Of a stretch of DNA of 64,000 nt, positions 1 through 64,000 are shown piece by piece. Both the position numbers and the translations under genes were made by a program. This DNA comes from Planctomycetota bacterium (GTDB lineage: Bacteria > Planctomycetota > Phycisphaerae > Sedimentisphaerales > Anaerobacaceae), in contig VRUL01000002.1 of NCBI GenBank assembly GCA_019456145.1, forward strand, positions 124,001 to 188,000. The letters are read 5' to 3'. Positions within the stretch are counted from its first letter, which is position 1; each line of letters begins with the position of its first letter. The notes under the pieces are model-generated. The model saw nothing but the letters and a program-made list of their open reading frames with translations, had not been told where the DNA came from and searched no databases.

Positions 1-1052
1 CGCCCCAGGATACGATCCAGAGAATCCGAAGTCTGGTAAACAAGGGCCTCCGGGTAGTGTGTATAGGGATGAAAATACTCAAATGTAACGTATCCGCGAT
101 ACCCCGCCTTATCTAATTCTTCCGTTACGGCCGGCCAATTGGTAGTGCCGTCCAGCAGAGGCCGAAACGTCTCTAAAGAATAATCGGTGATCTTCTTCGA
201 GAATTCCTTGAAGTGGATGTTCTTGATACGTTTACCCATGATCGGAACCCAGTGCTCAGGATGCTGAAACATCGATATATTTCCGGTGTCGAAATGGATC
301 TTAACATGTTCACTTTGAAACGAATCGACAAAATCGTTCATTTCCATAGGACTCATAAGATAGCCGTTGAAGAAAATGTTTTCAATGTTCAGGAAAACCT
401 TGAGTCTTTCGGCTTGCCGGACCAACTTTCTGACCGCTTCTTTAGCGCGGCGGTCGCAGACGTCGTTACGCACCGGCTCATAATCGTCCCGCCAGGGGAT
501 ATGCACCGCACCCGGCACAAGCAATACATTTTCCACCCCAAGATCGGCGGCCGCTTGTGCTATTTTACCGGCCAGCTCGATGCCTTTCGCACGTTTGGCC
601 GAATCGTTGCTGGTCAAAGGATAAGGCCAGAAAAGAAAAGAGCAAAGCCCACTAATACGGATGCCGATTTTATCCGCTAACTTTCGAATGTTATGGTAGT
701 CTTTCGTTCCCGAGCTGGGCGAAAGGTCATTCTCCAAATCATAGTTCAATTCTATCCCTTCAAACCCGGCGTCCTTAGCCAACTCAAGGCACTCTTTCAA
801 ACTCATTCGGTCAGGATAAGGAAACGCCCACTGGTTAATGGACTTCTTCATATCATAGCGTTTGGGCGAACCTTTTCGAGAATCGGGCTTGCGTTTCTTC
901 GTCTCCGCCTGGGCCCCGTTCCAAAACGCCGCCGAACCGGCCGATGCCAGCACCGCTTTGATTGCGTCACGACGAGTCAGACAATTATGTCCAGGCAGAA
1001 GGACTCTCTTTTGTGAATTAGTTCTGTGGTTATTTTTTGGCCGATTTTTCAT
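1..1052 (-). CDS. Tat-exported sugar phosphate isomerase/epimerase (TIM barrel), partial
   Basis: The gene runs off the left edge, so its C-terminal end is missing; about 350 residues are visible. Translation from the ATG at 1052 gives a twin-arginine signal (LTRRDAIKAVLASAGSAAF) with a likely cleavage after AQA, so the protein should be exported folded. The mature part reads as an AP-endonuclease-family-2 / xylose-isomerase-like TIM barrel. Metal or substrate residues can be placed in strand-end motifs: LNIEN (Glu), IHFDTGN (His, Asp), NIHFKE (His) and FEYFHPY near the edge. Planctomycetes carry many such enzymes, which isomerise or epimerise sugars or sugar derivatives; the substrate cannot be told. 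It is transcribed divergently from the gene at 1420, and the roughly 370 bp between them carry a plus-strand promoter. Confidence 0.85.
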   Translation of the reverse strand, partial: MKNRPKNNHRTNSQKRVLLPGHNCLTRRDAIKAVLASAGSAAFWNGAQAETKKRKPDSRKGSPKRYDMKKSINQWAFPYPDRMSLKECLELAKDAGFEGIELNYDLENDLSPSSGTKDYHNIRKLADKIGIRISGLCSFLFWPYPLTSNDSAKRAKGIELAGKIAQAAADLGVENVLLVPGAVHIPWRDDYEPVRNDVCDRRAKEAVRKLVRQAERLKVFLNIENIFFNGYLMSPMEMNDFVDSFQSEHVKIHFDTGNISMFQHPEHWVPIMGKRIKNIHFKEFSKKITDYSLETFRPLLDGTTNWPAVTEELDKAGYRGYVTFEYFHPYTHYPEALVYQTSDSLDRILG

Positions 1053-1289
1053 AGGTATAGAATCTTTCTTGAAGTAAATGAAATCGATTTTGAATGTTCC
1101 ATCTTTTGATGTCTCCGTACACGGCTGCTCTACAACAACATTGATCTTTATGTCCAATAATATATCAAGATTCTCTTGATAATGCAAGCATTCCGCTGCC
1201 CCTTCTTAATTTGTCACGAAGAAGATCCGCAAAAAATAAGAATTCCTCAGCCAACCCCCAATTTTAAGACATAATGTGGAATATTTTTC

Positions 1290-1317
1290 TTGACATATTG
1301 TCAAGGGCAACTATACT
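1290..1317 (+). promoter_or_regulatory. Sigma70-type promoter with a palindrome over the -35 box
   Basis: TTGACA at 1290 and TATACT at 1312 are 16 bp apart, giving a start near 1324, about 95 bp upstream of the ATG at 1420. The -35 box is the left half of a perfect inverted repeat, TTGACA-TAT-TGTCAA (1290-1304), which would be a natural repressor site. No repressor gene is visible nearby. Confidence 0.5.
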
Positions 1318-1419
1318 ACTGTCCAGTCAAAAGGGTGGAACCGACCTCTGGTTTCTATCAAGTCCCTCCGAAGCCCTCTAAATAATAATTCAGTCGTTGT
1401 TATTTAAGGAGTTAGGCTT

Positions 1420-1698
1420 ATGGAATCTCAAGGACTTCTCTTCTCAGAACCCTCAATCGCCGATACGGGAATCTGGTGTTCACTCTCCGAAGGCATAGAC
1501 CCGGCTCAATGGGCAAGTTTATGCCGTTCCATCGGCAATAGAAGCCCGAGGGAATTTAATGCCATAGAGAGAATGGTAAAAGGCAGGGAAATTTCTTCTG
1601 CTGTTTCTCTAAAAAACCCAAAGGATACCAGGATGCCATTGGTGAGCATTGGACCTTCCGGCATAGGCGGGGAGTATCAGTGCGAGTGGTTCGGCTAA
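1420..1698 (+). CDS. Hypothetical protein, 92 aa
   Basis: Not recognised. The ATG at 1420 follows a good ribosome site (AAGGAG, about 8 bases upstream), and a well-formed promoter lies at 1290-1317, which is the main reason to accept it. The product has no obvious signal peptide or membrane segment and contains two cysteines. It could be a remnant of a longer gene, since the 170 bp after its stop hold nothing recognisable before the heme-protein gene at 1868. Confidence 0.4.
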   Translation: MESQGLLFSEPSIADTGIWCSLSEGIDPAQWASLCRSIGNRSPREFNAIERMVKGREISSAVSLKNPKDTRMPLVSIGPSGIGGEYQCEWFG

Positions 1699-1867
1699 GC
1701 TCTGAATCAGCGTCACGTTTAAGAAGCTATCAGAAAAACCTGAAATCGCTTGAAAATTCCAGCCCGAGCTGGTATCCTAATAACAGAGGATTTAGTAGAC
1801 TGATGCTTCGTGTATATGGAAAATTCCAGTTAATATATAGCTGTCCCTGTTTAGCCGATGGAGGAAT

Positions 1868-4417
1868 ATGATGTTTCGCCTCGACGCGGTACACAAAGAC
1901 CGACACTTCCCTGCGGCACTTAAATCCCACACCAGCAGTCGCACCTGGAAAAAGGGTGTTTACCTCAAGGCGGCGCTCGTTCTGCTCCTGGTCGCAATCT
2001 CACCGGCCTGCGTGTGGGCGACGTCGGCCGACATAGGCGTCAAAGAGATTATTTTCTCCTCCCGCCAGCCCGGCGCAGGCGGCCACTGGTACGAAAACTT
2101 CGGATACTACGCCCATGACGAAAACAAAAAGTTATACAAAGGCAAGAGTCGTTTGTGCCGACTGAACATCGACAGCGGCAAACTCACTGTCTTACTCGAT
2201 GATCCCGACGGCTCGATTCGTGATCCCCAGGTGTACTACGACGGAACCAAAATCCTCTTCTCCTACCGCCCGGCAGGTATGGCCCATTTCCATCTCTACG
2301 AAATCAATATCGACGGCGGCGGCCTCAAGCAGCTCACCTTCGGACCCCACAATGATATTGAGCCAACTTACCTGCCCAGCGGACAAATCATGTTCTGTTC
2401 CAGCCGAGGTGATCGATGGGTTCCCTGTTGGTACAGCCAGGTCGCGATTCTGTATATCTGCGACGCCCGCGGAGCGAACATCCAGCCGGTTTCTGCGAAC
2501 ATCGAGCATGACAATACGCCCTGGCCGCTTCCGGACGGACGGGTCATCTATGAGCGCTGGGAGTACGTAGACCGCAGCCGAGTCGCATTCCACCATCTCT
2601 GGACGGCAAATCCCGATGGAACCGGCCAGATGATCTATTACGGGAACCTGCATCCTGGAACCCTGATGATTGACGCCAAGCCAATTCCCGGTAGCGACAA
2701 CGACGTGGTGGCGGTGTTTTCCCCCGAGCACGGCCGCAAGGAACATGAAGGGGCCATTACCATCGTCACGGCAAAAGCGGGCCCCGATGAGCCATCGTCA
2801 GCTAAAAGGGTGAGCAAGAAAGAAAACTTCCGCGATCCTTATCCGCTCTCCCGGGATTGTTTCCTCGTTGCCCAGGGACCCCGATTATTAACAATGAATA
2901 GACAGGGCAAAACACGCGAAATTTACCGCCTGCCCTCCGAACTAATTAAAGCAGGCGTCGAGTGCCATGAACCTCGTCCCTTGAGACCTCGACAGCGAGA
3001 GCCCGTGATACCCCCGCGGAGCAATCCGCGCAAAGCGCTCGGTCGGCTGATTCTCCAGGACGTATACGCCGGACGGAAGATGCAAGGCGTCAAAAGGGGC
3101 GAGATAAAAAAGCTCCTCGTCCTCGAAAGCCTCCCAAAACCAATCAATTACAGCGGTAAGATGCCCCCGATGAGCTTTGGCGGGACCTACACCCTGGAGC
3201 GCATACTGGGCACCGTTCCTATCGAGCCGGACGGGTCAGCATATATGGAGCTGCCCGCTTTGCGGAGCCTGTTTTTTGTCGCACTGGACCAAAACAACAA
3301 TTCCGTCAAACGCATGCACAGCTTCCTGACAATCATGCCCGGCGAAACAACCAGTTGTCTCGGTTGCCACGAACAGCGGCAAAGGGCCCCATCCTCCCCG
3401 CCCGGCGCCTCACTACAGGCACTCACCCGGCCGCCAAGTCAGCTCACCCCCCTGGTGGGCATCCCCGAAGTGTTCGATTATCCGCGCGATATTCAGCCGA
3501 TACTGGATAAATACTGCCTGACCTGCCACGATTACGACCAGCGCGCAGGCGGCGTAATACTCAGCGGCGACCACGGGCCTATCTTTTCACACAGCTACTA
3601 CACCCTTACCGCTCGACAATTGTTTTCCGACGGACGCGATCGATTGCGGACCAACCTTCCCCCACGCTCGGTGGGCACCTCGGCCAGCCCGTTGATGAAG
3701 ATGCTCGACGGCAGCCACTACGATGCCCAGCTCACGCAGCACGAACAGGACATGATCCGCTATTGGATTGAATCTGCCGCTCCGTATCCCGGCACTTATG
3801 CAGCGCTGGGCACCGGCATGATTGGCGGCTTTCCAAAGAGCGTGCTTGACAAAAGGGACCGAAAATGGCCCAGCTCAATCGCCGCCGCCGAAGCCATCCA
3901 AAGGCGCTGCACAGGCTGTCATGATAAATCCCTCCCAATGCCGAAGTATATATCCGACAACCTGGACCTCGTACTGTCAAATCCCGACTTTGACGATATC
4001 CGCATAAGGTTATCGCGACACTATATGTTCAATCTTTCACGCCCCGAAAAATCGCTGATTCTGCTGGCGCCGCTGGCAACCGAGGCCGGAGGTTATGCCC
4101 TCTGCAAACAAAGACCCGATAACGGCCGTATCGGTGAAACCGTTACCGTTTTCGCCGATACGAACGATCAGGACTATCAAAAAATCCTCGCTATGTGTCG
4201 TGATGGCAAGCGTCGGCTCAAGCAAATCAAAAGGTTCGATATGCCGGGCTTTCGTCCCACGCCGGGCTATGTGCGCGAAATGAAGCGATACGGCATCTTG
4301 CCGAACGACCTGCCCGAAGGTGCCCCCATCGACGTATATGCGACCGACCGTGCATATTGGCGCTCGCTTTGGTGGCAGCCGACGATATCAGCCGGCACTC
4401 TGCTCTCTATGCCCTAA
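1868..4417 (+). CDS. Hydrazine-synthase-alpha-like protein: WD40-type propeller plus three heme c motifs
   Basis: This 849-residue protein has a long N terminus with a membrane or signal segment at about residues 33-52, so it is exported. Residues about 57-350 show WD40/TolB-like propeller repeats (for example IRDPQVYYDGTKILFSYR, DIEPTYLPSGQIMFCSSRG). The second half carries three CxxCH heme c sites: CLGCH (497-501), CLTCH (550-554) and CTGCH (681-685). This layout is that of the family named after the alpha subunit of hydrazine synthase, which is widespread in planctomycetes that do not perform anammox. No beta/gamma hydrazine synthase genes or other anammox genes are in the window, so hydrazine synthesis is not implied; an extracytoplasmic redox role is the safer reading. 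The start is the first of two adjacent ATGs after GGAGGA. Confidence 0.8.
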   Translation: MMFRLDAVHKDRHFPAALKSHTSSRTWKKGVYLKAALVLLLVAISPACVWATSADIGVKEIIFSSRQPGAGGHWYENFGYYAHDENKKLYKGKSRLCRLNIDSGKLTVLLDDPDGSIRDPQVYYDGTKILFSYRPAGMAHFHLYEINIDGGGLKQLTFGPHNDIEPTYLPSGQIMFCSSRGDRWVPCWYSQVAILYICDARGANIQPVSANIEHDNTPWPLPDGRVIYERWEYVDRSRVAFHHLWTANPDGTGQMIYYGNLHPGTLMIDAKPIPGSDNDVVAVFSPEHGRKEHEGAITIVTAKAGPDEPSSAKRVSKKENFRDPYPLSRDCFLVAQGPRLLTMNRQGKTREIYRLPSELIKAGVECHEPRPLRPRQREPVIPPRSNPRKALGRLILQDVYAGRKMQGVKRGEIKKLLVLESLPKPINYSGKMPPMSFGGTYTLERILGTVPIEPDGSAYMELPALRSLFFVALDQNNNSVKRMHSFLTIMPGETTSCLGCHEQRQRAPSSPPGASLQALTRPPSQLTPLVGIPEVFDYPRDIQPILDKYCLTCHDYDQRAGGVILSGDHGPIFSHSYYTLTARQLFSDGRDRLRTNLPPRSVGTSASPLMKMLDGSHYDAQLTQHEQDMIRYWIESAAPYPGTYAALGTGMIGGFPKSVLDKRDRKWPSSIAAAEAIQRRCTGCHDKSLPMPKYISDNLDLVLSNPDFDDIRIRLSRHYMFNLSRPEKSLILLAPLATEAGGYALCKQRPDNGRIGETVTVFADTNDQDYQKILAMCRDGKRRLKQIKRFDMPGFRPTPGYVREMKRYGILPNDLPEGAPIDVYATDRAYWRSLWWQPTISAGTLLSMP

Positions 4418-4470
4418 GGTATTTGTCACAATAATTAATCATTCATCAATCATCCCTAATCATTACCTCT

Positions 4471-4503
4471 GGGTGGCAGACTCAAGCGCAAGCTTGGGGA
4501 TGG
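4471..4503. repeat. Short dispersed repeat (GGGTGGCAG...CTTGGGGATGG), copy 1
   Basis: The 33-bp sequence matches 16412-16447 at both ends (GGGTGGCAG, CTCAAG, GCTTGGGGATGG) with a variable centre. The arms CAAGC/GCTTG form a small hairpin. Both copies sit just downstream of a gene. Confidence 0.5.
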
Positions 4504-4617
4504 CTCGCTAATCTTCATTTAAACCGCAACATTTAATCACAATTGGTATGAGAGCTACTCTGGGAAATTCTGTGGGCTGGTTTAACCGCTTTTTCTTCTC
4601 AACATCACCGCACCCAA

Positions 4618-4663
4618 GCCCCGCGCCAATTGAGCTTAGGCTCACGCCTAATTGGTGCGGGGC
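4618..4663. other. Strong 14-bp stem-loop between genes
   Basis: Arms 4618-4631 and 4650-4663 are complementary over 14 bases with a single G-T pair; the 18-base loop contains a further GAGC-TTAG-GCTC mini-stem. No T-run follows on the plus strand, so it is not a standard terminator. It lies in the roughly 280-bp gap between the heme-protein gene and the convergent HNH-like gene. Confidence 0.5.
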
Positions 4664-4697
4664 AAGCCGAGCAGATTCCCCAAAATTTGAAAATAAA

Positions 4698-5408
4698 CTA
4701 TTGTTCAAAGTGGTGGTCAATATATTCCCGCAAGAATGGTATGTCATAAAAATCGGTCAAAGGCATAATCCAGCGATCAGATTCATTCAGAAGCAGTTCT
4801 GCGGGGAAAAAGCTGTTTTGGTGAGCAGAAGAGATTTGATATAAAATTCCACCAAGCACAATAGCATAGACACTTGGTCTCCTTTTTGACACGAAAGCAG
4901 TTGTTAACAAACCTTCCTCCATCTTTTGACTGAATAAAAGAATAGTGGCAATTACTGAATATTCAGAACTATCTCCGGCTTCTTCTCTCACAATCATTTT
5001 GCGTATTGTTTCTTCATTACCTCCAATGCATACATTTTCAAATTCTGGGAGTGATGAGATACTCATACGCCACAGAAGAGAGAGGAAGAATAACTTAATC
5101 TTTCTATAATTAAGATTGTCAATAATCCCAAATTGTCGATTATGCTTTATTTCTATGTCATGTTTGCTAAAGTGTACGGCTTCTATGAAATATTTCTCAT
5201 AGCGGCCAATCTTTTGCTCACAATCATCGCAAAGCAAATATTCCTTGGGTCCATCTTGGATCTTTTGTGTAAGTTTATTGCGCAATTCATAGAATCGGTT
5301 GTCGAGTCCTTCATCGCGTATAAGTTTGATAATGGCACGCGGAATTATGTGCGATTCTTGCAACTCAGAACTCTTAAGACATAACCGACATGTATTACCA
5401 TCTTTCAT
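4698..5408 (-). CDS. HNH-like / zinc-finger protein of unknown function
   Basis: The N terminus has CRLCLKSSELQESHIIPRA, then CDDCEQKIGRYEK about 50 residues later: two Cys pairs around a SHIIP motif, as in HNH-type nucleases and HNH-derived zinc fingers. The remaining ~150 residues are not recognised. I placed the start at the ATG at 5408, two residues into the stretch before the first Cys pair; an upstream GTG at 5480 would add 24 residues but neither has a clear ribosome site. The gene is visibly AT-richer than its neighbours, suggesting acquisition. A nuclease role is an inference. Confidence 0.6.
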   Translation of the reverse strand: MKDGNTCRLCLKSSELQESHIIPRAIIKLIRDEGLDNRFYELRNKLTQKIQDGPKEYLLCDDCEQKIGRYEKYFIEAVHFSKHDIEIKHNRQFGIIDNLNYRKIKLFFLSLLWRMSISSLPEFENVCIGGNEETIRKMIVREEAGDSSEYSVIATILLFSQKMEEGLLTTAFVSKRRPSVYAIVLGGILYQISSAHQNSFFPAELLLNESDRWIMPLTDFYDIPFLREYIDHHFEQ

Positions 5409-5492
5409 TTCGAAGTTCCGACTAAAGGCAATACGAACATACTTTTTTTTGTTGAAACTAAAGAATAAATAGGGTGGCACTTGTGTGCATTT

Positions 5493-5635
5493 TCAGCGTT
5501 TCCTTCTCACCATCAACGCACCAAAGCCGAGCAAAAAGAGGAGCAGAAGGGCCAGCCACAATTGTTTTTTAAGGAGACGAGTTACAAATATGTCTACGGC
5601 CCTTCTGCTTACTGAACTTAATAAATCTACTTAGT
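5493..5635 (-). pseudogene. Open stretch encoding a membrane anchor with an RRKR tail
   Basis: On the minus strand about 45 codons stay open and end in a hydrophobic helix (LWLALLLLFLLGFGALMV) followed by RRKR and TGA. This looks like the C-terminal sorting tail (PEP-CTERM-like) of an exported protein. No ATG, GTG or convincing TTG start with a ribosome site lies upstream, so I treat it as a relic. A similar ending (GLGAVMLRRKSG) can be read at about 4575-4620 on the same strand. Confidence 0.3.
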
Positions 5636-5669
5636 ACAACAATGCTCAAACCATTAAACGCTCACTACA

Positions 5670-6368
5670 TCAAAATTTCTTGCCAAGCCCTACGCCTACG
5701 GCCCAGGCGTCGCCTGTAAACTGGAACTCTACATTAAGGTAAGAATCTTCCGCAATATCAAAACCGGCTCCGATATATCCACCAAATTCCGATTCCTGCT
5801 CAATATCGAACAAATCAAGAGAAAAGCCTAAGATTTCTGCATCGACATCACCATCAACAAGGTGCAAAAATGGGCCTCCATAGAAACGCATATTTTCGGC
5901 TTCGTAAGTCGGGCCAACTGCTATTTGAATTTCATAGGCATCAATATTTACGTCAATTCCTAAAATATCATCCTCGCTTTCAAACCAGTTCATCTGAAAT
6001 AGACCGCCCCAGCTAATAGCATCCTTCTCAGTTAAAGTTACCTTTGTGCCAAACCCGTAAGCAAATTCACCATCACCATCGAAACCTTCCGCCTTGACAT
6101 CAGCAAAACCAAGACGCACAAAGCCTTCTCACTGTTCGGTAATTCCGTAGCCAAGATTAGCGAAAAGCATATTTGTTTCAATTTCTTCAGTCGCAGTTAT
6201 TCCGGAACCACTAAACTCAAGTTTCGTTTCGCTATACGAGTAATCAACACCAATTCTATGTTGGCCCTGTTCGAGACCAGCTTTTGGCGGCCCCATCAGG
6301 CTAAGGCCGAATGAGGGCACGCTACAAAAAGCAAACACCAACAACACAACAATAACTTTTTTCTCCAT
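5670..6368 (-). pseudogene. Outer-membrane beta-barrel protein interrupted by an in-frame TGA
   Basis: Two pieces in the same frame make one protein of about 232 residues. The first starts at ATG 6368 with a signal peptide (VIVVLLVFAFCSVPSFG) and ends GYGITEQ. A TGA at 6129-6131 follows, and reading resumes at once with EGFVRLGFADV and alternating beta-strand sequence to a C-terminal ...VGVGLGKKF, ending in Phe as outer-membrane barrels do. The TGA is one base from TGG; Trp would fit this position. No frameshift is needed. It may be a recent nonsense mutation or a sequencing error. The ribosome site AAGGAG upstream of 6368 is intact. Confidence 0.65.
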
Positions 6369-6478
6369 GACAATCTCCTTTCAAAAATTTCCGTTTCTGA
6401 CCATTTGCGGTGCATCACAAGACGTACCGCTACATTGGGCTCGTAAGTGGTCTATTCAACTCCAACTTATTTTCTCCA

Positions 6479-6625
6479 TTCAATGTTTCTACATCAATGA
6501 AGCGGCACAATTGTATGCTCTGTGTGGCTGACAAGCAAAGAAAAAAGAGCAAAAATATTGCTTTTTAATGCTCCACAAGATACACTGTTGGCGCTATGAA
6601 AAAGGCCGAAATCAAGCGTATTGAA
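6479..6625. repeat. Dispersed degenerate repeat, copy A
   Basis: Matches copy B at 49758-49876 in blocks: CAATG-TT-TAC-TCAATGAA, GCA-AATTGTATG, AAAAAAG-GCAAAA-TATTGC and GCCGAAAT---GCG-AT. A shorter third copy lies at 59295-59350. It occupies part of the roughly 565-bp gap between the barrel gene and the relic at 6934. Confidence 0.45.
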
Positions 6626-6803
6626 GATTAGTCAGCGGAGAACTGTTTTTTATCATTTGAGGGAGGAAAAGGGGTCAGGGGGGAATTTAGAATGTTGAAT
6701 TGGTGATTAACAGCACTTTTTTGGGCATTTTTTCAATTAGTAAATGGCCCCCTGCCTTCGTTGAGGCTCGGCCGTTTTTTTCCAGAAAAAAAACCGATTT
6801 TCA

Positions 6804-6832
6804 TTGTATATTTCGGCCGTCTCTGGTATAAT
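6804..6832 (+). promoter_or_regulatory. Probable sigma70-type promoter
   Basis: TTGTAT at 6804 and a perfect TATAAT at 6827 are 17 bp apart. The predicted start near 6838 is about 95 bp upstream of the small reading frame at 6934 and about 530 bp upstream of the PQQ-propeller gene at 7372. Confidence 0.4.
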
Positions 6833-6933
6833 ACAAAACGCTATAGAAATGGCAGATTAGCGGAGAACCGCACGAATCGGGCAAGCCAGCCCAAGTCAAA
6901 TATCAATAATCAGTAAGAAAGGATTGTTTCTTA

Positions 6934-7065
6934 TGACCACCGAAGCGCAAATTCTCCCAAACTGCCGTAACACCCCAAAATCAACCAGCCCAAACAGCCA
7001 CAAGCTTTTTGGGATTCGCTCTATCACTCTGTTCCTTTGTGCCTTAGTGCCTTTGTGGCTATGAG
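6934..7065 (+). pseudogene. Relic of a planctomycete MTTEAQI-type protein N terminus
   Basis: A 43-codon frame with a fair ribosome site (GAAAGGA) begins MTTEAQILPNCRNTPKST. From memory, many Phycisphaerae proteins begin MTTEAQI-x-NRxNAxxSTGPxTxxGK; here the match decays after about 18 codons and the frame stops, so this is most likely a truncated copy. The following 300 bp (7072-7371) can be read as QNEPNFQKSQ and KNEPKTNPNKANF text, which I also recall as recurring intergenic sequence in this lineage. Confidence 0.35.
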
Positions 7066-7371
7066 TAAATTATGCAAAACGAACCCAATTTCCAAAAAAG
7101 TCAAATGAACGTAAATAATGTAATAACAAAGGATTATAAACAAATGGACACTTGGTCAATAGGGAAAAACGAACCCAAAACGAACCCAAACAAAGCCAAT
7201 TTCACATCCGCCCAAAGGCCTGCAACAGCAGTCCGATGTCCAATGTCTCAAATAACGTGTTTATGGCAGTTGAAATTCATGGCCCTTTCTGGTATCATGC
7301 CTCCCGTTAATAGGCTTAGGGAAGTATCGAACCGGAAACGTCAAATTGATGACATTTTAGGAGTAAAGAGT

Positions 7372-8718
7372 ATGAAAAGGTGTTTTTTGTTGATATTTCT
7401 GATCACAATGCTGGGATTTTGTAACGTTTGGGCCGATTGGCCGCAGCATCTTGGCCCGAATCGTAACGCCACATCCGATGAAAAAGGCCTGCTGCGGTCG
7501 TGGCCCCCCGACGGTCCCAAGGTCCTCTGGACGTTTGAATTAGGAGCCGGCTACGGCGGAGGGGCAATAAGCAAGGGCAAAGTCTATTTGCTCGACCGCG
7601 TAGGCAGCAAGCAGGATGTGTTCCGCTGCATCGATTTTAACAGCGGAAAGGAACTCTGGTCATTCACTTACGACGCACCCGGCAGGGTCAGCCATGAAGG
7701 GTCACGCTCAACCCCGGCGATCGACGGCAAGTATGTCTACACCTGCGGCAGCTTCGGTCACGTCTACTGTTTTGACCTAAACACACATAAGCCCGTCTGG
7801 AACAAAAACGTCTGGACGGACTTCGGCGGCGAAAAAATCCCGATGTGGGGCATCTGCCAGAATCCTCTCATCTACGGCGACCTGCTGATACTGGCCTCAC
7901 AAACCAAAGAAGCAGGTGTAGTTGCATACGACAAGACCAACGGCACCGTAAAGTGGGCCTCTAAGGCTCTACCCGGCAGGACAGGTTACGTCTCACCGGC
8001 GGTTGTCAATATCGATGGTCAGGACCAGCTTGTTATGATTACCGCAGGCGGACGCGGCGGACGTGGCGGACGTGGCGGACGTGGCGGACGTGGCGGACGC
8101 GGTGGACGCGGTGGACGCTCCGCACCTGCCGGCAGCGACAGCGAAGGTACCGACGGCGGAGTTTTCGGGATGGACATCAAAGACGGCTCGACTCTCTGGA
8201 CCTACAAGGGCTGGCAGTGCCGTATTCCAATAAATAACGTCACCCCCGTTGGCGATGGAAGGCTTTTCATTAGCGGCGGTTACATGGCCGGCTCAGCGAT
8301 GTTCAAGGTCACCAGAAAGGACGGCAGCTACGTTGCCAAAGAGCTTTATACTACACAGGATTTCGGCACTCATGTCCATCCTTCCATACTCTACAAGGGA
8401 CACCTCTACGGCCATGGCACAACCAACTCACGCAGGGATGGTTTGACCTGCATGAGTGTTGACGGAAAACTCAAGTGGAAAACCGGTCGCGAACCGCTCT
8501 TCGATAAGGGTGGATTCATCCTTGTTGGCGATCTTATGCTCAGCGTCGATGGAAGGGACGGTATCCTTTACATCATTGAGCCAAATTCCGAAGGCTTTAA
8601 GAAGCTGGCAAGTGCCGATTTGCTCGACACTAAGGAATGCTGGGGACAACTGTCATTAGCAGACGGCAAGCTGCTGATCCGCGACCAGAAACAGATGAAA
8701 TGTGTTGCCGTTCGATAG
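7372..8718 (+). CDS. PQQ-like beta-propeller protein, exported, with a GGR-repeat loop
   Basis: The start is ATG 7372, preceded by AGGAG, and gives a 448-residue protein with a signal peptide (CFLLIFLITMLGFCNVWA) followed by DWPQHLGPNRNA, the usual opening of planctomycete 'outer membrane protein assembly BamB-like / PQQ repeat' proteins. Propeller blades recur as D-x-x-SGKELW and TNGTVKW motifs. A longer frame from 7072 would add 100 residues of intergenic-type sequence with no signal and is rejected. A run of eight Gly-Gly-Arg units (8047-8118) interrupts the propeller at about residues 226-249, between TAG and SAPAGSDSEGTDGG, presumably a surface loop. The function is unknown; such proteins are thought to bind partners or sugars outside the cytoplasm. 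Confidence 0.8.
   Translation: MKRCFLLIFLITMLGFCNVWADWPQHLGPNRNATSDEKGLLRSWPPDGPKVLWTFELGAGYGGGAISKGKVYLLDRVGSKQDVFRCIDFNSGKELWSFTYDAPGRVSHEGSRSTPAIDGKYVYTCGSFGHVYCFDLNTHKPVWNKNVWTDFGGEKIPMWGICQNPLIYGDLLILASQTKEAGVVAYDKTNGTVKWASKALPGRTGYVSPAVVNIDGQDQLVMITAGGRGGRGGRGGRGGRGGRGGRGGRSAPAGSDSEGTDGGVFGMDIKDGSTLWTYKGWQCRIPINNVTPVGDGRLFISGGYMAGSAMFKVTRKDGSYVAKELYTTQDFGTHVHPSILYKGHLYGHGTTNSRRDGLTCMSVDGKLKWKTGREPLFDKGGFILVGDLMLSVDGRDGILYIIEPNSEGFKKLASADLLDTKECWGQLSLADGKLLIRDQKQMKCVAVR
8047..8118 (+). repeat. Tandem 9-bp repeat (GGCGGACGY) x 8, in frame
   Basis: Eight consecutive 9-bp units encode eight Gly-Gly-Arg triplets. Units differ only at third positions (GGC/GGT, CGC/CGT), so copy number can change without breaking the frame. 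Confidence 0.95.
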
Positions 8719-8954
8719 CTCCCTTCTCTGCCGGCACCGTTGCCGTCCGGGCCGAGCTGGTAGTATAGTGATTTTGGAGTTTTTTTGCAGGGTCATCTTA
8801 ATCGTCTATATTGGAATTTCGGATAATGCCATTGATTTGGCGCCGATTAAATGATATGGTCCTTATAAAATAAGAGGACACACATATTTTTTTGTACTAC
8901 AAGGCGTCCACTGTGGACACCATCTTTTGTCTTTTGACAGAAAGGAGAATTGTG

Positions 8955-9704
8955 ATGCGGCGTTTAATTTGTGTTATAACTCTGGTGTGTATTGTAGCGA
9001 TGAGTTTTTGTCCCGCGGCCGAGGCGGCCGAGAAAACCGCCAAAATCAGGGCCCTGATAATTACAGGCGATGACGTCGGAGTGCACCCCTGGCGGCAAAT
9101 GGCCGAGACCACGCGCAAAGTCCTCGTGGACTCCAAGAGGTTCGAAGTCAGGGTATGCGAAGACCCCTATATCCTCGAATCCGAAAATGCGCTTAAGGCA
9201 TACGATGTGATTGTATTTATGATTTATAGCATGCGTGTCAAAATGATCCCTAAAGAGGCCCAGGAAAACCTCCTCAACTACGTTAAGGGTGGAAAGGGCT
9301 TCTTCGTCCAGCACCTGGCCTCAGCCTCGTTCGCCAAGTGGGAGGAATTCGGAAAGCTCTGTGGCCGAAAATGGGTCATGGGCAAATCAGGCCACGGACC
9401 GCGTTCTGTCTTCGAGGTAAAGATCGCCAACAAGGAGCATCCGATCACAAAAGGCTTGAGCAACTTCAGGACCGACGATGAGCTGTACGCCAAACTCCAG
9501 GGCACAGGCGATATCAACGTCCTTGTCGAGGCTTACTCCGATTGGAGCAAAAAGACCGAACCCCTGGTCTTCACAAAGAAATATGGCAAGGGTCGTGTAG
9601 TTCACAACGCCTTCGGTCACGATGGCAAGGCACTAAGCAACCCCAGTGTCCAGAAGATAATCGCACGAGGTGTCGAGTTCGCGGCCACTGGAAAGGTCAA
9701 ATAA
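8955..9704 (+). CDS. ThuA-like domain protein, exported
   Basis: The start at ATG 8955 follows AGGAGA and gives a 249-residue protein with a signal peptide (LICVITLVCIVAMSFCPAAEA). The mature part is a ThuA / trehalose-utilisation-like, class-I glutamine-amidotransferase-like fold: IRALIITGDD...HPWRQMAETT near the N terminus, YDVIVF, LLNYVKGGKGFFVQHLASASF, VFEVKIANKEHPITKGL and a C-terminal GKGRVVHNAFGHD. The catalytic Cys of true amidotransferases is not apparent. In planctomycetes these proteins often accompany sugar catabolism; here it follows the PQQ-propeller gene by about 235 bp, too far to claim one operon. Confidence 0.8.
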   Translation: MRRLICVITLVCIVAMSFCPAAEAAEKTAKIRALIITGDDVGVHPWRQMAETTRKVLVDSKRFEVRVCEDPYILESENALKAYDVIVFMIYSMRVKMIPKEAQENLLNYVKGGKGFFVQHLASASFAKWEEFGKLCGRKWVMGKSGHGPRSVFEVKIANKEHPITKGLSNFRTDDELYAKLQGTGDINVLVEAYSDWSKKTEPLVFTKKYGKGRVVHNAFGHDGKALSNPSVQKIIARGVEFAATGKVK

Positions 9705-9776
9705 TAAAGATAGTGCTCTTTAGCGGATGAACCAGCGGCGGCTCGCCGAACGTTTTATCCAAAACAAGCGCCTCGG

Positions 9777-10014
9777 CCGGCAAAGAACTCTGCTAAATAC
9801 TGGTTGAGGCCATGGAAGATAAGCTTGCGCCTTGCTAACCGGCAGACAATCTGAATACTGATTGGGGCATGGTAGATTTTACCTCGCTCGCCGGCAGACA
9901 ATCTGAATACCGGTTGGGACACGGTAGGTTTGTGCCATGCTCGCCGGCTGACAACCTGAATACTGATTGGGGCATGGTAGGTTTGTGCCTTGCTAACCGG
10001 CAGGCAATCTGATT
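9777..10014. repeat. Tandem array of about four 52-53-bp degenerate units
   Basis: Units start at CCGGC at 9777, 9839, 9891, 9944 and 9997 (the last is partial). Each carries AATCTGAATAC-GGTTGGG-CA-GGTAG and ends GCT(CG/AA)CCGG. It fills most of the 360-bp gap between the ThuA-like gene and the convergent pseudopilin. Confidence 0.8.
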
Positions 10015-10064
10015 TACTTCGACGTTGAGTTGAGGAACCGGACGAATGTGTTAATACTTCAACT

Positions 10065-10568
10065 TTAATAATCGTAAAAGTTGGCGCCCTCGCTGTCGGT
10101 CCCGGTCCAGTTTATCCTGATTTCGCCGGTCTCTTTTTTGTATAACCAGCCGCTGGACGTCCCGTCCACCGCCGCCGAGAAAGCTGTCGCCTCAGCCACG
10201 TAGATGATAGTCGTTAGGTTGTTATAAGGATTTTCGGGCATTTTCCTTATATAAGGCCCATATAAGTAAGGAGCTGTCGGAGTCGTAGATGGGGATACTG
10301 CACCTGTGATAGTTGTCGTCGCATTGAATTGATACGGTAAAATTGCCGTCGGGGCACCGGACCCGTTTATATATCCCGGCGGCACGCCGTCGTGCTCCAT
10401 CTTATAGAACTCTATCTGCGTTCGCATCGTACTGAGCGAGTCTTTGGCAGATGACTCCCGGGCAATTGCCGGATGACCCTGCAGCGTGGGCAGAACAACT
10501 GCAGCAAGGATACCCAGGAGCACCACAGCTACCAGAATCTCAACGAGGGTAAAAGCTTTTCTCTTCAT
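10065..10568 (-). CDS. Type II secretion / type IV pilin-like pseudopilin
   Basis: Starting at ATG 10568 (ribosome site GAAAGAAGAA) the protein is 167 residues and begins MKRKAFTLVEILVAVVLLG, a class III prepilin leader with cleavage before Phe and the conserved Glu at mature position 5. The hydrophobic N-terminal helix is followed by a GspG-like globular part (SLSTMRTQIEFYKMEHDGVPPG, YIRKMPENPYN). Ten more residues are possible from ATG 10598. It should be processed by prepilin peptidase and assemble in a pseudopilus. No gsp or pil genes are adjacent, as is common for the many stray pseudopilins of planctomycetes. Confidence 0.85.
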   Translation of the reverse strand: MKRKAFTLVEILVAVVLLGILAAVVLPTLQGHPAIARESSAKDSLSTMRTQIEFYKMEHDGVPPGYINGSGAPTAILPYQFNATTTITGAVSPSTTPTAPYLYGPYIRKMPENPYNNLTTIIYVAEATAFSAAVDGTSSGWLYKKETGEIRINWTGTDSEGANFYDY

Positions 10569-10683
10569 TTCTTCTTTCTCGAAAGAAGTAGAAATCATGG
10601 ATGATATGGCTCTTATCGGCCAATATAACGGACTTCTTTGCCGGCAAATTCTGCCCGAAAATAAACACGTCCAATAAAAAATC

Positions 10684-10733
10684 CACTTTTTTCATCAAAA
10701 AAGTGTTGAAAAAACTCCATATCGACCGATAAT
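10684..10733 (+). promoter_or_regulatory. Promoter with adjoining 9-bp palindrome
   Basis: TTGAAA (10706) and GATAAT (10728) are 16 bp apart, about 50 bp upstream of ATG 10786. Immediately before the -35 box lies a perfect inverted repeat, CACTTTTTT-CATC-AAAAAAGTG (10684-10705), which could be an operator or a terminator between the divergent genes. Confidence 0.4.
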
Positions 10734-10785
10734 ATCTTTGTCTTATAATGAAAAACTAAGAATTTCTATTGTGAAAGAGCGGATT

Positions 10786-11529
10786 ATGGAAAAGAACAAA
10801 GGATGGATTAAGACAGAATGTTCGAGATTTTCATGGGCTGTTATGGCGGTTGCTCTGTGTGCAGTGCCATCTGTATGGGCGGATATAAATATAACTGAGG
10901 ACGAACCGGGAGATTTGATTGTAGAAAGTGGCACAACGGTTAATCTTTATGCAGATGTTTTGGGACCTTTTGGGATAACAGTAGAGCCAGATAGCTATTT
11001 GAACATTTACAGTGGTAATGTTACCGGTTCTCTTGGTATACTGGTATTAAGCCCAACGAATGAGAATCAAGAGAAACCAGTTGTAACGGTGTATGGCACT
11101 GGTTTTGAAGACTCATATGGTTCCATTTCAGCAACTCAGTGGACTCCTGCTGGCGGAAGTGATACTTTGACAGGTACCTATGGAGAAGAAGACGGTGGTG
11201 GATCAATTAATCTGCTTTTCTTTAGCGATATACCCATTAATCTGCAACCGCCTGCACCCGAAGATCCGGCCGTTCTTATACTACAACTCATTATCACTGT
11301 GGCGGACCTTAACCTTCACCATGGAATTGACAACAGTCTGGATTCGAAACTAGATGCGGCATTAAACGCGTTAGACGACCTGAAAGCGAACAATGACGTC
11401 GCAGCAATCAACACCCTACAGGCGTTTATCAATTCAGTAGAAGCTCAAAGTGGGAACAAGATTCCAGTCGAAGATGCAAACAATCTCATTGCTGAAACTC
11501 AGTATATCATAGACTTACTCAACGCGTAA
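10786..11529 (+). CDS. Exported protein with C-terminal FIMAH-like domain
   Basis: From ATG 10786 the product is 247 residues with a signal peptide ending SVWA. The middle (residues ~33-150) is a beta-rich stretch without a recognised family (DLIVESGTTVNLYADVLG, SGNVTGSLGI). The last ~70 residues (HGIDNSLDSKLDAALNALDD, INTLQAFINSVEAQSG, IAETQYIIDLLNA) match my memory of the FIMAH domain, a helical module at the C terminus of many secreted bacterial proteins. Function unknown; probably cell-surface or extracellular. A promoter lies at 10706-10733 and a terminator at 11586. Confidence 0.65.
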   Translation: MEKNKGWIKTECSRFSWAVMAVALCAVPSVWADINITEDEPGDLIVESGTTVNLYADVLGPFGITVEPDSYLNIYSGNVTGSLGILVLSPTNENQEKPVVTVYGTGFEDSYGSISATQWTPAGGSDTLTGTYGEEDGGGSINLLFFSDIPINLQPPAPEDPAVLILQLIITVADLNLHHGIDNSLDSKLDAALNALDDLKANNDVAAINTLQAFINSVEAQSGNKIPVEDANNLIAETQYIIDLLNA

Positions 11530-11585
11530 TATTGGAAGTCCGTAGTAAAAAATAACTACAAGACGAAAAATCGCCATTTAATAAC

Positions 11586-11620
11586 AGGGCTGTGAGCATA
11601 ATGCTTGCAGCCCTTATTTA
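11586..11620 (+). terminator. Stem-loop terminator after the FIMAH-like gene
   Basis: AGGGCTG (11586-11592) pairs with CAGCCCT (11608-11614), and TTATTTAAT follows. The T-run is imperfect. Confidence 0.45.
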
Positions 11621-11694
11621 ATCAACGAAAAAACCCGACAACCTACCAATCTCCTCTGTTACCTCGCGATTACCTCATTTTCATCTCAAACACA

Positions 11695-12570
11695 TCAGAA
11701 ATATGCTTCTTCTTTCCTCGAAACCAGGAACACTCCGACTACTAACAACACAATCCCGGAAATCTGCATAACTGTGACCCGCTCTTTCAAAATCAAAAAA
11801 GCAAAAAAGACCGCAAAAAAAGGTGTTGAAAGTTCCAGTGCCGAAACCTGGGCCGCCTTCATGCGTTTCAAACCTTCATAATAAAGGATGGTGCCGGCAC
11901 AAACTATAAGACCTATAAGAACTTGATAGATATTAGAAAGAACAATTGATGAGGTAAGTAATAAGTAAATAACGAATACCCCGGAAGCAATTGTATATCT
12001 ATAAAACGTGATTACTCCCGCATTAAGTCCTTTGAGATATTTCCTCATTACGATGGCCGTCGTTGCCCACGCCACAGTCGCCATAACCACGTATACATCT
12101 CCCATCGTACCGAATTTCATTTTAGACAGATTCCCCGCCGTCTTGGTTGTAACAAGTACACCAGCAGTTATCATAATCAATATGCCTAAGTAATCGAATT
12201 TGGTCAACTTTTCCTCTTTCAGGAGAAAGAAGCCTATGAGAATAATAGAGATTGGCTGCATATGGCCTATCAGGACCGCGTTAATGACAGGGATCTTAGT
12301 CAGCGCAAAGAAATAGAGCAAATCTGCGAATATCGTCCCTGCAATCCCAATATAGACTAACTTGGGCAGGTGCTTTTTAGTTACTTTAAAATTCCCTTTA
12401 TTTGTAAAAAGAACATACAGCAGCGCCGTTACCGCAACGACTATCGCACGGATGGCCGACGTCTGAAGAAAATCCGAGTTTGTGTAAGCCAATTTGGCAA
12501 GAATAGGCTCAATAGCCCACATCAGGCTGGCACCAAGTATTGCAAATACACCGGTCTTCTTCATATCCAT
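11695..12570 (-). CDS. EamA / DMT-family transporter
   Basis: Starting at ATG 12570 (MDMKKTG) the protein has 291 residues and about ten transmembrane helices in two repeats of five, the EamA pattern (first repeat from VFAILGASLMWAIEPILAKLA, second from GDVYVVMATVAWATTAIVMR). These carriers move small metabolites across the cytoplasmic membrane; the substrate cannot be predicted. A longer frame from 12777 overlaps the end of the upstream propeller gene and adds no membrane helix, so it is rejected. It is the third gene of a minus-strand run after two PQQ-propeller genes, 55 bp downstream of the second. Confidence 0.85.
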   Translation of the reverse strand: MDMKKTGVFAILGASLMWAIEPILAKLAYTNSDFLQTSAIRAIVVAVTALLYVLFTNKGNFKVTKKHLPKLVYIGIAGTIFADLLYFFALTKIPVINAVLIGHMQPISIILIGFFLLKEEKLTKFDYLGILIMITAGVLVTTKTAGNLSKMKFGTMGDVYVVMATVAWATTAIVMRKYLKGLNAGVITFYRYTIASGVFVIYLLLTSSIVLSNIYQVLIGLIVCAGTILYYEGLKRMKAAQVSALELSTPFFAVFFAFLILKERVTVMQISGIVLLVVGVFLVSRKEEAYF

Positions 12571-12625
12571 AATCAGATATCCCCGTTTGCGGTGATGGAA
12601 ATTCCACGACTTGAAAGAATCCCTG

Positions 12626-13891
12626 TCACTTCCTTGTGGCCGCTGCCTTCGCGTCGATATCGTAGGCGTAGAGAAACTCTCCATGCCGGATGTAGAGGCG
12701 CTTGCCATAGACGACCGGATGGGCATAGAATACGCCTTGATCTTTTTTGGGTAACTCGAACTGACTGACGATTTCAAACTTATTGGGATTCGGCCGAACG
12801 AGCCCTATTTCGCCCCGGTCACTGACCAGGTACAGCATGCCCTCGGCAAAGGTCAGAGATGCCGAGCGTTCGCCGCTGAGTTCACGGGCGGTCCACATCG
12901 TCTTTCCGGTCTTCAACTCCAGGCACGCCATATGTCTTCGTTTATGGTCCCCGTCGGCCTGGCCATACAGGTACCCGTCAACGATCATCACCCCGCCGTG
13001 TTCGTTATCGAGTTCGGCTGTCCGCCAGACTTCCTCGACCGAACAATCATCTCCCTCAACGTTCAATTTCAGTTTGGTTGCGCCACGCCCCCACGTCCCG
13101 AAGAGAAATACGTGCCCGTCATGGTAAATCGGCATATCGCAATTGACACCAAAACGCACTTTGTGCGGGTATTGCCAAAGCAGCTTTCCAGTCTCCGCGG
13201 CAACACCAATCGCTGAATCATACATTAATGTGACAATCTGTCTAAGGCCCTGATAATCAACAATCATTGCAGACGTGTAGCCTGGCTTATCACCTGCGCC
13301 CCTGCATGTCCACCTGGTCTCACCGGTGTCCCTATCAAGGGCCGCCATGCTCACCTCCTGGCCCCCGGGACAACAGATCACATTGTCGCCATCAATAAGC
13401 GGTGACTCACTTATCCCCCACTGGATCATTCGACCCTGGAACTTATCCAGCATGTTCACCGTCCAAATCGTCGCCCCTGTCCGGGCGTGCATACAGATAA
13501 GGTCCCCATCCCCATTCATGTTGTAGAGCTTGCCATCGGCAATCGTTGGAGTCGAGCGGCTCCCCGGATGCGAACGCGTGTACGCAGGCCCGTTCTTTCG
13601 TTTCCATATCTCCCTGCCCGACATATCCATAGCCGTAATAACAGTATCTTTATCTATGTTACCCGTCGTGTATATCATGCCATCAATAATGGCCACCGTG
13701 GCAAATCCCTGCCCGATCCCCCCTGCTTTCCAGACCAGCTCCGGCCCTCCCGTAGGCCACTGCTTGAGCAGACCCGTCTCAGCCGACCGGTTATCCCGCC
13801 GGGGCCCGTGAAACTGAGGCCAGTCTTCGGCTGTGGCCGAGTTCACGACAAACAGGCTAAGTATTATCGCCAAAGGGAACCTGAAATTCAT
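12626..13891 (-). CDS. PQQ-like beta-propeller protein, exported
   Basis: From ATG 13891 (ribosome site GAGGAC) the protein has 421 residues: a signal peptide (FPLAIILSLFVVNSATA), then EDWPQFHGPRRDNRSAETGL, the standard opening of this family. Repeating blade motifs include MSGREIWKRKNG, TGATIWTVN, DTGETRWTCRG, ETGKLLWQYPHK and KTGKTMWTARE. It lacks the enzymatic residues of a full PQQ dehydrogenase as far as can be seen. It lies 44 bp downstream of a second gene of the same family (13936-15279), so the two were probably made by duplication and are cotranscribed. Confidence 0.8.
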   Translation of the reverse strand: MNFRFPLAIILSLFVVNSATAEDWPQFHGPRRDNRSAETGLLKQWPTGGPELVWKAGGIGQGFATVAIIDGMIYTTGNIDKDTVITAMDMSGREIWKRKNGPAYTRSHPGSRSTPTIADGKLYNMNGDGDLICMHARTGATIWTVNMLDKFQGRMIQWGISESPLIDGDNVICCPGGQEVSMAALDRDTGETRWTCRGAGDKPGYTSAMIVDYQGLRQIVTLMYDSAIGVAAETGKLLWQYPHKVRFGVNCDMPIYHDGHVFLFGTWGRGATKLKLNVEGDDCSVEEVWRTAELDNEHGGVMIVDGYLYGQADGDHKRRHMACLELKTGKTMWTARELSGERSASLTFAEGMLYLVSDRGEIGLVRPNPNKFEIVSQFELPKKDQGVFYAHPVVYGKRLYIRHGEFLYAYDIDAKAAATRK

Positions 13892-13935
13892 AGAAGCTTG
13901 TCCTCTATAAGAGCACTCATCTGGATTCGGTCTCG

Positions 13936-15279
13936 TCACTTACTCCCGGAGTCGCCGGCTTGACGCCCCTTGCCCACGCAATATAATTTGTGTGTTGTAC
14001 GTATGAAAAGCTGACCATATGCGGCGCTAATGGACGCGCGGACAACTGATCTGCCGCTGGGTTTGTCCATGTCAATCACCTTCAGGACGTCACCATTTGC
14101 TGCATCGATTATGGCTGCGTCTCCGGAGTGGTTGATTAGGTAGATTTTCCCGTCCGCGGCAAGCGGAGATGCTTCGTATTTGGAATCGCCGGGCGTCTGG
14201 ATTTTCCACTTCACCTTACCCGTGCGCGGCACCACACGAGAGAGGCTGTCCCGCAGGTCGCTCAACACGAAAAAATCCCCATCGTAAAAGGCCGGCGTGG
14301 GAACATCGGAGGAAACTTCCCGAACCTCTTCGCTAACCCAGACGATGGCACTATCGTCGAGCACTCCGCTCCCGTCGGGCCGTATGGCGTAGACCGGGGC
14401 GTTCTTGGGTGCGCAGGCAAGAACCACGTCGTCGCCGGCAACCGGAGAGGGAACCAGCCGCCAATGCCCAACGCGCCTGGGATTCCATGTGCCCCATCGC
14501 CACAATTCCTTGCCCGTTTTAAGGTCATGCCCGGTCAGCGCATCACCTCCGACTATCAACAACTGTTTTTTTCCCTTGAAGGAAAAAGGTATCGGCGTGC
14601 TAAAAGCCTCAAGCGACTCGGCACGGGCTTTACTTGGACGAATCTGACGCCAAAGGGTCTTACCCGTTTCAGGATTCATCGCCAGCAGGTACGATTCGTT
14701 CTTCTTGTCTCTGAAACCACGACCACGCACCGGAACGTCACGCTGCAATACCTGTACATACAGCCTGCCGTCAAACAGCGTGGGGCTGCCTCCGTAAGTC
14801 CACAGGAACGCAAAAGGCCCGTAGTCATCCTGAATATTGCGCGCCCACTTACGTCGGCCGTTCAGGTCGTAGCATACCAGCTCCCCGTTGCCGTAGAGAA
14901 AAACCACAAGCTTTCCGTCGGTAACCGCCGAGCCGGCCGCGTACGTACTGCGACTGTCTCGGCCAATCACCTTTGAAATATCGTGCTGCCAAAGCTGCTT
15001 GCCGCTACTGCGGTCGAAGCACATCGCCAGCAGCATGTCCCTGGCAGAATCGACACCTGAAAGAAAGACCTTATCATCCTGGATAATCGGCGTAGCCGCC
15101 GAAGAGCCGACTAAATCAACGCTCCAGGCAATGTTCTCAGTTTGGCTCCAGTCTGATGGCAGGTTCTTTTCGTCGGTTGAACCGTTGAAGTAAGGACCTC
15201 GCCAGTGGGGCCAATTACCCGCAAAAGCCGCCGATACACACACCAACACGAACACCGGAAATATACAATACTTACGCAT
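13936..15279 (-). CDS. PQQ-like beta-propeller protein, exported
   Basis: ATG 15279 follows a strong AGGAGG and gives a 447-residue protein with a signal peptide (CIFPVFVLVCVSAAFA) then GNWPHWRGPYFNGSTDEKNL. Blade motifs: RSSGKQLWQHD, NGRRKWARN, ETGKTLWRQ, KTGKELWRWG, RTGKVKWKI. It is the first gene of a probable three-gene unit (this gene, the propeller gene at 12626, the EamA transporter). Starting further upstream at 15363 would add 28 residues and bury the signal peptide, so it is rejected. Confidence 0.8.
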   Translation of the reverse strand: MRKYCIFPVFVLVCVSAAFAGNWPHWRGPYFNGSTDEKNLPSDWSQTENIAWSVDLVGSSAATPIIQDDKVFLSGVDSARDMLLAMCFDRSSGKQLWQHDISKVIGRDSRSTYAAGSAVTDGKLVVFLYGNGELVCYDLNGRRKWARNIQDDYGPFAFLWTYGGSPTLFDGRLYVQVLQRDVPVRGRGFRDKKNESYLLAMNPETGKTLWRQIRPSKARAESLEAFSTPIPFSFKGKKQLLIVGGDALTGHDLKTGKELWRWGTWNPRRVGHWRLVPSPVAGDDVVLACAPKNAPVYAIRPDGSGVLDDSAIVWVSEEVREVSSDVPTPAFYDGDFFVLSDLRDSLSRVVPRTGKVKWKIQTPGDSKYEASPLAADGKIYLINHSGDAAIIDAANGDVLKVIDMDKPSGRSVVRASISAAYGQLFIRTTHKLYCVGKGRQAGDSGSK

Positions 15280-15693
15280 AAACACCTCCTGCCTGCAATA
15301 AAGTTCGTTCTTATTTTCGAGCAACGGCATACATAATCTTGTAAATCCACAATCGAACACCATGATACAAAATCTTTACCGCAATTGCAACGGATTGAAA
15401 TCTCTTTTTTCCATACCTTGACGCCCTAATCTATCTTACCGGTTATGATACCCGCGACGTTGAACGGCCGGATTCGAACGGTCACCAAAACAGCTTTCTG
15501 CCAAGAAACTGATGTTTTATTTAACTCACAGAGCATATTTTAAGCTTGAATATATCGGAGAATCTGATATTCTTTGTTTTCCGGCAAGCAGGATTCAGCT
15601 ATAATAATGTGTGGGATTGCATTCTGACTCGATGATCTTGCCGACAAAATATAATGGGCAAAATGAAAATACAAAAAGGAGGTATTAAAGATT

Positions 15694-15924
15694 ATGACTC
15701 ATGAGATAAAAAAACCTTTGACATTCCTTATTCTCGTCGTCTTTGCTGTCCTGGCTCAAACAGGCTGGTATTATTTGCTCACCCTGTTTGGCTTGCGGGA
15801 TCACGATAATTTACTGTTCTTTCTGACGATTATTTCAGGAGCTGCTTTCTGGTATTTACCCTTTTGGTACGCCTTTGTATACAGCAAGCAACAAAAGAAA
15901 TCCGGCACTGATATTAAAATCTAA
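15694..15924 (+). CDS. Small two-TM membrane protein, 76 aa
   Basis: Not recognised. ATG 15694 follows AAAGGAGG. Two hydrophobic helices, about residues 9-31 (LTFLILVVFAVLAQTGWYYL) and 41-62 (LFFLTIISGAAFWYLPFWYA), and a Lys-rich C-terminal tail suggest a small inner-membrane protein. The roughly 410 bp upstream (15280-15693) hold no gene that I can see. Confidence 0.65.
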   Translation: MTHEIKKPLTFLILVVFAVLAQTGWYYLLTLFGLRDHDNLLFFLTIISGAAFWYLPFWYAFVYSKQQKKSGTDIKI

Positions 15925-16059
15925 AACTCTTTGTTAAGCCAGGCAAGGTGGACCATACCCACAATTTCTCTGTAATTTACAGGAATTGTACTTTACAGAA
16001 CCGCCTGAATCCCGGAAAATTTGACAGGGCCTGAGTATCGCTTTAGTATTAATATACCT

Positions 16060-16404
16060 ATGCACATTGATTCATACCAATTCGGTAAAATTGTCATCGA
16101 CGGACAAAGCTATACCAGTGACCTGATTGTCCTTGGCGATTCCGTCCAGGCTGACTGGTGGAGAAAGCAAGGCCACTCTTTAACTGTTGAAGATTTACAG
16201 ACCATCCTGAAAGTCAAACCCTCGATCCTCGTAGTCGGCTGCGGTGCTTCAGGCCAGATGGAAGTGCCCGACCAGACCCGCCAGATATTGAAACAACACA
16301 ACATCCAAATAGAAACATTTGACAGCTACAAAGCCGTCCAGAAATTCAACGAGTTCTCAGAAGCCGGCGTTAACGTCGCTGCCGCAATACACCTCACCTG
16401 CTGA
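16060..16404 (+). CDS. Mth938-like domain (DUF498/NDUFAF3 family) protein
   Basis: 114 residues from ATG 16060. The family pattern is clear: YQFGKIVIDGQSYTSDLIVL, WWRKQGHSLTVEDLQ, PSILVVGCGASGQMEVP, and a C-terminal NVAAAIHLTC. Family members are small Rossmann-like proteins of uncertain function; eukaryotic relatives help assemble respiratory complex I. No complex I gene is near. A TTG start at 16021 would add 13 residues. Confidence 0.8.
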   Translation: MHIDSYQFGKIVIDGQSYTSDLIVLGDSVQADWWRKQGHSLTVEDLQTILKVKPSILVVGCGASGQMEVPDQTRQILKQHNIQIETFDSYKAVQKFNEFSEAGVNVAAAIHLTC

Positions 16405-16411
16405 CAACAAT

Positions 16412-16447
16412 GGGTGGCAGCCTCAAGTCCAAAGGGCTTGGGGATGG
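16412..16447. repeat. Short dispersed repeat (GGGTGGCAG...CTTGGGGATGG), copy 2
   Basis: Second copy of the element at 4471-4503, again starting within ten bases of a stop codon. Confidence 0.5.
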
Positions 16448-16534
16448 TCAAAAAACTTTTTATGCACAGAACAAACCTTGCAACCAGATATGCTATCTTC
16501 TAAATGTCATGCAGCACTTAATGTTGGCCTTCTT

Positions 16535-17413
16535 CTATTTTTGCACTTCGCCTGTCATCGGCACAAATCGTACCGGCATCACCTTGCTCTTGTGGATTTT
16601 ACCGTCTTTGTCCTTCGTAATCAGCACCAGGTACTGAAATCCCCACGCACTGTCCGTCGGTATAATCATCCTCCCGCCCGGCTTCAACTGCTCAAGCAGC
16701 GGCTCAGGGATGCGCTTGGCGGCCGCGGTTCCGATTATGGCGTCAAAGGGCCCCTTATCAGGCCAGCCGAAGAAACCGTCACCGGCCTTAACAAACACGT
16801 TCTTGTAGCCGAGTTTTTTCAATCGCTCCTTGGCCGTCTTTGCAAGCCCTTCCACAATCTCAATCGTGTAAACTTCACGGGCAATCTCGGCGCAGACCGC
16901 CGCCTGGTAACCCGACCCCGTCCCAATCTCAAAAACCTTCGAGTCGGGCTTGAGCTTTAAGGCATCAGTCATAAAAGCGACAATGTAAGGCTGGCTGATG
17001 GTCTGCCCATGCTCGATGGGCAGCGGATAGTCACTGTATGCATATCGCCGCTGGCTCTTCGGAATAAAGGCGTGGCGGGGGACGATGAGCATGGCCTTTA
17101 ACACGTTCGGGTCCTTAACATCCCGCGCCCGGATTTGCGTGGCGACCATCTTCTTTCGTTCATCGACCCGCTCTTTGAATGCCGGATGATTATGGTCCGG
17201 CCGGGGCACCTTCTTATATTCTTTGACGCCCTGCTGGTTCACATCGGCTGGTGCCTGATTTGAATCAGCTTTTTTATCTCCCGAAGCTAAGATAATCCCA
17301 GGCTTGGTCCCGCTTTTTAAAATCAAAATGCCACACAGCAGTACAATTCCAGCCAGCGCACCAAAAAACGCCGCAATCCGCCTTCTTTTTTCTACCCGCT
17401 CTTTTTTATCCAT
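16535..17413 (-). CDS. pcm: Protein-L-isoaspartate O-methyltransferase, membrane-anchored form
   Basis: 292 residues. The Pcm domain spans about residues 80-285: MVATQIRARDVKDPNVLKAM, PRHAFIPKSQRRYAYSDYPL, GQTISQPYIVAFMTDAL, the SAM-binding loop VFEIGTGSGYQAAVCAEIA and the C-terminal QLKPGGRMIIPTD. It methylates L-isoaspartyl residues so that damaged proteins can be repaired. Unusually, the N terminus has a Lys/Arg-rich start and a hydrophobic helix at about residues 13-32, then a ~45-residue linker, which points to a membrane anchor or export. Exported Pcm homologues exist in several Gram-negative bacteria. It is convergent with the Mth938-like gene. Confidence 0.85.
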   Translation of the reverse strand: MDKKERVEKRRRIAAFFGALAGIVLLCGILILKSGTKPGIILASGDKKADSNQAPADVNQQGVKEYKKVPRPDHNHPAFKERVDERKKMVATQIRARDVKDPNVLKAMLIVPRHAFIPKSQRRYAYSDYPLPIEHGQTISQPYIVAFMTDALKLKPDSKVFEIGTGSGYQAAVCAEIAREVYTIEIVEGLAKTAKERLKKLGYKNVFVKAGDGFFGWPDKGPFDAIIGTAAAKRIPEPLLEQLKPGGRMIIPTDSAWGFQYLVLITKDKDGKIHKSKVMPVRFVPMTGEVQK

Positions 17414-17540
17414 CTGTCATTCCCCCAAATATCATTTTAACTTATCCTAAGTATACTACAAAACCACCCGGCCGTCAATTCCGGCCCGCTAAATCCAAAA
17501 ATCCGCCCCGAATACCTGAAAATTTTATCAAAAAATCCCC

Positions 17541-17568
17541 TTGCCTAACCGATAATACATCTTATAAT
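17541..17568 (+). promoter_or_regulatory. Promoter of tRNA-Gly(GCC)
   Basis: TTGCCT (17541) and TATAAT (17563) are 16 bp apart; the predicted start near 17575 is about 48 bp before the tRNA. Confidence 0.5.
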
Positions 17569-17622
17569 TACAAATTGAATCGAAACTCGGGCCACGAGCG
17601 ACGGGGCACGAGCGATGGATAC

Positions 17623-17694
17623 GCGGGCGTAGCTCAGTGGTAGAGCGTCACGTTGCCAACGTGAATGTCGTGAGTTCAAATCTCATCGCCCGCT
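17623..17694 (+). tRNA. tRNA-Gly (anticodon GCC)
   Basis: The acceptor stem GCGGGCG pairs with CGCCCGC, the D arm contains AGCTCAGTGGTAGAGC, the anticodon loop TTGCCAA sits on a CACG/CGTG stem, and GTTCAAATC forms the T loop. CCA is not encoded. Confidence 0.95.
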
Positions 17695-17903
17695 TTACGA
17701 AACTACTATAAAGGACTATAAATAATATAGTATCGGCGAGTTACCGGCTAAGCACAGTAGTTTGGCGTTGGTCGCCGATATGCTAAATCCCGGAAAACGG
17801 GATGGGAAATTTTTGAGATCCGGCTAAGGAATGTTGTTTTTCCGACGCCTTTTTTGTTTAATATCTCAGAACCGCCAAAGAACAAACGTTTGGGAGCGCC
17901 AAA

Positions 17904-19403
17904 ATGGCCGAAGATGAAAAAGTCGCAGAGACCGAAAACAAAGAGAAACAACCAACAGCTGCGAAAAACACCGTAACAATCCAAGAGGCAGGCCCCTGCA
18001 GGAAAAAGGTCCTCGTAGAGATACCGGAAAAAGCGATAAAGACTGCCACCGAGGAGCAGTACGAAACATTGCGCAAGGAAGCGCTCGTCCCGGGCTTTAG
18101 AAAGGGCAGGGCACCACGCCGACTACTTGAAAAGAGGTTCGGTAAAGAGACAATTGAGCAAATAAAGTTGGAATTGTTGGCCAAGGCCAGCGACTCAGCC
18201 GTAAAGGACAGCGAGCTGAATACCCTTCGTGAGCCTGATATTGACTTTGAGAAAATAGAAATGCCTGACGAAGGCCCCATGAAGTTTGATTTCGAGGTTG
18301 AGGTCCGGCCGGAATTCGATTTGCCCGAACTCCAGGACATTCCGGTAACAAAGAGCAAACTTGAAGTCACAGACGAGCAAGTCGACAGAGAAGTCGAACA
18401 GTTGCGAAAATGGTCAGGAGTCTGGACCCCACGGACCGACGGCGCCGCAGAGGTCGACGACCAGATAATAGCTGATGCCGTCCTCAAGGCCCAGGATGTC
18501 GAAGAAGAGGATAAACTCAACAATATCGAGATATATGTAAGGCCCAATGGTTTTGTCGGGGCAGTCCCCGTAGAGAAGCTCGACGAAGTCCTGGCAGGCG
18601 CAAAAGCCGGAGATACCAAAGAGACAACTGTCGAGGTCCCGAAAACATTCTTCAGAGAAGAGTTTCGAGGAAAAAAGGTGGATGTCCGGATTGACGTCAA
18701 AGATATCAAGACCCTCAAGCCGGCCGCCTTAGACGAAAACTTCCTAAAAAAGTACAATGTCGAAGACGAAAACCAGCTAAAGGAAAAAATCCAGGATTCA
18801 CTCCAGCACCGATTAGAGCAGCAGGTGCGGACAGAGATGACAGAGCAGATTTATAAGTATCTGCTCGAAAATACGGATTTTGACCTGCCCCTGGACATTG
18901 TGGCTGAGCAATCGACCTCACTGCTGCAAAGACAGTACTCAAATATGCTCATGCGGGGACTCTCGCGTGAGCAGGTCGAAGAGAACATGGTGCAGCTTCA
19001 GGCAGGCAGTGAGCAGCGGGCCAAAGAGCAGCTAAAGACATTCTTTATAATGGACAAGATTGCCGACAAGCTCGAGATTGACGTGACCGAAGAGGAGATT
19101 AACGGCCACATTGCACAGTTGGCCATTCAGCAGGGACAGCGCCCGGAAAAGATGAGAGAGCAGATGCTCCGCGACGGCTCGCTCGCCCAGTTCAAGTTAC
19201 AGGTGCGAGAGCAGATGTGCATCGCAAAGTTACTCGAGTCGGCAAAGATAACCGAGAAAAAACCCGAGAAAAAGCCCGATAAGAAAGCCGAAAAAGCCGA
19301 GAAAAATTCTGCAAAAAAACCGGCCAAAAAAACCAATAAAAAAGCAGCCGACTCGGAGAAAAAAGCTTCTAAAAAACGAAAAAAACCAGACAAACAAAAT
19401 TAG
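17904..19403 (+). CDS. tig: Trigger factor (ribosome-associated chaperone / prolyl isomerase)
   Basis: 499 residues. The ribosome-binding signature is present as VPGFRKGRAPRRLLEKRFG at about residues 61-79 (family motif GFRxGK-P), followed by a PPIase-like middle (VDDQIIADAVL to VDVRIDVKDIKTL, ~170-270) and the helical C-terminal chaperone arms (ENQLKEKIQDSLQHRLEQQV onward). It binds nascent chains at the ribosome exit. The last ~55 residues form a Lys/Ala/Glu-rich tail beyond the usual end, of low complexity. It starts a tig-clpP-clpP block, a classic chaperone-protease neighbourhood, although clpX is absent here. Confidence 0.95.
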   Translation: MAEDEKVAETENKEKQPTAAKNTVTIQEAGPCRKKVLVEIPEKAIKTATEEQYETLRKEALVPGFRKGRAPRRLLEKRFGKETIEQIKLELLAKASDSAVKDSELNTLREPDIDFEKIEMPDEGPMKFDFEVEVRPEFDLPELQDIPVTKSKLEVTDEQVDREVEQLRKWSGVWTPRTDGAAEVDDQIIADAVLKAQDVEEEDKLNNIEIYVRPNGFVGAVPVEKLDEVLAGAKAGDTKETTVEVPKTFFREEFRGKKVDVRIDVKDIKTLKPAALDENFLKKYNVEDENQLKEKIQDSLQHRLEQQVRTEMTEQIYKYLLENTDFDLPLDIVAEQSTSLLQRQYSNMLMRGLSREQVEENMVQLQAGSEQRAKEQLKTFFIMDKIADKLEIDVTEEEINGHIAQLAIQQGQRPEKMREQMLRDGSLAQFKLQVREQMCIAKLLESAKITEKKPEKKPDKKAEKAEKNSAKKPAKKTNKKAADSEKKASKKRKKPDKQN

Positions 19404-19529
19404 ACCGAACGCTGAACTGCCGGGTAAGACCAAAAGTTGACTCTAAAAAAAGCCGAATATAAGCGTAACTCGCCGGCAGTGATGCGAGATACGAAATACG
19501 AGATACGAATTATATAAAGGAAAACATAA

Positions 19530-20222
19530 ATGTCTATCGAACATCTCGGCAAAAACTTCACCAAAAACATGGAGACTTACAACCAATACGGCCAGTATCA
19601 ACGATACAGACAGATGAGTCTCGACGATATGCTCCTCGAAAACAGAATCGTCTTTTTGATAGGGGAAATATCATATCAAAGGGCCGCCGAAGTCATTATG
19701 AAGATGCTCTATCTCGACAATCTAAAAAGAGAAGCTGAAATCAACCTCTACATCAATTCTCCGGGCGGTAGTGTCGATGACACCATGGCTATTTACGATA
19801 CTATACGCTTTATCAGTTCCCCCGTTGCGACCTACTGCATCGGCAGGGCGCAATCCGGGGCCGCCGTAATACTGTCTGCCGGCACAAAGGGAAAAAGACA
19901 CGCGCTTCCACACGCAAAAATTATGCTCCACCAGGTATGGGGAGGAGTCAGCGGACAGGCGGCCGATATCAAAATACAGGCCGAAGAAATCATAAAAGCA
20001 AAAAAGATGATAAACGATATTCTCGCCAAGCACTCCGGACAGCCGGCTGAAAAAATCGCCGCCGAGACCGAAAGAGACAGATATATGACTGCTGAAGAGG
20101 CGTATCAGTACGGACTTATCGATGAGGTCCTCCACGAAGAAGATAAAAAAGATAAAAAAGAAAAAAAAGAAAAAGAAAAAGAAAAAGAAAAAGAAAAAAA
20201 TAAAAATAAAAATAAAAAGTAA
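19530..20222 (+). CDS. clpP: ATP-dependent Clp protease proteolytic subunit, copy 1
   Basis: 230 residues. The triad can be placed: Ser in CIGRAQSGAAVIL, His in IMLHQVWGG, Asp in [33 protein letters not shown] is the oxyanion-side loop. The Ser context (AQSGAA) departs from the usual AASMGA and may mark a specialised paralogue. After residue ~205 the protein ends in about 25 Lys/Glu/Asn residues encoded by an A-rich, near-repetitive stretch (20140-20222), a disordered extra tail. It lies 22 bp before the second clpP, so mixed 14-mers are plausible, as in other bacteria with two ClpP proteins. Confidence 0.92.
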   Translation: MSIEHLGKNFTKNMETYNQYGQYQRYRQMSLDDMLLENRIVFLIGEISYQRAAEVIMKMLYLDNLKREAEINLYINSPGGSVDDTMAIYDTIRFISSPVATYCIGRAQSGAAVILSAGTKGKRHALPHAKIMLHQVWGGVSGQAADIKIQAEEIIKAKKMINDILAKHSGQPAEKIAAETERDRYMTAEEAYQYGLIDEVLHEEDKKDKKEKKEKEKEKEKEKNKNKNKK

Positions 20223-20244
20223 AATTTAATTCGAGATATGAAAT

Positions 20245-20871
20245 ATGACTATTAATCAAACCTTAGTACCGATTGTTATTGAGAAAAGTGGTAGAACAGA
20301 AAGAGCTTACGACATCTATTCGAGACTCCTAAAGGACAGGATTGTCTTTCTCGGAGGATCAATTGATGATGCCACCGCCAATCTAATCATCGCCCAGATG
20401 CTGTTTTTGAGCAATGAAGACAGCAAGAACGACATCCATTTTTACATCAATTCACCTGGGGGCTCCATTACTGCAGGACTGGCCATCTACGATTCAATGC
20501 AGTTTTTGCGCTGCGACGTCGCAACATATTGCGTCGGACAGGCCGCGAGCATGGCTGCCGTCTTATTGGCAGGAGGCAAGGCCGGCAAACGATTTCTTTT
20601 GGCAAACAACAGGATTCTTTTGCACCAGCCACTAATCACCGGCATACTCGAGGGACCCGCTACTGACCTCGAAATAGAAGCAAAGGAAATACTGCGCCTG
20701 CGGGCCCGGCTATACGACATATTGTCAAATCATACCGGACAAAAGCCGGAGAAAGTCGAAAAGGATTGCGACCGCAACCTATGGCTCGACGCAGAGGAGG
20801 CTATAAACTACGGACTCGCAGACAGAATATTGCAAAAAGCGCCCGAAATCGTCAGGCAGCAGGAGCAGTAA
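20245..20871 (+). CDS. clpP: ATP-dependent Clp protease proteolytic subunit, copy 2
   Basis: 208 residues with the canonical motifs: [20 protein letters not shown], nucleophile Ser in [16 protein letters not shown], His in [11 protein letters not shown], Asp in [13 protein letters not shown]. This is the more standard of the two copies and forms the chambered protease with a Clp ATPase. Cotranscription with tig and the first clpP is likely from the short spacing and shared strand. Confidence 0.93.
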
Positions 20872-20873
20872 TC

Positions 20874-21527
20874 ATGAATATCCAATACCGAAATTCCAAC
20901 TTCGCCGCTCGGCGGCTCACTGTCGTAGCCATGCTTTTGTGCTTTTGTGTTCTGATGCACTTTACCGCAGGCTGTCAAAACACCGAAATCAGGAAAAACC
21001 CGCTGGCAGAACAGGTGGACACCCTCAGTAACGACAAAAAACAACTGACACGCCAAATCGAGCAGTTGGAATCTCAAAATAAAGACCTGAAAACACAAAT
21101 AAACACTCTGCACGGCTTGGCCGATGACATCAGGATAAAGGAAATCTATGATGTTAAAAGAATCAAGGTTACAAAGTACACTAACATTCTTGACAAAGAC
21201 AAAAACGGCACAAGGGAAACACTCATTGTCTACTTACAGCCCATCGACCAGGATGGCGACATAATAAAGGCCGCAGGCACTGTAGACGTGCAGTTGCTGG
21301 ACCTGGACAAAGACAAGGACCCCGTTTTACTCCGAAAATGGCACCTCACGCCGGCCCAGCTAAGAAAGCTCTGGTTCAACGCATTGATGAAGACACATTA
21401 CAGAATGACTTTCGACGTTTCCGACAAGGTCGAAAATTATGACAAACCCCTGACGGTAACGGTCACCTTTACAGATTACCTCTCAGGCAAAGTCTTCGAA
21501 GAGCAAAGGCTTATCAAGCCACAATAA
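20874..21527 (+). CDS. Lipoprotein with coiled coil
   Basis: From ATG 20874, two bases after the clpP stop, the product is 217 residues. A lipoprotein signal ends in FTAGC, and a coiled coil follows (QVDTLSNDKKQLTRQIEQLE, KDLKTQINTLH), then a beta-rich domain (TLIVYLQPIDQDGDIIKAAG, LTVTVTFTDYLSGKVFEEQ). No family is recognised. The position suggests cotranscription with the protease genes, but the envelope location argues for a separate role. Confidence 0.75.
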   Translation: MNIQYRNSNFAARRLTVVAMLLCFCVLMHFTAGCQNTEIRKNPLAEQVDTLSNDKKQLTRQIEQLESQNKDLKTQINTLHGLADDIRIKEIYDVKRIKVTKYTNILDKDKNGTRETLIVYLQPIDQDGDIIKAAGTVDVQLLDLDKDKDPVLLRKWHLTPAQLRKLWFNALMKTHYRMTFDVSDKVENYDKPLTVTVTFTDYLSGKVFEEQRLIKPQ

Positions 21528-21606
21528 GAACAGAAGAACAAAAGCACGAGGCCTGGAACCCGAATTTCGGTAAGGGGTAATTGCGCCTGTAAGACAAATT
21601 GATTTG

Positions 21607-22686
21607 TTAAACCACGGATTTCTCAAAAAGCCCGTAGGCGGCCAGCAAGCCGCGCATCATATCTGTCACGGTAACTATTCCAACAAGCTTTTTGTCCTGG
21701 TCAGTCACAGGCAGACAGCTTATATTCATCTCATACAGCATTTTCACGGCAGTGTAGAAGTCACAGCTCGGTAAGACATCAGTTACGTCTCGCTTCATAA
21801 TCTGTTGGAGGTCTTGCTGTGTGGCCTGCTCGTTCGGCGCAACATCGAACAACCTGCCGCGAAATACATCAGTCCCCGGCTCGAATGGCTTGCTGTGAAA
21901 CGGAAGATAGCGAAGAACGTCTCTATCGGAGATTACCCCCACCAGTTTCTTGTGCTTATCTACAATCGGAACGTGCCTGAGCTTGCCCTTCTGCATAACC
22001 TCCATTGCTTTGGCCAAACTGTCTCGCTCCTGCAGGCAAACCACTTCCTCGGTCATAATATCTTCAACTGTTCGCAGGATCCTTGAGAAAGCGGGCATCA
22101 TCTCGTCCGAATTTCCCGACAGCAGGTCGACAAAACGCCTCCTTTGCTCTGTCTCTTCGGCCTTCGAGCATAGGTGGCGGATTGTATCAAGCCTCATAAA
22201 CAGCTTCAAAATGTCCGTGGACGTAACGATACCAACTAAATTTTGCTCATCCAGAACAGGGACCATATTGACGTGATTATCAACCATGATGCTAATCATC
22301 TCTTTTATGGGTGTCTCAGGTGATACGGACTTGGGACCTCTGGTGACAAGTTGGACCAGAGGCTGTTTGAGAGCCTCTGTGTCTGAATCTTCCTGGCCGA
22401 TTTTACCCAAATAAGGAGATACTTGTCGGAACACATCTCGCTGGGAAACAATACCAACGAAGCATCGTTTTTCATCTTCTCCGCTCGGGCTGTCTATTAC
22501 CGGTATGTGTCGGACCCGGTTCTCCTTCATAAACTTAATACACGCCTCTACGGTATCGTCCAGCGTCAGCGTCTTGACATCTTTGGTCATCACATCCTTG
22601 ACTTGACACACCATCTTAAAAAAGACATTCTTCCCGGCGGACAAATCATCTAACAGGTCGACAAGTCTAAATTCTTCCTCTGGCAT
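21607..22686 (-). CDS. Protein with four CBS domains
   Basis: 359 residues made almost wholly of CBS motifs in two Bateman pairs: VKDVMTKDVKTLTLDDTVEA, VTRGPKSVSPETPIKEM, VEDIMTEEVVCLQERDSLAK and MKRDVTDVLPSCDFYTAVKM, each followed by HIPVID / MVPVLD / HVPIVDK / CLPVTD and GIVS(Q/T) or GVISDRD strands. CBS pairs bind adenine nucleotides and act as energy or ligand sensors. There is no attached catalytic or membrane domain, so it may regulate a partner in trans. The roughly 335 bp upstream (22687-23021) hold no gene that I can see. Confidence 0.9.
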   Translation of the reverse strand: MPEEEFRLVDLLDDLSAGKNVFFKMVCQVKDVMTKDVKTLTLDDTVEACIKFMKENRVRHIPVIDSPSGEDEKRCFVGIVSQRDVFRQVSPYLGKIGQEDSDTEALKQPLVQLVTRGPKSVSPETPIKEMISIMVDNHVNMVPVLDEQNLVGIVTSTDILKLFMRLDTIRHLCSKAEETEQRRRFVDLLSGNSDEMMPAFSRILRTVEDIMTEEVVCLQERDSLAKAMEVMQKGKLRHVPIVDKHKKLVGVISDRDVLRYLPFHSKPFEPGTDVFRGRLFDVAPNEQATQQDLQQIMKRDVTDVLPSCDFYTAVKMLYEMNISCLPVTDQDKKLVGIVTVTDMMRGLLAAYGLFEKSVV

Positions 22687-23021
22687 ATTCTTTCTCTTGA
22701 TGGCTAAGACAGCTACCCCGCGAAACAGAAATTACTCGTAACCTTATAACACCACTGTTTTTGTCGACAAAGAAGGTGAACCACTTTAGCAAATCAGGCA
22801 CGCCAAAAGCAAACTGCTGTAAAAATAGACCGATAATTGATATTAAAAACCGTCTTTCTCTCATCACCGGGCCCCTCAAGTAAGAATTCCTGCAAAAAAC
22901 AGTTTTGGATTTTCGATTTTCTTAACGGACAAGGCCGACAACACCTAAATCCCCTTGCAAACACATCACTTCCTTATAAAATATTTGCATACAGAATCTT
23001 TTTCATAGATGATATCAGGTT

Positions 23022-23450
23022 ATGGACATGCTTTCGTTTGATGACATCAGGAGCAAAAAACCCGCGGAAATACACGGCGACCTCCACGCAACTTCAGATG
23101 GATTTTACTTCCTGGCCTTTAGAAAAGTCAATAGCTGGGCCATGGTCCTTCAGCTCTACTTTGGGCTTCTGGGTATGTGGTTAGCGCATCGCTCCGACAA
23201 AAAACGAAAGCTTGAGATGGAACAATGGCGCCAAGCCCATGGAGGACGGCACGTGGACGAGCTGGCCGCGGAATTAGAAGGTTCCTGGGTGGTCTTGCAT
23301 CAGGACATTAAGATTATCAAACCGCGTTTTGCACGTACGGGGGTAGTTATCGAACATTCAGATGGGAAAAAGTTCTCGGTCGAAACAAAGAAAGACCAGT
23401 GGAAACAAATAGAGGAGTATGCCCGCCGGCAAAACTGGCCAGTAAAGTAA
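23022..23450 (+). CDS. Hypothetical protein, 142 aa
   Basis: Not recognised. One moderately hydrophobic stretch (WAMVLQLYFGLLGMWLA, ~residues 40-56) could be a membrane segment; the rest is charged. An alternative ATG two codons downstream (23028) gives MLSFDDIRSKKP. It stands before the methyltransferase gene on the same strand with 56 bp between. Confidence 0.6.
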   Translation: MDMLSFDDIRSKKPAEIHGDLHATSDGFYFLAFRKVNSWAMVLQLYFGLLGMWLAHRSDKKRKLEMEQWRQAHGGRHVDELAAELEGSWVVLHQDIKIIKPRFARTGVVIEHSDGKKFSVETKKDQWKQIEEYARRQNWPVK

Positions 23451-23506
23451 AAACAGGCCCCCTTAATTCGCCTTGCATTGTCAGCCCGATGATGTAATAT
23501 GTCGCT

Positions 23507-24454
23507 ATGCAAAAATTCCTCAACAAGATAATATGCGGCGACTGCATAGAAGTTTTGGGTAAAATCCGAAAACCCTTTGCCGACCTTATCTTTGCCGACC
23601 CGCCCTTTAACATCGGCTACAAATACGATAAATACAACGACAGGATCAAAAAGAAAAACTACATCGCATGGACTAAAGACTGGATGACAGTCTGCAAAAA
23701 CCTCTTAAAACCCAGGGGCTCGTTCTACATAGCAATCGGAGATGATTACGCCGCGAACGTAAAAATCATAGCCGACGAATTAGGGCTTTTTATGCGAAAC
23801 TGGATTATCTGGCACTACACATTCGGACAGCAGATGAAACGAAAATTCTCCCGCTCGCATACACATATATTTTACTTCGTAAATGACAAAGACAACTTTA
23901 CTTTTAACGACCACGCTGTTCGCGTCCCCTCAGATAGGCAGTTAATCTATAACGACAGTCGCGCCAATCCCGCAGGCAAGATGCCCGACGATGTCTGGCA
24001 CGAATACTCCCGTGTCTGCGGGACCTTTAAGGAACGCACCGGCTGGCACCCATGCCAGATGCCCGAAAGCCTGCTCAAGAGAATCATAGCGGCAAGCTCC
24101 AACTCGGAAGACTGGGTGCTTGATCCTTTCAGTGGTTCGGGAACTACCCCGGTCACTGCTGCTCAATTAGGTAGAAATTATCTCGGCGTAGAAATCTCTA
24201 ATGAGTATGTTGAAAACGCAAAAAAACGTCTGGCACAATTAAAAAAGCATAAGCAGGCCGATTCGTTTCTTAATAGCACCGAACTAAATGAACTAAAGAG
24301 GCTTGTTGTAGACATAAAAAAGCCCGTAAAGCAAATTACTGCCGACAAAAACCTCCTGGAGTTGTTCGCAAATCAATTTGCTCTGCGAATGAACAACCAT
24401 AAGCGATATAGTAAAAAAGAGATAGTAATGGCTTTAGAGGGTATCGCCGATTGA
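23507..24454 (+). CDS. DNA methyltransferase (N4-cytosine / N6-adenine type, beta class), orphan
   Basis: 315 residues. The catalytic motif IV, FADPPFNIGYKYDKY, comes first (about residues 30-44) and the SAM-binding motif I, LDPFSGSGTTPVTAAQLGRN, comes late (about 204-223), the order of beta-class enzymes. An extra C-terminal ~65 residues follow LGVEISNEYVENAKKRL. No restriction endonuclease is adjacent, so it is an orphan methylase, possibly regulatory. Its stop overlaps the TTG start of lnt by 4 bp, so it appears cotranscribed with lnt. Target site unknown. Confidence 0.88.
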   Translation: MQKFLNKIICGDCIEVLGKIRKPFADLIFADPPFNIGYKYDKYNDRIKKKNYIAWTKDWMTVCKNLLKPRGSFYIAIGDDYAANVKIIADELGLFMRNWIIWHYTFGQQMKRKFSRSHTHIFYFVNDKDNFTFNDHAVRVPSDRQLIYNDSRANPAGKMPDDVWHEYSRVCGTFKERTGWHPCQMPESLLKRIIAASSNSEDWVLDPFSGSGTTPVTAAQLGRNYLGVEISNEYVENAKKRLAQLKKHKQADSFLNSTELNELKRLVVDIKKPVKQITADKNLLELFANQFALRMNNHKRYSKKEIVMALEGIAD

Positions 24455-26205
24455 AAAATGTGAAGCTCAAGAATTTTCTCCTGCTTTGCCCCCCTTTCAT
24501 CGCAAGTGCCGTAATGCTGACGGTGATTCAGACGCCGATTAGCCTCTCGCCCCTTGCGTGGATATCGCTCGTGCCTTTTATCCTGGCCTGCTCGCCCGGT
24601 GCAAAACCCAAACCCCTGGCCCTTGCAGCCTACCTGGTTGCAGCCTGCTATTGGCTTGGCAATATATACTGGATAGCTCCGATAACATTGATGGGCTGGA
24701 TTTTACTCTGTTTATACACAGCTTTATTCTGGCCGATTCTCGCCCTGTGCCTGCGTTATTGCAGAACAAAAAAAATACCATTATTCCTGACTGTTCCCGT
24801 ACTCTTCGTCGGCGCCGAACGTCTCCGCGGCCTTTTCTTAGGCGGCTTTTTCTGGCGGTTCCTCGCACACAGCCAATATCAGAATATCACAGTCATCCAG
24901 ATAGCGGACTTCTTCGGAGCTGCCGGAATCTCGTTTCTAATTGCAATGGTCAATGGCCTCCTGGCCGATTTGATAATCGCCGCTCAACAGAAAAAACTCT
25001 TCAAAGTAAGCAATTTTATAAAGACAGCCGTAGTATGCACTGCAATGCTGGCAACAATCTTGTATGGACGATGGAGGATAAATCAATCCGACAGGTTCGT
25101 AACCGATGGCCCGGTCGTTGCCTCGCTGCAGTCAAACGTCCCACAGTGGATCAAAACTGAAGCTCTGCGGGGAGAGGCCGAAATCGCTCAGCAGACTTCT
25201 CAGCAAATCTTCGATGACCTGATGAAAAAAAGCAAGGCAAGTTCCAAAGAAGGCGCACAACTAATCATCTGGCCCGAAACAATGGTACAGGCAACTTTGA
25301 ATGACGAGGTCCTGGCATATTTCGAATCCTCAAGCCAGGCAAGGCTCTTTGACAAAGCCCTCTCGGAACACGCCGCCAACAATGCGTATTTGCTCATCGG
25401 CGCCTACTCAGGCAAGGTTGAATTTCGAAACACCCAGCCTGTCATGGCCGAAAGGTACAACTCGGCGATTCTTTACAAACCTGATGGTCTCAAGTACTCC
25501 AAACACTATAGCAAAATGCATCTGGTCCTCTTCGGAGAGGTACTGCCGTTTAGAAACAGTTCCCCTTTCCTTTTTAACCTTTTGATGAAATTTAATCCTT
25601 ATGGTTACGACCATTCACTTGACGCTGGCACTGAATATACTGTTTATGAAATGGCCTGCCCCGTCGGAAACGACACATCAGACCCCCAAAACGGCACATA
25701 CAAATTCAGTGTAATAATTTGTTATGAAGCTACCATACCTGCCATTGTCCGAAGATTTGCCCTGGACCAACAGGACCGAAAGCAGATTCACTGGCTCATT
25801 AACATAAGTAACGACGGCTGGTTTGTTGGATTCAGGGATAATGAGGTTTCACCGAGCACAGAGCTTGCCCAACATATGGCTATATGTGTTTTCCGGGCCG
25901 TTGAAAACAGGCTCAGCATCGTACGAAGCGTCAATACCGGCATAAGCTGCATAATCGACACACTCGGACGGGTAAAAAATGGCTATTTGGCCGGCACTTT
26001 GCCCCAAAAGGCCATCGAACGCAAAGGTATCGATGGGTGGTTCGTCGATAAATTGACGATAGATAAAAGGAAAACTTTTTTCAGTAAATACGGCCAATGG
26101 CTGGATTTTTGTTGTGCTCTCGGCCTTATTTTGCTCATAATTATTTCAGCCTGGGCAGGTATTATCCGAAATAAAATAGATAGTATTGCTTTACGGCAGC
26201 ACTAA
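24451..26205 (+). CDS. lnt: Apolipoprotein N-acyltransferase
   Basis: 584 residues with about seven N-terminal membrane helices and a nitrilase domain. The triad is visible: Glu in WPETMVQ (~276), Lys in YSKMHLVLFGE (~354) and Cys in VIICYEATIP (~424). It adds the third acyl chain to lipoproteins at the periplasmic face, which fits the several lipoproteins in this window. The start is TTG 24451 overlapping the methylase stop (ATTGA); a GTG three codons later is an alternative. A C-terminal membrane helix is present (LDFCCALGLILLIIISAWAG). Confidence 0.92.
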   Translation: MKNVKLKNFLLLCPPFIASAVMLTVIQTPISLSPLAWISLVPFILACSPGAKPKPLALAAYLVAACYWLGNIYWIAPITLMGWILLCLYTALFWPILALCLRYCRTKKIPLFLTVPVLFVGAERLRGLFLGGFFWRFLAHSQYQNITVIQIADFFGAAGISFLIAMVNGLLADLIIAAQQKKLFKVSNFIKTAVVCTAMLATILYGRWRINQSDRFVTDGPVVASLQSNVPQWIKTEALRGEAEIAQQTSQQIFDDLMKKSKASSKEGAQLIIWPETMVQATLNDEVLAYFESSSQARLFDKALSEHAANNAYLLIGAYSGKVEFRNTQPVMAERYNSAILYKPDGLKYSKHYSKMHLVLFGEVLPFRNSSPFLFNLLMKFNPYGYDHSLDAGTEYTVYEMACPVGNDTSDPQNGTYKFSVIICYEATIPAIVRRFALDQQDRKQIHWLINISNDGWFVGFRDNEVSPSTELAQHMAICVFRAVENRLSIVRSVNTGISCIIDTLGRVKNGYLAGTLPQKAIERKGIDGWFVDKLTIDKRKTFFSKYGQWLDFCCALGLILLIIISAWAGIIRNKIDSIALRQH

Positions 26206-26206
26206 T

Positions 26207-27250
26207 ATGAAAAATAAGACTAAAAACCCCAAAAGACAAAAAATGTACACGACACTGCTCGCGGCTTGCTCTCTTATTAGTTACACAATGCTATGCTTCG
26301 GATGCCAGGGAACAGTATATACCAGAACAGACTGGCCTGCACCTGTCTCTGCCGACAACCTCGTCACCGAAGCTGACCGGATTATAAGGGATGCTTTAAC
26401 GGACTCGGATCCCGTAATCAGGGTTAACGCTATTGAAGTTGTCGCGACCACTAAACGAATCAGGCTAATACCTAAAGTACGAAGACTGCTAAAAGATGAC
26501 TTTATACCCGTTCGTTTTGCAGCCGTTCTGGCTGTGGGAGATTTGGAATACTCTCTTGCAGGTAGGGCCGTTACTGCACTGCTGCAGGACCAAAACGAAA
26601 ATGTCAGGATTGCCGCCCTATATACATTGGGCAAACTTGGCTCTGAAGGGACATTTGAACAGCTTCGAAAGGCAATTGCAAGCAGCGACCAGACCGTGCG
26701 GGCCAACACCGCCTTGCTGCTCGGAAAAAGCGGCGATAAAAGTACACTAACAACGCAGGCATTATGGTGGACTCTCCGAAGACAGGATTCCAGTGACAAG
26801 GTCAGATTCCAGACCGCCGAAGCTATTGCAATGCTCGGTGACCAGCGAATATACCCGAAGCTGTGGACAATGCTGATAAGCGCTTACGCTGATGACAGAG
26901 TCATGGGTATAAAAGCAATGGGCGCACTGGGAACATTACAGGCCGGAGATGCCATCGCTACTATGCTCGATGATGATATAGTGGAGGTTCGGCTCGCCGC
27001 TGCCGAACAGCTCGGTATGCTCAAAAATCCTGCCGGGGAGCCTGTAGTGCTCGAAGTTTTTTCCAAGAATCTCACCGCTGGACTCGACAAACCGGCACGG
27101 GATTATATTAATGTCAGAACTGTACTGGCGATAGGCCAAATTGGCACACCTTCTCTTACAAGATTTCTCCCACGGTTCCTGAAAGATGAGTCTAAAATCG
27201 TCCGTATTGCCGCTGCAATGGCCGTTTTTCAATGCTCGACGAAAATCTAA
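26207..27250 (+). CDS. HEAT-repeat lipoprotein
   Basis: From ATG 26207, one base after the lnt stop, the protein has 347 residues. A lipobox (LCFGC) ends the signal peptide. The rest is a run of helical HEAT/PBS-type repeats, each about 30 residues, for example DPVIRVNAIEVVATTKRIRL, FIPVRFAAVLAVGDLE, NENVRIAALYTLGKLGSE, DQTVRANTALLLGKSGD, DIVEVRLAAAEQLGMLKNP, SKIVRIAAAMAVFQCS. HEAT repeats are protein-binding scaffolds. The gene is probably translationally coupled to lnt. The 290 bp after it (27251-27539) hold no gene that I can see. Confidence 0.85.
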   Translation: MKNKTKNPKRQKMYTTLLAACSLISYTMLCFGCQGTVYTRTDWPAPVSADNLVTEADRIIRDALTDSDPVIRVNAIEVVATTKRIRLIPKVRRLLKDDFIPVRFAAVLAVGDLEYSLAGRAVTALLQDQNENVRIAALYTLGKLGSEGTFEQLRKAIASSDQTVRANTALLLGKSGDKSTLTTQALWWTLRRQDSSDKVRFQTAEAIAMLGDQRIYPKLWTMLISAYADDRVMGIKAMGALGTLQAGDAIATMLDDDIVEVRLAAAEQLGMLKNPAGEPVVLEVFSKNLTAGLDKPARDYINVRTVLAIGQIGTPSLTRFLPRFLKDESKIVRIAAAMAVFQCSTKI

Positions 27251-27539
27251 CACCTGAAATCTCCTCGTTTTCCAGGCGTTAATTCTCATTATCCATTGTA
27301 TTTTCCCCTTTGACCGGCTATACATACAACATCCAATAACCAATTACCCCCCCAATATCGTTAAATAGACCCCACAAAATTTGACCGAGTTTAATATCTG
27401 CGTGATAAAATAGGTAAAATTTACTTGATTTTTCCTTCTTGAAAGTGTAAAGTAATGGGGTGGAAAGTTCGATATCCTGTTATATCGGACATAAGGCAAA
27501 TACGGAAAAATGGCACCATTTTAGCGAAAGGGGCTCGTT

Positions 27540-28421
27540 TTGAGTACGCTTACAAAAATCTTGATCGTTTTACTGACGATTTCCTCGATTTTCCTCTGCG
27601 GGATTGTCGTTACATACGTGGCAAACGCTGACGATTACAGGCAGAAATACACCTCCCTGAGAGCCGAGAGGGATAGTTTGAAAGAAACTACTGCTGACAC
27701 AATAGAGAAACATAAGCAGAAAGTAGCTGAAAAAGATGTTCTGGAAGCTAAACTAAGCGGTGAAATTTCAAAGTTGAACATCGAAATTAGCACCTTACGG
27801 GGCAAACTCAAAGATGTTGAAGCCCAAAGCAATATTTGGGAGAAGCGGGTAAGCGACATGGCAAGCGTCGTAGAAACCTCCTCACAAACTGCCGGCGAGC
27901 AAGTACAGTTATTAAAAAACACACTCGCTGAACTAAACAAGCTTAAAGCTGAACAAATAAAACTGATTGCACAGTTCAACGATACATCAGCGACACTTCT
28001 GGAGAAATTTGCGATTATACAAACACTGGAAACTGAAAAGAAACAACTCATTGAGGAAAAGGTTGAATTGCAAAGCAGACTGAACAAGACCTTACAGCCG
28101 GCCGGCAAATTCACTACTCCGGTCGTGACCTTAACACCAAGAAAAGACATAGCTCGACCCGCGCCGGTTTTCACTCAAAAAATCGGCTTGAACGGCTTGA
28201 TAACTGATGTAGATTTGAAAAATAAGATGGCCAGCATATCCATCGGAGCCGCAGACGGCGTTAAGGAAGGCATGAAATTCCACGTTACACGCGGTGATAA
28301 GTTTATTTGCGATATTCTCATCATAGACACAGATGCCGAAGAGGCCGTCGGAGCACTGGAGCTGCTGGATCTTGCACGGGAACAACCAAGGGCAGGAGAT
28401 ACCGTAACTACTAATTTGTAG
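27540..28421 (+). CDS. Membrane-anchored coiled-coil protein
   Basis: 293 residues from a TTG start 3 bp after GGGGCTCG. An N-terminal membrane helix (ILIVLLTISSIFLCGIVVTYV) is followed by ~150 residues of coiled coil (EKHKQKVAEKDVLEAKLSGE, LAELNKLKAEQIKLI, EEKVELQSRLNKTL) and a C-terminal beta domain (LITDVDLKNKMASISIGAAD, GMKFHVTRGDKFICDILI) that resembles the beta-barrel part of MreC-like proteins. It sits just upstream of the mre cluster, so a cell-shape or envelope role is an inference. Confidence 0.7.
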   Translation: MSTLTKILIVLLTISSIFLCGIVVTYVANADDYRQKYTSLRAERDSLKETTADTIEKHKQKVAEKDVLEAKLSGEISKLNIEISTLRGKLKDVEAQSNIWEKRVSDMASVVETSSQTAGEQVQLLKNTLAELNKLKAEQIKLIAQFNDTSATLLEKFAIIQTLETEKKQLIEEKVELQSRLNKTLQPAGKFTTPVVTLTPRKDIARPAPVFTQKIGLNGLITDVDLKNKMASISIGAADGVKEGMKFHVTRGDKFICDILIIDTDAEEAVGALELLDLAREQPRAGDTVTTNL

Positions 28422-28492
28422 CGGTTTACGGTGTTCATGCCCTGAAAATAATGATAACGAAAAATCCAAACACTTCTATATGAGGTCCAAAT

Positions 28493-28651
28493 ATGAGTCC
28501 TAACATGCGGATACGTGGTGGCAAGGTAATTGCTATCGACAATCTATACACCGTTATACTTGGACTGGCGTTCTGCGTTGTGCTGGCAACAGCAGCATTT
28601 GTTGCCTTCAAATGCTATATACAGTACGAAACAATCTTCAATATTCCGTAA
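28493..28651 (+). CDS. Small single-TM protein, 52 aa
   Basis: A short frame starting ATG 28493 and ending TAA 28651. The product begins MSPNMRIRGGKVIAIDNLYT and has one membrane helix (VILGLAFCVVLATAAFVAF). It lies between the coiled-coil gene and mreB on the same strand, 71 bp after the former. I have the impression of similar short proteins in other Phycisphaerae at this place but cannot confirm it. Ribosome site weak (GAGG, 9 bases upstream). Confidence 0.55.
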   Translation: MSPNMRIRGGKVIAIDNLYTVILGLAFCVVLATAAFVAFKCYIQYETIFNIP

Positions 28652-28773
28652 CAAATTTTCTATTGATCCCCTAATAGAAATCGCGGATAACCAGAAAAAA
28701 CACCCTATATCCTCATAGATGTCAGATTATTGACACTCCGGACATACAAAAAAAAGAATATTTCTAATGGGGG

Positions 28774-28802
28774 TTGACAACTCCGCTGTTTATCGATAAA
28801 TA
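28774..28802 (+). promoter_or_regulatory. Probable promoter of the mreBCD-mrdA cluster
   Basis: A perfect TTGACA at 28774 and a weak TAAATA at 28797 are 17 bp apart, about 30 bp before the mreB ATG. Confidence 0.35.
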
Positions 28803-28832
28803 ATAGGCAATTGAAATTTATGAAGGGAATCG

Positions 28833-29891
28833 ATGTTGCTGCTGGACAGAATCTTAGGCTGGTTCAGTATGGATATGGGGATCGACCTTGGTACTTGCAC
28901 TACCCTGGTTTGTGTCCGCGGAAAAGGGATTGTTCTCAATGAACCATCTGTGGTCGCGGTTCGCAAAGGAACCAATACTGTTTTGAATAATGGCGAAGCA
29001 GTCGGCCTGATCGCAAGAGAAATGCTCGGAAAAACACCGGGCTCCATTAGCGCGATAAGGCCCCTGAAAGACGGCGTAATCAGCGACTTTGAAATCACTG
29101 AGGCAATGCTCGGTTATTTTATACGAAAGGTCCACGGCAGGGGTGGGCTTATCAGGCCTCGCGTCGTAATCGCTGTGCCAAGCGGCATAACCGCCGTTGA
29201 AAGAAGGGCTGTAATAGATAGCGCCGAAAGAGCGGGGGCTCGAAAGGTATACCTCGTGGATGAGCCAATGGCTGCCGGAATCGGGGCAGATCTGCCGATA
29301 ACTGACCCAACCGCTTCTATGATTGTCGATATCGGCGGTGGAACCACTGAAGTGGCAATAATGAGCCTCGCAGACATCGCAACATCCGAATCTATACGAA
29401 TCGGAGGAGATGATATGGATGAAGCCGTCATCAGTCATCTGAAAAAAACTTACAACCTGCTTATCGGTGAGATAAGCGCCGAAAAGGTCAAAATACAAAT
29501 TGGCTCGGCCGCTCCGCTCGAAGAGGAATTGACTATGGAGGTCGCCGGAAGAGACACAATCTCGGGACTGCCAAGAAAAATCGTTATTACAAGTGAGGAA
29601 ATCCGTGAAGCTATGCGCGACCCCATCGCTGCAATTATAGATACCGTTACTGCAACACTGGAGAAAGCAAAACCAGAACTGGCTGCCGATTTGATTGAGA
29701 ACGGTGTGCACATTTGCGGCGGTGCTTCTCTGTTGAGGGGAATGGATTCTATTCTCGCAAATGCAACTGGACTCAATGTTCAAAGAGTGGACGACCCCCT
29801 TAGTTGCGTGGCTCGAGGAACCAGCGTCTACCTGGAAAATCTCGAACTGTGGAAAGATACAATGGACCATAATGAGTACGGATTGGAATAA
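28833..29891 (+). CDS. mreB: Rod shape-determining protein MreB
   Basis: 352 residues, an actin-fold ATPase. Phosphate-1 loop MGIDLGTCTTLVCVRGKGIV, VVAVPSGITAVERRAV-type segment (VIAVPSGITAVERRA), phosphate-2 loop MIVDIGGGTTEVAIMSL and adenosine loop ICGGASLLRGMDSIL are all present. It forms membrane-bound filaments that guide side-wall synthesis. It begins the cluster mreB-mreC-mreD-mrdA. The C-terminal tail after YLENLELWKDTMDH is short. Confidence 0.95.
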   Translation: MLLLDRILGWFSMDMGIDLGTCTTLVCVRGKGIVLNEPSVVAVRKGTNTVLNNGEAVGLIAREMLGKTPGSISAIRPLKDGVISDFEITEAMLGYFIRKVHGRGGLIRPRVVIAVPSGITAVERRAVIDSAERAGARKVYLVDEPMAAGIGADLPITDPTASMIVDIGGGTTEVAIMSLADIATSESIRIGGDDMDEAVISHLKKTYNLLIGEISAEKVKIQIGSAAPLEEELTMEVAGRDTISGLPRKIVITSEEIREAMRDPIAAIIDTVTATLEKAKPELAADLIENGVHICGGASLLRGMDSILANATGLNVQRVDDPLSCVARGTSVYLENLELWKDTMDHNEYGLE

Positions 29892-29933
29892 TTCGTCGTG
29901 CGTGCCGTGTAATAACCGGTGCGTAATACGCTC

Positions 29934-30767
29934 ATGGCAAGGAAGCTAATTAGAGCCTGGGGTCCCGAACGCGATAACATACGTTTGGGGTCTATCTCAA
30001 GACCAATGTTATTTACATGGTTTATGTTATCCGGATTTATACTCCTGTTTTCACCGAAGAACCTTACAAATGACCTTCAGTTTGCTTTTGCCCGCCTTTT
30101 TCGCTGGCCTTTAACTATCGGAAAGAATATTTCGCTCTATGCACGAACAAAGCAACCGGCGCCCGGGACCACGTTCTCCAAAGAATCAAACTACATTGCC
30201 AACCTTGAGGAACAGTTACGACAAAAACATCTGGAGGTCATAGAGCTGTCAAGGCTGCAAACTAGATTCCATGCCCTGGAAAATGCAGGCCTCCTTATGG
30301 CAATTGTCTACAGGTTCTCTATAAATGGAGCACGCTGCGAGCTTACAATCAGCCGCGGCAAAAACGACGGACTCGCCAAAGGATACTACGTTCTGGGCGA
30401 CAATAGTATCATCGGAACGGTTTCTGACGTCTCGCCAACCACGGCCCGGGTTAAGTTATTTACAGACCCTGCATCAAAAATAGCAGTAAGGATAGGAAAC
30501 TTAAATATAGACAGACTCATGGAGGGCGCAGGTAAAGATTTAGCCAAGATAGAACACCTCTCAATAAAACACAAAATCAACGTCGGTGACGAGGTCTTTG
30601 CCCGAAAAAAACCGGGTTTTATCGACGCATCCATGATTATCGGAGTAGTCGCAAGGTGCGAAAGGGACGATAGAAATCCGTTAGTTTGGGATATAACGGT
30701 TAAACCCGTCTGTGATATAGAAAGACTAAATACTATAACCGTAATTATTATGAATCCGCAGGAATGA
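29934..30767 (+). CDS. mreC: Rod shape-determining protein MreC
   Basis: 277 residues from ATG 29934: a short cytoplasmic N terminus, one membrane helix (MLFTWFMLSGFILLFSP), a coiled coil (NYIANLEEQLRQKHLEVIEL) and the beta-barrel domain (LTISRGKNDGLAKGYYVLGD, IIGTVSDVSPTTARVKLFTD). It links MreB to the periplasmic cell-wall enzymes. It lies 42 bp downstream of mreB. The sequence is diverged from the proteobacterial form but the layout is complete. Confidence 0.88.
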   Translation: MARKLIRAWGPERDNIRLGSISRPMLFTWFMLSGFILLFSPKNLTNDLQFAFARLFRWPLTIGKNISLYARTKQPAPGTTFSKESNYIANLEEQLRQKHLEVIELSRLQTRFHALENAGLLMAIVYRFSINGARCELTISRGKNDGLAKGYYVLGDNSIIGTVSDVSPTTARVKLFTDPASKIAVRIGNLNIDRLMEGAGKDLAKIEHLSIKHKINVGDEVFARKKPGFIDASMIIGVVARCERDDRNPLVWDITVKPVCDIERLNTITVIIMNPQE

Positions 30768-30830
30768 TTAAGAGCTTATTCTGCAAAAGTGTAAGAAAAA
30801 TAAGTGCCCCAAAAACCGTGAGGATATAAA

Positions 30831-31334
30831 ATGCGATGGCTTCGGTTCGCTGTCTTTATCTCTTTAGTTGCAGTACTGCAGGCCAGTCTCTTGCTGGATA
30901 TAATTGCGCTTCCGCCTTTGAGAAGCAAACCAAATTTGTTATTAATACTTTTGGTGTTTTTTGCTACGTCCTGCAACACCACCGATGCCATCATAACCTC
31001 TTTCGCAATAGGGTTTGCTGCTGATATTAGTATTGGTTCTGTAATGGGCTCACACACAATTAGCTTTGTTCTTTTCGGAACAGCACTGGCATATCTTCAC
31101 CGTGTGATTGCCATCAAAAAAATCTCTTACCAGGCGTTTGCTATTTTTTTAACCGCTTTATTGATAGGCATCCTCGCGCATTTTTTAGCTCTCCTGAGAG
31201 GCGAGTCGACCGTCTCAAACGTATACTCCGCTGTTCTGGGAATAGCCTTATATTCGGCCGTAGTCGGGCCGTTATTTTTCTTGCCGGCTGCCTGGTTCAT
31301 GCGTATAAAAACACATCGATTCGGCAGGTATTAA
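30831..31334 (+). CDS. mreD: Rod shape-determining protein MreD
   Basis: 167 residues with about five membrane helices (LRFAVFISLVAVLQASLLL, PNLLLILLVFFATSC, AIITSFAIGFAADISIGS, ISYQAFAIFLTALLIGILA, SAVLGIALYSAVVGPLFF). GFAADISIGS matches the G-x-DxxxG motif of MreD. The assignment rests mostly on size, topology and position between mreC and the PBP2 gene. Confidence 0.82.
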   Translation: MRWLRFAVFISLVAVLQASLLLDIIALPPLRSKPNLLLILLVFFATSCNTTDAIITSFAIGFAADISIGSVMGSHTISFVLFGTALAYLHRVIAIKKISYQAFAIFLTALLIGILAHFLALLRGESTVSNVYSAVLGIALYSAVVGPLFFLPAAWFMRIKTHRFGRY

Positions 31335-31411
31335 CTGCGGATTGTCTCAACTGCCAAAGCAGGGCGTATCTCTGACTAAATGCAGGTGACAACGCAGCGG
31401 CAAATGAAAAT

Positions 31412-33562
31412 ATGTATAATAAGCGAATCAAAATCTTTATAATCATAAGTGCACTGCTCTTACTGCCCTGTTTACTGCGACTGATACAAATACAGATATT
31501 GGCACATTCCTCCTACATGGAGCAAATCGAAGAATTAAAGCTACAACAGGGCGTCTCACGACAGCTTAAGACCATCAGGGGAAAAATTCTCGACCGAAAA
31601 GGCAGAGTATTGGCTGAAAACGAACCGCAGTTCCAGCTGCATATAAATTACAACATCAGCTGCCTGCTCGATGAACGTGTTCGAAAAGCAAAAATGCTCA
31701 ACGCCGCCGGACGTTCCATGCTCGCAAAGGGAAAATCCTCTTTATTCGATATACGCAAAGAAATGGACGCAAAGCTCCAGGACCTGCAGAAGATAATTGA
31801 CAAGTGTACGTACTTTGGCTTGGAGCGAAATGATGTCGAGCAGAAAATCGCCCGAATTAACGAGAGAATATGGAATTTCCGTACTTTCTTTGCATGGATG
31901 GGAAACCGCCCCGACCCGAAAATAATCGCCAAATATAACGGTAGATTCAGTGATGTCCCCCTGTCGGTAGCTATTCGGGATTTCAAAAAGGAATTCCCGG
32001 ATGAAACCGACCGTCTTCTGCTCATAGAAGAAATTAAAAACTTTCCTGAAATGAACAAAAGCTCTCGATTGCTCGAGTTAAAAACCGATTCCGATGTCTT
32101 TGATGCTCAATTAGAGTTTATGGATATTGAGGGTATTGAGATTCTGCCGGATGAAAAGAGATTGTACCCTTATGGCTCGGTTGCCTCACAAACAATAGGA
32201 TGGGTCGGTCCGCCGCAGAAAAGAGACAAGCTGCTTTTTGCAAATGATAAATTATCAAGATATATAAGCGATGAAGTCTGTGGCCGGGAAGACGGAGTCG
32301 AGTATATTTGTGAAACTATTCTGCGGGGCAGACGGGGCGAAAAACTATGGGACATAGACCGACAGCTTGTTAGTAGAACAGAGACACAGTTCGGCTTAGA
32401 CGTCACAATGACACTGGACATCGAGCTTCAAAAGGAAATAGAAGACCACCTCGCCGACTGCAACCTCAACCAAAACTGCACAGCACCTATGGCAGCGGTT
32501 GTGATTGACGTCAATACCGGGGATATCCTCGCGCTCGTATCAACACCGACCTTTGATTTGAACCTTGTCAGGCAAGACTATGACGCCCTGGCTTCCGATC
32601 CTAACGAGCCGCTGCGAAATAGAGCAATAAACAAGGGATATCCGCCAGGCTCAGTTGTAAAGCCTCTCATTCTCATCGCAGGGCTTCAATCCGGCAAAAT
32701 CTCCGCCGGAGAGACTATTAGCTGCCCGGCAAGAAAGGCGCCAAAATACTGGCCAAGCTGCTGGCTCTTCAATCAATACCAGAGCGGACACGACTATAAA
32801 TGGCAAAACATTGCAAGAAATGCCATCAGGGGAAGTTGCAATATTTATTTCTCACGACTCGCTGAAAGAATACAACCTATGGTCTTACAGCTATGGCTTT
32901 TCAAATTCGGCTATGGCAAAAAATTCCCTCTTGTACTGCCGACTGATAAATCAGGCAACCAGCATCGAAACTTAAGACAGGTAGCCGGTACAATTTCGTC
33001 CGTCCCTACAAGGGCAGCAATCTCACAACCAGACAAGATACCTGTTCTTTATAAGGGTGAAAGAAGATATTTCGGAATCGGACAGGGAAATCTCCGGGCC
33101 ACACCGTTACAAGTAGCAAATGCAATGGCCGCCATCGCGCGGGGGGGACTCTATAAAACGCCTCGCCTCTTTGTTAACGACCCGAACAAAAATCCAACAT
33201 CCCAGCTTCCAAATTCCGATGGAGTCCCCCTCGGCATCTCACCGCAAAACATCGCCGTTGTCCACGATGGTATGAGTGCCGTGGTTAACGAGCCAAGCGG
33301 AACCGCCAACAGCCAATTCGTCGAAAGCACTCTCCCCCTGCAGGCTGTAAAGGTTTATGGAAAAACAGGCTCAACCCAGGCCCCGGAAACCGCCTGGTTC
33401 GCAGGCTTCGCAACTGATGATGCCGGCCGAAGCATCGCTATCGCCGTTCTCGTCGAAGGTGGACAACGCGGCTCAACCGATGCAGCTCCTTTAGGCTTTG
33501 GCATCATACAGTTGTGTATTGACTCCGATTATTTAGGCCCATCTCTGCAAACAAACCAATAA
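31412..33562 (+). CDS. mrdA: Penicillin-binding protein 2 (elongation transpeptidase)
   Basis: 716 residues. One N-terminal membrane helix (KIFIIISALLLLPCLLRLI), a dimerisation domain with RGKILDRKGRVLAENEPQF, then the transpeptidase: SxxK in PPGSVVKPL (Ser ~414), SCN in RGSCNIYFS (~475) and KTG in VYGKTGSTQ (~650). It cross-links peptidoglycan during elongation with the Mre proteins. It is longer than the usual ~620-residue form, with an extra segment of ~90 residues (31690-32090: LDERVRKAKMLNAAGRSML to IEEIKNFPEMN) in the pedestal domain. rodA does not follow. Confidence 0.92.
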   Translation: MYNKRIKIFIIISALLLLPCLLRLIQIQILAHSSYMEQIEELKLQQGVSRQLKTIRGKILDRKGRVLAENEPQFQLHINYNISCLLDERVRKAKMLNAAGRSMLAKGKSSLFDIRKEMDAKLQDLQKIIDKCTYFGLERNDVEQKIARINERIWNFRTFFAWMGNRPDPKIIAKYNGRFSDVPLSVAIRDFKKEFPDETDRLLLIEEIKNFPEMNKSSRLLELKTDSDVFDAQLEFMDIEGIEILPDEKRLYPYGSVASQTIGWVGPPQKRDKLLFANDKLSRYISDEVCGREDGVEYICETILRGRRGEKLWDIDRQLVSRTETQFGLDVTMTLDIELQKEIEDHLADCNLNQNCTAPMAAVVIDVNTGDILALVSTPTFDLNLVRQDYDALASDPNEPLRNRAINKGYPPGSVVKPLILIAGLQSGKISAGETISCPARKAPKYWPSCWLFNQYQSGHDYKWQNIARNAIRGSCNIYFSRLAERIQPMVLQLWLFKFGYGKKFPLVLPTDKSGNQHRNLRQVAGTISSVPTRAAISQPDKIPVLYKGERRYFGIGQGNLRATPLQVANAMAAIARGGLYKTPRLFVNDPNKNPTSQLPNSDGVPLGISPQNIAVVHDGMSAVVNEPSGTANSQFVESTLPLQAVKVYGKTGSTQAPETAWFAGFATDDAGRSIAIAVLVEGGQRGSTDAAPLGFGIIQLCIDSDYLGPSLQTNQ

Positions 33563-33610
33563 CAAAAAATATCCTGGAAAATCCCCGTCCATAAGTCATA
33601 ATGTACCGCG

Positions 33611-34549
33611 ATGGACGAATCTGAGGACAAAAAAGACAAGGCCAACAAAGAGCCGAGATGCGACCCGGAGCAGCTCGCCTTGCTCAAAAAATGCTCTCAA
33701 AACAGGGATATCACCGAGTGGAACAACTGGCGCCGGGAAAATCCCAATGAAGAGATTTGGCTCCAGGGAGCTACTTTATTGAGCGCTCATCTGGAACAAG
33801 CCGATCTCCGTGGTGCCCATCTGGAAGGAGCAAGGCTCATACGCACGCATCTGCAAGGGGCAAATCTCATTCGTGCCCATCTCAAAGCAGCGACACTCTG
33901 GCGTGCCAACCTGGAAACAGTGGAATTCTACAAGGCCCATCTACAGGGAGCTGATTTTAGAAATACTATTGTCGATGGTTCGACCTTATTCTGGCAATGC
34001 AGTATTGACAATAAAACGGATTTTCGAGGTGTCGGCCTGGACGCCTGCCGCATGGATGAACCGACAAAATATCTCCTGGAATACAACAGGCGGAGAATGA
34101 ATTGCCAAAACTGGTACCAGGAGCATCCGCGATTGGCCCGGCCGGCCAAGGCCTTCTTCTGGATAAGTGATTATGGCCGGTCAACTACAAGGATTATTTT
34201 TGTCTTCTTTGCGCTGGCATTCGTCTTTGCAAATATCTATTACCATTGGGGACGAATATTTCCGCCGGGTATTGTCGGCAATCTCTTTATCGATGGCAAT
34301 GGCGTAGTCGTTCCCTGGTGGTTAGTGCCTCTGCGAACTCTCTATTTCTCTATTGCGACAATGACGACCCTCGGTTTTGGAGATATGTCCGCAAACTCAC
34401 AAAGCATCTGGGGACACATATTGCTGACGTTACAGGTCCTTTTGGGCTATTGTTTATTAGGTGCGCTGATCACCCGCTTCTCCGTTCTATTTCATACCGG
34501 CCTGATCCCGGCCAAATTCAAAGAACAACAGCAAGAACTCCCAAAATAA
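33611..34549 (+). CDS. Pentapeptide-repeat / two-TM potassium-channel fusion
   Basis: 312 residues. After a charged N terminus, about residues 48-145 form pentapeptide repeats of the A(D/N)LxxAHL type (LLSAHLEQADLRGAHLEGAR, LIRTHLQGANLIRAHLKAAT), a right-handed beta helix. Two membrane helices follow (IIFVFFALAFVFANIYY; GHILLTLQVLLGYCLLGALI) flanking a pore segment SIATMTTLGFGDMSANS. TLGFGD is a potassium selectivity filter with Leu for Val and Phe for Tyr. This is a predicted cation channel with a cytosolic beta-helix that could sense or bind something. It follows mrdA by 48 bp. Confidence 0.85.
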   Translation: MDESEDKKDKANKEPRCDPEQLALLKKCSQNRDITEWNNWRRENPNEEIWLQGATLLSAHLEQADLRGAHLEGARLIRTHLQGANLIRAHLKAATLWRANLETVEFYKAHLQGADFRNTIVDGSTLFWQCSIDNKTDFRGVGLDACRMDEPTKYLLEYNRRRMNCQNWYQEHPRLARPAKAFFWISDYGRSTTRIIFVFFALAFVFANIYYHWGRIFPPGIVGNLFIDGNGVVVPWWLVPLRTLYFSIATMTTLGFGDMSANSQSIWGHILLTLQVLLGYCLLGALITRFSVLFHTGLIPAKFKEQQQELPK

Positions 34550-34628
34550 CCCGCTTAAAGATTGACATAGTCTTTTGAACCAAACCCTACCGCAAATACA
34601 TCCCAAATGAAATATTTTCCGCCTATGC

Positions 34629-35309
34629 TCAAGCGGTTTTCCCTTGGTGCTTTTTATGCTGGCGTAGGTGGAATATCACATCCAGAGAGGTCTTCAAGCC
34701 CACAAGGATAATCAGAATACCAACCGGCGAGCCCAGAGCTATAGTCAAAAACGCGCCGAATATAACAGCCATATGCATAATAACAATTCGACCGTAGGGG
34801 CTGCCCATCAGCTTGTCAATTTTAATATTTGCGTACTCCCCCTTAATCAGGTAGTTATACACAAACGACACACCGTGACTTAAAAAAAGAGCCCCCATCG
34901 CATACCTCATCTCCAGCGACATAATTGAATAGGCATGTTTTATGACATTCAGCAGCATTTGTAGAAAGACAAAAAAGCAGGGCCAACTGTTTCCGTGCAT
35001 AAACTCAGCCTCACCTTTTCCAAACAGCGATAAAACGAAGAATCCGTGAATCGCGCAAAATCCCCCATAGTGAATCGTAAAAAACGGGATCATAAACAGC
35101 TTGCCGAGGTGTTCGGCCGGGTGGGAAACCTTCACAAACGCCATCTTCAGGATATTATAGAACCCAACAACAATATTTTCCGACCAGTAAAGAAGCACGA
35201 CATTAAAGGCGTCCCACTCCCAGAAAACCACTCCCCAAAGCGGAATCAGGTTGGCCGCTACCAGCACAACCAGAGGTATATTTGTCAGATATTTGTCCTT
35301 AAACTGCAC
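34629..35309 (-). CDS. Multi-TM protein, DUF6498-like
   Basis: 226 residues with about six membrane helices. VLLYWSENIVVGFYNILKMA near the N terminus and FTIHYGGFCAIHGFFVLSLF resemble the conserved parts of DUF6498 as I remember it. Function unknown. It is convergent with the channel gene and separated by 80 bp. Confidence 0.65.
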   Translation of the reverse strand: MQFKDKYLTNIPLVVLVAANLIPLWGVVFWEWDAFNVVLLYWSENIVVGFYNILKMAFVKVSHPAEHLGKLFMIPFFTIHYGGFCAIHGFFVLSLFGKGEAEFMHGNSWPCFFVFLQMLLNVIKHAYSIMSLEMRYAMGALFLSHGVSFVYNYLIKGEYANIKIDKLMGSPYGRIVIMHMAVIFGAFLTIALGSPVGILIILVGLKTSLDVIFHLRQHKKHQGKTA

Positions 35310-35364
35310 TGACGTCCCTGCCTATATAATACGAATCACAAAAAAACATGTACGCCCCATCAAA

Positions 35365-35406
35365 CAGAGCCCCGACCGTGAGGGAGGGGTAATTGTACCT
35401 GTGAGC
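35365..35406. repeat. Dispersed repeat fragment (CAGAGCCCCGACC...GGGGTAATTG)
   Basis: The left part, CAGAGCCCCGACC, recurs at 60369; the right part, GGGGTAATTG-CCTGT-AG, recurs at 21573-21593. All copies are intergenic, suggesting a degenerate repeat family. Confidence 0.4.
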
Positions 35407-35496
35407 CCGTAACCGGATACTGTCGAACGCATTTAATTTTGTGATTGGTAAATTCAACTTTTAGCCAAATACAGACAAACATCACAAATACACCGC

Positions 35497-36576
35497 TCAG
35501 GATACCCCTATACTAATCGGCTCCTCCAGCTTGTTGAAAACATCCTGCAGGATGCCGAAGAATTTGTCATTATCAGGCCAAAGAATCCGTCCATCATCCG
35601 GCATTGGCTTATCGAGTTGTTCAAGAAAACGCCCTAAAACATCCTTATCGAGTTTCTCTGCCGAAACACCTAATCCCAGCTTTTCTATATAATGCGCGTT
35701 GATTATCTGCTCATATTGACCCGTAATAGGCAGCAGGTACATCGGCTTTTTCAAATGCAGACACTCGCTTAACAATGAAAAGCCCGCCGATGCTATCACT
35801 CCCCGCGCCGATGCCAGGTCAGCTAAAAAACCTTCGGTCGACCGCGCCTTGAAGATACAATTATTATATTCGCCCTCTTTCTTAAAACCATATATATGAA
35901 ATTTCTGGCCCCCAAACTTACCGAGCACTTCTTGTATTTCCTCTTGGCCTTTACCGGTCGTCGAATACAGCAAAACATGTTCCCCCCTGCTGGATACAAG
36001 ACCACGAACTATAGGCCTCACAACAGGCGGTGCCAGAATCGCAGAATCAATCCGCAGCGGAGCATCAAAAAAATTAATAACAACGTATGCAACCGCACCA
36101 ACATAGTGACACTCCGTTACCACGCTGGCCGTTATTCGGGAAAACCAGTTCTTATTCTCGTGCTCCAGCTTACAAAGAGTCAGCACATGCTCATGGTCTA
36201 TACTGATAAACGGCACATTCTTTCGCCATGCCCACCAGGCACTAAAGGGCTCAAAATCTGATATCACAAGGTCAGGCCCAAAAGGCTCAAAATGTTCCCT
36301 GAAAAGTTCATCGTTCATCTTATTGCCGTTAGGCAGATTGAGAAGATTTCTCTTGAGCGTTTCCGATTTATCTATTCTCCCGTCTATAAAGGCGAAAGAC
36401 AGCCCGAATATCTCCCGCACGCGCTCCCCGAAATACTGTTTCAGATACAGAAGTGATTTTTGAGAACCTACAAACATCACATCGTGTCCCGCATCGATGA
36501 GTCGCTGCCCAATCAGATGAGATCGGCTGCTGTGCCCAAATCCTTCCCCCGCTACACCGTAGATTATTTTTGCCAT
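35497..36576 (-). CDS. Glycosyltransferase, MurG/GT28-like (MJ1255 family)
   Basis: From ATG 36576 (GAGGTACGAAGA upstream) the protein has 359 residues and opens KIIYGVAGEGFGHSSRSHLI, the GEGxGHxxR motif of the MJ1255-type branch of GT28. A C-terminal donor-binding part is present (SARGVIASAGFSLLSECLHL, KPMYLLPITGQYEQIINAHY), typical of GT-B enzymes using UDP- or similar sugars. It follows ftsI in the minus-strand wall cluster with about 100 bp between, so a role in envelope glycan synthesis is plausible but unproven. Confidence 0.8.
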   Translation of the reverse strand: MAKIIYGVAGEGFGHSSRSHLIGQRLIDAGHDVMFVGSQKSLLYLKQYFGERVREIFGLSFAFIDGRIDKSETLKRNLLNLPNGNKMNDELFREHFEPFGPDLVISDFEPFSAWWAWRKNVPFISIDHEHVLTLCKLEHENKNWFSRITASVVTECHYVGAVAYVVINFFDAPLRIDSAILAPPVVRPIVRGLVSSRGEHVLLYSTTGKGQEEIQEVLGKFGGQKFHIYGFKKEGEYNNCIFKARSTEGFLADLASARGVIASAGFSLLSECLHLKKPMYLLPITGQYEQIINAHYIEKLGLGVSAEKLDKDVLGRFLEQLDKPMPDDGRILWPDNDKFFGILQDVFNKLEEPISIGVS

Positions 36577-36675
36577 TTCTTCGTACCTCGAACACTCTGT
36601 ATATCGGAGTCCGCCGGGCATGTCAAGGCTGGAAACTTAAAAAGAAGAAAAAGCGTCAGGCCATCCCACCGCGCT

Positions 36676-38397
36676 TCACAAGCTCCTCTCAGGAACACGC
36701 AGGTACTTAAGAGTTTTTTCAAGTATCCTGCCTACCACCGGGGACGCCACCGCTCCACCGCTATCACCTTTGCCAAGTCTGCCGTTTGGTTTGCGAATTG
36801 AAACTAAAACTATTACTGCAGGATCTTTCGCTGGAGCACCTGCTATGAAGGAAGCAAGATTGGAATTGTCTTCATAGCCCTTCTCGCCAACCTTGGCAAT
36901 ATTAGCGGTTCCCGTCTTGCCGAAAACCTGCCATTTCTCAAGTTTCGCTCTCCAACCCGTTCCGCCGTTTTCCCGTTCATTAACTACTCCGACTAAGCAA
37001 TCATTCACTATCCATTTGGCAACTTCCGGCTTGATGATGTAACCGACATCAGGAGATGAATGTCTTCGCTTGATGACCTCTCCGCTGCTGTCAACAATCG
37101 CCTTGACAAGATATGGCTGCACCGCCCTGCCGCCGCTGGCAAGTATGCAGAACGCTTGAAGCATTTGCATCGCCGTTACATTAACTTCATATCCGTAGGG
37201 GATTCGAGTTACGCTGTATCCGGTCCACTTATGCGTGGGCCTCAGCAATCCAACAACTTCACCAGACACCTCAACTCCGGTTGTTTTAGCAAAGCCAAAA
37301 AGTTTAAGGCCGTTGTAAAGTTTCTCTGCCCCCATCTTTTGACCGATTTTCGCCATCCCTATATTGCTCGACTTAATCAGGACTTCTCTGATACTTAAAT
37401 CACCGAACCTGTGGTTCCGGTATTCATTTATTCGTCCAAAACCTTTGCCATAATAGTCACCATATTCGCAAAATATCTTCTCGTCCTTGTCAATAGTTCC
37501 GTTATCGATTGCAATTGCAACAACTATCGGCTTTATCATACTACCAGGCTCGAACTGGTCCGTTACTACACGGTTGCGAAACGTGTTAGGGTCAGCCGAC
37601 CTAATATCAACAGGATCATAATCAGGAAGCGATACCATAGCTAAAATCGCACCCGTCTTCGCTGACGCCACAATCGCTACTGCAGCTTCCGCCTCATAGC
37701 TCTCATACTGTTTTAAAAGTTCCGCGCGGGTAAACTGCTGGATGGTTCCATCAAGTGTCAAGATGATCCCCACCCCATTACTTAAAACACCGGTTTGTTG
37801 TTTCAACTGAACTGGACGACGAAATGCATCGGCAAGGAATATATTCTGACCAGCCGAACCGCGAAGCTCTTTGTCGTATCGCAATTCAATACCGTCTAAT
37901 CCACGGTTGTCAACACTGGTAAAGCCAACCGCGTGTGCAGACAGCCGTCCCATTGGATAACTCCTTTGCCAGTCGGATTGGACTCCGATACCGAAGATTT
38001 TACGAGCGGCAGCGCACTGGGACGCAGTTGCTCCGACCTTGATTTTTACAAAACCGCGATTTTTGCTCTCTCGGATAAGTTTTATTATTTCGGTTGCCCG
38101 CATCTTAACGACCGGAGCTAATTTCACCGATGTATTGAGAGGGTTATCTATAACTCGAGGCTCGGCAAAAATAGTACGGACCCGGTTGCTCGCAGCAAGA
38201 AGCCGGCCGCAACTGTCAAGAATCACCCCGCGCTGAGGCTCCTTGATCAGAAACCCGCGCTGCTGCTTGGTGCTAAGCTCAAGATAATACTCGCTCTTGA
38301 GATTCTGAAGATAAAAGCATCGGCCTGCAAGTGACATAAATGTCACAATCAGAAGCGAAAAAAGGATAATGATAGTACGGACGCTTCGCTCGTACAT
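36676..38397 (-). CDS. ftsI: Penicillin-binding protein 3-like transpeptidase (septal)
   Basis: 573 residues. An N-terminal membrane helix (TIIILFSLLIVTFMSLAG), RGVILDSCGRLLAASN in the pedestal domain, then SxxK in EPGSMIKPI (~285), SSN in IKSSNIGMA (~342) and KTG in VFGKTGTAN (~491). Its place behind rsmH and an ftsL-like gene marks it as the division enzyme, paired with the mrdA elongation enzyme on the other strand. No murE or mraY follows, so the division/cell-wall cluster is broken here. Confidence 0.92.
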   Translation of the reverse strand: MYERSVRTIIILFSLLIVTFMSLAGRCFYLQNLKSEYYLELSTKQQRGFLIKEPQRGVILDSCGRLLAASNRVRTIFAEPRVIDNPLNTSVKLAPVVKMRATEIIKLIRESKNRGFVKIKVGATASQCAAARKIFGIGVQSDWQRSYPMGRLSAHAVGFTSVDNRGLDGIELRYDKELRGSAGQNIFLADAFRRPVQLKQQTGVLSNGVGIILTLDGTIQQFTRAELLKQYESYEAEAAVAIVASAKTGAILAMVSLPDYDPVDIRSADPNTFRNRVVTDQFEPGSMIKPIVVAIAIDNGTIDKDEKIFCEYGDYYGKGFGRINEYRNHRFGDLSIREVLIKSSNIGMAKIGQKMGAEKLYNGLKLFGFAKTTGVEVSGEVVGLLRPTHKWTGYSVTRIPYGYEVNVTAMQMLQAFCILASGGRAVQPYLVKAIVDSSGEVIKRRHSSPDVGYIIKPEVAKWIVNDCLVGVVNERENGGTGWRAKLEKWQVFGKTGTANIAKVGEKGYEDNSNLASFIAGAPAKDPAVIVLVSIRKPNGRLGKGDSGGAVASPVVGRILEKTLKYLRVPERSL

Positions 38398-38422
38398 TGT
38401 TCCTCACGGAAATTCCCGACAC

Positions 38423-38641
38423 TCAGGGGCCTCCAAGACGTTCGGAGACCGCAGCCGGATTTATTAAATTTTCCACCTGAAGTTGTTTGTGCGTAAGCTC
38501 CTGTCTGAGCCAGCTTTGTTCGATCTCGAGAGTGTAAAGTTGGTAGAAAATGCGATTGTTGGCATTACGAAGATAAACAGTGAAAATCAAAACTGCCGTA
38601 AAATAAAAAACAACAAATACAAAACGAAATTGCGGCCTCAT
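38423..38641 (-). CDS. ftsL: FtsL-like division protein, 72 aa
   Basis: A small bitopic protein with a membrane helix (FVFVVFYFTAVLIFTVYL) and a short coiled coil (LEIEQSWLRQELTHKQLQVENL). Size, topology and location between rsmH/LysM and ftsI are those of FtsL; sequence identity in this family is always low, so the call depends on context. It ends 25 bp before ftsI. Confidence 0.7.
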   Translation of the reverse strand: MRPQFRFVFVVFYFTAVLIFTVYLRNANNRIFYQLYTLEIEQSWLRQELTHKQLQVENLINPAAVSERLGGP

Positions 38642-38723
38642 AATTTAATCAGCAAATAGCATTCGACGGATTGCCGATAGCCCTTACTTATCTTCTCCTG
38701 TAAGCTGCAACTATCCGATTCTT

Positions 38724-39590
38724 CTATCGGGCCGGTATTTTCAAGGACATACCTACCGACAGACTGTCCTCATCGCTTAAAACATCGGCATTTAATTTGA
38801 CTACTTCTGTGTACCGGCCGCCGTCTCCTAATCGCTCAGCGGCTATTCGCCATAAACTATCACCTTCCTGAACAATGTACGGCTTACCCTGCTTGGCTCG
38901 AGCGGATTTCTTCAATGACAAACGTTCACGGCCGATGGATTTGACCTTCTCAAAAATAGAACTCGCCAGGCCGCCCTTACTTTTTTCTTTCTCAGCCGAC
39001 GGACCCGAAAGAGGCGGGATAATTAGTTTTTGGCCCACTTCAATCTCATCTGCGGCGTTCAGAAGATTACGGTTAGCCTCGAATATACGCAGGATGGTCG
39101 CCCTTTTGTTGCCCTCCTGGTCGCCATAAAACTTCTTGGCTATATATGCAAGGTTGTCGCCATCGGTTACAACATAGAATCTTGGCAAAGCCGGCTTCGG
39201 CTTGACGGTCCTGGGCTCCCTCACAACCGTTGTCTTATGATTATTGACCGGCCTTGGCTCAATCACCCTCACTCTATCGCTCTCTTGAAAAGTCGAAGGA
39301 TTCTTGCTCCGGACGACAACAGGGCCCTGAGGAAGCTGTGTTTTGAACCGAATATCAGGTTCCTCCATCAGTGGATTGTAGCTTCTAAAGGGCTGTTTAA
39401 TCGAACCGGCCCGATTGATAACATCACGCTCATTGGCCCCAAGACCAGGCTGATTATTAGGAAAATCCAGCATTGTATTAGTTAGCTCATTGCTGTCCCC
39501 GCGAAAACTCGGCAAACCGTTAATGACAAAAGCAATCATAAATATAAAGGCCAAACCCAAAAGCAATCCAATCTTGACATCCCGTGTCAT
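38724..39590 (-). CDS. Membrane-anchored protein with two LysM domains
   Basis: From ATG 39590 (AAGGAG, 7-base spacing) the product has 288 residues: one N-terminal membrane helix (IGLLLGLAFIFMIAFVING), a Pro/Arg-rich linker, a first LysM (YVVTDGDNLAYIAKKFYGDQ, ~145-200) and a second at the C terminus (YIVQEGDSLWRIAAERLGDG, ~240-288). LysM binds peptidoglycan glycan strands. Sitting between rsmH and ftsL, it is an added member of the division cluster and may tether the divisome to the wall. Confidence 0.85.
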   Translation of the reverse strand: MTRDVKIGLLLGLAFIFMIAFVINGLPSFRGDSNELTNTMLDFPNNQPGLGANERDVINRAGSIKQPFRSYNPLMEEPDIRFKTQLPQGPVVVRSKNPSTFQESDRVRVIEPRPVNNHKTTVVREPRTVKPKPALPRFYVVTDGDNLAYIAKKFYGDQEGNKRATILRIFEANRNLLNAADEIEVGQKLIIPPLSGPSAEKEKSKGGLASSIFEKVKSIGRERLSLKKSARAKQGKPYIVQEGDSLWRIAAERLGDGGRYTEVVKLNADVLSDEDSLSVGMSLKIPAR

Positions 39591-39717
39591 AGCAAAACTC
39601 CTTTTCACTATTTGCTGTGTGTACCGCCGAGTTCCTTCTGGAACTTGGTTAATACACTAGTTACGAATACTAAATGAACTAATTCACGTCTTAATCTCTG
39701 AGATTCATCCTTTTATC

Positions 39718-40629
39718 TCATGTTTTTTCTGCGATCCTTAACTTCGCACTTCTTGCCCGTTGATTACTCGAAATCTCCTCCCGTGATGCCACAATCGGTT
39801 TCTTCGTGATAATCTTATAAATACCCGCTTTTTCATTTGCCTTAAAATTTAGCTTAACTAATCTGTCTTCGAGGCTGTGAAAGCTAATGATAGCTATGCG
39901 GCCGTTAACTCCTAAAAGCCCCGATGCTGATGCAAGCAGCTTCTCAAGGTTCTCAAGCTCATTATTGACTGCGATTCTCAACGCCTGAAAAGTTCTTGTT
40001 GCAGGGTGTATCTTGCTCTTTCGTTTTCGCTCTGGCTGTCCAACTGCTCGGCAAATTATCGAAGATAATTGACCGGTCGTAGTTATCGGCCGGCCCTGAC
40101 GCTCACGAACGATAAAACGTGCTATCCGCCGGGAAAACCTCTCCTGGCCGAATTTGAAAATCAAATCTGCAAGATTCTTTTGGGTCGTCTTATTTATAAT
40201 ATCGGCTGCACTAAGCCTTAATCTTTTGTCAATTCTCATATCAAGAGGCATGTCAGTCTGGAAACTAAGACCAATCTCACTGTCTGATAACTGCGACGAG
40301 CACAAGCCCAAATCGGCTAATATAAAATCGACCTTTTCTACCCCCTGCTCACGAACGAGATTGTCGATTTCTGAGAAATTAGCGTATATGTAAATGACCT
40401 TGCACGCAAGGTCTTTCAATTTCAATTGGGCTCCACGGATAGCTTTTTTATCGACATCCAGAGCAATGATTACTCCGTCGGAGCCCAAACTTGTGCCGAA
40501 CAGCAAACTATGACCTCCTTGTCCTATGGTCGCGTCGACCATTACCCCATCCTGGGGTAAGTTTATCTGCTCAACTAGCGTCCTTGCTAAAACCGGAATA
40601 TGCTCTACTTGAGAGCTATTCACCTCCAT
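39718..40629 (-). CDS. rsmH: 16S rRNA (cytosine-1402-N4) methyltransferase
   Basis: 303 residues. HIPVLARTLVEQINLPQDGV, the SAM loop VDATIGQGGHS, FILADLGLCSSQLSD, FQTDMPLDMRID and IISFHSLEDRLVKLNF are family signatures. It methylates C1402 of 16S rRNA and is normally the second gene of the mraZ cluster, as here with one small gene inserted before it. Confidence 0.95.
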   Translation of the reverse strand: MEVNSSQVEHIPVLARTLVEQINLPQDGVMVDATIGQGGHSLLFGTSLGSDGVIIALDVDKKAIRGAQLKLKDLACKVIYIYANFSEIDNLVREQGVEKVDFILADLGLCSSQLSDSEIGLSFQTDMPLDMRIDKRLRLSAADIINKTTQKNLADLIFKFGQERFSRRIARFIVRERQGRPITTTGQLSSIICRAVGQPERKRKSKIHPATRTFQALRIAVNNELENLEKLLASASGLLGVNGRIAIISFHSLEDRLVKLNFKANEKAGIYKIITKKPIVASREEISSNQRARSAKLRIAEKT

Positions 40630-40703
40630 GATTACTCTATTTTCATATCACGCACCAATATCATGGCATAAAACCTTACGATATACAAACGACACACTAA
40701 GGA

Positions 40704-40913
40704 TTAACTTACAATTACTGCCCTGTTACGGGCTCTAAGTCCCTTAACATCCGGCGAAAATGTAACACTGTCATAAATCTTGTCGTTGTTCTTCAGATGT
40801 TCCAGACGTTCGGAAAGAATTGTCAGCGAGGAAAACGTTTGTTCGTCAACTGCTCTTTCACCGGCGAGACTTCTCTCGACAATTTGACTATGACTCGTAT
40901 CCACTTCAATCAT
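40704..40913 (-). CDS. Hypothetical protein, 69 aa
   Basis: Not recognised. It lies between mraZ (20 bp upstream) and rsmH on the same strand, with a fair ribosome site (AGGAGA). The sequence is soluble and rich in charged residues (FSSLTILSERLEHLKNNDK). Tight spacing supports a real gene of the division cluster. Confidence 0.6.
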   Translation of the reverse strand: MIEVDTSHSQIVERSLAGERAVDEQTFSSLTILSERLEHLKNNDKIYDSVTFSPDVKGLRARNRAVIVS

Positions 40914-40933
40914 TGTATCTCCTGTTAAGAAAA

Positions 40934-41407
40934 TTAAAGTTCTTCTTTCTGTTTTTGTAACACTACCTGCCGCGCCTGCGACATCTGTTTCTGATATTGC
41001 TCCATATGGTCTGCCAGATACTCTTCCCAGTTGTCATTGTTCCAAAGCTCGATATGGTCTCTGACACCCACTAAGGTAATTTGTTCTTTCAATCCCGCAC
41101 GCTTCCGCAATCTTTCATTCACAAGCAATCGGCCCTGACCGTCAAGTTCAACCTTGCTCGACAACGCAAACCCTAAACGTTCGAACGCCACTGCCTCGTC
41201 AGGCGCCGCCGCATTCGGTGCTACTGCAAGGATTATTTGCTCGAAATATCTCTCAGGATACAAACAAAGGATCCCGTTGGCGCCAAGGACCAGATAGAAA
41301 TTACTGCCGTGTTCATCGACGTCGATTTGATGTCTCAACTTGTTGGATACAAGAACTCTGCCTTTCCCATCGATAACGTGCTGATATTCACCTGTTAGTA
41401 ACAGCAT
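40934..41407 (-). CDS. mraZ: Transcriptional regulator MraZ
   Basis: Two SpoVT/AbrB-like halves: LLLTGEYQHVIDGKGRVLVS at the N terminus and LSSKVELDGQGRLLVNERLR in the middle, followed by LVGVRDHIELWNNDNWEEYL. I start at ATG 41407 because the family begins at this point; a GTG at 41452 would add 15 residues. MraZ binds repeated TGGG-type sites in front of its own gene; the upstream region contains TGGG/GGGG on the coding strand near 41594-41628 but not in the regular 10-bp spacing, so no operator is called. Confidence 0.88.
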   Translation of the reverse strand: MLLLTGEYQHVIDGKGRVLVSNKLRHQIDVDEHGSNFYLVLGANGILCLYPERYFEQIILAVAPNAAAPDEAVAFERLGFALSSKVELDGQGRLLVNERLRKRAGLKEQITLVGVRDHIELWNNDNWEEYLADHMEQYQKQMSQARQVVLQKQKEEL

Positions 41408-41881
41408 GGCTCTTGTCCCATTAAGCATAACAACTATGGGAAAGTTTACCACTCCTCACCACAAAGTCAACATATTAATCCACTTTTCTCGAAAATTGTT
41501 GATATTTTTTTATAGGACGTCTTCAGGAAATTCCTAATCCCCGCAAAAGAAAGTGCTTACGAAAATTCCCTGCCATCTGGCACCAGGATATTTTTTTCAC
41601 CCAACCCCCGCTTTCTCACAATCCCACGTGAATTTCTTACTTCTCGTCGGACCGTTTCACCGTCTTACAAGCATCGAGCATCCAGCATCTCATTGCGCAG
41701 CGAAGATCCCTTAGGGGAAGTATCGAGAACCAAACCTGATCCTCTCAAATATTAACTCTGGTATTCCGCTTTCTCTGTCAACCGTAACAGCCGATAGTCG
41801 TCATAATATTAAGCAAGGGCAATATCGATTCCTCCTGTCGAGGTAAAGCCAAATGAAATTCTGTCGTGAAAGGACGCGTTG

Positions 41882-42877
41882 ATGACAATAAACACGAATA
41901 CCTCATATAAAGTTGTGTCGGTAGTAATCTTGTTACTTTCGGGGCTGGCGCTGGGTAGCTCGTCATGCTGGAGATTCAACGAAGGAGCCGGCGAAACGGC
42001 ATTCGATTCGCTCGGCGGGAGGCACGCTGCAATTCGCGGCAATCCCGTCTGGGTAACCGGTTCGTTCGGCAAGGCCCTGCAACTCGACGGCGATGGTGAC
42101 TATCTCGAAGTCGGCAGGATCCCAGGACTCTCGGCCCAGCAGACAAAAATGCTCTGGATATATATAAAGTCTATCCCCCCTAACGGCGTCTATCTAATCG
42201 ACGAAGGAAGCAGCGGTAATAATAACTGGCTTGAACTGTACGACCCGAATGGCGACGCCAATCCACACATCAGGGCCGGCTTCGATTCATTCAACTACAT
42301 CGACAGTAAGGCCGGGATAAGGCCTGGTTGCTGGTATCACATCGCCGTTGTAACTAAGGCCTCCGGCAGCCTCGCGATTTACATAAACGCCCAACTCGAT
42401 AACTCCGCATCCGAGATGTCCGCCGATAACAGACCACAGGAAATCGTAATCGGTGCCGATGCGGCAACTAAGACAGGCTGCTTCAACGGCATGATTGACG
42501 ATGTGGCAATCTACGACAGGCCATTCTCAGCCGGCCAGGTCAGGCAGGTTTATCAGCAAGGCGTCGCCCGATACAGGCACACATTTGACAACACAAGGAT
42601 TGTCATCAAAAGAATTCAGGAAACGATAACCGCAAATAATGAGGCCGTGGCACGACTCGACGAGGTCGTCAACAAAGCACAAATAGCGGTTCAGGCACTG
42701 GCCGCCGTCCTCGCAACAGACTACAATCCTCGTTCCAACCAGGGCAGCGAGATGATTACAGCTAAGCAAAAGATTCAGGCCGCAATGATGAATCTTCAGC
42801 AGTCCAGAGAATCGTTGACCATGAGCACTGAGCAGTTAAATGGTGCCCTTCGCCAGATCAGCCATTTCCTGCCATAA
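41882..42877 (+). CDS. Exported LamG-domain protein with C-terminal helical segment
   Basis: 331 residues. Signal peptide (VVSVVILLLSGLALGSSSC), then a LamG / concanavalin-A-like jelly roll (CWRFNEGAGETAFDSLGG, ALQLDGDGDYLEVGRI, PGCWYHIAVVTKASGSLAIY, NGMIDDVAIYDRPFSAGQV). The last ~100 residues are a predicted coiled coil (QETITANNEAVARLDEVVNK, AAMMNLQQSRESLTMSTEQL). Probably a surface or secreted glycan-binding protein. It is divergent from mraZ; the 470 bp between hold no gene. Confidence 0.8.
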   Translation: MTINTNTSYKVVSVVILLLSGLALGSSSCWRFNEGAGETAFDSLGGRHAAIRGNPVWVTGSFGKALQLDGDGDYLEVGRIPGLSAQQTKMLWIYIKSIPPNGVYLIDEGSSGNNNWLELYDPNGDANPHIRAGFDSFNYIDSKAGIRPGCWYHIAVVTKASGSLAIYINAQLDNSASEMSADNRPQEIVIGADAATKTGCFNGMIDDVAIYDRPFSAGQVRQVYQQGVARYRHTFDNTRIVIKRIQETITANNEAVARLDEVVNKAQIAVQALAAVLATDYNPRSNQGSEMITAKQKIQAAMMNLQQSRESLTMSTEQLNGALRQISHFLP

Positions 42878-42973
42878 GCACAAATGTGCATCCTAAATTC
42901 TAAATTCCACGGACCTGACCAGCAGTTCCTAACCGATGTATTAGCTTTAATGGTATCAAATGCTGCAAGCCGC

Positions 42974-45900
42974 TTACGGCAGCGGTGGTGGTAGCATCAT
43001 AGTCCAGAAGGTCCAGACCACACCCCGGATTGTGCCCGAAGGATGGACCTCATCGATACGCCAGTAGTAACGAGTACCTTGGGCCATTGTCACAGGTTCG
43101 AATATTGTAGCAGTCTGGTTCAATATAAACGGTGGAGGGTTACTCGTCCCGAAGTAAACATCGTGAGATATGGAGCTGCGACCACCCGTCCAGCTCAAAT
43201 CAGCGTCGAATCTGACACCCATTGCGAAATTAGCGGGATTCGGTTTACCCGCCAGAAGTTCCAAAGTATGGGCAAAAATAGCAAAATCGGTAAAATTAAC
43301 AATACCATCTCGGCTTAGGTCTTCATATAGAAAAACCGCTTCATAAGGCCATTTGTCTATGAGCAGCTTCATGTCCCTGTAATCTATCAGCCCATCAATA
43401 TTCAAGTCTGCGATATTGCCAGCATCCGACAACGACATACTCGCCTCCGTCTTCCCGCCATAGATTCCAATATTTACGCGTCCCCCGTGAGGCCATAATT
43501 CCGCCCTCCAATTGGAATTTGGGTCGCCTGCATCGATGCAGGGACTGGTCACTGAATCCTGAACCCACCTTTGGCTCTGAGAGTCCCATCTCCCGGGCTG
43601 CGATTTCAAATGAAAATCACCACCACCGGGATCTGCGAAACAGGGATCGGCATCGATATTGTCCGTACCCAGCCAGCCGCCTTGAACATCGCTGTAAGAG
43701 ACTTTTGCGCTGCCGAATATCTGCTCAGGTGCGTTATCCCACAGGATGCTGTTGGTTATTAGAGGACCGGACTCGTCGTTCCATATCCCCCCGCCCTCCT
43801 CACCGGCCCAGTTATCCCTGAATGTACAATTAACCACTATCGCGCCACTGTAACAGCCATAAATCCCGCCCCCATAGATATCAGCCCGGTTACCGCTGAA
43901 TATGCAGTAGATAAGCGTCTCGCCCCCGTTTACACCGCCCCCTCGGCCGGAACGGTTGCCGCTGAAGATACAGTCGGTCAACTTTCCACCGCCAAACATC
44001 CCGCCCCCACCCTCACTTGCCCAATTGACAATGAATCTGCACTTGGTCAGTGTGAGGCTGCTGTATTCACCATTGTACATCCCGCCGCCATTTTGGGCCG
44101 AATTGCCAATGAATCTGCAGTTGGTCACGCTGGGAACACTGCTATAGTTGTAAATCCCGCCTCCCTCCCTTATGGCCCGGTTGCCGCTGAACGTACAGTT
44201 GGTTATCTTCGGCTTGCCCATGAAATTGTACATTCCACCGCCAACACTGTATGGTGAATCCACAACTGCATCATTAGCATTGCCTCCGATGATAGTAAAA
44301 CCGTCCAGGATACCCGTAACATCCGTTCCGCTGCCGGTAACTACGTGATAGCTGTTCTCGACACGGGTTGGCTCGGTTTGTAAATCACAAGGATCGTTGA
44401 CCTCAACATCGTCACCGGCAAGGTCACCGCTCAGTATGGTTTTGTACTCCTCGACGTCCCGGGCATCCGGAACCGGCTGGCCGAATCCTGCGTAACCGCC
44501 TTTAATAGCTACTCCATCGATGAGCTGGAACGTCAAATAGCGATTGCCCGTACCGTTGGGCTCACTTGAGTTACTATCGGGTGTATAGATACCACCGCCT
44601 ACACGGATTTCTTTCCGCACACCTGTAGAATTCGCGTCCCCCAGACCGTCCTGAAGGTAGTTGTAAGCATCCGCCCAGCTTGAGCCGTCATTGGCGCCGG
44701 TAGCATCGGCGTCAACATACACGACAGTCCGGATCGGCTCGTTCTCCTCTTCGGTTGCCGTAACGCCCACACTCAAAAAGCCCGCGGCGCTTACACGGAT
44801 TAGCGATACACCCTCAATATTGTTCGTGTCCTCGGCTGCGGCAAGTGTGACTGTTTGCGGCTGCCGGTAGTTCGACGAGTTAAAAATCAACACCGAACCG
44901 GATTCGACCCTGATATCAGGATCACCTGAATAATGAGTTGAAGTTACCCAAACCGAACCCGCCGGGGCCATAGCCAACGCCACCGTAAATGTTGCGGTAC
45001 CTCCCTCCGGGACCGTAACCGACTCCGTGCTCAGCATCAAGCCCTGCTTGGGCCCCTCATAGGCTCCCATATCGACAATATAATTCAAGATACGAGGATT
45101 TCTATCCATATCGGTTGTCAGCTCTTCAGGAACGCTGGAATTGTCGCCCGCGTCCAGACATCCGGAACCAGCCAACAAACGCAGGTTATCGTCCTCTGTT
45201 CCGCCTATATTATCGGCCCCGTCGGCATCCATAAACAGCGGATTGGCATCGATGTTGCCTTCCCCGCCCCGGCCGCCTTCAATGTCGCTATAAGACACCG
45301 CCGCCTTACCGGAAATCTGGTCCGGCCTGTTGCCCCAGAAGACACAGTTGGCTACCGCCTGGCCGGTGTCAACCTCGGTGAACATACCCCCGCCCTCTCC
45401 AGCAGAGTTACCGCTGAATGTGCTGTTGGTCAGTATCAGGATGCTGTAGAAATTACTCATCCCGCCCCCAAGAAAGGCCGAGTTGCCGCTGAAAGTGCAA
45501 TTGAAAAGTATCAGACTGCCGTCACCGTCATGTATCCCGCCGCCGCTGTGTATAGCCGAATTGCCCGTGAAGCTGCAGTTGATAAGTATTAATTCGCTGC
45601 TGGAGGTGTTATAGATACCGCCCCCGCTCCCAAAACGGCCCGCTGCTGTATTACCGATGAACGTACAGTCGGTCAATCTCACAAGGCTGTATGCTCCATT
45701 GTACATCCCTCCGCCATTGCCGCTACCATTTCCCTCTTGTATTGCCGCATTTGCACTGAACATACAGTTGGTCAATGACGGATTGCTGTTGACGTTGCGC
45801 ATCCCCCCGCCATATTGGGCGGAATTTTCGCTGAACGTACACTGGTTCAGATTCGGGCTGCTGCTATGGTTGAACATCCCTCCGCCCTCAAAAGCTGCCC

Positions 45901-46492
45901 GGTTCCCCCTGAACGTACAGTTGGACACAGCCGGGTAGCCGGCTAAGATGTACATACCTCCACCGCTGTCGTTGTTAATCATATCGGCATTGCCGCCGGT
46001 GATTGTAAAGCCGTACAGAACGGACGTTGAATCGGTTCCACTACCTGTAACAACGTTGTAGCTATTCTCGCCGTTGTTGCCAAAATCTGGACCGTCGTCA
46101 AAATCCAGGTCGCCGCTGAGTATAGTCTCGTACAACGTAAAATCCTGCAAATTGGGGTCCGTCCCGCTGGAACCGGCGTAACCGCCTTTAATAACCACTC
46201 CTTTGAGAAGCCTGAATCTGGCCCTACGGTCCCCGCTGCCGTTCGGATCATTTGAATTAACATCCGGCGTATAAATCCCTTGCGCAACCCTTACCTCTAC
46301 AGGTTTAGCAGAAGAACGTGCATGAGCAAGCCCATCCTGAAGATACTTATGGGCCTTCTGCCAGCTCGTACCTACACCGTTTCTCCTGGCGTCAACATAA
46401 ATGACTTTGCCCACAGAAGCAGTTCCACTCTGAATACACACTAATAATACTGCCGTTAACAGAAACGTCTTCAGATTTGTTTTTCCGCCCAT
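42974..46492 (-). CDS. Large exported beta-helix (Pmp-like) protein with dockerin-like and Fn3-like modules
   Basis: About 1172 residues from ATG 46492; ATG 46534 would add 14. Signal peptide, then IYVDARRNGVGTSWQKAHKY and two blocks of parallel beta-helix repeats with the polymorphic-outer-membrane signature GGGMYN / NCTFSGNSA (for example YGGGMRNVNSNPSLTNCMFS). A Calx-beta-like stretch (VTVPEGGTATFTVALA) separates the blocks, and a second IYVDADATGANDGSSWADAY restarts the pattern, so the protein is internally duplicated. The C terminus has a dockerin-like pair (DLNIDGLIDYRDM; DLSRDGIVNFTDF) and an Fn3-like module (YYWRIDEVHPSGTIRGVVW). Likely a secreted or surface adhesin or polysaccharide-binding protein. 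Confidence 0.85.
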   Translation of the reverse strand: MGGKTNLKTFLLTAVLLVCIQSGTASVGKVIYVDARRNGVGTSWQKAHKYLQDGLAHARSSAKPVEVRVAQGIYTPDVNSNDPNGSGDRRARFRLLKGVVIKGGYAGSSGTDPNLQDFTLYETILSGDLDFDDGPDFGNNGENSYNVVTGSGTDSTSVLYGFTITGGNADMINNDSGGGMYILAGYPAVSNCTFRGNRAAFEGGGMFNHSSSPNLNQCTFSENSAQYGGGMRNVNSNPSLTNCMFSANAAIQEGNGSGNGGGMYNGAYSLVRLTDCTFIGNTAAGRFGSGGGIYNTSSSELILINCSFTGNSAIHSGGGIHDGDGSLILFNCTFSGNSAFLGGGMSNFYSILILTNSTFSGNSAGEGGGMFTEVDTGQAVANCVFWGNRPDQISGKAAVSYSDIEGGRGGEGNIDANPLFMDADGADNIGGTEDDNLRLLAGSGCLDAGDNSSVPEELTTDMDRNPRILNYIVDMGAYEGPKQGLMLSTESVTVPEGGTATFTVALAMAPAGSVWVTSTHYSGDPDIRVESGSVLIFNSSNYRQPQTVTLAAAEDTNNIEGVSLIRVSAAGFLSVGVTATEEENEPIRTVVYVDADATGANDGSSWADAYNYLQDGLGDANSTGVRKEIRVGGGIYTPDSNSSEPNGTGNRYLTFQLIDGVAIKGGYAGFGQPVPDARDVEEYKTILSGDLAGDDVEVNDPCDLQTEPTRVENSYHVVTGSGTDVTGILDGFTIIGGNANDAVVDSPYSVGGGMYNFMGKPKITNCTFSGNRAIREGGGIYNYSSVPSVTNCRFIGNSAQNGGGMYNGEYSSLTLTKCRFIVNWASEGGGGMFGGGKLTDCIFSGNRSGRGGGVNGGETLIYCIFSGNRADIYGGGIYGCYSGAIVVNCTFRDNWAGEEGGGIWNDESGPLITNSILWDNAPEQIFGSAKVSYSDVQGGWLGTDNIDADPCFADPGGGDFHLKSQPGRWDSQSQRWVQDSVTSPCIDAGDPNSNWRAELWPHGGRVNIGIYGGKTEASMSLSDAGNIADLNIDGLIDYRDMKLLIDKWPYEAVFLYEDLSRDGIVNFTDFAIFAHTLELLAGKPNPANFAMGVRFDADLSWTGGRSSISHDVYFGTSNPPPFILNQTATIFEPVTMAQGTRYYWRIDEVHPSGTIRGVVWTFWTMMLPPPLP

Positions 46493-46762
46493 TTTTAGTC
46501 TTCTAAAATGAGCGTACTTGTGAAATTTCAGCATTATAAAGTCTCATCAGCCTCAGGGTAATTCAGGGAAATTAAAAAAGAATTGCATTTTGTACATCCT
46601 CCTTGCCGATAGCCGAAAAAGCATAAAAACATTCATACAGGGTTTTGATATACGCCAAAACAAAGGACTTATATAAGGCCGTTTACGATATACCCTAAGC
46701 CAAGATACAACAAATCACCCTCCCAGTCAAGTCAAAACCACGTGAGGATTTCTTTTTGTTAG

Positions 46763-46834
46763 CCCCTTGCACTGCAAGGGGTTTCTTTGTTTGTTGGGTG
46801 TCATATTTTCCCTGCATTGCAGGGGATTTTTTCT
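46763..46834. other. Two tandem perfect hairpins with T-rich flanks
   Basis: CCCCTTGC-ACT-GCAAGGGG (46763-46781) is followed by TTTCTTTGTTTG; CCCTGC-ATT-GCAGGG (46810-46824) is followed by GATTTTTTC. The stems share the CCCxTGCAxTGCAxGGG pattern. They lie in the gap before the GH130 gene and could terminate or regulate its transcription. Confidence 0.5.
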
Positions 46835-46936
46835 CCACACTGTCCGGGATTGTTTTTGTTTGGCAGAGGTTGTCTTTTTTGTTAGAATTGCAGCAACAGG
46901 ATAAAACAAATGCCGTTAGTATTGGGAGACGCACTT

Positions 46937-47854
46937 ATGAAGACAAGAGTTTTTACACGGTCGCAGCATAATCCAATCATTTCACCTTTGGATTTGCCCT
47001 TCCCGGCGGCCGCCGTCCTTAATCCCGGTGCCACCATGTGTGGCGATGAGGTCGTCTTGCTACTGCGTGTTGAGGACCATGCTGGGCACTCGAATATCTA
47101 TGTTGCACGCAGCAGGAACGGGGTAACAGATTGGAAATTTGAGTCAGAGCCGATACTCCGCTACGGTGAGAAAAACTGGCGGTATGAGCAGTGGGGCTGC
47201 GAAGACCCACGAATCACATACCTGGCGGAAGAGAAACGCTGGTATATTACCTACACTGCCTACTCACCCAACGGAGCTGCTGTGGCATTGGCGTATACTG
47301 AAGATTTTGTCCGTGCTGAACGAATCGGACTGCTGTTTTCTCCAAACAACAAAGATGCAGTGCTGTTCCCGCAAAAATTTGGTGACCGATGGGCAGCGCT
47401 CCACCGTCCGGATGCTGGTGGCATGGAACACATCTGGTCGGCCTATTCGCCTGACTTGGTGCACTGGGGTGAGCCGCATTGTGTGCTGCCGGAGCTTGGT
47501 GGCGCTGCATGGGATGGTGCAAAGGTAGGTGCAGGGCCACCTCCAATTCTCACGGAACAAGGCTGGCTTCTGATATACCACGGTGTTAAAGCTTATGGTG
47601 GTCAACTTGTTTATCGAGCCGGTGTAGCTCTGTTGGATAAAGACAAGCCTCACAAAGTTGTTGCCCGCTCACGGAACTGGATATTCCAGGCCGAGGCGCC
47701 ATACGAGATGTCTGGTTTGACGCCAAACGTGGTGTTTCCGACCGGCCTTCTAATTCGGGGCGATGAGTTGTGGATGTACTATGGAGCTGCGGATACTTGC
47801 ACGTGTCTGGCGACGGCCAAATTAGACGAAATCTTGGCACTGGTCTCAACATAA
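46937..47854 (+). CDS. Glycoside hydrolase family 130 protein (mannoside phosphorylase-like)
   Basis: 305 residues from ATG 46937 (GGGAG upstream). GH130 five-bladed propeller motifs: RSQHNPIISP, FPAAAVLNPGATMCGDEVVL, WGCEDPRITYL (with the catalytic-region Glu-Asp-Pro-Arg), KDAVLFPQKFGDRWAALHRP, LLIYHGVKAYGGQLVYRAGV and PNVVFPTGLLIRGDELWMYY. Family members phosphorolyse or hydrolyse beta-mannosides (mannosyl-glucose, mannobiose, 1,2-oligomannan). The glycosyltransferase at 47968 is convergent and 113 bp away; such pairs recur in bacteria, suggesting a shared glycan. Confidence 0.88.
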   Translation: MKTRVFTRSQHNPIISPLDLPFPAAAVLNPGATMCGDEVVLLLRVEDHAGHSNIYVARSRNGVTDWKFESEPILRYGEKNWRYEQWGCEDPRITYLAEEKRWYITYTAYSPNGAAVALAYTEDFVRAERIGLLFSPNNKDAVLFPQKFGDRWAALHRPDAGGMEHIWSAYSPDLVHWGEPHCVLPELGGAAWDGAKVGAGPPPILTEQGWLLIYHGVKAYGGQLVYRAGVALLDKDKPHKVVARSRNWIFQAEAPYEMSGLTPNVVFPTGLLIRGDELWMYYGAADTCTCLATAKLDEILALVST

Positions 47855-47967
47855 CGTATTTGCAGTTTTTTTAGGCACACAGAGTCGTGGGTAACAATCA
47901 CGACCAGCAAGGCCCGGCCCCAGGTATTATAGGAGCGATAAACTCCTTTTAATAGTCTTTACACTTT

Positions 47968-49554
47968 CTAATCCATTGTGGCCAGCCGCTTGACCAGCAA
48001 TTTGGCATTTTTTTCTGTGAAAATAGACGCTTTTTTCCTGATCAATTGTATTCCTCTGCTGGGGATTTCCTGGCGTTTGGATTGAAGGAATTCGATATGT
48101 TGCAACAACTCCCAGGCAACGTTGTCCCATCGCATCCGATGACCTCTTTCGTGAGCACGTTTTTCCATTCTCAGGCGTTCATCTCTATCGAAAACAAGAT
48201 AATCCAGCACCTGAGCTATTTGCTCGATTGAAGGCTCGCCCGGATCGACAAGAATCCCCCTGGCATGTTTGTCCACAATAATACCTTCCCTGCCTCGCAT
48301 CTTAGGACTGATCAGTTCAAATGCAAATGTGAATTTAGTTGCTATCGCTACTCTTCCTGCCCCAAGGGTATCTGCCAATATCCCACTTGATATTTGCCGC
48401 ATATTGAGATAAGGCAGGACCATGATATTTGTAGCACTGTAAAGTTTCATGAGAGTGTTATCATCTAAAAAAGCGTTGTAAAAGACAATGTCATAATCCT
48501 TAAAACCGCCAGTGCCAAGTTCTTTGACCTCACACCATCGCAGCCCCGAGTCTTTGAGAGATTGTTCTATTATTGCTTGATATTCTCTATAGAATCTACC
48601 GGCATCTGCTTTAACAAATTCCGGGTGGCAATAGCCTGCTATCAAATAAACGATATTTTCTTTTTGGTCCTTCGTGCATGATTCATTTAAAAACCTGGCA
48701 TAAGCCCCAATGCTGTATTGTATCCCTTTGCCAGGCGAGCGAAGCCCAAGAGTTGAAATTAGTATCCTGTTTTCAAACCCATATTCCTTTTTTATTACCA
48801 ATCGATCAGATTGAGAGGGGGTCCGTATTCTAATTCCGTGGTCTATATGCTTTACTTTTAAGCGGTTGATTTTATACGTATCCGATTCGAGTATATCAAC
48901 CGCTTGTTCTGTTGTAACAATAAATCCGTCACTGTAATGGGCCAGATCTTGAAGTATCTTTCTTTGATGGGAATTCGGGTTATCAAGAAGAGTGTGCAGG
49001 TAGACTATGGTCAAAAGCCCTTGCTGGCTGAACGTCTTTGCCATAGTGACAAAATTGTTACCTTTTGCCTCGTTGCCATCTTTGTCCGGATCAAGTCCAT
49101 ATTCATGTTGCAATAATACGATAGTCGGATTGGCACTTTCACGTGCTCTGGCTACTATATCAGCGGTCGCTTTGTGCCAGGATTCTAGATTGTACTGGTC
49201 AATGACCAGGTCGACAGGAATGTTATACGGCATTTTATTATTGTCGATTGCCGCTACTCGAATATGACCGATTTCGCCGGTAAAGTGTTCCAGGGCGTTT
49301 GCCAGATCACGCGAGAACGTGCCTATACCACACATTCGTGGAAGATATGTGCTCACAATGCGGATATTATATGGCATAGCGAAATCTTTATTACTTTCCT
49401 GCTGTCTATTTTTTCTTACTCTTAAACCTGACCGGATCAGATCAAGCAAATCATTCTTTGTTAAAGAGTTTACCATGTAAATCAAAGAAAATCCAGAAGG
49501 TTCACTTTCTATCCATCTCTGGCAATTCACCTGTGTGGATAAGTTTTGAGGCAT
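47968..49554 (-). CDS. Glycosyltransferase, GT4-like (GT-B fold)
   Basis: 528 residues from the longest start; ATG 49377 (MPYNIRIVSTYLPRMCGIGT) may be the true beginning of the GT-B domain, and no start has a good ribosome site. Motifs: YLPRMCGIGTFSRDLANALE in the acceptor half, ILISTLGLRSPGKGIQYSIG at the linker and VLPYLNMRQISSGILADTLG with GRVAIATKFTFAFELI in the donor half. These are features of GT4 retaining mannosyl/glucosyl transferases. The neighbouring GH130 gene suggests mannose chemistry, an inference. The 470 bp after 49554 contain dispersed repeat copy B. Confidence 0.8.
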   Translation of the reverse strand: MPQNLSTQVNCQRWIESEPSGFSLIYMVNSLTKNDLLDLIRSGLRVRKNRQQESNKDFAMPYNIRIVSTYLPRMCGIGTFSRDLANALEHFTGEIGHIRVAAIDNNKMPYNIPVDLVIDQYNLESWHKATADIVARARESANPTIVLLQHEYGLDPDKDGNEAKGNNFVTMAKTFSQQGLLTIVYLHTLLDNPNSHQRKILQDLAHYSDGFIVTTEQAVDILESDTYKINRLKVKHIDHGIRIRTPSQSDRLVIKKEYGFENRILISTLGLRSPGKGIQYSIGAYARFLNESCTKDQKENIVYLIAGYCHPEFVKADAGRFYREYQAIIEQSLKDSGLRWCEVKELGTGGFKDYDIVFYNAFLDDNTLMKLYSATNIMVLPYLNMRQISSGILADTLGAGRVAIATKFTFAFELISPKMRGREGIIVDKHARGILVDPGEPSIEQIAQVLDYLVFDRDERLRMEKRAHERGHRMRWDNVAWELLQHIEFLQSKRQEIPSRGIQLIRKKASIFTEKNAKLLVKRLATMD

Positions 49555-49757
49555 AATTAGGGATAGTATATTTTTTCTGCCCTACTTTTCATTATCAAAC
49601 CACAAACCCACAATCTTGGCCCGTTAGAAGTAAACGCCAAAGGTGAATTTGCCTGCCCCCTTGTTTAGAATGCCTTATATTCTAAGGGGACCTGCCCCAT
49701 TTCTTAGAGTGTCGCCTACTCTGAAATGGGGGTCCATTTTAATCTTTGATTTCCCAC

Positions 49758-49876
49758 TTCAATGCTTTACTCCATCAATGAAAGCAGCAAAATTGTATGT
49801 TTCTCATGGCCACCAAAAAAGAAAAAAGTGCAAAATATTGCCTCAGCGTGAAAATGCCGAAATTGAGCGAATAAGC
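49758..49876. repeat. Dispersed degenerate repeat, copy B
   Basis: See copy A (6479-6625). The left part, CTTTACTCCATCAATGAA, also matches copy C at 59307-59324. Read on the minus strand, copies B and C both end in LLSLME/WLSSLME followed by a stop, which hints that the family derives from the 3' end of a gene. Confidence 0.45.
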
Positions 49877-50025
49877 TAGGGTTGTGATACAAAAATATCC
49901 GCAATTTTTCTTTCATCACAGCTATGCAGCGGTTAAAATTGACATAGAAGATTACTGCAAGCCAAAACATTCGCATCTAAAGAGTAAGTGTTGGTTTGGG
50001 TCTTCTTAATAGAAGGGAAAACGTC

Positions 50026-50796
50026 ATGCACAGAAGAAAAGGATTCACATTAGTAGAGCTTTTGGTGGTGATTGCGATTATCGCCCTGCTGATGGCGATG
50101 TTGCTGCCTGCACTGGAGCGGGCCAGAGAGCAGGGCAAGCGTGTCATCTGTCTTAACAACCTCAGGCAGTTGATGCTCGCTTGGAATTTGTATGCCGATG
50201 ATAACGATGGCAAGATCGTTAACGGTAATACGAGCACCGGCGGCTTCAACAAAGACGGCACTTGTTGGGTTTACTGGCCCGGCTCGGGTGCCTCTGAAGA
50301 ACAACGAATACAGGGAATCAAAGATGGTCTGATATTTAAATACTGCCCCAACGTAAAACTCTACAAGTGCCCGACTGGTTTGTTTGGAGAGGTTGTCACT
50401 TATGCTGTAGTTGATGCGATGAATGGTTATGACGCGATACCTGGAGCCGCTGGGAAGATAGTTAAAACTCGGATGGAGATTCGCACGCCGGGAGGAAGGG
50501 CTGTTTTTCTTGATGAAGGCCGGTTAAGTCCCGCCAGTTGGACCATTTGGTACGACCAGGAACGATGGTGGGACCAAATTACGGCGAGACACGGAGACGG
50601 GACAAACCTCTCTTTTGCGGATGGGCGTGCTGAATACTGGAAGTGGGAAGACCCGCGTACGATAGAGGTTGCCGAGATGGAATACAACTACTGGCAAAGC
50701 ACCGGCCGTCAAGGCGCCATATCTACGCAACCGGGAAATCCGGATTTGCACAGAGTGCAAAAGGCCGTATTCGGAGAATTAGGCTATACTCCATGA
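50026..50796 (+). CDS. Prepilin-like protein with FADGR-type C terminus
   Basis: 256 residues from ATG 50026. Class III leader [19 protein letters not shown] with cleavage before Phe and Glu at +5, then [20 protein letters not shown]. The C-terminal half has the planctomycete pattern [20 protein letters not shown], related to the H-x9-DG proteins of the DUF1559 group. Likely assembled through or by a type II/IV pseudopilus machine at the cell surface. Its last ~95 codons plus 20 bp of 3' flank (50512-50816) are duplicated at 56441-56745. Confidence 0.85.
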
Positions 50797-50816
50797 CCTC
50801 CACCTTAGAGTAATTT
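50512..50816 (+). repeat. 305-bp direct repeat, left copy (3' end of the prepilin gene)
   Basis: Identical to 56441-56745 except for about seven single-base differences, among them a silent one at the repeat start (GATGAAGG versus GACGAAGG) and changes that make GAIST into GPIST and LHRVQK into LHNVQK. Together with the right copy it brackets the CBASS operon. Confidence 0.95.
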
Positions 50817-50883
50817 TTTGCTTGTATTATTTATTATTATTCTGTTGGCCGAATCCACGGCGTCAAACCCTCCGGCTGGCCAT

Positions 50884-50915
50884 AAAAATTAGAAACCTAT
50901 CCCGCAGCGATCCAC
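50884..50915. repeat. 32-bp direct repeat, left copy
   Basis: AAAAATTAGAAACCTATC-CGCAGCGATCCAC; the right copy at 56061-56092 differs at one base. Both flank the CBASS operon. The rest of 50817-51180 is gene-free and contains low-complexity GAGATACGA-type text. Confidence 0.8.
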
Positions 50916-51180
50916 CCAATTTGAAATCTGAGATCTGAAATATGAAATTATCTCTCCACGAGATACGATTCACGAGCGACGACTCACAAACAACCAGCGA
51001 CGAATTTACCTTGCCTATAAGGCACCCCTGACAACCGCCTCCTAGCAACTGACAACCGCCTTTATTTTGCTCCTCAACACGCACTTAAAGTAAACTCCAG
51101 ACACAACTGAGAACCGGCAACTTACTTTATTTCACTTTCTAACCGGGTTAAATAACATTATTGAAAAGAAATAAAATATA

Positions 51181-51852
51181 TCACTTTATCGAATCGTAAA
51201 AAAATGATTGATAGTTCTTTTGCAGAGTAGCGAACCTCCAAAAGATCAAGTCTATTACAGATACTTTTTCTCCAGTCAATTGAGATATATCTGAACACAT
51301 CAATTGTGGAGAATTATATCCCACAGCTTTTGCGATTCTACTCAAATGCCTGTCTGGTTTGCTTACCGGCAAACCCAGATTTTTTGCAAAGTGATAAGAA
51401 GTGGCTGGGCCCATGTATGGGAATTTCATTATGTATTCTATTCCATCTTTTTCAATACTACGACAAACGTCATCAAATCCATTTATATGGACATGGGCAG
51501 AAACTCTAATAATGGCCTCGATTTTTTTACGGTGCCCGAAGTGTCTGAGTGCTACTTTCAGACATCTTTTTATGTTTTCCACGATTTTCTTAGCTGATTC
51601 CCAATCGAAAAAAGCTTTTGAGATCATAGGGAATTTTTGCCTCACAATAGACTCTTTCATTCCACAAGAGAGGATTACCCATGCTGCTTCTCTTAAAAAG
51701 TCACTTTCACCAACATTTTCAAATTGAATGCTCTCTTGCCAATCAATTTCAGAATGATATCCCGCATCTATTACGAAGGATTTGGCTGACAAATAGGCAC
51801 ATGCTATTCGATCAAGCAATGTTGAACCTTCTAATTCACTATTCATTTTCAT
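51181..51852 (-). CDS. HhH-GPD / OGG-like DNA glycosylase family protein of type IV CBASS
   Basis: 223 residues from ATG 51852, which overlaps the stop of the upstream gene by 14 bp; a second ATG lies at 51846. The helix-hairpin-helix and following loop are seen as FPYMGPATSYHFAKNLGLPV then SKPDRHLSRIAKA. The Asp of the GPD motif (PDRH) is present, but the Lys that bifunctional OGG enzymes carry in the hairpin (GVGxK) is Ala here, so lyase activity is doubtful. OGG-like genes are one of the ancillary types recorded for type IV CBASS. It is the last gene of the six-gene operon. It may process modified bases; the target is unknown. Confidence 0.75.
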   Translation of the reverse strand: MKMNSELEGSTLLDRIACAYLSAKSFVIDAGYHSEIDWQESIQFENVGESDFLREAAWVILSCGMKESIVRQKFPMISKAFFDWESAKKIVENIKRCLKVALRHFGHRKKIEAIIRVSAHVHINGFDDVCRSIEKDGIEYIMKFPYMGPATSYHFAKNLGLPVSKPDRHLSRIAKAVGYNSPQLMCSDISQLTGEKVSVIDLIFWRFATLQKNYQSFFYDSIK

Positions 51853-52447
51853 CGTTTTTTGTTTCGCTATCTTTTTTGCTTCTGCAAGCATTTAAAAATC
51901 CTATACAAAAAATCTTGGCACGAAGTACCCAAAGAGGACACCCAGGATTATTATCGACCATTTTACTGATTTGAATCTTCCTTTTATGTAAGATCTTTAG
52001 TTTCAGGAACTTATTTTCCGGTATTGCTGGTAGCATCTTAAACGTCCAAAGGCATTCCTCACAAACCTTAGATACATTTTCTTTAGTTGGTTTTTCTTCC
52101 GACTTCAGTATTCTTCTACATTCTCCCTTGCATCGAGATAGCAGTGCCGTGGCTTCAGCATGTTTTTGAGCTTGTCCTTTCCAATCCATACGAAGAATTA
52201 TTAGTGATATAAAGAATACCACGCCAGAACATATGCCAATAATTAACCGAACGACTTGCGGGTCGATTTTGAATTGTATCAGTATGCCTGAATCGAAAAA
52301 GACCATCGCACACAGTACAATCGACGAGCCTAATAGAATCAAATCAATCAATATAGCTTTACGGCTGTTGCTATCACGCAACTTACAGTGCGCAGTCAAC
52401 ATCATATCAATTACTCTGTAGTGATGTTTCAGTTCATCAAGGCTCAT
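51839..52447 (-). CDS. Two-TM SLATT-like protein, probable CBASS effector
   Basis: 202 residues from ATG 52447, seven bases after the CD-NTase stop. A short N-terminal helix (LDELKHHYRVIDMMLTAHCK) is followed by two membrane helices (AILIDLILLGSSIVLCAMVF; VVRLIIGICSGVVFFISLII) and a long cytosolic helical part with several Cys. This is the SLATT-type layout of pore-forming effectors predicted to open on cyclic-nucleotide binding and depolarise the membrane. A frame from 52510 adds 21 residues inside the CD-NTase and is less likely. Its place directly after the CD-NTase supports the effector role. Confidence 0.7.
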   Translation of the reverse strand: MSLDELKHHYRVIDMMLTAHCKLRDSNSRKAILIDLILLGSSIVLCAMVFFDSGILIQFKIDPQVVRLIIGICSGVVFFISLIILRMDWKGQAQKHAEATALLSRCKGECRRILKSEEKPTKENVSKVCEECLWTFKMLPAIPENKFLKLKILHKRKIQISKMVDNNPGCPLWVLRAKIFCIGFLNACRSKKDSETKNDENE

Positions 52448-52454
52448 GACAAAC

Positions 52455-53381
52455 TCAAAGCCCCCCAAGTATCTGTTCCCACTGTTTTTCTGAATGAGCT
52501 CTGTCAGCATTTTGAATCCTACGTCCTATGCGAGATAATGTATCAGCAATTAATTTCCGATTAAGGCTTCCAGTTTTACCAAGATAATCATCAACATGGG
52601 TAGACTGCCCAGTTTTATCAAGCATAGGCTTTTTAGTATAATTTCCTGCGTTGTTAAAGAAATACTTCAACATTTCCTTTGTTTTTTTCTCACCTTTGTA
52701 GCTTCTGAATACTTTGAGCGCAAGCGCTTCTAAGTGGTAACTCTCGAGCTGGCGGTTCTTCGCTTGGCAAGAATTGATTGACTTCACCAGCTTAATAGTA
52801 GGAATAAGATTTCCATCACTTTTTTTGTTTATTTTCGTCAATGCTTCTGTAAACTCTTTCGATTTTATAAAGGACCAATTCTTTCCAGTAGAATCTGCTA
52901 TTCTAAAACCTCCCTTATATCTAATTGCAGGTAGCAATTGGACATCAATATCGGAGTAAGTAACAGTAATGGCTAAATTACCTTTCTCAATTGGAGTTTC
53001 TTTGGGTAATCTCTCGCTCAACCTATCAAGAAAATAATTTTTTACTTCCTCTGGAGAAGCATCTTTAAGTTCAGATTTATTCAATATTACAAGTGCATCT
53101 ACGTCACTTAAGCCATCAACATATGTGTGTTTTGAAACGGATCCACCAAAACGAATGTCTACCGTTCCGTCAATTTCCTTCTCTATGGCTTTCTTTATTA
53201 TTTCCAAGTGAGTTTGTACTTTCTCACTGCGCTGGTTGTATTTCCTGAGCAAGGAAGCAAAATTTGAAGCAACCGCTGTTTCAAATTGTGCATCATGCGT
53301 TTTTTCTTCTGAATCGCGCACCTTTTTAAAAATCTCTTCAGGTGGCCTGCCACCTCCAAAGATACCGCCTGATCCACCCAT
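52455..53381 (-). CDS. CD-NTase (CBASS oligonucleotide cyclase) with Gly-rich N terminus
   Basis: 308 residues; ATG 53381 follows AAAGGAG. The nucleotidyltransferase core is plain: GGSVSKHTYVDGLSDVDALV (GS at 80-81, DVD at 93-95) and a third acidic strand YSDIDVQLLPA (Asp 144/146), then the helical C-terminal half (TIKLVKSINSCQAKNRQLES, SYHLEALALKVFRSYKG). Such enzymes make cyclic di- or trinucleotide alarms on phage infection. The N terminus MGGSGGIFGGGRPPEEIFKK is a flexible Gly-rich tail; after Met removal it exposes Gly. In type IV CBASS the CD-NTase N terminus is reported, as I recall, to be the site of deazaguanine attachment by the QueC-like protein, which matches this tail. Confidence 0.9.
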   Translation of the reverse strand: MGGSGGIFGGGRPPEEIFKKVRDSEEKTHDAQFETAVASNFASLLRKYNQRSEKVQTHLEIIKKAIEKEIDGTVDIRFGGSVSKHTYVDGLSDVDALVILNKSELKDASPEEVKNYFLDRLSERLPKETPIEKGNLAITVTYSDIDVQLLPAIRYKGGFRIADSTGKNWSFIKSKEFTEALTKINKKSDGNLIPTIKLVKSINSCQAKNRQLESYHLEALALKVFRSYKGEKKTKEMLKYFFNNAGNYTKKPMLDKTGQSTHVDDYLGKTGSLNRKLIADTLSRIGRRIQNADRAHSEKQWEQILGGL

Positions 53382-53384
53382 TAT

Positions 53385-54473
53385 TTATATCTCCTTTTTA
53401 ATTATTTTACATAACTTTTCATACGCATCTTTTAAAAAATTTCCATTGAATTGAATTTTATCATAATCATGATCCAAAGCAAATTGTTCCATCTCTAATT
53501 GCAAGTCCATTAAATAATATAGATTATGCTTCATGCTTTGAGCTCTTATAAAATCGTCCTCTTTGTTAATTCCTAAAGAAAGTATGCCATTATTACGATA
53601 ATAAAGCGTCCTGCCTTCAAAATATCCATATCTCAACCAGCTTAGGCCATCGAACAACTCTGCTCCAGAAAGATAATACAGCCACGACGTTAAAGGATCT
53701 AAACTTCCAAAAATGTGTAATGGAGCATCAACTTTTGCATCATCCATAGCTAACCTAATTTTAGCTATATTTTCCATTACCATCGACACTGAATTACCAA
53801 TGTCTTTATCTGCAATTCCTACTATATCAAAATCTTTGAACTTATTAATATTTTCACGGATACCATTAAGGGTTTTTCTAAATGTTTGTTCATCACTTAC
53901 TGGTTTTATTAAAAAAGCGCATAATTGTTTTCCCCTGAATCTGGAAAATAATTGCTTCGCCAATTCTATCTGTTTATCAACTGATTCCCCTTGATGATCA
54001 AAACTGATGAATACTGCGGGAACATAATCAGGCCAAGATCCTAAAACCTCAATATAATACTCCCTCTTCCATTCATTATCGATAACAGTACTTCGGATGA
54101 TTGTTGAATAATCAAAAGTATCACCTACCTCATAACCCCCGCTATCCAAAAAAGTAATATCTGGAGTATTATTTTGATAAGGTATAGGAATGTGTTTATG
54201 AAATATATCATAAGCACTAACAAGCATCGAATCAGTCAAGGTATCTATAGATTCTATAAGGAATACTGTGACCTCAGAAATTTTTCCAGTAGTGGGATTA
54301 TTCTTTTCTGACAATTTGGTTTCGGTTTGAAAAAAAGGATACTCGCATTCCTTTGGTTTTGGTATCGACTTCGGGAATATACATCCTTTGCTTGAAAATG
54401 ATGGAATTAACATCGGGGTTTTAATTTCTAAACCTGAAGGATGCTTGAGCACAGACCTTCTAACAAGGTTCAT
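53385..54473 (-). CDS. cap10: TGT-like (tRNA-guanine transglycosylase family) CBASS ancillary protein
   Basis: 362 residues. DITFLDSGGYEVGD (Asp 110) corresponds to the DSGG(F/Y)Q motif of TGT enzymes, and LHIFGSLDPLTSWLYYLSGA-ELFDGLSW to the G-x-P-x-D...FD segment with the nucleophilic Asp. The CxCxxC zinc site of true TGTs is not visible, so tRNA exchange is doubtful. In type IV CBASS the TGT-like protein (called Cap10 in the nomenclature I remember) is a standard partner. It overlaps the QueC-like gene by 14 bp, and its stop is 3 bp before the CD-NTase start, so translation is coupled. The N-terminal ~100 residues are family-specific. Confidence 0.78.
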   Translation of the reverse strand: MNLVRRSVLKHPSGLEIKTPMLIPSFSSKGCIFPKSIPKPKECEYPFFQTETKLSEKNNPTTGKISEVTVFLIESIDTLTDSMLVSAYDIFHKHIPIPYQNNTPDITFLDSGGYEVGDTFDYSTIIRSTVIDNEWKREYYIEVLGSWPDYVPAVFISFDHQGESVDKQIELAKQLFSRFRGKQLCAFLIKPVSDEQTFRKTLNGIRENINKFKDFDIVGIADKDIGNSVSMVMENIAKIRLAMDDAKVDAPLHIFGSLDPLTSWLYYLSGAELFDGLSWLRYGYFEGRTLYYRNNGILSLGINKEDDFIRAQSMKHNLYYLMDLQLEMEQFALDHDYDKIQFNGNFLKDAYEKLCKIIKKEI

Positions 54474-55029
54474 ATAATTTCTCCAGATCTTTACATGATA
54501 AACATTTACCGCAAGGCTGTATTAGACCAAGTTCACAACTAAAAGTCATCTCTATTGGGACTTTTTCTTTTATACAATAATCCCAGACATTACGTTTATC
54601 CCATTCCAGAAACGGAGCATCGATAGATATACAATTATTTGAATACGCATTAAAACACCGCTGAACAATTTTAATAAAATCTTTTGAACAATCCCAATAG
54701 TTAGTGCCGGAATGTACTCCGATGGATATTAAACCGCTATCAACTTTGAAATTCATTAGGGCTGCAAAAAACAGGAAAGCATTTCTCCCTATTACAAAAC
54801 CATCGCCCCATCTATTACCTCCCGAAATTACAATCTTTTCCAATGTTATATTGTAATAATTGCTAATTAGTTCTGCTGCTTTTAACTCAGGAGTAGCAGC
54901 AATTTGACCGTAATCGATAAATAAAGCTGAAACGTTAAATTTCCTTTTAATATAATAGTCCACACATGCAGTTGAATCGATACCACCACTCAACAGAACT
55001 AATACTTTGGTTTGATTGCTATTATGCAT
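54460..55029 (-). CDS. cap9: QueC-like 7-deazaguanine-synthesis family protein of type IV CBASS
   Basis: 189 residues, shorter than the ~230 of housekeeping QueC. PP-loop VLLSGGIDSTACVDYYIKR (SGGIDS at 14-19), ALFIDYGQIAATPELKAAEL, and a zinc site from Cys 165, 173, 176 and 179 (SCELGLIQPCGKCLSC). QueC converts 7-carboxy-7-deazaguanine to preQ0 with ATP. No queD, queE or folE is in the window, so this copy is not part of a queuosine operon; with TGT-like and CD-NTase genes it is the type IV CBASS protein (Cap9 as I remember the name), reported to join a deazaguanine to the CD-NTase N terminus. The ATG overlaps the upstream stop by one base (TAATG). Confidence 0.85.
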   Translation of the reverse strand: MHNSNQTKVLVLLSGGIDSTACVDYYIKRKFNVSALFIDYGQIAATPELKAAELISNYYNITLEKIVISGGNRWGDGFVIGRNAFLFFAALMNFKVDSGLISIGVHSGTNYWDCSKDFIKIVQRCFNAYSNNCISIDAPFLEWDKRNVWDYCIKEKVPIEMTFSCELGLIQPCGKCLSCKDLEKLYEPC

Positions 55030-55622
55030 TACTTTCTTTTAATATCCCCGGATATAAATTTTTCAATTTCTGTATGATTATTATTCTTCAAAACACATTC
55101 CGATTTTAAATCCATTTTAGTTGATTTTCCGTTATGTATAATAAGACAACGAGCCGTCCATAAAATAGCCATAAGCCCAAGTAAGGCAAAAACACCAAAC
55201 ATAATATTGAAACAATTTGAATAACTAAAGTGTTTGTTCCAAGGTAATTTCCGTGTTTTTTGTCGTTCTTTTTGAACATTAAAGTCATCATAATGGAACA
55301 ATTTAAAGTTATGAGGTACGCCCTCATTGTTTTCAGATATAACCTCATCTTCTATAGTTTTTAATGCCTGTTCTGCGTTTTTAATAAGTTGCTTGTTTCT
55401 AACATCAAGTTTCCAAAAAACAAAAGACAAGACTATAAGCAAGAACCCTATAACAATGCCTATAAAAATGAGACTGTCTTCTTTTAAAGAAATAACATAA
55501 CCACTCAGTAATAAAGTAGATATAACAATGTAAAATTCAAATGTTTTAAGTCTCTGACCCGCATGAAGTTGAAAATAATCCCAAGCATATTGCCGAATGT
55601 TAAAATCCTTATGATTCATCAT
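55029..55622 (-). CDS. Three-TM protein at the head of the CBASS operon
   Basis: 197 residues from ATG 55622 (GAGGA upstream; a second ATG follows at once). It opens NIRQYAWDYFQLHAGQRLKT and has membrane helices at about 27-45 (FEFYIVISTLLLSGYVIS), 51-70 (LIFIGIVIGFLLIVLSFVFW) and 137-158 (FNIMFGVFALLGLMAILWTA), with a soluble helical stretch between the last two. I have seen RQYAWxYFxLHAxQRL-type membrane proteins near other defence genes but cannot name the family with certainty. It could be a second effector, an immunity or sensor component, or unrelated cargo, though the one-base overlap with QueC argues for functional linkage. Confidence 0.65.
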   Translation of the reverse strand: MMNHKDFNIRQYAWDYFQLHAGQRLKTFEFYIVISTLLLSGYVISLKEDSLIFIGIVIGFLLIVLSFVFWKLDVRNKQLIKNAEQALKTIEDEVISENNEGVPHNFKLFHYDDFNVQKERQKTRKLPWNKHFSYSNCFNIMFGVFALLGLMAILWTARCLIIHNGKSTKMDLKSECVLKNNNHTEIEKFISGDIKRK

Positions 55623-55878
55623 TTATAATCCTCGTAAGAAATTCCGCTACGACAATTTTTTCTTATGTCCTTTTTCTTTGTTCTCCGAGCGTAAAATCAC
55701 TAAACCTATACACCTTATAGCCGTTCCCGGCCACCAAAATGTTGATAACAACTCGCCACCAGAATCTAATGTTGCCTTCTTATAGTAGCCCCCAAAATAC
55801 CCCAAATTTTCTAATCCGTCAAATCAAATTCGTATCCAATTAAAAGCCTGTTTTTAGCCAGCCTGCATAATCTTATGC

Positions 55879-55898
55879 GGGCCATCTCACGATGGCCC
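55879..55898. other. Perfect 8-bp stem-loop upstream of the CBASS operon
   Basis: GGGCCATC-TCAC-GATGGCCC. It lies in the 616-bp gap 55623-56238, which otherwise holds no gene: only degenerate intergenic text, the 32-bp repeat copy at 56061 and poly-T/ATTTTAATCTTTGATT-type sequence. The CBASS promoter must lie here on the minus strand, but I could not pick boxes with confidence. Confidence 0.45.
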
Positions 55899-56060
55899 AT
55901 CGGACGCTGGTCGCAGGCTTCGCAGATGCTTGTATCGAGAAAGCCACTAACCAAGTCCGCACCGGCTGGCAAAAAACCTCCGCGAAACTTGTGCCTGAGG
56001 TATCCGCGTTCTCTGCGGTTAATAATTGAGTCTTTTTCGTGTCTTTATGCCTTAGTGGCA

Positions 56061-56092
56061 AAAAATTAGAAACCTATCGCGCAGCGATCCAC
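56061..56092. repeat. 32-bp direct repeat, right copy
   Basis: Pairs with 50884-50915 with one mismatch (CTATCG versus CTATCC). Confidence 0.8.
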
Positions 56093-56238
56093 GGTTTCTT
56101 TTGATTCTTTTTAGTAGGTTTTTGCCAAAAAGTAGCCAAATCTGTAGACTTTTTGGTCAATTTTCTCATTTTACTTTGTACTTTTGCACTTTTATCTTTG
56201 ATTTTTGCATTTTAATCTTTGATTTCCCTCCCCGGCCA

Positions 56239-56440
56239 TCAGAACGTCAACACCTTATAATCACTTTTGAGCATATCCGAAAGTGGTTTCCCCATAGCCT
56301 TAACTTCAATACCCATCTCTCGCAGCCGATCTGAAACGCCGTACATATCCGCACAAACAACACACGCCTGCACAACCACCCCATCCTTAATCATTTGTTT
56401 GACCCCCTCCTGCAGTTTCTTATCTCCTGCTAAGATTCTC
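56239..56440 (-). pseudogene. Truncated copy of the DsrE-family gene (3' two-thirds of the domain)
   Basis: This 202-bp stretch matches 59808-60009 with about eight base differences and codes for the same residues from SRILAGDKKLQEGVKQMIKD to the end KVLTF. The similarity starts further left in shared ATTTTAATCTTTGATTT flank. The 5' part of the gene, including the signal peptide, is missing and is replaced by prepilin sequence at GACGAAGGCC (56441-56450). Confidence 0.9.
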
Positions 56441-56745
56441 GACGAAGGCCGGTTAAGTCCCGCCAGTTGGACCATTTGGTACGACCAGGAACGATGGTGG
56501 GACCAAATTACGGCGAGACACGGAGACGGGACAAACCTCTCTTTTGCGGATGGGCGTGCTGAATACTGGAAGTGGGAAGACCCGCGTACGATAGAGGTTG
56601 CCGAGATGGAATACAACTACTGGCAAAGCACCGGCCGCCAGGGCCCCATATCTACGCAACCGGGAAATCCGGATTTGCACAATGTGCAGAAGGCCGTATT
56701 CGGAGAATTAGGCTATACTCCATGACCTCCACCTTAGAGTAATTT
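56441..56745 (+). pseudogene. Truncated copy of the prepilin gene (last ~95 codons), right repeat copy
   Basis: Carries the codons from [20 protein letters not shown] to ELGYTP plus 20 bp of 3' flank, 98% identical to 50512-50816. It lacks leader and N-terminal helix, so it cannot be a pilin. In the plus frame it is fused to antisense DsrE sequence, giving an artificial open frame of 152 codons from 56267. Confidence 0.92.
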
Positions 56746-56786
56746 AAGGACTACTAATTTAAGCCCCTGTTCGATATCTCACTTCT

Positions 56787-56815
56787 CCTCTCCCTCCGCC
56801 GGAGAGGGGCTTTTT
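56787..56815 (+). terminator. Rho-independent terminator, plus strand
   Basis: CCTCTCC (56787-56793) pairs with GGAGAGG (56801-56807), followed by GGCTTTTTG. It lies downstream of the prepilin relic. Confidence 0.6.
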
Positions 56816-56833
56816 GTATTTCTGCGCACTAAA

Positions 56834-56859
56834 AAGGCCCTGAGTTTTGTCAGGGCCTT
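56834..56859 (-). terminator. Strong terminator hairpin after the YWTD-repeat gene
   Basis: AAGGCCCTGA pairs perfectly with TCAGGGCCTT around a 6-base loop. On the minus strand the stem is followed by TTTTTAGTGC, so it should end transcription of the gene at 56919-59141. Confidence 0.75.
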
Positions 56860-56918
56860 AGTTTGTTGTGGTTTCTAACAGAGTGACCGGCTTTTTTGCA
56901 ACATCACCGCACTCAGGT

Positions 56919-59141
56919 TCAATTAGTCACATCCTGATAAAGCTCTTGGATTTCAGTAGTAGATAAACTCTTGTCGTAAACCTGCACATCACCCATAAGG
57001 CCGTGGAAAGATTGCGTAGAGGAGCTTCCATTATTCCCGATGTCTGCCGTGGACGGCAAACTTACTAAACCGCTGTAGCTTCCGGTATCCAACATTAAGC
57101 CATTGACATAAACGGCATAAGCCCCTGTATTCCAGGTCAGGGCGATATGATACCAGATTCCCGTATTCAAAGTTATGAGATTGATTTCACCGTGATTACC
57201 AACCTTCATATCGAGCTGGGTATTACTGTTACTCATATAGAGTAGTATTTTGTTGATACCGCCGTTGTCACAGCCGAAAAAGTATCCGCTGCCATTCCTG
57301 CCGCCTCCTCTTATCTGCGGCTCCGTCAGATTAGCCCATACCGAGACCGTTCCCATTGCGGTTGTCATCCCTGAGGTGGGAATTACAACCCGGCTAAGAT
57401 TATTACTCCCATCAAAATTCAAAGCATCTTCGGCTGGCGCCCAAACCAAGCCATCGTCTGGCCCATCCGTAAGTGTACCATGATTTTCATTACCGGAAGA
57501 ATCATAGGCAATATTGCCGGAGGTCTCATCAAATCCCCACCGTCCGACCAGATTAGGATCAATTATTGTTGTAAAACTCCATACTTCACCTGTAGTCTTA
57601 CCACCCGGACCAATTCCATCTATCCGCCAATAATAAGCAGTCTCGTACTCCAAGGTTCCGGTATCAAAAGTGGTACTGGTCTGGTTGCCCTGGAGGTCGT
57701 TTTCATCAGGTGTTGGATTAGTCCCAAAGTACACATAATGTGACTCTGTATCAGAACCAGCAGTCCAAATCAAATCAGCCACTATGCTCACATTTGTTTC
57801 CGTGTCAAACGGATTGGGATTAGTGGCCTGACTTGGTGCAGGGGCGGTGGTAAAGTTCCAGACAGCACCGGCAGTCATGCGCCCTATGCCAACCTCAGTA
57901 ATCCGCCAGTAATAAGCTGTACCCGCATCCAATGTACCGGGATCAAAAACAATATCCGACTGACTACCCTGGAAAGTACCCGGACTGGCCTTACCTAAAA
58001 ATACATTGTGTGATATAGCATTTGGATCTGCGACCCAACTTAGATGTGAAGTTATCCTTACACCTGTCTCACCATCATTCGGATCAGGGCTATTAGCTTG
58101 TCCTGGTGCAGGGGCCATCTTTGAGAAGTACTGTCCCAACAAAGCAAGGTCAACAAAATCAACTTTGTTATTACGGTCAAGATCAGCACCGACACACCAA
58201 CTGTTCATCGAACAATCATTGTTCAACCATCTGCCAGCCAAAACAGCAATGTCAGCCCAATCGATATAATTACCAATCGGCAGTTCAGGCACATCAAGAG
58301 CTATGCCCATAACAAACTCTAAGCCTGTAATAAGGTCTTCCATTCCTGATCCATCCAAATTTGCACGTTGAATCCTGCCAGAGCTACCTCCCGTCCAGTA
58401 CATCGTGCCAGCGGAAATATCAAGAGCTATCCCAATGGGCTCACTTATTCCACTTGTAACAAGATATGTCACTCCAGAACCATCCAGATTAGCACACTGG
58501 ATCTTGTGTCCATCATAGTCCGCCCAGTACATCTTGCCAGCGGAAATATCAAGAGCAATCCCAATGGGGCCAATTATTCCACCTATAACGAGGTCTGTCA
58601 CCTCAGACCCATCCAGATTGGCACACTGTATCTTCTGTGCAGCAATGTCCGCCCAGTACATCTTGCCAGCGGAAATATCGAGGGCTATCCCAGTGGGGCC
58701 AATTATTCCACTTGTAACGAGGTCTGTCACCTCAGACCCATCCAAATTAGCACACTGTATCTTCTGTGCAACATTGTCCGCCCAGTACATCTTGCCAGCG
58801 GAAATATCGAGGGCTATCCCAACGGGATAACTTAATCCATTTGAAACAAGATCTGTCACCTCAGACCCATCCAGATTAGCACTCTGGATTTTGTCTGCAT
58901 ATGAGTCCGCCCAGTACATCTTGCCAGCGGAAATATCGAGGGCTATCCCAATGGTTTCACTTGCCCCACTTAACAAAACAAGGTCTTCCACGTCAGAACC
59001 ATCCAGATTCGCCCTCTGGATCTTGTGAGGCCCATAATAATTACCTGTCCAGTACATCTTTGAGTCGGCAAATACGTTGATGTGCCCCATGACACACAAA
59101 AGAATCACAACTGCCAAAACACAAATTGATTGCCTTCTCAT
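56919..59141 (-). CDS. Exported YWTD beta-propeller protein with dockerin-like, Fn3-like and LamG modules
   Basis: 740 residues. Signal peptide, then six LDL-receptor class B (YWTD) repeats at about residues 27-290, each with MYWAD..., KIQxANLDGSxVTDL and GIALDISAG; six make one closed propeller. Repeats 2-5 are nearly identical at 43 residues. A dockerin-like pair follows (IDWADIAVLAGRWLNND; ADLDRNNKVDFVDLALL), two Fn3-like modules (each with YYWRI and VWNFTT/VWSFTT) and a C-terminal LamG (WGFDETSGNIAYDSSGNENH to GLMGDVQVYDKSLSTTEI). A surface or extracellular protein, probably glycan- or protein-binding. The leader carries an attenuator-like hairpin (59177-59239). The ribosome site is TGAGGAG. 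Confidence 0.85.
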   Translation of the reverse strand: MRRQSICVLAVVILLCVMGHINVFADSKMYWTGNYYGPHKIQRANLDGSDVEDLVLLSGASETIGIALDISAGKMYWADSYADKIQSANLDGSEVTDLVSNGLSYPVGIALDISAGKMYWADNVAQKIQCANLDGSEVTDLVTSGIIGPTGIALDISAGKMYWADIAAQKIQCANLDGSEVTDLVIGGIIGPIGIALDISAGKMYWADYDGHKIQCANLDGSGVTYLVTSGISEPIGIALDISAGTMYWTGGSSGRIQRANLDGSGMEDLITGLEFVMGIALDVPELPIGNYIDWADIAVLAGRWLNNDCSMNSWCVGADLDRNNKVDFVDLALLGQYFSKMAPAPGQANSPDPNDGETGVRITSHLSWVADPNAISHNVFLGKASPGTFQGSQSDIVFDPGTLDAGTAYYWRITEVGIGRMTAGAVWNFTTAPAPSQATNPNPFDTETNVSIVADLIWTAGSDTESHYVYFGTNPTPDENDLQGNQTSTTFDTGTLEYETAYYWRIDGIGPGGKTTGEVWSFTTIIDPNLVGRWGFDETSGNIAYDSSGNENHGTLTDGPDDGLVWAPAEDALNFDGSNNLSRVVIPTSGMTTAMGTVSVWANLTEPQIRGGGRNGSGYFFGCDNGGINKILLYMSNSNTQLDMKVGNHGEINLITLNTGIWYHIALTWNTGAYAVYVNGLMLDTGSYSGLVSLPSTADIGNNGSSSTQSFHGLMGDVQVYDKSLSTTEIQELYQDVTN

Positions 59142-59176
59142 TTTTTCTCCTCAAAAATTGTTGATAAAATAAAAAA

Positions 59177-59239
59177 GGGCACCGCTGTTTGTGCGTTTTT
59201 AGGCCTTTCGGCCTGTTGGAGGAGGAGCGAGCGGTGCCC
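59177..59239 (-). promoter_or_regulatory. Attenuator-like hairpin in the leader of the YWTD gene
   Basis: On the minus strand GGGCACCGCT (59239-59230) pairs with AGCGGTGCCC (59186-59177), and TTTTTTATTTT follows at once: a full intrinsic-terminator form, but placed upstream of the ATG at 59141. The loop holds a second stem, AGGCC-GAAA-GGCCT, with a GNRA loop. This could be a leader attenuator or the terminator of an upstream transcript. Confidence 0.55.
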
Positions 59240-59294
59240 CTTGTTAATGCAAAAGAAACACGGATTTATTGCTTTGAGAAACTCCAACCAATTT

Positions 59295-59350
59295 TCTCCC
59301 TTCACAGCTTTACTCCATCAGTGAAGATAACCAAATCATATACCATAGAA
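59295..59350. repeat. Dispersed degenerate repeat, copy C
   Basis: CTTTACTCCATCA-TGAA and the next ~20 bp match copy B (49758-49876). Confidence 0.4.
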
Positions 59351-59476
59351 ACGGCCGTACGTCAAGGAAAAAAACCTCCGCATTCTTTTCACCAAAATCC
59401 CAAAAAATCTCCAATCTTGGCCCGCTTGTCCGAATCCCTGTATGTTGTAGACAGGGACCCAGATGTCTTTCCCCAA

Positions 59477-59802
59477 ACAAATAAAAGTCCGCCCGAAGGG
59501 CCTCCACAATTTTGCATTTTACATTTTAATCTTTGATTTCCCTCCCGAATCCGAGTCCCTGCATGCTTTAGGCAGGGATCCAGCTATTTATGTGCTTATA
59601 AAGCACTTTTTTTCACTTTTTTGCTCGTTTTTGGCCTGTTTTGTATTCTTTTTGACTACAATTTGAACATATTTAGACCATTTTCTCATACTCTCATTTA
59701 CTCATTCACGCATACACCTTATCGCCGCCACCCCCGCATACAAATAAAAGTCCGCCCGAAGGGCCTCCACAATTTTGCATTTTACATTTTAATCTTTGAT
59801 TT
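59477..59802. repeat. Pair of 63-bp perfect direct repeats
   Basis: The stretch from ACAAATAAAAGTCCGCCCGA to TTTAATCTTTGATTT occurs at 59477-59539 and again at 59740-59802. Between them are two related hairpin motifs, CCCTGT...ACAGGG (59436-59456, just before) and CCCTGC...GCAGGG (59557-59577). The 665 bp between the YWTD gene and the DsrE gene hold no gene. A degenerate form of the TTTAATCTTTGATTT text also precedes the DsrE relic at 56239. Confidence 0.85.
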
Positions 59803-59807
59803 TCCCA

Positions 59808-60239
59808 TCAGAACGTCAACACCTTATAATCACTCTGGAGCATATCTGAAAGTGGCTTCCCCATAGCCTTAACTTCAATACCCATCTCTCGCAGCCGATC
59901 TGAAACGCCGTACATATCCGCACAAACGATGCACGCCTGCACAACCACTCCATCCTTAATCATTTGTTTGACCCCCTCCTGCAGTTTCTTATCTCCTGCT
60001 AAGATTCTCGACGAAGGCCCCCATATTATCAGCACAACCTCATCGAACCACTTCTGTTTCTTGGCGTTATGCGTATACATAAAGCAGACCTTATGCGCCA
60101 CATCCGAGTCCCCGCTCGTCCACACCACCGCCACCTTACTCGCCCCCGGCCGATGCGCGCCTTTCACAAACATCTGCCCCCCTGCCACGCCAGCCGCCAA
60201 AACAATCATCACCAGGACAAAATACTTTTTCGATTTCAT
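59808..60239 (-). CDS. Exported DsrE-family protein
   Basis: From ATG 60239 (AGGAA upstream) the protein has 143 residues. An N-terminal signal or anchor (YFVLVMIVLAAGVAGG) precedes a DsrE/F-like domain: VVWTSGDSDVAHKVCFMYTH, EVVLIIWGPSSRILAGDKKL and VVQACIVCADMYGVSDRLRE, ending MGKPLSDMLQSDYKVLTF. The ACxxCA pair sits where DsrE-type sulfur carriers have their active Cys, so a sulfur-relay or redox role outside the cytoplasm is possible. Part of this gene is copied at 56239-56440. It is transcribed away from tRNA-Gly(TCC). Confidence 0.82.
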   Translation of the reverse strand: MKSKKYFVLVMIVLAAGVAGGQMFVKGAHRPGASKVAVVWTSGDSDVAHKVCFMYTHNAKKQKWFDEVVLIIWGPSSRILAGDKKLQEGVKQMIKDGVVVQACIVCADMYGVSDRLREMGIEVKAMGKPLSDMLQSDYKVLTF

Positions 60240-60450
60240 AATTCCTGCCTCACAAAAAAATGCCAAAATATTGCGACCTAAAATTACGGCTCTCAATACC
60301 GCATTTCACGATTCTCGCCATTATACCCTCTTTTCCGCCGGGTTGCTACACCACATTTCCTGCCCCCACAGAGCCCCGACCCGTAATGGAGGGGCAACCT
60401 CACCAAAGACAAAGATTGTTAGTCTCTCCACCAAAAGCAGTTACAAAAAA

Positions 60451-60521
60451 AGCGGGCGATGGGAATCGAACCCACCTAGCCGGCTTGGAAGGCCGATGCA
60501 TTTCCACTATGCTACGCCCGC
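60451..60521 (-). tRNA. tRNA-Gly (anticodon TCC)
   Basis: On the minus strand: acceptor GCGGGCG/CGCCCGC, D arm, anticodon loop CTTCCAA on a CGGC/GCCG stem, T loop GGTTCGATTCC. CCA not encoded. An integrase gene starts 57 bp from its 5' end, so this tRNA may lie beside or within an attachment site. Confidence 0.95.
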
Positions 60522-60577
60522 TTATAAAGCAGTATATCAAAAGAGACGATATACGCAATAAAGAAAAGGAGAGAAGG

Positions 60578-61387
60578 ATGAGAAATTTAACAGCTATCGT
60601 AATAGAAGACTGGTTACATTTTGTAGAAAGGACTTATACGCAGAGAACGCATGAACATTATAAGATGATTATTAGACGTTTTTTTACAAATATACCTAAA
60701 ATCTTAAACGAAATTAGTATTGAGCATATAGAATGTTATCTCGATGAACTGCTAAAACATCACAAACGTAGAACGGCGAACAGCCACCTTACAGGAATCA
60801 AATCTTTTACTCACTGGTATAGCGATCGTTACAATATTCCTAATCCAGCGAGAGCTGTAAAGATGTTGGTTGAAGAGCCTCCGAAGCAGCGAGTGATTTC
60901 ACCAGCAGAATATAAAATCCTTTTAACTATTACTGAGGGAATTGAAAAGGCTATCGTTGAATTTTTTGGAAATACCGGATTACGTAGAGGGGAGTTCTTA
61001 GCTCTGAAATCAGAGAATGTAAGTACCGACCAAAAGTTTATCCGTGTTTTTGGTAAGGGGAGGAAGCAGCGAATCGTCCCGCTTAATAATACCTGCCGGC
61101 GAATCTTAGCTCAGTATAAAAATAATGGTGAACTTGAGTTAGTATCTCGTTATCCGTCCAAAGAAGGAATTTATTATCTTTGTAGAAAACTTTATAATAA
61201 AGCAAATCTGGAACCATTTGGGACTCACGCACTCCGCCACTACTTTGCGACCGAGATGATTCGCAGAGGTGTGAATCTCTACAAGCTCTCAAAAATTCTT
61301 GGCCATTCCAGTATAAAAATTACTGAACAGATTTATCTACATCTCGTACCGTCTGATTTATTTGGGATTACTGACGTGTTGGATTAG
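60578..61387 (+). CDS. Tyrosine recombinase / integrase (XerC/D-like)
   Basis: 269 residues from ATG 60578 (AAAGGAGAGAAGG upstream). A SAM-like N-terminal DNA-binding domain (YTQRTHEHYKMIIRRFF) precedes the catalytic domain with Arg in NTGLRRGEFLAL (~135), HALRHYF (His ~217, Arg ~220), GHSS (~242) and Tyr in EQIYLHL (~251). It is short, like XerC/D and simple phage or element integrases. A longer frame from 60260 reads through the tRNA and is rejected. The base composition turns AT-rich here. The gene next to a tRNA marks the end of an integrative element. Confidence 0.9.
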   Translation: MRNLTAIVIEDWLHFVERTYTQRTHEHYKMIIRRFFTNIPKILNEISIEHIECYLDELLKHHKRRTANSHLTGIKSFTHWYSDRYNIPNPARAVKMLVEEPPKQRVISPAEYKILLTITEGIEKAIVEFFGNTGLRRGEFLALKSENVSTDQKFIRVFGKGRKQRIVPLNNTCRRILAQYKNNGELELVSRYPSKEGIYYLCRKLYNKANLEPFGTHALRHYFATEMIRRGVNLYKLSKILGHSSIKITEQIYLHLVPSDLFGITDVLD

Positions 61388-61411
61388 GAGTATAGAAATC
61401 TAACGGATGGA

Positions 61412-61672
61412 TTAGCTGTGTGATACGTCCATCTTGTTACGAATATCACGCAGCAGCTCTACTCGCCGACGATCCTGCTCTTTAATATCATCAATCCAAT
61501 TCTTTGCCGCAAGCAGTTTGGTGATGATTTTATTGATCTGTTCATCGTTGGCTGGTTCTTCACCACCGATAATTCGGTCAGAAAGAGATCGTACCTGATT
61601 TAGACGGCTGTGACTGAGAAGAGCACCGCTAACCACAATCAGCACAAGAAAAACTATCGTCAACTCACACAT
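61412..61672 (-). CDS. Small membrane protein with coiled coil, 86 aa
   Basis: Not recognised. ATG 61672 follows AAGGATAAAAGAAT. One N-terminal membrane helix (LTIVFLVLIVVSGALLSHS) and a charged helical tail (EQINKIITKLLAAKNWIDDI, DRRRVELLRDI). Convergent with the integrase, 24 bp apart, and enclosed between the integrase 3' end and the integrase relic at 61736. Confidence 0.6.
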   Translation of the reverse strand: MCELTIVFLVLIVVSGALLSHSRLNQVRSLSDRIIGGEEPANDEQINKIITKLLAAKNWIDDIKEQDRRRVELLRDIRNKMDVSHS

Positions 61673-61735
61673 ATTCTTTTATCCTTTTTAGAGTAATATA
61701 ATTGTAATATCGGCATTTTACTCACCTCTAATTAA

Positions 61736-61771
61736 AGAGATTTTTTCGGAATTACTGACGTATTAGATTAA
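61736..61771 (+). pseudogene. Relic of a second integrase C terminus
   Basis: Codons read RDFFGITDVLD then TAA; the integrase at 60578 ends SDLFGITDVLD then TAG. The last eight codons, including the stop, encode the same residues with third-position changes (GGA/GGG, GTA/GTG, TTA/TTG, TAA/TAG), so this is a diverged homologue, not a recent copy. Confidence 0.55.
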
Positions 61772-61848
61772 ATTTTTCTATTGCTAAAACCAGTAGGAAA
61801 CTATAGAATACTAAAAACTGAATAAGTCCGTTGATTTGGTTGCGTTCC

Positions 61849-61979
61849 CTCAAAATCGACAAAGTTCTTTCTGCAAGAGACGCATAAAAAATCGATACCT
61901 TGTTTTTAAGGTATCGCTGTGTATCTCTTGCAGGCTTTGTCGAGCCTTGAGGAAGTACGCTAACAGCGATACCTTTTTT
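61849..61979 (+). ncRNA. Large structured RNA with mutually exclusive stems and T-tail
   Basis: Outer hairpin arms: CTCAA/TTGAG (61849/61947), TCGACAAAG/CTTTGTCGA (61856/61935), CTGCAAGAGA/TCTCTTGCAG (61871/61924). Its tip is CGATACCTT-loop-AAGGTATCG (61893-61916). Part of that tip strand, AGGTATCGCTG (61909-61919), can pair instead with CAGCGATACCT (61964-61974), which is followed by six T. Thus a leader hairpin and a terminator-like hairpin compete. The small gene at 62000 starts 20 bp later. It may be an attenuator, a riboswitch-like leader or an element-encoded regulatory RNA. Confidence 0.6.
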
Positions 61980-61999
61980 ATTATTAGGAGCAAGAAAAA

Positions 62000-62176
62000 A
62001 TGAATGAAAACGATACTGCGGAGATAATAGAAATGGCGATAATATTGCACCTGTTAATTCAACTAATTTTGTTATTTCTCTTTATCCGTATGAGCTGCGA
62101 CCTCCACGTGATCCGTAGAAAATGGGTAGACCAAGTAAGATTTGAGAATGGTAAACTTGAGAAACTAAATAATTAA
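62000..62176 (+). CDS. Small single-TM protein, 58 aa
   Basis: ATG 62000 follows TTAGGAG. Sequence begins MNENDTAEIIEMAIILHLLI, with one membrane helix (AIILHLLIQLILLFLFIRM) and a basic C-terminal tail (RRKWVDQVRFENGKLEKL). Not recognised. It directly follows the competing-stem RNA, which may control it. A type I toxin-like role is conceivable, but nothing beyond size and hydrophobicity supports it. Confidence 0.5.
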   Translation: MNENDTAEIIEMAIILHLLIQLILLFLFIRMSCDLHVIRRKWVDQVRFENGKLEKLNN

Positions 62177-62197
62177 AATTTTTTATCTACTTTTTTC

Positions 62198-62728
62198 TTG
62201 CAAATCTTGCTCCTGTCGTGTAGATTCCCAGTAGCGTTATATATATCTCATATAGACATCGATAAAGGTGAACCGAGTGATACGGTCATTAAGATTCTTC
62301 GGAAAAGGAAGTTAGAAATAGAAAGTAAAATAAAACATCTGGAAATGATTCAGGGTGTCATAAATCGAATGGCACATGACTCATTCTTATTAAAAGAATG
62401 GAGTGTTATATTGGTATCCGCCCTATTTGTCTTAGCAGCTAAAGATTCAAATATTTATTTCATTCTTTTAGCATATTTCCCCGCTCTGGCATTTTGGATT
62501 TTAGATGGATACTTCCTATGGCAAGAGAGGCTTTTCCGTAAATTGTACGACAAGGTTCGGAAAATGAATGAAGCTGATATAGATTTTTCGATGGATACTT
62601 CAGATTTTGTTGGTGATGTAGAATCTTGGTGTAAGGTCACTTTTTCAAAAACACTCCGTCTTTTCTATGGGGTAATCGTAGGCACAATTTTGATTGTGAT
62701 GGTAATAGCAATATTTTCAGTTTGTTGA
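62198..62728 (+). CDS. Multi-TM protein paired with a TIR-like gene
   Basis: Up to 176 residues. The conserved part is KHLEMIQGVINRMAHDSFLL, two adjacent membrane helices (WSVILVSALFVLAAKD; IYFILLAYFPALAFWILDGY), LWQERLFRKLYDKVRKMNEA and a third helix at the C terminus (LFYGVIVGTILIVMVIAIFS). The start is uncertain: no ATG lies in frame before residue 47, so TTG 62198 is a placeholder. I remember this family next to MTH538-type TIR genes in other genomes. The TIR-like gene begins 12 bp later, so the two are one unit; the membrane protein would be the effector. Confidence 0.6.
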   Translation: MQILLLSCRFPVALYISHIDIDKGEPSDTVIKILRKRKLEIESKIKHLEMIQGVINRMAHDSFLLKEWSVILVSALFVLAAKDSNIYFILLAYFPALAFWILDGYFLWQERLFRKLYDKVRKMNEADIDFSMDTSDFVGDVESWCKVTFSKTLRLFYGVIVGTILIVMVIAIFSVC

Positions 62729-62740
62729 AAGGAGCTAAAA

Positions 62741-63151
62741 ATGGCCAGAAGAGTATTTTTCAGTTTTCATTATGCTGATATTATGAATGCTAACATTGTC
62801 CGTATGTCGGGGGAGTTCAAGCCAACAGCGGAAACCGGATTTTACGACGCTTCCCTTTGGGAAGATGCAAAAACTAAAGGTGACACCGCTATTCAGAGAT
62901 TAATAGATAAAGGTTTTGATAACACCAGCGTAACTTGCTTCCTGCTTGGCGAGCATACTCATTCCCGAAAATGGTGCAAATACGAGCTTAAAAAAAGCAT
63001 AGCTGACGAAAAGGGTATCCTTGGCATACTTCTGCCAAATCAGTCAAAGCACGGCCCGAAATGGATTAGCAATTACGGTAAGGTTCATACATGGGATCAT
63101 GATGAATTTGCTGACTGGATTGAAAAAGCTGCAAAAGATGCAGGTAGGTAA
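62741..63151 (+). CDS. MTH538-type TIR-like domain protein (ThsB-related)
   Basis: 136 residues; ATG 62741 follows AAAGGAG. The N terminus RRVFFSFHYADIMNANIVRM is the first TIR strand with its following loop; TSVTCFLLGEHTHSRKWCKY-EL contains the Glu-bearing helix of this family, and GILGILLPNQ the next strand. Such TIR-like proteins include ThsB of Thoeris, which makes a NAD-derived signal after phage infection. No ThsA-type (SIR2-SLOG) effector is visible; the membrane protein upstream is the candidate effector. Enzymatic activity is inferred only. Confidence 0.78.
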   Translation: MARRVFFSFHYADIMNANIVRMSGEFKPTAETGFYDASLWEDAKTKGDTAIQRLIDKGFDNTSVTCFLLGEHTHSRKWCKYELKKSIADEKGILGILLPNQSKHGPKWISNYGKVHTWDHDEFADWIEKAAKDAGR

Positions 63152-63346
63152 ATTTCAGCGAGTTTCTTTTTCCGTAGCAAAAGATTCTATTTGGATTCCA
63201 GTGTTAGGATTTGCAATGCGACAGGAGTATTAAAGATCATCTCTATCTGGATGATGATAAACTCCGTGATAAATCCCGATTTTGAATGATTTGTTCATTT
63301 TATTTTTCCTTAAATTGTCTACACTTCCTATTAGTGTTATACCACC

Positions 63347-63389
63347 AATGTCACGCAGTTCGTCGTTCTGAGCGAGGCTGCGTGACATT
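63347..63389. other. 12-bp perfect stem-loop
   Basis: AATGTCACGCAG (63347-63358) pairs with CTGCGTGACATT (63378-63389) around a 19-base loop. It lies in the 390-bp stretch 63152-63538, which has a minus-strand open frame (63230-63523) without a ribosome site that I do not accept as a gene. Confidence 0.6.
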
Positions 63390-63538
63390 GCAGATTTTAC
63401 CTGTTTGTAGATATTTGTAGATATTCTGGAATTTCCTCCGTTTTCGTTTGGCACTTCATCGTCCGATAATAATACTTTAATTAGTATTGTATCGTTCTTT
63501 AACAAGTAAATCGGGAAAGTCATTTTGGGAGAAGAAAA

Positions 63539-63826
63539 ATGGCAAAGTCAAAAACCAAAAAGACAGGGACGAAAAGTGATTGCGAAGGAGTGCAGGAACT
63601 GAAAGCTATCGCTGCAAAAATCGCAGAGGTTTCACTTCCTGCCGGAACGCCGGAAGGTATCAAAGGACGGCTGGTGAAAATGTCAGCTCGGCTTATTACT
63701 CAAGCTGATAACATCCAAGCGGCTCTGGTCAGAAGTACAGGGAGCATCGAGAGAGCAGCTAAACGCAAAGCAAGATTGGAAAAGCGTATTGCTGACGCGA
63801 CTGCTCAACTTACCAAGCTTCAATAA
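63539..63826 (+). CDS. Small basic helical protein, 95 aa
   Basis: Not recognised. ATG 63539 follows GGGAGAAGAAAA. A Lys-rich start (AKSKTKKTGTKSD) and a helical, coiled-coil-like body (ERAAKRKARLEKRIADATAQ) suggest a nucleic-acid-binding or structural role, unproven. It is followed by a strong hairpin at 63825. Confidence 0.6.
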   Translation: MAKSKTKKTGTKSDCEGVQELKAIAAKIAEVSLPAGTPEGIKGRLVKMSARLITQADNIQAALVRSTGSIERAAKRKARLEKRIADATAQLTKLQ

Positions 63827-63880
63827 GAACTTAGAACACCTCCCAGTCGTTGCTCGTGCTGGGAGGACTTGTGAGTTCTT
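63825..63880 (+). terminator. Extended hairpin after the 95-aa gene
   Basis: CCTCCCAG (63839-63846) pairs with CTGGGAGG (63859-63866), and outer arms AAGAACT/AGTTCTT (63825/63874) extend it. No clear T-run follows, so it may be an RNA structure and not an intrinsic terminator. Confidence 0.4.
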
Positions 63881-63883
63881 AAC

Positions 63884-63918
63884 AAAGTAAAGCAAAGTAA
63901 AGTAAAGTAAAGTAAAGA
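63884..63918. repeat. Pentanucleotide repeat (AAAGT)n
   Basis: About seven AAAGT/AAAGC units lie directly before the ribosome site of the next gene. Copy-number change here would alter spacing between promoter and gene. Confidence 0.85.
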
Positions 63919-63928
63919 GGAGGTTAAA

Positions 63929-64000
63929 ATGAATTCTAAGCAAAAAGGTTTTGCATTGATCTGTGCAATGATTTTTCTTTGCATTTTTGCAACTTTCGCA
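63929..64000 (+). CDS. Start of a membrane or exported protein, partial
   Basis: ATG 63929 follows a strong AGGAGG. The 24 visible codons give a basic start (MNSKQKG) and a hydrophobic helix (FALICAMIFLCIFATFA), then the window ends. Confidence 0.6.
   Translation, partial: MNSKQKGFALICAMIFLCIFATFA

What the first reader, a model, noticed from the sequence alone, without database searches (positions are those of the whole stretch)
56239..56745. Chimeric pseudogene: DsrE relic joined to prepilin relic at a 10-base microhomology
The copy of DsrE (minus strand) switches to prepilin sequence (plus strand) exactly at GACGAAGGCC, a string present in the DsrE gene (60010-60019) and, with one change, in the prepilin gene (50512-50521). 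This is a clean example of microhomology-mediated joining. Each half has its own set of base differences from its parent, so the join is not recent.
Basis: seen in the sequence. Interest (0 to 1): 0.62.

Follow-up and report, generated by a model that had tools for sequence, protein, structure and literature searches.

The report
Duplication joint of two gene ends

Summary
Window 56235-56450 copies 59804-60019 (dsrE 3' part; 8 differences in 212 coding bases) and 56436-56745 copies 50507-50816 (prepilin 3' part, 97.4%). The switch is at 56441-56450, with 7 exact shared bases (GAAGGCC), 9 of 10 or 13 of 16 matching.

The interpretation needs revision. Both halves keep their parents' orientation, and the dsrE end is joined to the prepilin start, between intact prepilin (left) and intact dsrE (right). 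That is the seam of a direct (tandem-type) duplication. Between prepilin and scrap lies a complete low-GC type IV CBASS cassette whose TGT gene is absent from 60 relatives; between scrap and dsrE lies an unrelated LDLR-repeat/LamG gene.

'The join is not recent' is not supported. All relic-specific changes are synonymous, reading frames are intact, and four of eight dsrE differences arose in the intact gene. The prepilin differences sit in one 52-base block that mostly matches a third prepilin copy. The divergence looks older than the join, as if two versions of one locus were fused. In-lineage duplication, templated patching and assembly error remain possible. A good small case of a known process; modest interest.

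The parts
49996..50796 (+). Intact prepilin-like gene (N-terminal methylation motif), parent of the right half; conserved 3' tail continues to 50881
   Evidence: PF07963 E 1e-9; TIGR02532; tail shared with C48 copy and with G001 and G004 copies
50884..50915 (+). 32-base element, copy (a), two bases after the prepilin tail
   Evidence: 97% to 56061-56092; only two copies in the genome at 3 mismatches or fewer, a third at 89%
51181..55622 (-). Type IV CBASS cassette: OGG-like, 2TM/SLATT effector, CD-NTase (N-terminus MGGS), TGT-like, QueC-like (Cap9), plus an 8xMP membrane protein; 35% GC against 46% for the window
   Evidence: PADLOC and Pfam matches, NF041117 over cut-off, GC and N-terminus; TGT gene absent from 60 relatives and from 391 other phylum genomes sampled
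56048..56092 (+). 32-base element, copy (b), with 13 more bases; the same element lies 38 bases downstream of the intact dsrE in sister genome G001
   Evidence: 95% over 43 bases to L049
56235..56450 (-). Truncated dsrE copy (last 70 codons and stop), left half of the chimera, reading frame intact
   Evidence: 8 differences to 59808-60019 in 212 bases, 3 to 4 derived here and all synonymous
56441..56450 (.). Joint: GACGAAGGCC (exact overlap GAAGGCC, 56444-56450)
56444..56745 (+). Truncated prepilin copy (last 95 codons plus 20 bases of tail), right half of the chimera, reading frame intact; stops 65 bases short of the tail shared by intact copies
   Evidence: 97.4% to 50507-50816; clustered differences
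56919..59141 (-). LDLR-repeat/LamG surface-type gene filling the space between chimera and intact dsrE
   Evidence: PF00058, PF13385
59808..60296 (-). Intact dsrE-like gene, parent of the left half
   Evidence: PF02635 E 2.4e-6; 82% protein identity to G001, where it follows mrdA

Best explanation
The chimera is the seam of a direct duplication of the prepilin-to-dsrE slot. Recombination at a short shared sequence (GAAGGCC, embedded in 13 of 16 matching bases) joined the interior of one dsrE to the interior of one prepilin, giving prepilin - [insert 1] - dsrE' | prepilin' - [insert 2] - dsrE. Shown here: the order, orientation and microhomology; that insert 1 is a type IV CBASS cassette and insert 2 an LDLR/LamG gene. 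Inferred: that the two halves came from two versions of the locus (for instance resident and incoming DNA of a close relative), one carrying CBASS and the other the LDLR gene, so that most base differences predate the join. No function is proposed for the chimera itself; it is a scar with two truncated, non-expressed gene ends.
For: Both halves in direct orientation and in the order a duplication seam requires. Microhomology beyond chance. The left flank of the chimera keeps an element (56048-56092) found downstream of dsrE in the sister genome but missing at the intact dsrE, and the intact prepilin keeps a conserved tail (50817-50881) missing in the chimera; so each copy lost different ancestral flank, and the present LDLR-containing arrangement was not simply duplicated. 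Relic changes all synonymous, no stops. Divergence in the prepilin half confined to a 52-base block mostly resembling another copy. CBASS is foreign: 35% GC, unique among about 450 planctomycete genomes sampled. Duplications with joints of 11-27 bases are documented in Salmonella (PMC3411829) and 9-base borders are used to direct tandem duplications (PMC11111574).
Against: The interiors of the two supposed copies (5.4 kb and 3.0 kb) share nothing but the two ends and the 32-base element, so two further insertions or replacements must be assumed. The synonymous argument rests on 3 to 5 changes and mainly one outgroup at about 80% identity. No genome with only one of the two versions was found. 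In the Salmonella study tested duplications with 7- and 9-base joints were not confirmed, only those of 11 or more.
Confidence: 0.45

Rival explanations
1. Old tandem duplication within one lineage: a compact prepilin-dsrE unit (roughly 0.8 kb) was duplicated at the microhomology, then CBASS inserted in the left copy and the LDLR gene in the right copy while the truncated ends drifted.
For: Same order and orientation evidence; needs only one genome; the 32-base element beside both prepilin and dsrE' hints that they were once close neighbours.
Against: Drifting ends should collect mainly amino-acid changes, yet all relic-specific ones are synonymous, and 194 bases beside the joint are unchanged.
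Confidence: 0.25
2. Templated patching: during repair at a break between CBASS and the LDLR gene, a polymerase copied about 250 bases of dsrE, switched at GAAGGCC to prepilin, copied about 300 bases and switched away (MMBIR/FoSTeS-like).
For: Short gene-end patches occur elsewhere on the same contig (LDLR gene ends copied at C33:258635-258933 and 263449-263650), so 200-300 base fragments in intergenic DNA are a habit of this genome.
Against: Direct orientation and seam order would be coincidence; the left flank keeps an ancestral dsrE-downstream element that the present dsrE lacks.
Confidence: 0.2
3. Assembly artefact: reads of two strains, or the 194-base exact repeat, were resolved wrongly.
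For: The source is a metagenome bin with no 16S gene found, so probably short reads; a 194-base exact direct repeat (prepilin versus prepilin') is longer than common k-mers, so the order of its exits depends on read pairs, and an alternative reading (chromosome without CBASS plus a 5.9 kb circle) fits the same k-mers.
Against: The seam itself shares only 7 exact bases, far below any assembler overlap, and both halves differ from both parents, so a mis-join of parental reads cannot make it.
Confidence: 0.1

Closest known systems
Spontaneous tandem duplication at short direct homology (Salmonella, PMC3411829; engineered 9-base borders, PMC11111574)
   Same: Direct orientation, seam joining the end of one segment to the start of another, short homology at the joint
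   Different: Exact overlap here only 7 bases (13 of 16 inexact); copy interiors differ completely (CBASS versus LDLR gene); a fixed natural example, not an observed event
Microhomology-mediated template switching (FoSTeS/MMBIR)
   Same: Short microhomology, pieces of nearby sequence in an intergenic patch
   Different: Orientation and order fit one seam; only the central joint shows clear microhomology
Type IV CBASS (cassette adjoining the chimera)
   Same: CD-NTase with MGGS N-terminus, QueC (Cap9), TGT, OGG, 2TM effector
   Different: Extra 8xMP membrane gene; not part of the chimera

Membership tests
Direct (tandem-type) duplication joint | Both halves in the orientation of their parents | tested here: met
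Direct (tandem-type) duplication joint | Order: downstream parent's end, then upstream parent's start, located between the parents | tested here: met
   50.5k prepilin, 56.24-56.75k seam, 59.8k dsrE
Direct (tandem-type) duplication joint | Short shared sequence at the joint | tested here: met
   7 exact, 13 of 16; P about 0.0004
Direct (tandem-type) duplication joint | Rest of the duplicated unit present in both copies | tested here: not met
   Self-comparison finds only the two ends and a 32-base element; interiors differ, so a plain intact tandem duplication is not claimed, only its seam
Decayed pseudogene | Stops, frameshifts or amino-acid changes accumulating in the relic | tested here: not met
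   Frames open, relic changes synonymous
Type IV CBASS | CBASS cyclase with modifiable MGGS N-terminus plus QueC, TGT, OGG and effector in one operon | tested here: met
   MGGS requirement from PMC13279940
Type IV CBASS | Anti-phage activity | not testable with these tools
   needs an assay
Assembly artefact | Joint not spanned by reads | not testable with these tools
   no reads available

The most novel reading that the evidence does not exclude
Two alternative contents of one variable slot (a type IV CBASS cassette and a surface-protein gene) were stacked side by side by a single microhomology joint between two versions of the locus, leaving the chimera as seam and a 310-base direct repeat through which the 5.9 kb CBASS unit could loop out again. 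This would be a transposase-free way to gain and lose a defence cassette.
Probability: 0.35. Interest if true: 0.45.

Novelty: new member of a known kind. Interest (0 to 1): 0.25.

Why it matters
It records how a foreign defence cassette can end up beside an older gene through short homology without any recombinase gene of its own, and it cautions that differences between a relic and its parent need not date the relic: here about half of the dsrE differences arose in the intact gene and the rest are synonymous.

Tried and rejected
Duplication of the present prepilin-LDLR-dsrE arrangement: rejected, because the left copy keeps the prepilin tail (50817-50881) and the dsrE-side element that the LDLR-containing copy lacks. 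The 32-base element as target-site duplication or attachment site of CBASS: considered, not adopted, since the GC change (about 51.1k and 55.7k) lies inside it and it belongs to a low-copy dispersed family. Chimera as expressed fusion: open frames exist on both strands, but the antisense frame is already open in the intact prepilin, and neither half keeps its N-terminus. Non-coding RNA: no Rfam match but the tRNA. Same chimera in relatives: none in 88 family genomes. Ancestral dsrE neighbourhood from three more distant genomes (G077, G065, G088): not conserved, uninformative.

Full report
What is there. The window is contig C33:124001-188000 of a 5.7 Mb planctomycete metagenome bin. At 56235-56745 a dsrE 3' fragment meets a prepilin 3' fragment. 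Self-comparison gives 56197-56450 against 59774-60019 (92.5%; 96% over the gene part without gaps) and 56436-56745 against 50507-50816 (97.4%).

Geometry. Both halves have the DNA orientation of their parents. The seam reads (dsrE interior)|(prepilin interior) and lies between intact prepilin on the left and intact dsrE on the right. A direct duplication of the region between the two points makes precisely this seam; unrelated scraps would match orientation and order only by luck.

What separates the pieces. 51181-55622 is a complete type IV CBASS cassette: OGG, 2TM effector, cyclase, TGT and QueC by PADLOC, NCBIfam CBASS cyclase over its cut-off, and the MGGS N-terminus reported as the target of Cap9 modification (PMC13279940). 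It has 35% GC and its TGT gene is found in none of 60 relatives nor in 391 other genomes drawn from the phylum. 56919-59141 is an LDLR-repeat/LamG gene. These inserts share no sequence.

Ancestral flanks. The sister genome G001 has dsrE directly after mrdA, with a 32-base element (43 bases aligned) 38 bases downstream. That element lies left of the dsrE half (56048-56092) and again just after the intact prepilin tail (50884-50915), but not at the intact dsrE. Conversely the tail 50817-50881, conserved in C48, G001 and G004 copies, is present at the intact prepilin and missing after the prepilin half. So each copy lost different ancestral sequence; the present right-hand arrangement was not the thing copied. 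The element is a low-copy dispersed family (3 in each genome), so this rests on position as well as sequence.

Age of the join. Against G001, of eight dsrE differences four arose in the intact gene (two change amino acids), three in the relic and one is unresolved; every relic change is synonymous. For unconstrained sequence the chance of three out of three is about 0.015, and 0.004 with the single relic-specific prepilin change. The six prepilin differences outside the joint lie within 52 bases (P about 0.001), and five of them equal the C48 paralogue, which points to gene conversion or another version of the gene rather than slow decay; the 194 bases beside the joint are identical.

Mechanism. 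I favour a microhomology joint between two versions of the prepilin-dsrE slot, one with CBASS and one with the LDLR gene. An older in-lineage duplication with later insertions has the same geometry. Template-switch patching is kept open because short gene-end patches occur elsewhere on the contig. Assembly error at the seam itself is unlikely (7 exact bases), but the 194-base exact repeat leaves room for an alternative ordering in a short-read bin (no 16S found).

Standing. Duplication seams at short homology are well described in bacteria (PMC3411829, PMC11111574). This is a new natural instance, made somewhat more interesting by the defence cassette beside it.

Noticed in passing
60480-60521 and C33:195928-195969 (L048:7928-7969): 42-base direct repeat (95%) of part of tRNA-Gly(tcc) (60450-60522, minus strand) bounding about 11.5 kb with a tyrosine recombinase (to 61387) at one end and a candidate SLATT plus TIR defence pair (62198-63151; PDC-M50/ThsB-like): probably an integrated island beside dsrE.
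   Followed up: partly
20294-33545 and 59715-60357: In G001 mrdA and dsrE are adjacent and co-directional; here the mre operon lies at 20-33.5 kb (+) and dsrE at 60 kb (-), so an inversion of about 27 kb or a relocation of dsrE separates the two species.
   Followed up: partly
L047:601-1470 (C48): The C48 prepilin has an in-frame insertion within the N-terminal prepilin signal (FTPLEI RKQKICPELPTSFLTGF ILVELL), absent from the C33 copy.
   Followed up: no
50797-50881; L047:1468-1584; L015 and L016 after the prepilin stop: Strongly conserved stretch after the prepilin stop codon in three genomes, ending in a coding-like DWPEWMRKFKDY-stop; truncated in the C33 copy.
   Followed up: no
56805-57005 and 59085-59374; C33:263449-263650 and C33:258635-258933: Both ends of the LDLR/LamG gene have 84-86% identical short inverted relics 75-82 kb away, around unrelated genes.
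   Followed up: partly
59471-59542 and 59734-59805: 72-base local direct repeat (96%) between the LDLR gene and dsrE, made of an AT-rich dispersed repeat family of this genome.
   Followed up: no

Follow-up and report, generated by a model that had tools for sequence, protein, structure and literature searches.

An RNA hairpin that precedes a short membrane-protein gene and a TIR module in a planctomycete-type genome is best read as part of a structured mRNA leader of ~170 nt that acts in cis as a transcription attenuator, and we consider this reading likely. The leader belongs to an RNA family that very probably constitutes a genetic switch, the trigger of which is unidentified. As judged by comparative evidence, this RNA is able to form two predicted structures, either a long hairpin in which strand A holds strand B (fold 1) or a terminator-like helix of 9-13 bp between strands B and C that is followed by U's (fold 2). 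The same kind of evidence establishes that the leader lies upstream of protein genes on the same strand. Three features expected of an attenuator are present, in that the element lies 5' of same-strand genes, its terminator and antiterminator have a strand in common and are both conserved, and a U tract is present. An attenuator or riboswitch had been suggested by a first-pass annotation on the basis of the competing stems, and the compensatory changes described below lend support to the attenuator, with transcription itself not shown.

The window, i.e., the whole 64-kb stretch of DNA that was analyzed, is part of a 5.7-Mb genome (G000:C33), and the hairpin lies inside a tRNA-Gly integrative element (see below). 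The leader comprises the following features, given in window coordinates:

61781-61809, plus strand: sigma-70-like promoter match (TTGCTA-17-TAGAAT, 9/12), a consensus match only
61838-61966, plus strand: long leader hairpin (fold 1, the antiterminator form), homologue of the R1/R2 family (z -9.6; 105.5 bits to R2)
61856-61862, plus strand: 5' strand of helix P2 (TCGACAA), supported by pairing in 98.2% of helix cells
61893-61901, plus strand: strand A (CGATACCTT), partner of B in fold 1 (read directly; folding; three-strand changes)
61908-61920, plus strand: strand B (AAGGTATCGCTGT), common to fold 1 and the terminator (folding; covariation)
61932-61947, plus strand: hairpin Pb (AGGCTTTGTCGAGCCT), inside the terminator loop in fold 2 (constrained fold; 96.9% of cells paired in the family)
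61937-61943, plus strand: 3' strand of helix P2 (TTGTCGA), the loop region of hairpin Pb in the alternative fold (covariation)
61963-61975, plus strand: strand C (ACAGCGATACCTT), 3' arm of the terminator (geometry search; covariation; three-strand changes)
61974-61979, plus strand: six-T run after C (read directly)

The long hairpin has a predicted stability of -59.8 kcal/mol that was reached by 0/500 dinucleotide shuffles (-26.9 ± 3.4 kcal/mol), and the B..C half folded alone yields a terminator-like hairpin of -34.6 kcal/mol (z -6.2, again 0/500 shuffles). A:B makes up the tip of the long hairpin, and B:C comprises 13 contiguous pairs, after which the T tract follows. RNA folding with alternative structures was the check proposed in the first-pass annotation, and its outcome agrees with what had been noticed there: a strand placed at 61909-61919 was said to pair both upstream and downstream, and both pairings are present, B extending from 61908 to 61920. 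The downstream arm had been described as 11 bp followed by six T; the six T are correct, whereas the arm is slightly longer, at 13 bp. When the window leader is folded without constraint, the hairpin is the optimum (-63.0 kcal/mol), and forcing B:C leads to -51.4 kcal/mol, i.e., a cost of 11.6 kcal/mol. A search for the A-B-C geometry as such (a terminator stem of at least 10 bp, a T tract and an upstream competitor of at least 8 bp) returned 1 site on both strands of the window and 2 sites in 20 shuffled windows.

Relatives of the hairpin were not found by DNA search of 159 genomes of the order, and when the order genomes were searched with 4.9 kb of element sequence, the matches were almost all tRNA. 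With a covariance model derived solely from the window sequence (R1), 12 places were found at E ≤ 0.1 in 89 genomes of the family, namely the window and 11 further sites scoring up to 62 bits; these matches have a common core and an ending like GGGCACGATGTAGCGGTGCCCTTTTTTATT. A second covariance model made from 12 sequences (R2) matched 87/159 order genomes at E ≤ 0.01, including 33/66 high-quality ones, and 56/84 genera. Up to 12 copies per genome were detected, with 9 in the window's own genome, 10 in G054 and 12 in G155. The alignment behind R2 includes the window copy, which bears on its score of 105.5 bits. When the phylum was sampled evenly, R2 matches at E ≤ 0.001 were obtained in 12 of 392 genomes, four of them from the same order (the window's own included), five from one other family (f43) and three being weak-scoring single genomes. 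Additionally, an exact 19-base core pattern occurs in 31 stretches of a named sequence collection, 25 of which also match R2 at E ≤ 0.1. The records of 22 of these 25 are labelled Planctomycetota, planctomycete, Phycisphaerae, Sedimentisphaerales or Kuenenia, and the remaining three belong to metagenome bins (WWE3, Syntrophaceae and Odoribacter), perhaps mis-binned or transferred. The six stretches without an R2 match come from other phyla, as would be expected of chance matches to the pattern. In five short forms (L093, L101, L106, L110 and L094) most of the hairpin is missing and strand C and the T tract are kept; these are either natural deletions or assembly artefacts.

Conservation of both folds was assessed in an alignment of 76 matches with 69 distinct rows (A4), all 69 of which were used for covariation counts in the hairpin, the terminator and Pb. 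A set of 62 copies was obtained from A4 by removing duplicates, rows shorter than 130 nt (the five short forms and a partial copy in L103) and the misaligned L099. Standard pairs fill 94.7% of the hairpin cells, and 38 of its 42 pairs are changed on both sides, with 637 cells changed on both sides vs 192 in shuffles (0/500 shuffles). A4 was fitted to the hairpin itself, which bears on these counts; in an independent MAFFT alignment of 12 sequences, 30/47 pairs of the RNAalifold structure were changed on both sides. The terminator pairs are absent from the model that was used for aligning, and B:C is paired in 98.4% of cells, with both-side changes at 10/10 pairs (0/500 shuffles) and a drop in pairing to 34-75% when columns are slid by 1-3. 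Of the positions in B, 8 take part in both A:B and B:C, and for each of these one or more sequences carry changes in all three strands that leave both pairings intact; these concerted three-strand changes amount to 18 cells, three of them from the window copy. Compensatory changes in homologues, which the first-pass annotation had named as a check, are hence found in the hairpin, in the terminator and across all three strands. Cells count sequences and not independent events, and no tree-aware statistics were used. With this qualification, the comparative evidence demonstrates that both pairings are under selection, to the extent that aligned sequences can do so.

The family alignment also bears on two small hairpins and on helix P2. 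Pb, which belongs to the 3' arm and forms in fold 2, is paired in 96.9% of cells, 16 of which are changed on both sides. Pa, in the 5' arm, reaches at least 6 bp in 25 of 63 copies (L099 being still included here) vs 10.7 expected from a control in which the 3' segments were dealt out anew 1000 times (largest value 18 in 1000); in the window copy it is weak, with only 3 bp. The two strands of helix P2, 98.2% of whose cells are paired across the family, are the loops of Pa and Pb.

The position of the copies relative to genes is asymmetric. An SD-led ORF of at least 45 aa lies within 330 nt downstream of 48/62 copies vs 15/58 on the divergent side, and under a stricter definition (at least 100 aa and an SD score of at least 5) these numbers become 27/62 and 1/58; 14/62 copies lack any SD-led ORF in this 330-nt interval. 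Promoter-like sites (score ≥9) are present upstream of 22/62 copies vs 8.7 in shuffles, the -10 often being located 26-35 nt upstream, and an AT-rich motif near ACAATTAAATA occurs 7-18 nt before the first position of the model. A PEP-CTERM-like end motif was recognized by pattern in 15/48 downstream ORFs vs 0/15 in the control. Family matches were sought for 43 of the 48 downstream ORFs (excluded were L154, a long ORF, and four short ORFs of doubtful status) and comprised NCBIfam PEP_CTERM (10), Pfam PEP-CTERM (8), N6 methyltransferase, HSDR_N and sulfatase-modifying factor (3 each), and EcoRI methylase and DUF932 (2 each). Some copies occur in tandem: seven pairs (L151, L152, L153, L154, L155, L156 and L167) have a spacing of 221-525 nt, the first copies being mostly without an evident gene and the second mostly directly before an exported-protein gene. 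Furthermore, a 12-kb viral contig, on which terminase-like and integrase-like ORFs were recognized by eye, carries a full copy of the RNA (L179:2238-2408, 158 bits) with no SD-led ORF after it.

The viral copy and the gene-less first members of the tandem pairs would fit a stand-alone small RNA (6S-like, a sponge or a phage decoy) that has its own promoter and terminator and often lies before genes by accident. We regard this as unlikely: accident does not account for the 48/62 copies that precede genes vs 15/58 in the control, the dual conservation of A:B and B:C would be left unexplained, and up to 12 copies per genome speak against it as well. A 6S covariance model gave no match among the Rfam results for the window and its 11 relatives. 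A plain, always-on terminator or insulator, in which the long hairpin would be merely stabilizing, is in keeping with the near universality of the stem and T tract; within the last 40 nt, a T run of at least 5 is found in 51/62 copies and one of at least 4 in 56/62, leaving 11/62 without a run of at least 5. However, such a terminator could dispense with a conserved competitor, whereas strand A covaries with B at all common positions, and genes lie also downstream and not just upstream, so that we give this explanation little credence.

Which nucleic acid is selected can be inferred from mismatches. G-U oppositions exceed A-C oppositions by 268:45 in the hairpin and by 83:5 in the terminator, and because a DNA palindrome would be without such a bias, the RNA of the plus strand is inferred to be the selected form. 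R1 also matches the minus strand of the window hairpin (32.7 bits), as any near-palindrome must, and use of the minus strand is disfavored by the direction of the bias. The G-U bias, along with the conserved T tract, likewise argues against a mobile-cassette recombination site made of folded DNA, similar to the attC sites of integrons, the downstream genes of which would be captured cargo. Accessory genes do follow the copies (restriction-modification, DUF932, TIR and surface proteins), and the copies in the integrative element and viral contig, as well as those in tandem, would suit such a site. attC sites carry the core sites RYYYAAC and GTTRRRY at their hairpin ends; these were present in 0/62 copies on either strand (first 45 and last 75 nt), and, with gene starts after the hairpin and promoter-like sites before it, a recombination site appears very improbable. 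A hairpin that arose by chance, or an intergenic hairpin of a merely ordinary kind, for which other strong hairpins in the same element could be invoked, can be practically ruled out in view of the z of -9.6, a family spread over 87/159 order genomes and compensatory changes throughout.

How the attenuator could work is inferred from these structures. Transcription would start upstream of the hairpin, and A:B would form first because it is made before C, so that read-through is likely the default. In the 62 copies, fold 1 is favored over fold 2 by a median of 9.2 kcal/mol (range 0.0 to 21.1), and therefore termination would need help or kinetics. An unpaired C-U beside A:B (columns 206-207) is conserved at 87-89% and becomes paired in the terminator; this dinucleotide could provide a toehold for strand displacement, in which C would take B over from A. 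The complementary 7-nt loops of Pa and Pb may form a kissing contact in fold 2 and join as helix P2 in fold 1, and an as yet unidentified signal acting on the internal loop or on the P2/Pa/Pb region would decide which fold wins. A translated leader peptide is unlikely: SD-led leader ORFs occur in 5/62 copies, below the mean of 13.8 (sd 3.5) in shuffled leaders, and the leader-peptide candidate was dropped. More speculatively, the family may represent a so far unseen class of riboswitches belonging to one planctomycete order. It would respond to a second messenger or a different cell-wide signal and would switch surface-protein, defense and mobile-element genes together; the internal loop beside A:B and the two complementary 7-nt loops would be its sensing core, and phages and integrative elements would carry copies in order to read or soak up the same signal. 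This extension of the attenuator reading is a tentative one. If a ligand exists, it is probably a signal that is also relevant to phages and mobile elements. Surface-protein, DNA-modification and TIR-type genes would come under the same type of switch, and because the three strands covary so strictly, the mechanism lends itself to direct tests on short synthetic templates.

The leader family resembles terminator-type riboswitches and protein-dependent attenuators in its upstream position, its mutually exclusive antiterminator and intrinsic terminator with a common strand, and its covarying structure. It differs from them in having no known ligand or protein, no Rfam match and a mixed regulon (exported PEP-CTERM proteins, methyltransferases, phage-type genes and the TIR module), and in being sometimes arranged in tandem. 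The genes downstream of most metabolite riboswitches belong to a common pathway, whereas those downstream of the leader family do not, which counts against the attenuator reading. c-di-GMP (GEMM) riboswitches can be present in many copies per genome, also in tandem, before surface-protein and phage genes; the leader family is similar in copy number, tandem arrangement and downstream genes, but shows no sequence or Rfam match to GEMM and forms a long rod with complementary 7-nt strands. The competing-stem logic is also that of leader-peptide attenuators of the trp/his type, from which the family is set apart by the rarity of SD-led leader ORFs. Likewise, the RAT hairpins of BglG/SacY have internal loops and overlap the 5' strand of a terminator; the same overlap is seen here, but the leader hairpin is far longer, has outer helices P1-P3 and precedes genes unrelated to sugar uptake.

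In Rfam 15 (4227 families), the window gave two tRNAs only at gathering score, and permissive E-values brought nothing near gathering score at the hairpin or in the 11 relatives. Searches of a collection of open-access literature listed no description of such an RNA, subscription papers and the 2017 motif list not being covered. The family is apparently undescribed, combining a familiar attenuator logic with an unusually mixed regulon, and would add a large regulatory RNA family in bacteria with little-known RNA regulation. Outside this comparison stands the Rhodopirellula-1 motif of 2010, which a table (PMC2864571) assigns to Planctomycetes and Proteobacteria without an accession.

The integrative element that hosts the window copy measures ~11.4 kb, from tRNA-Gly(TCC) to a partial tRNA copy (window 60450 to 71970; C33:184450-195970). 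This 42-nt copy (95%) at C33:195928-195969, ~11.4 kb on and beyond the window, marks the other end. Genes of the element encode a tyrosine integrase, a ThsB_TIR protein, a sigma-factor-like protein and other small unknown proteins. The features around the leader are:

60450-60522, minus strand: tRNA-Gly(TCC), one end of the integrative element
60578-61387, plus strand: tyrosine integrase of the host element (PF00589)
61739-61771, plus strand: broken second copy of the integrase 3' end (DFFGITDVLD-stop), directly before the leader (direct repeat D1, 84%; translation read directly)
61986-61990, plus strand: Shine-Dalgarno-like AGGAG before the 58-aa ORF (read directly)
62000-62176, plus strand: 58-aa ORF with one predicted membrane segment (inferred from sequence), the first gene after the leader, without a confident Pfam match
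62198-62728, plus strand: 176-aa protein, a relative of phrog_19896, most of whose N-terminal ~40 residues are not common to its relatives
62741-63151, plus strand: ThsB_TIR protein (PF08937)

The two copies of the integrase 3' end, the presence of which suggests past recombination between related elements, flank an 86-aa ORF (61412-61672, minus strand). Further strong hairpins occur in the same element (window 63306-63435; L002 8711-8840 and 15315-15522) and are non-members by R2.

That the structure precedes a 58-aa membrane protein and a TIR module, as originally noticed, holds: the AGGAG, the 58-aa ORF, the 176-aa protein and the TIR protein follow in this order. Relatives of the 176-aa protein were found in 9/392 phylum genomes (the window's own counted) and in 2 viral contigs, often beside a TIR gene, and the two-gene module of phrog_19896 protein and ThsB_TIR (62198-63151) recurs in other planctomycete genomes and in a viral contig. 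In some of its relatives (L056 and L059), a second TIR-like gene was seen by eye upstream. The upstream 600 nt of 10 other 2TM/TIR loci contained no hairpin matching the strength of the window's, with nine loci judged and one (L057) masked by N; the best z upstream of these nine was -0.3 to -5.0 vs -7.7 for the window. Since none of the nine has an equally strong upstream hairpin, a leader specific to TIR modules was rejected, and the leader does not belong to the TIR module as such. A 43-nt segment at 62192-62234 has 91% identity to G066:C59:1547-1589, a site preceded by an IS3-type transposase and followed by other possible defense genes; this identity is unexplained, with no link to the hairpin.

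Other candidates were tried and dropped. A leader shared with related integrases was not supported, as strong hairpins near some of them have no common sequence; among the 23 sources searched with R1, none of the integrase-relative loci gave a match with an E-value of 0.01 or lower. Integrase core or iteron sites were likewise discarded: CGATACCTT has three exact occurrences in L002, all within the hairpin, and six with one mismatch vs 3.8 expected. A weak fstAT match beside the hairpin (E 0.2, 22.7 bits; gathering 72), which would have indicated a type I antitoxin, was taken as chance. Close to a relative of the integrase in G084, two copies of an 11-bp palindrome (GTAAACATACT) are present (L054:2860-2886 and 3973-3999), together with a half site, and this palindrome gave 5 matches vs 0.1 expected.
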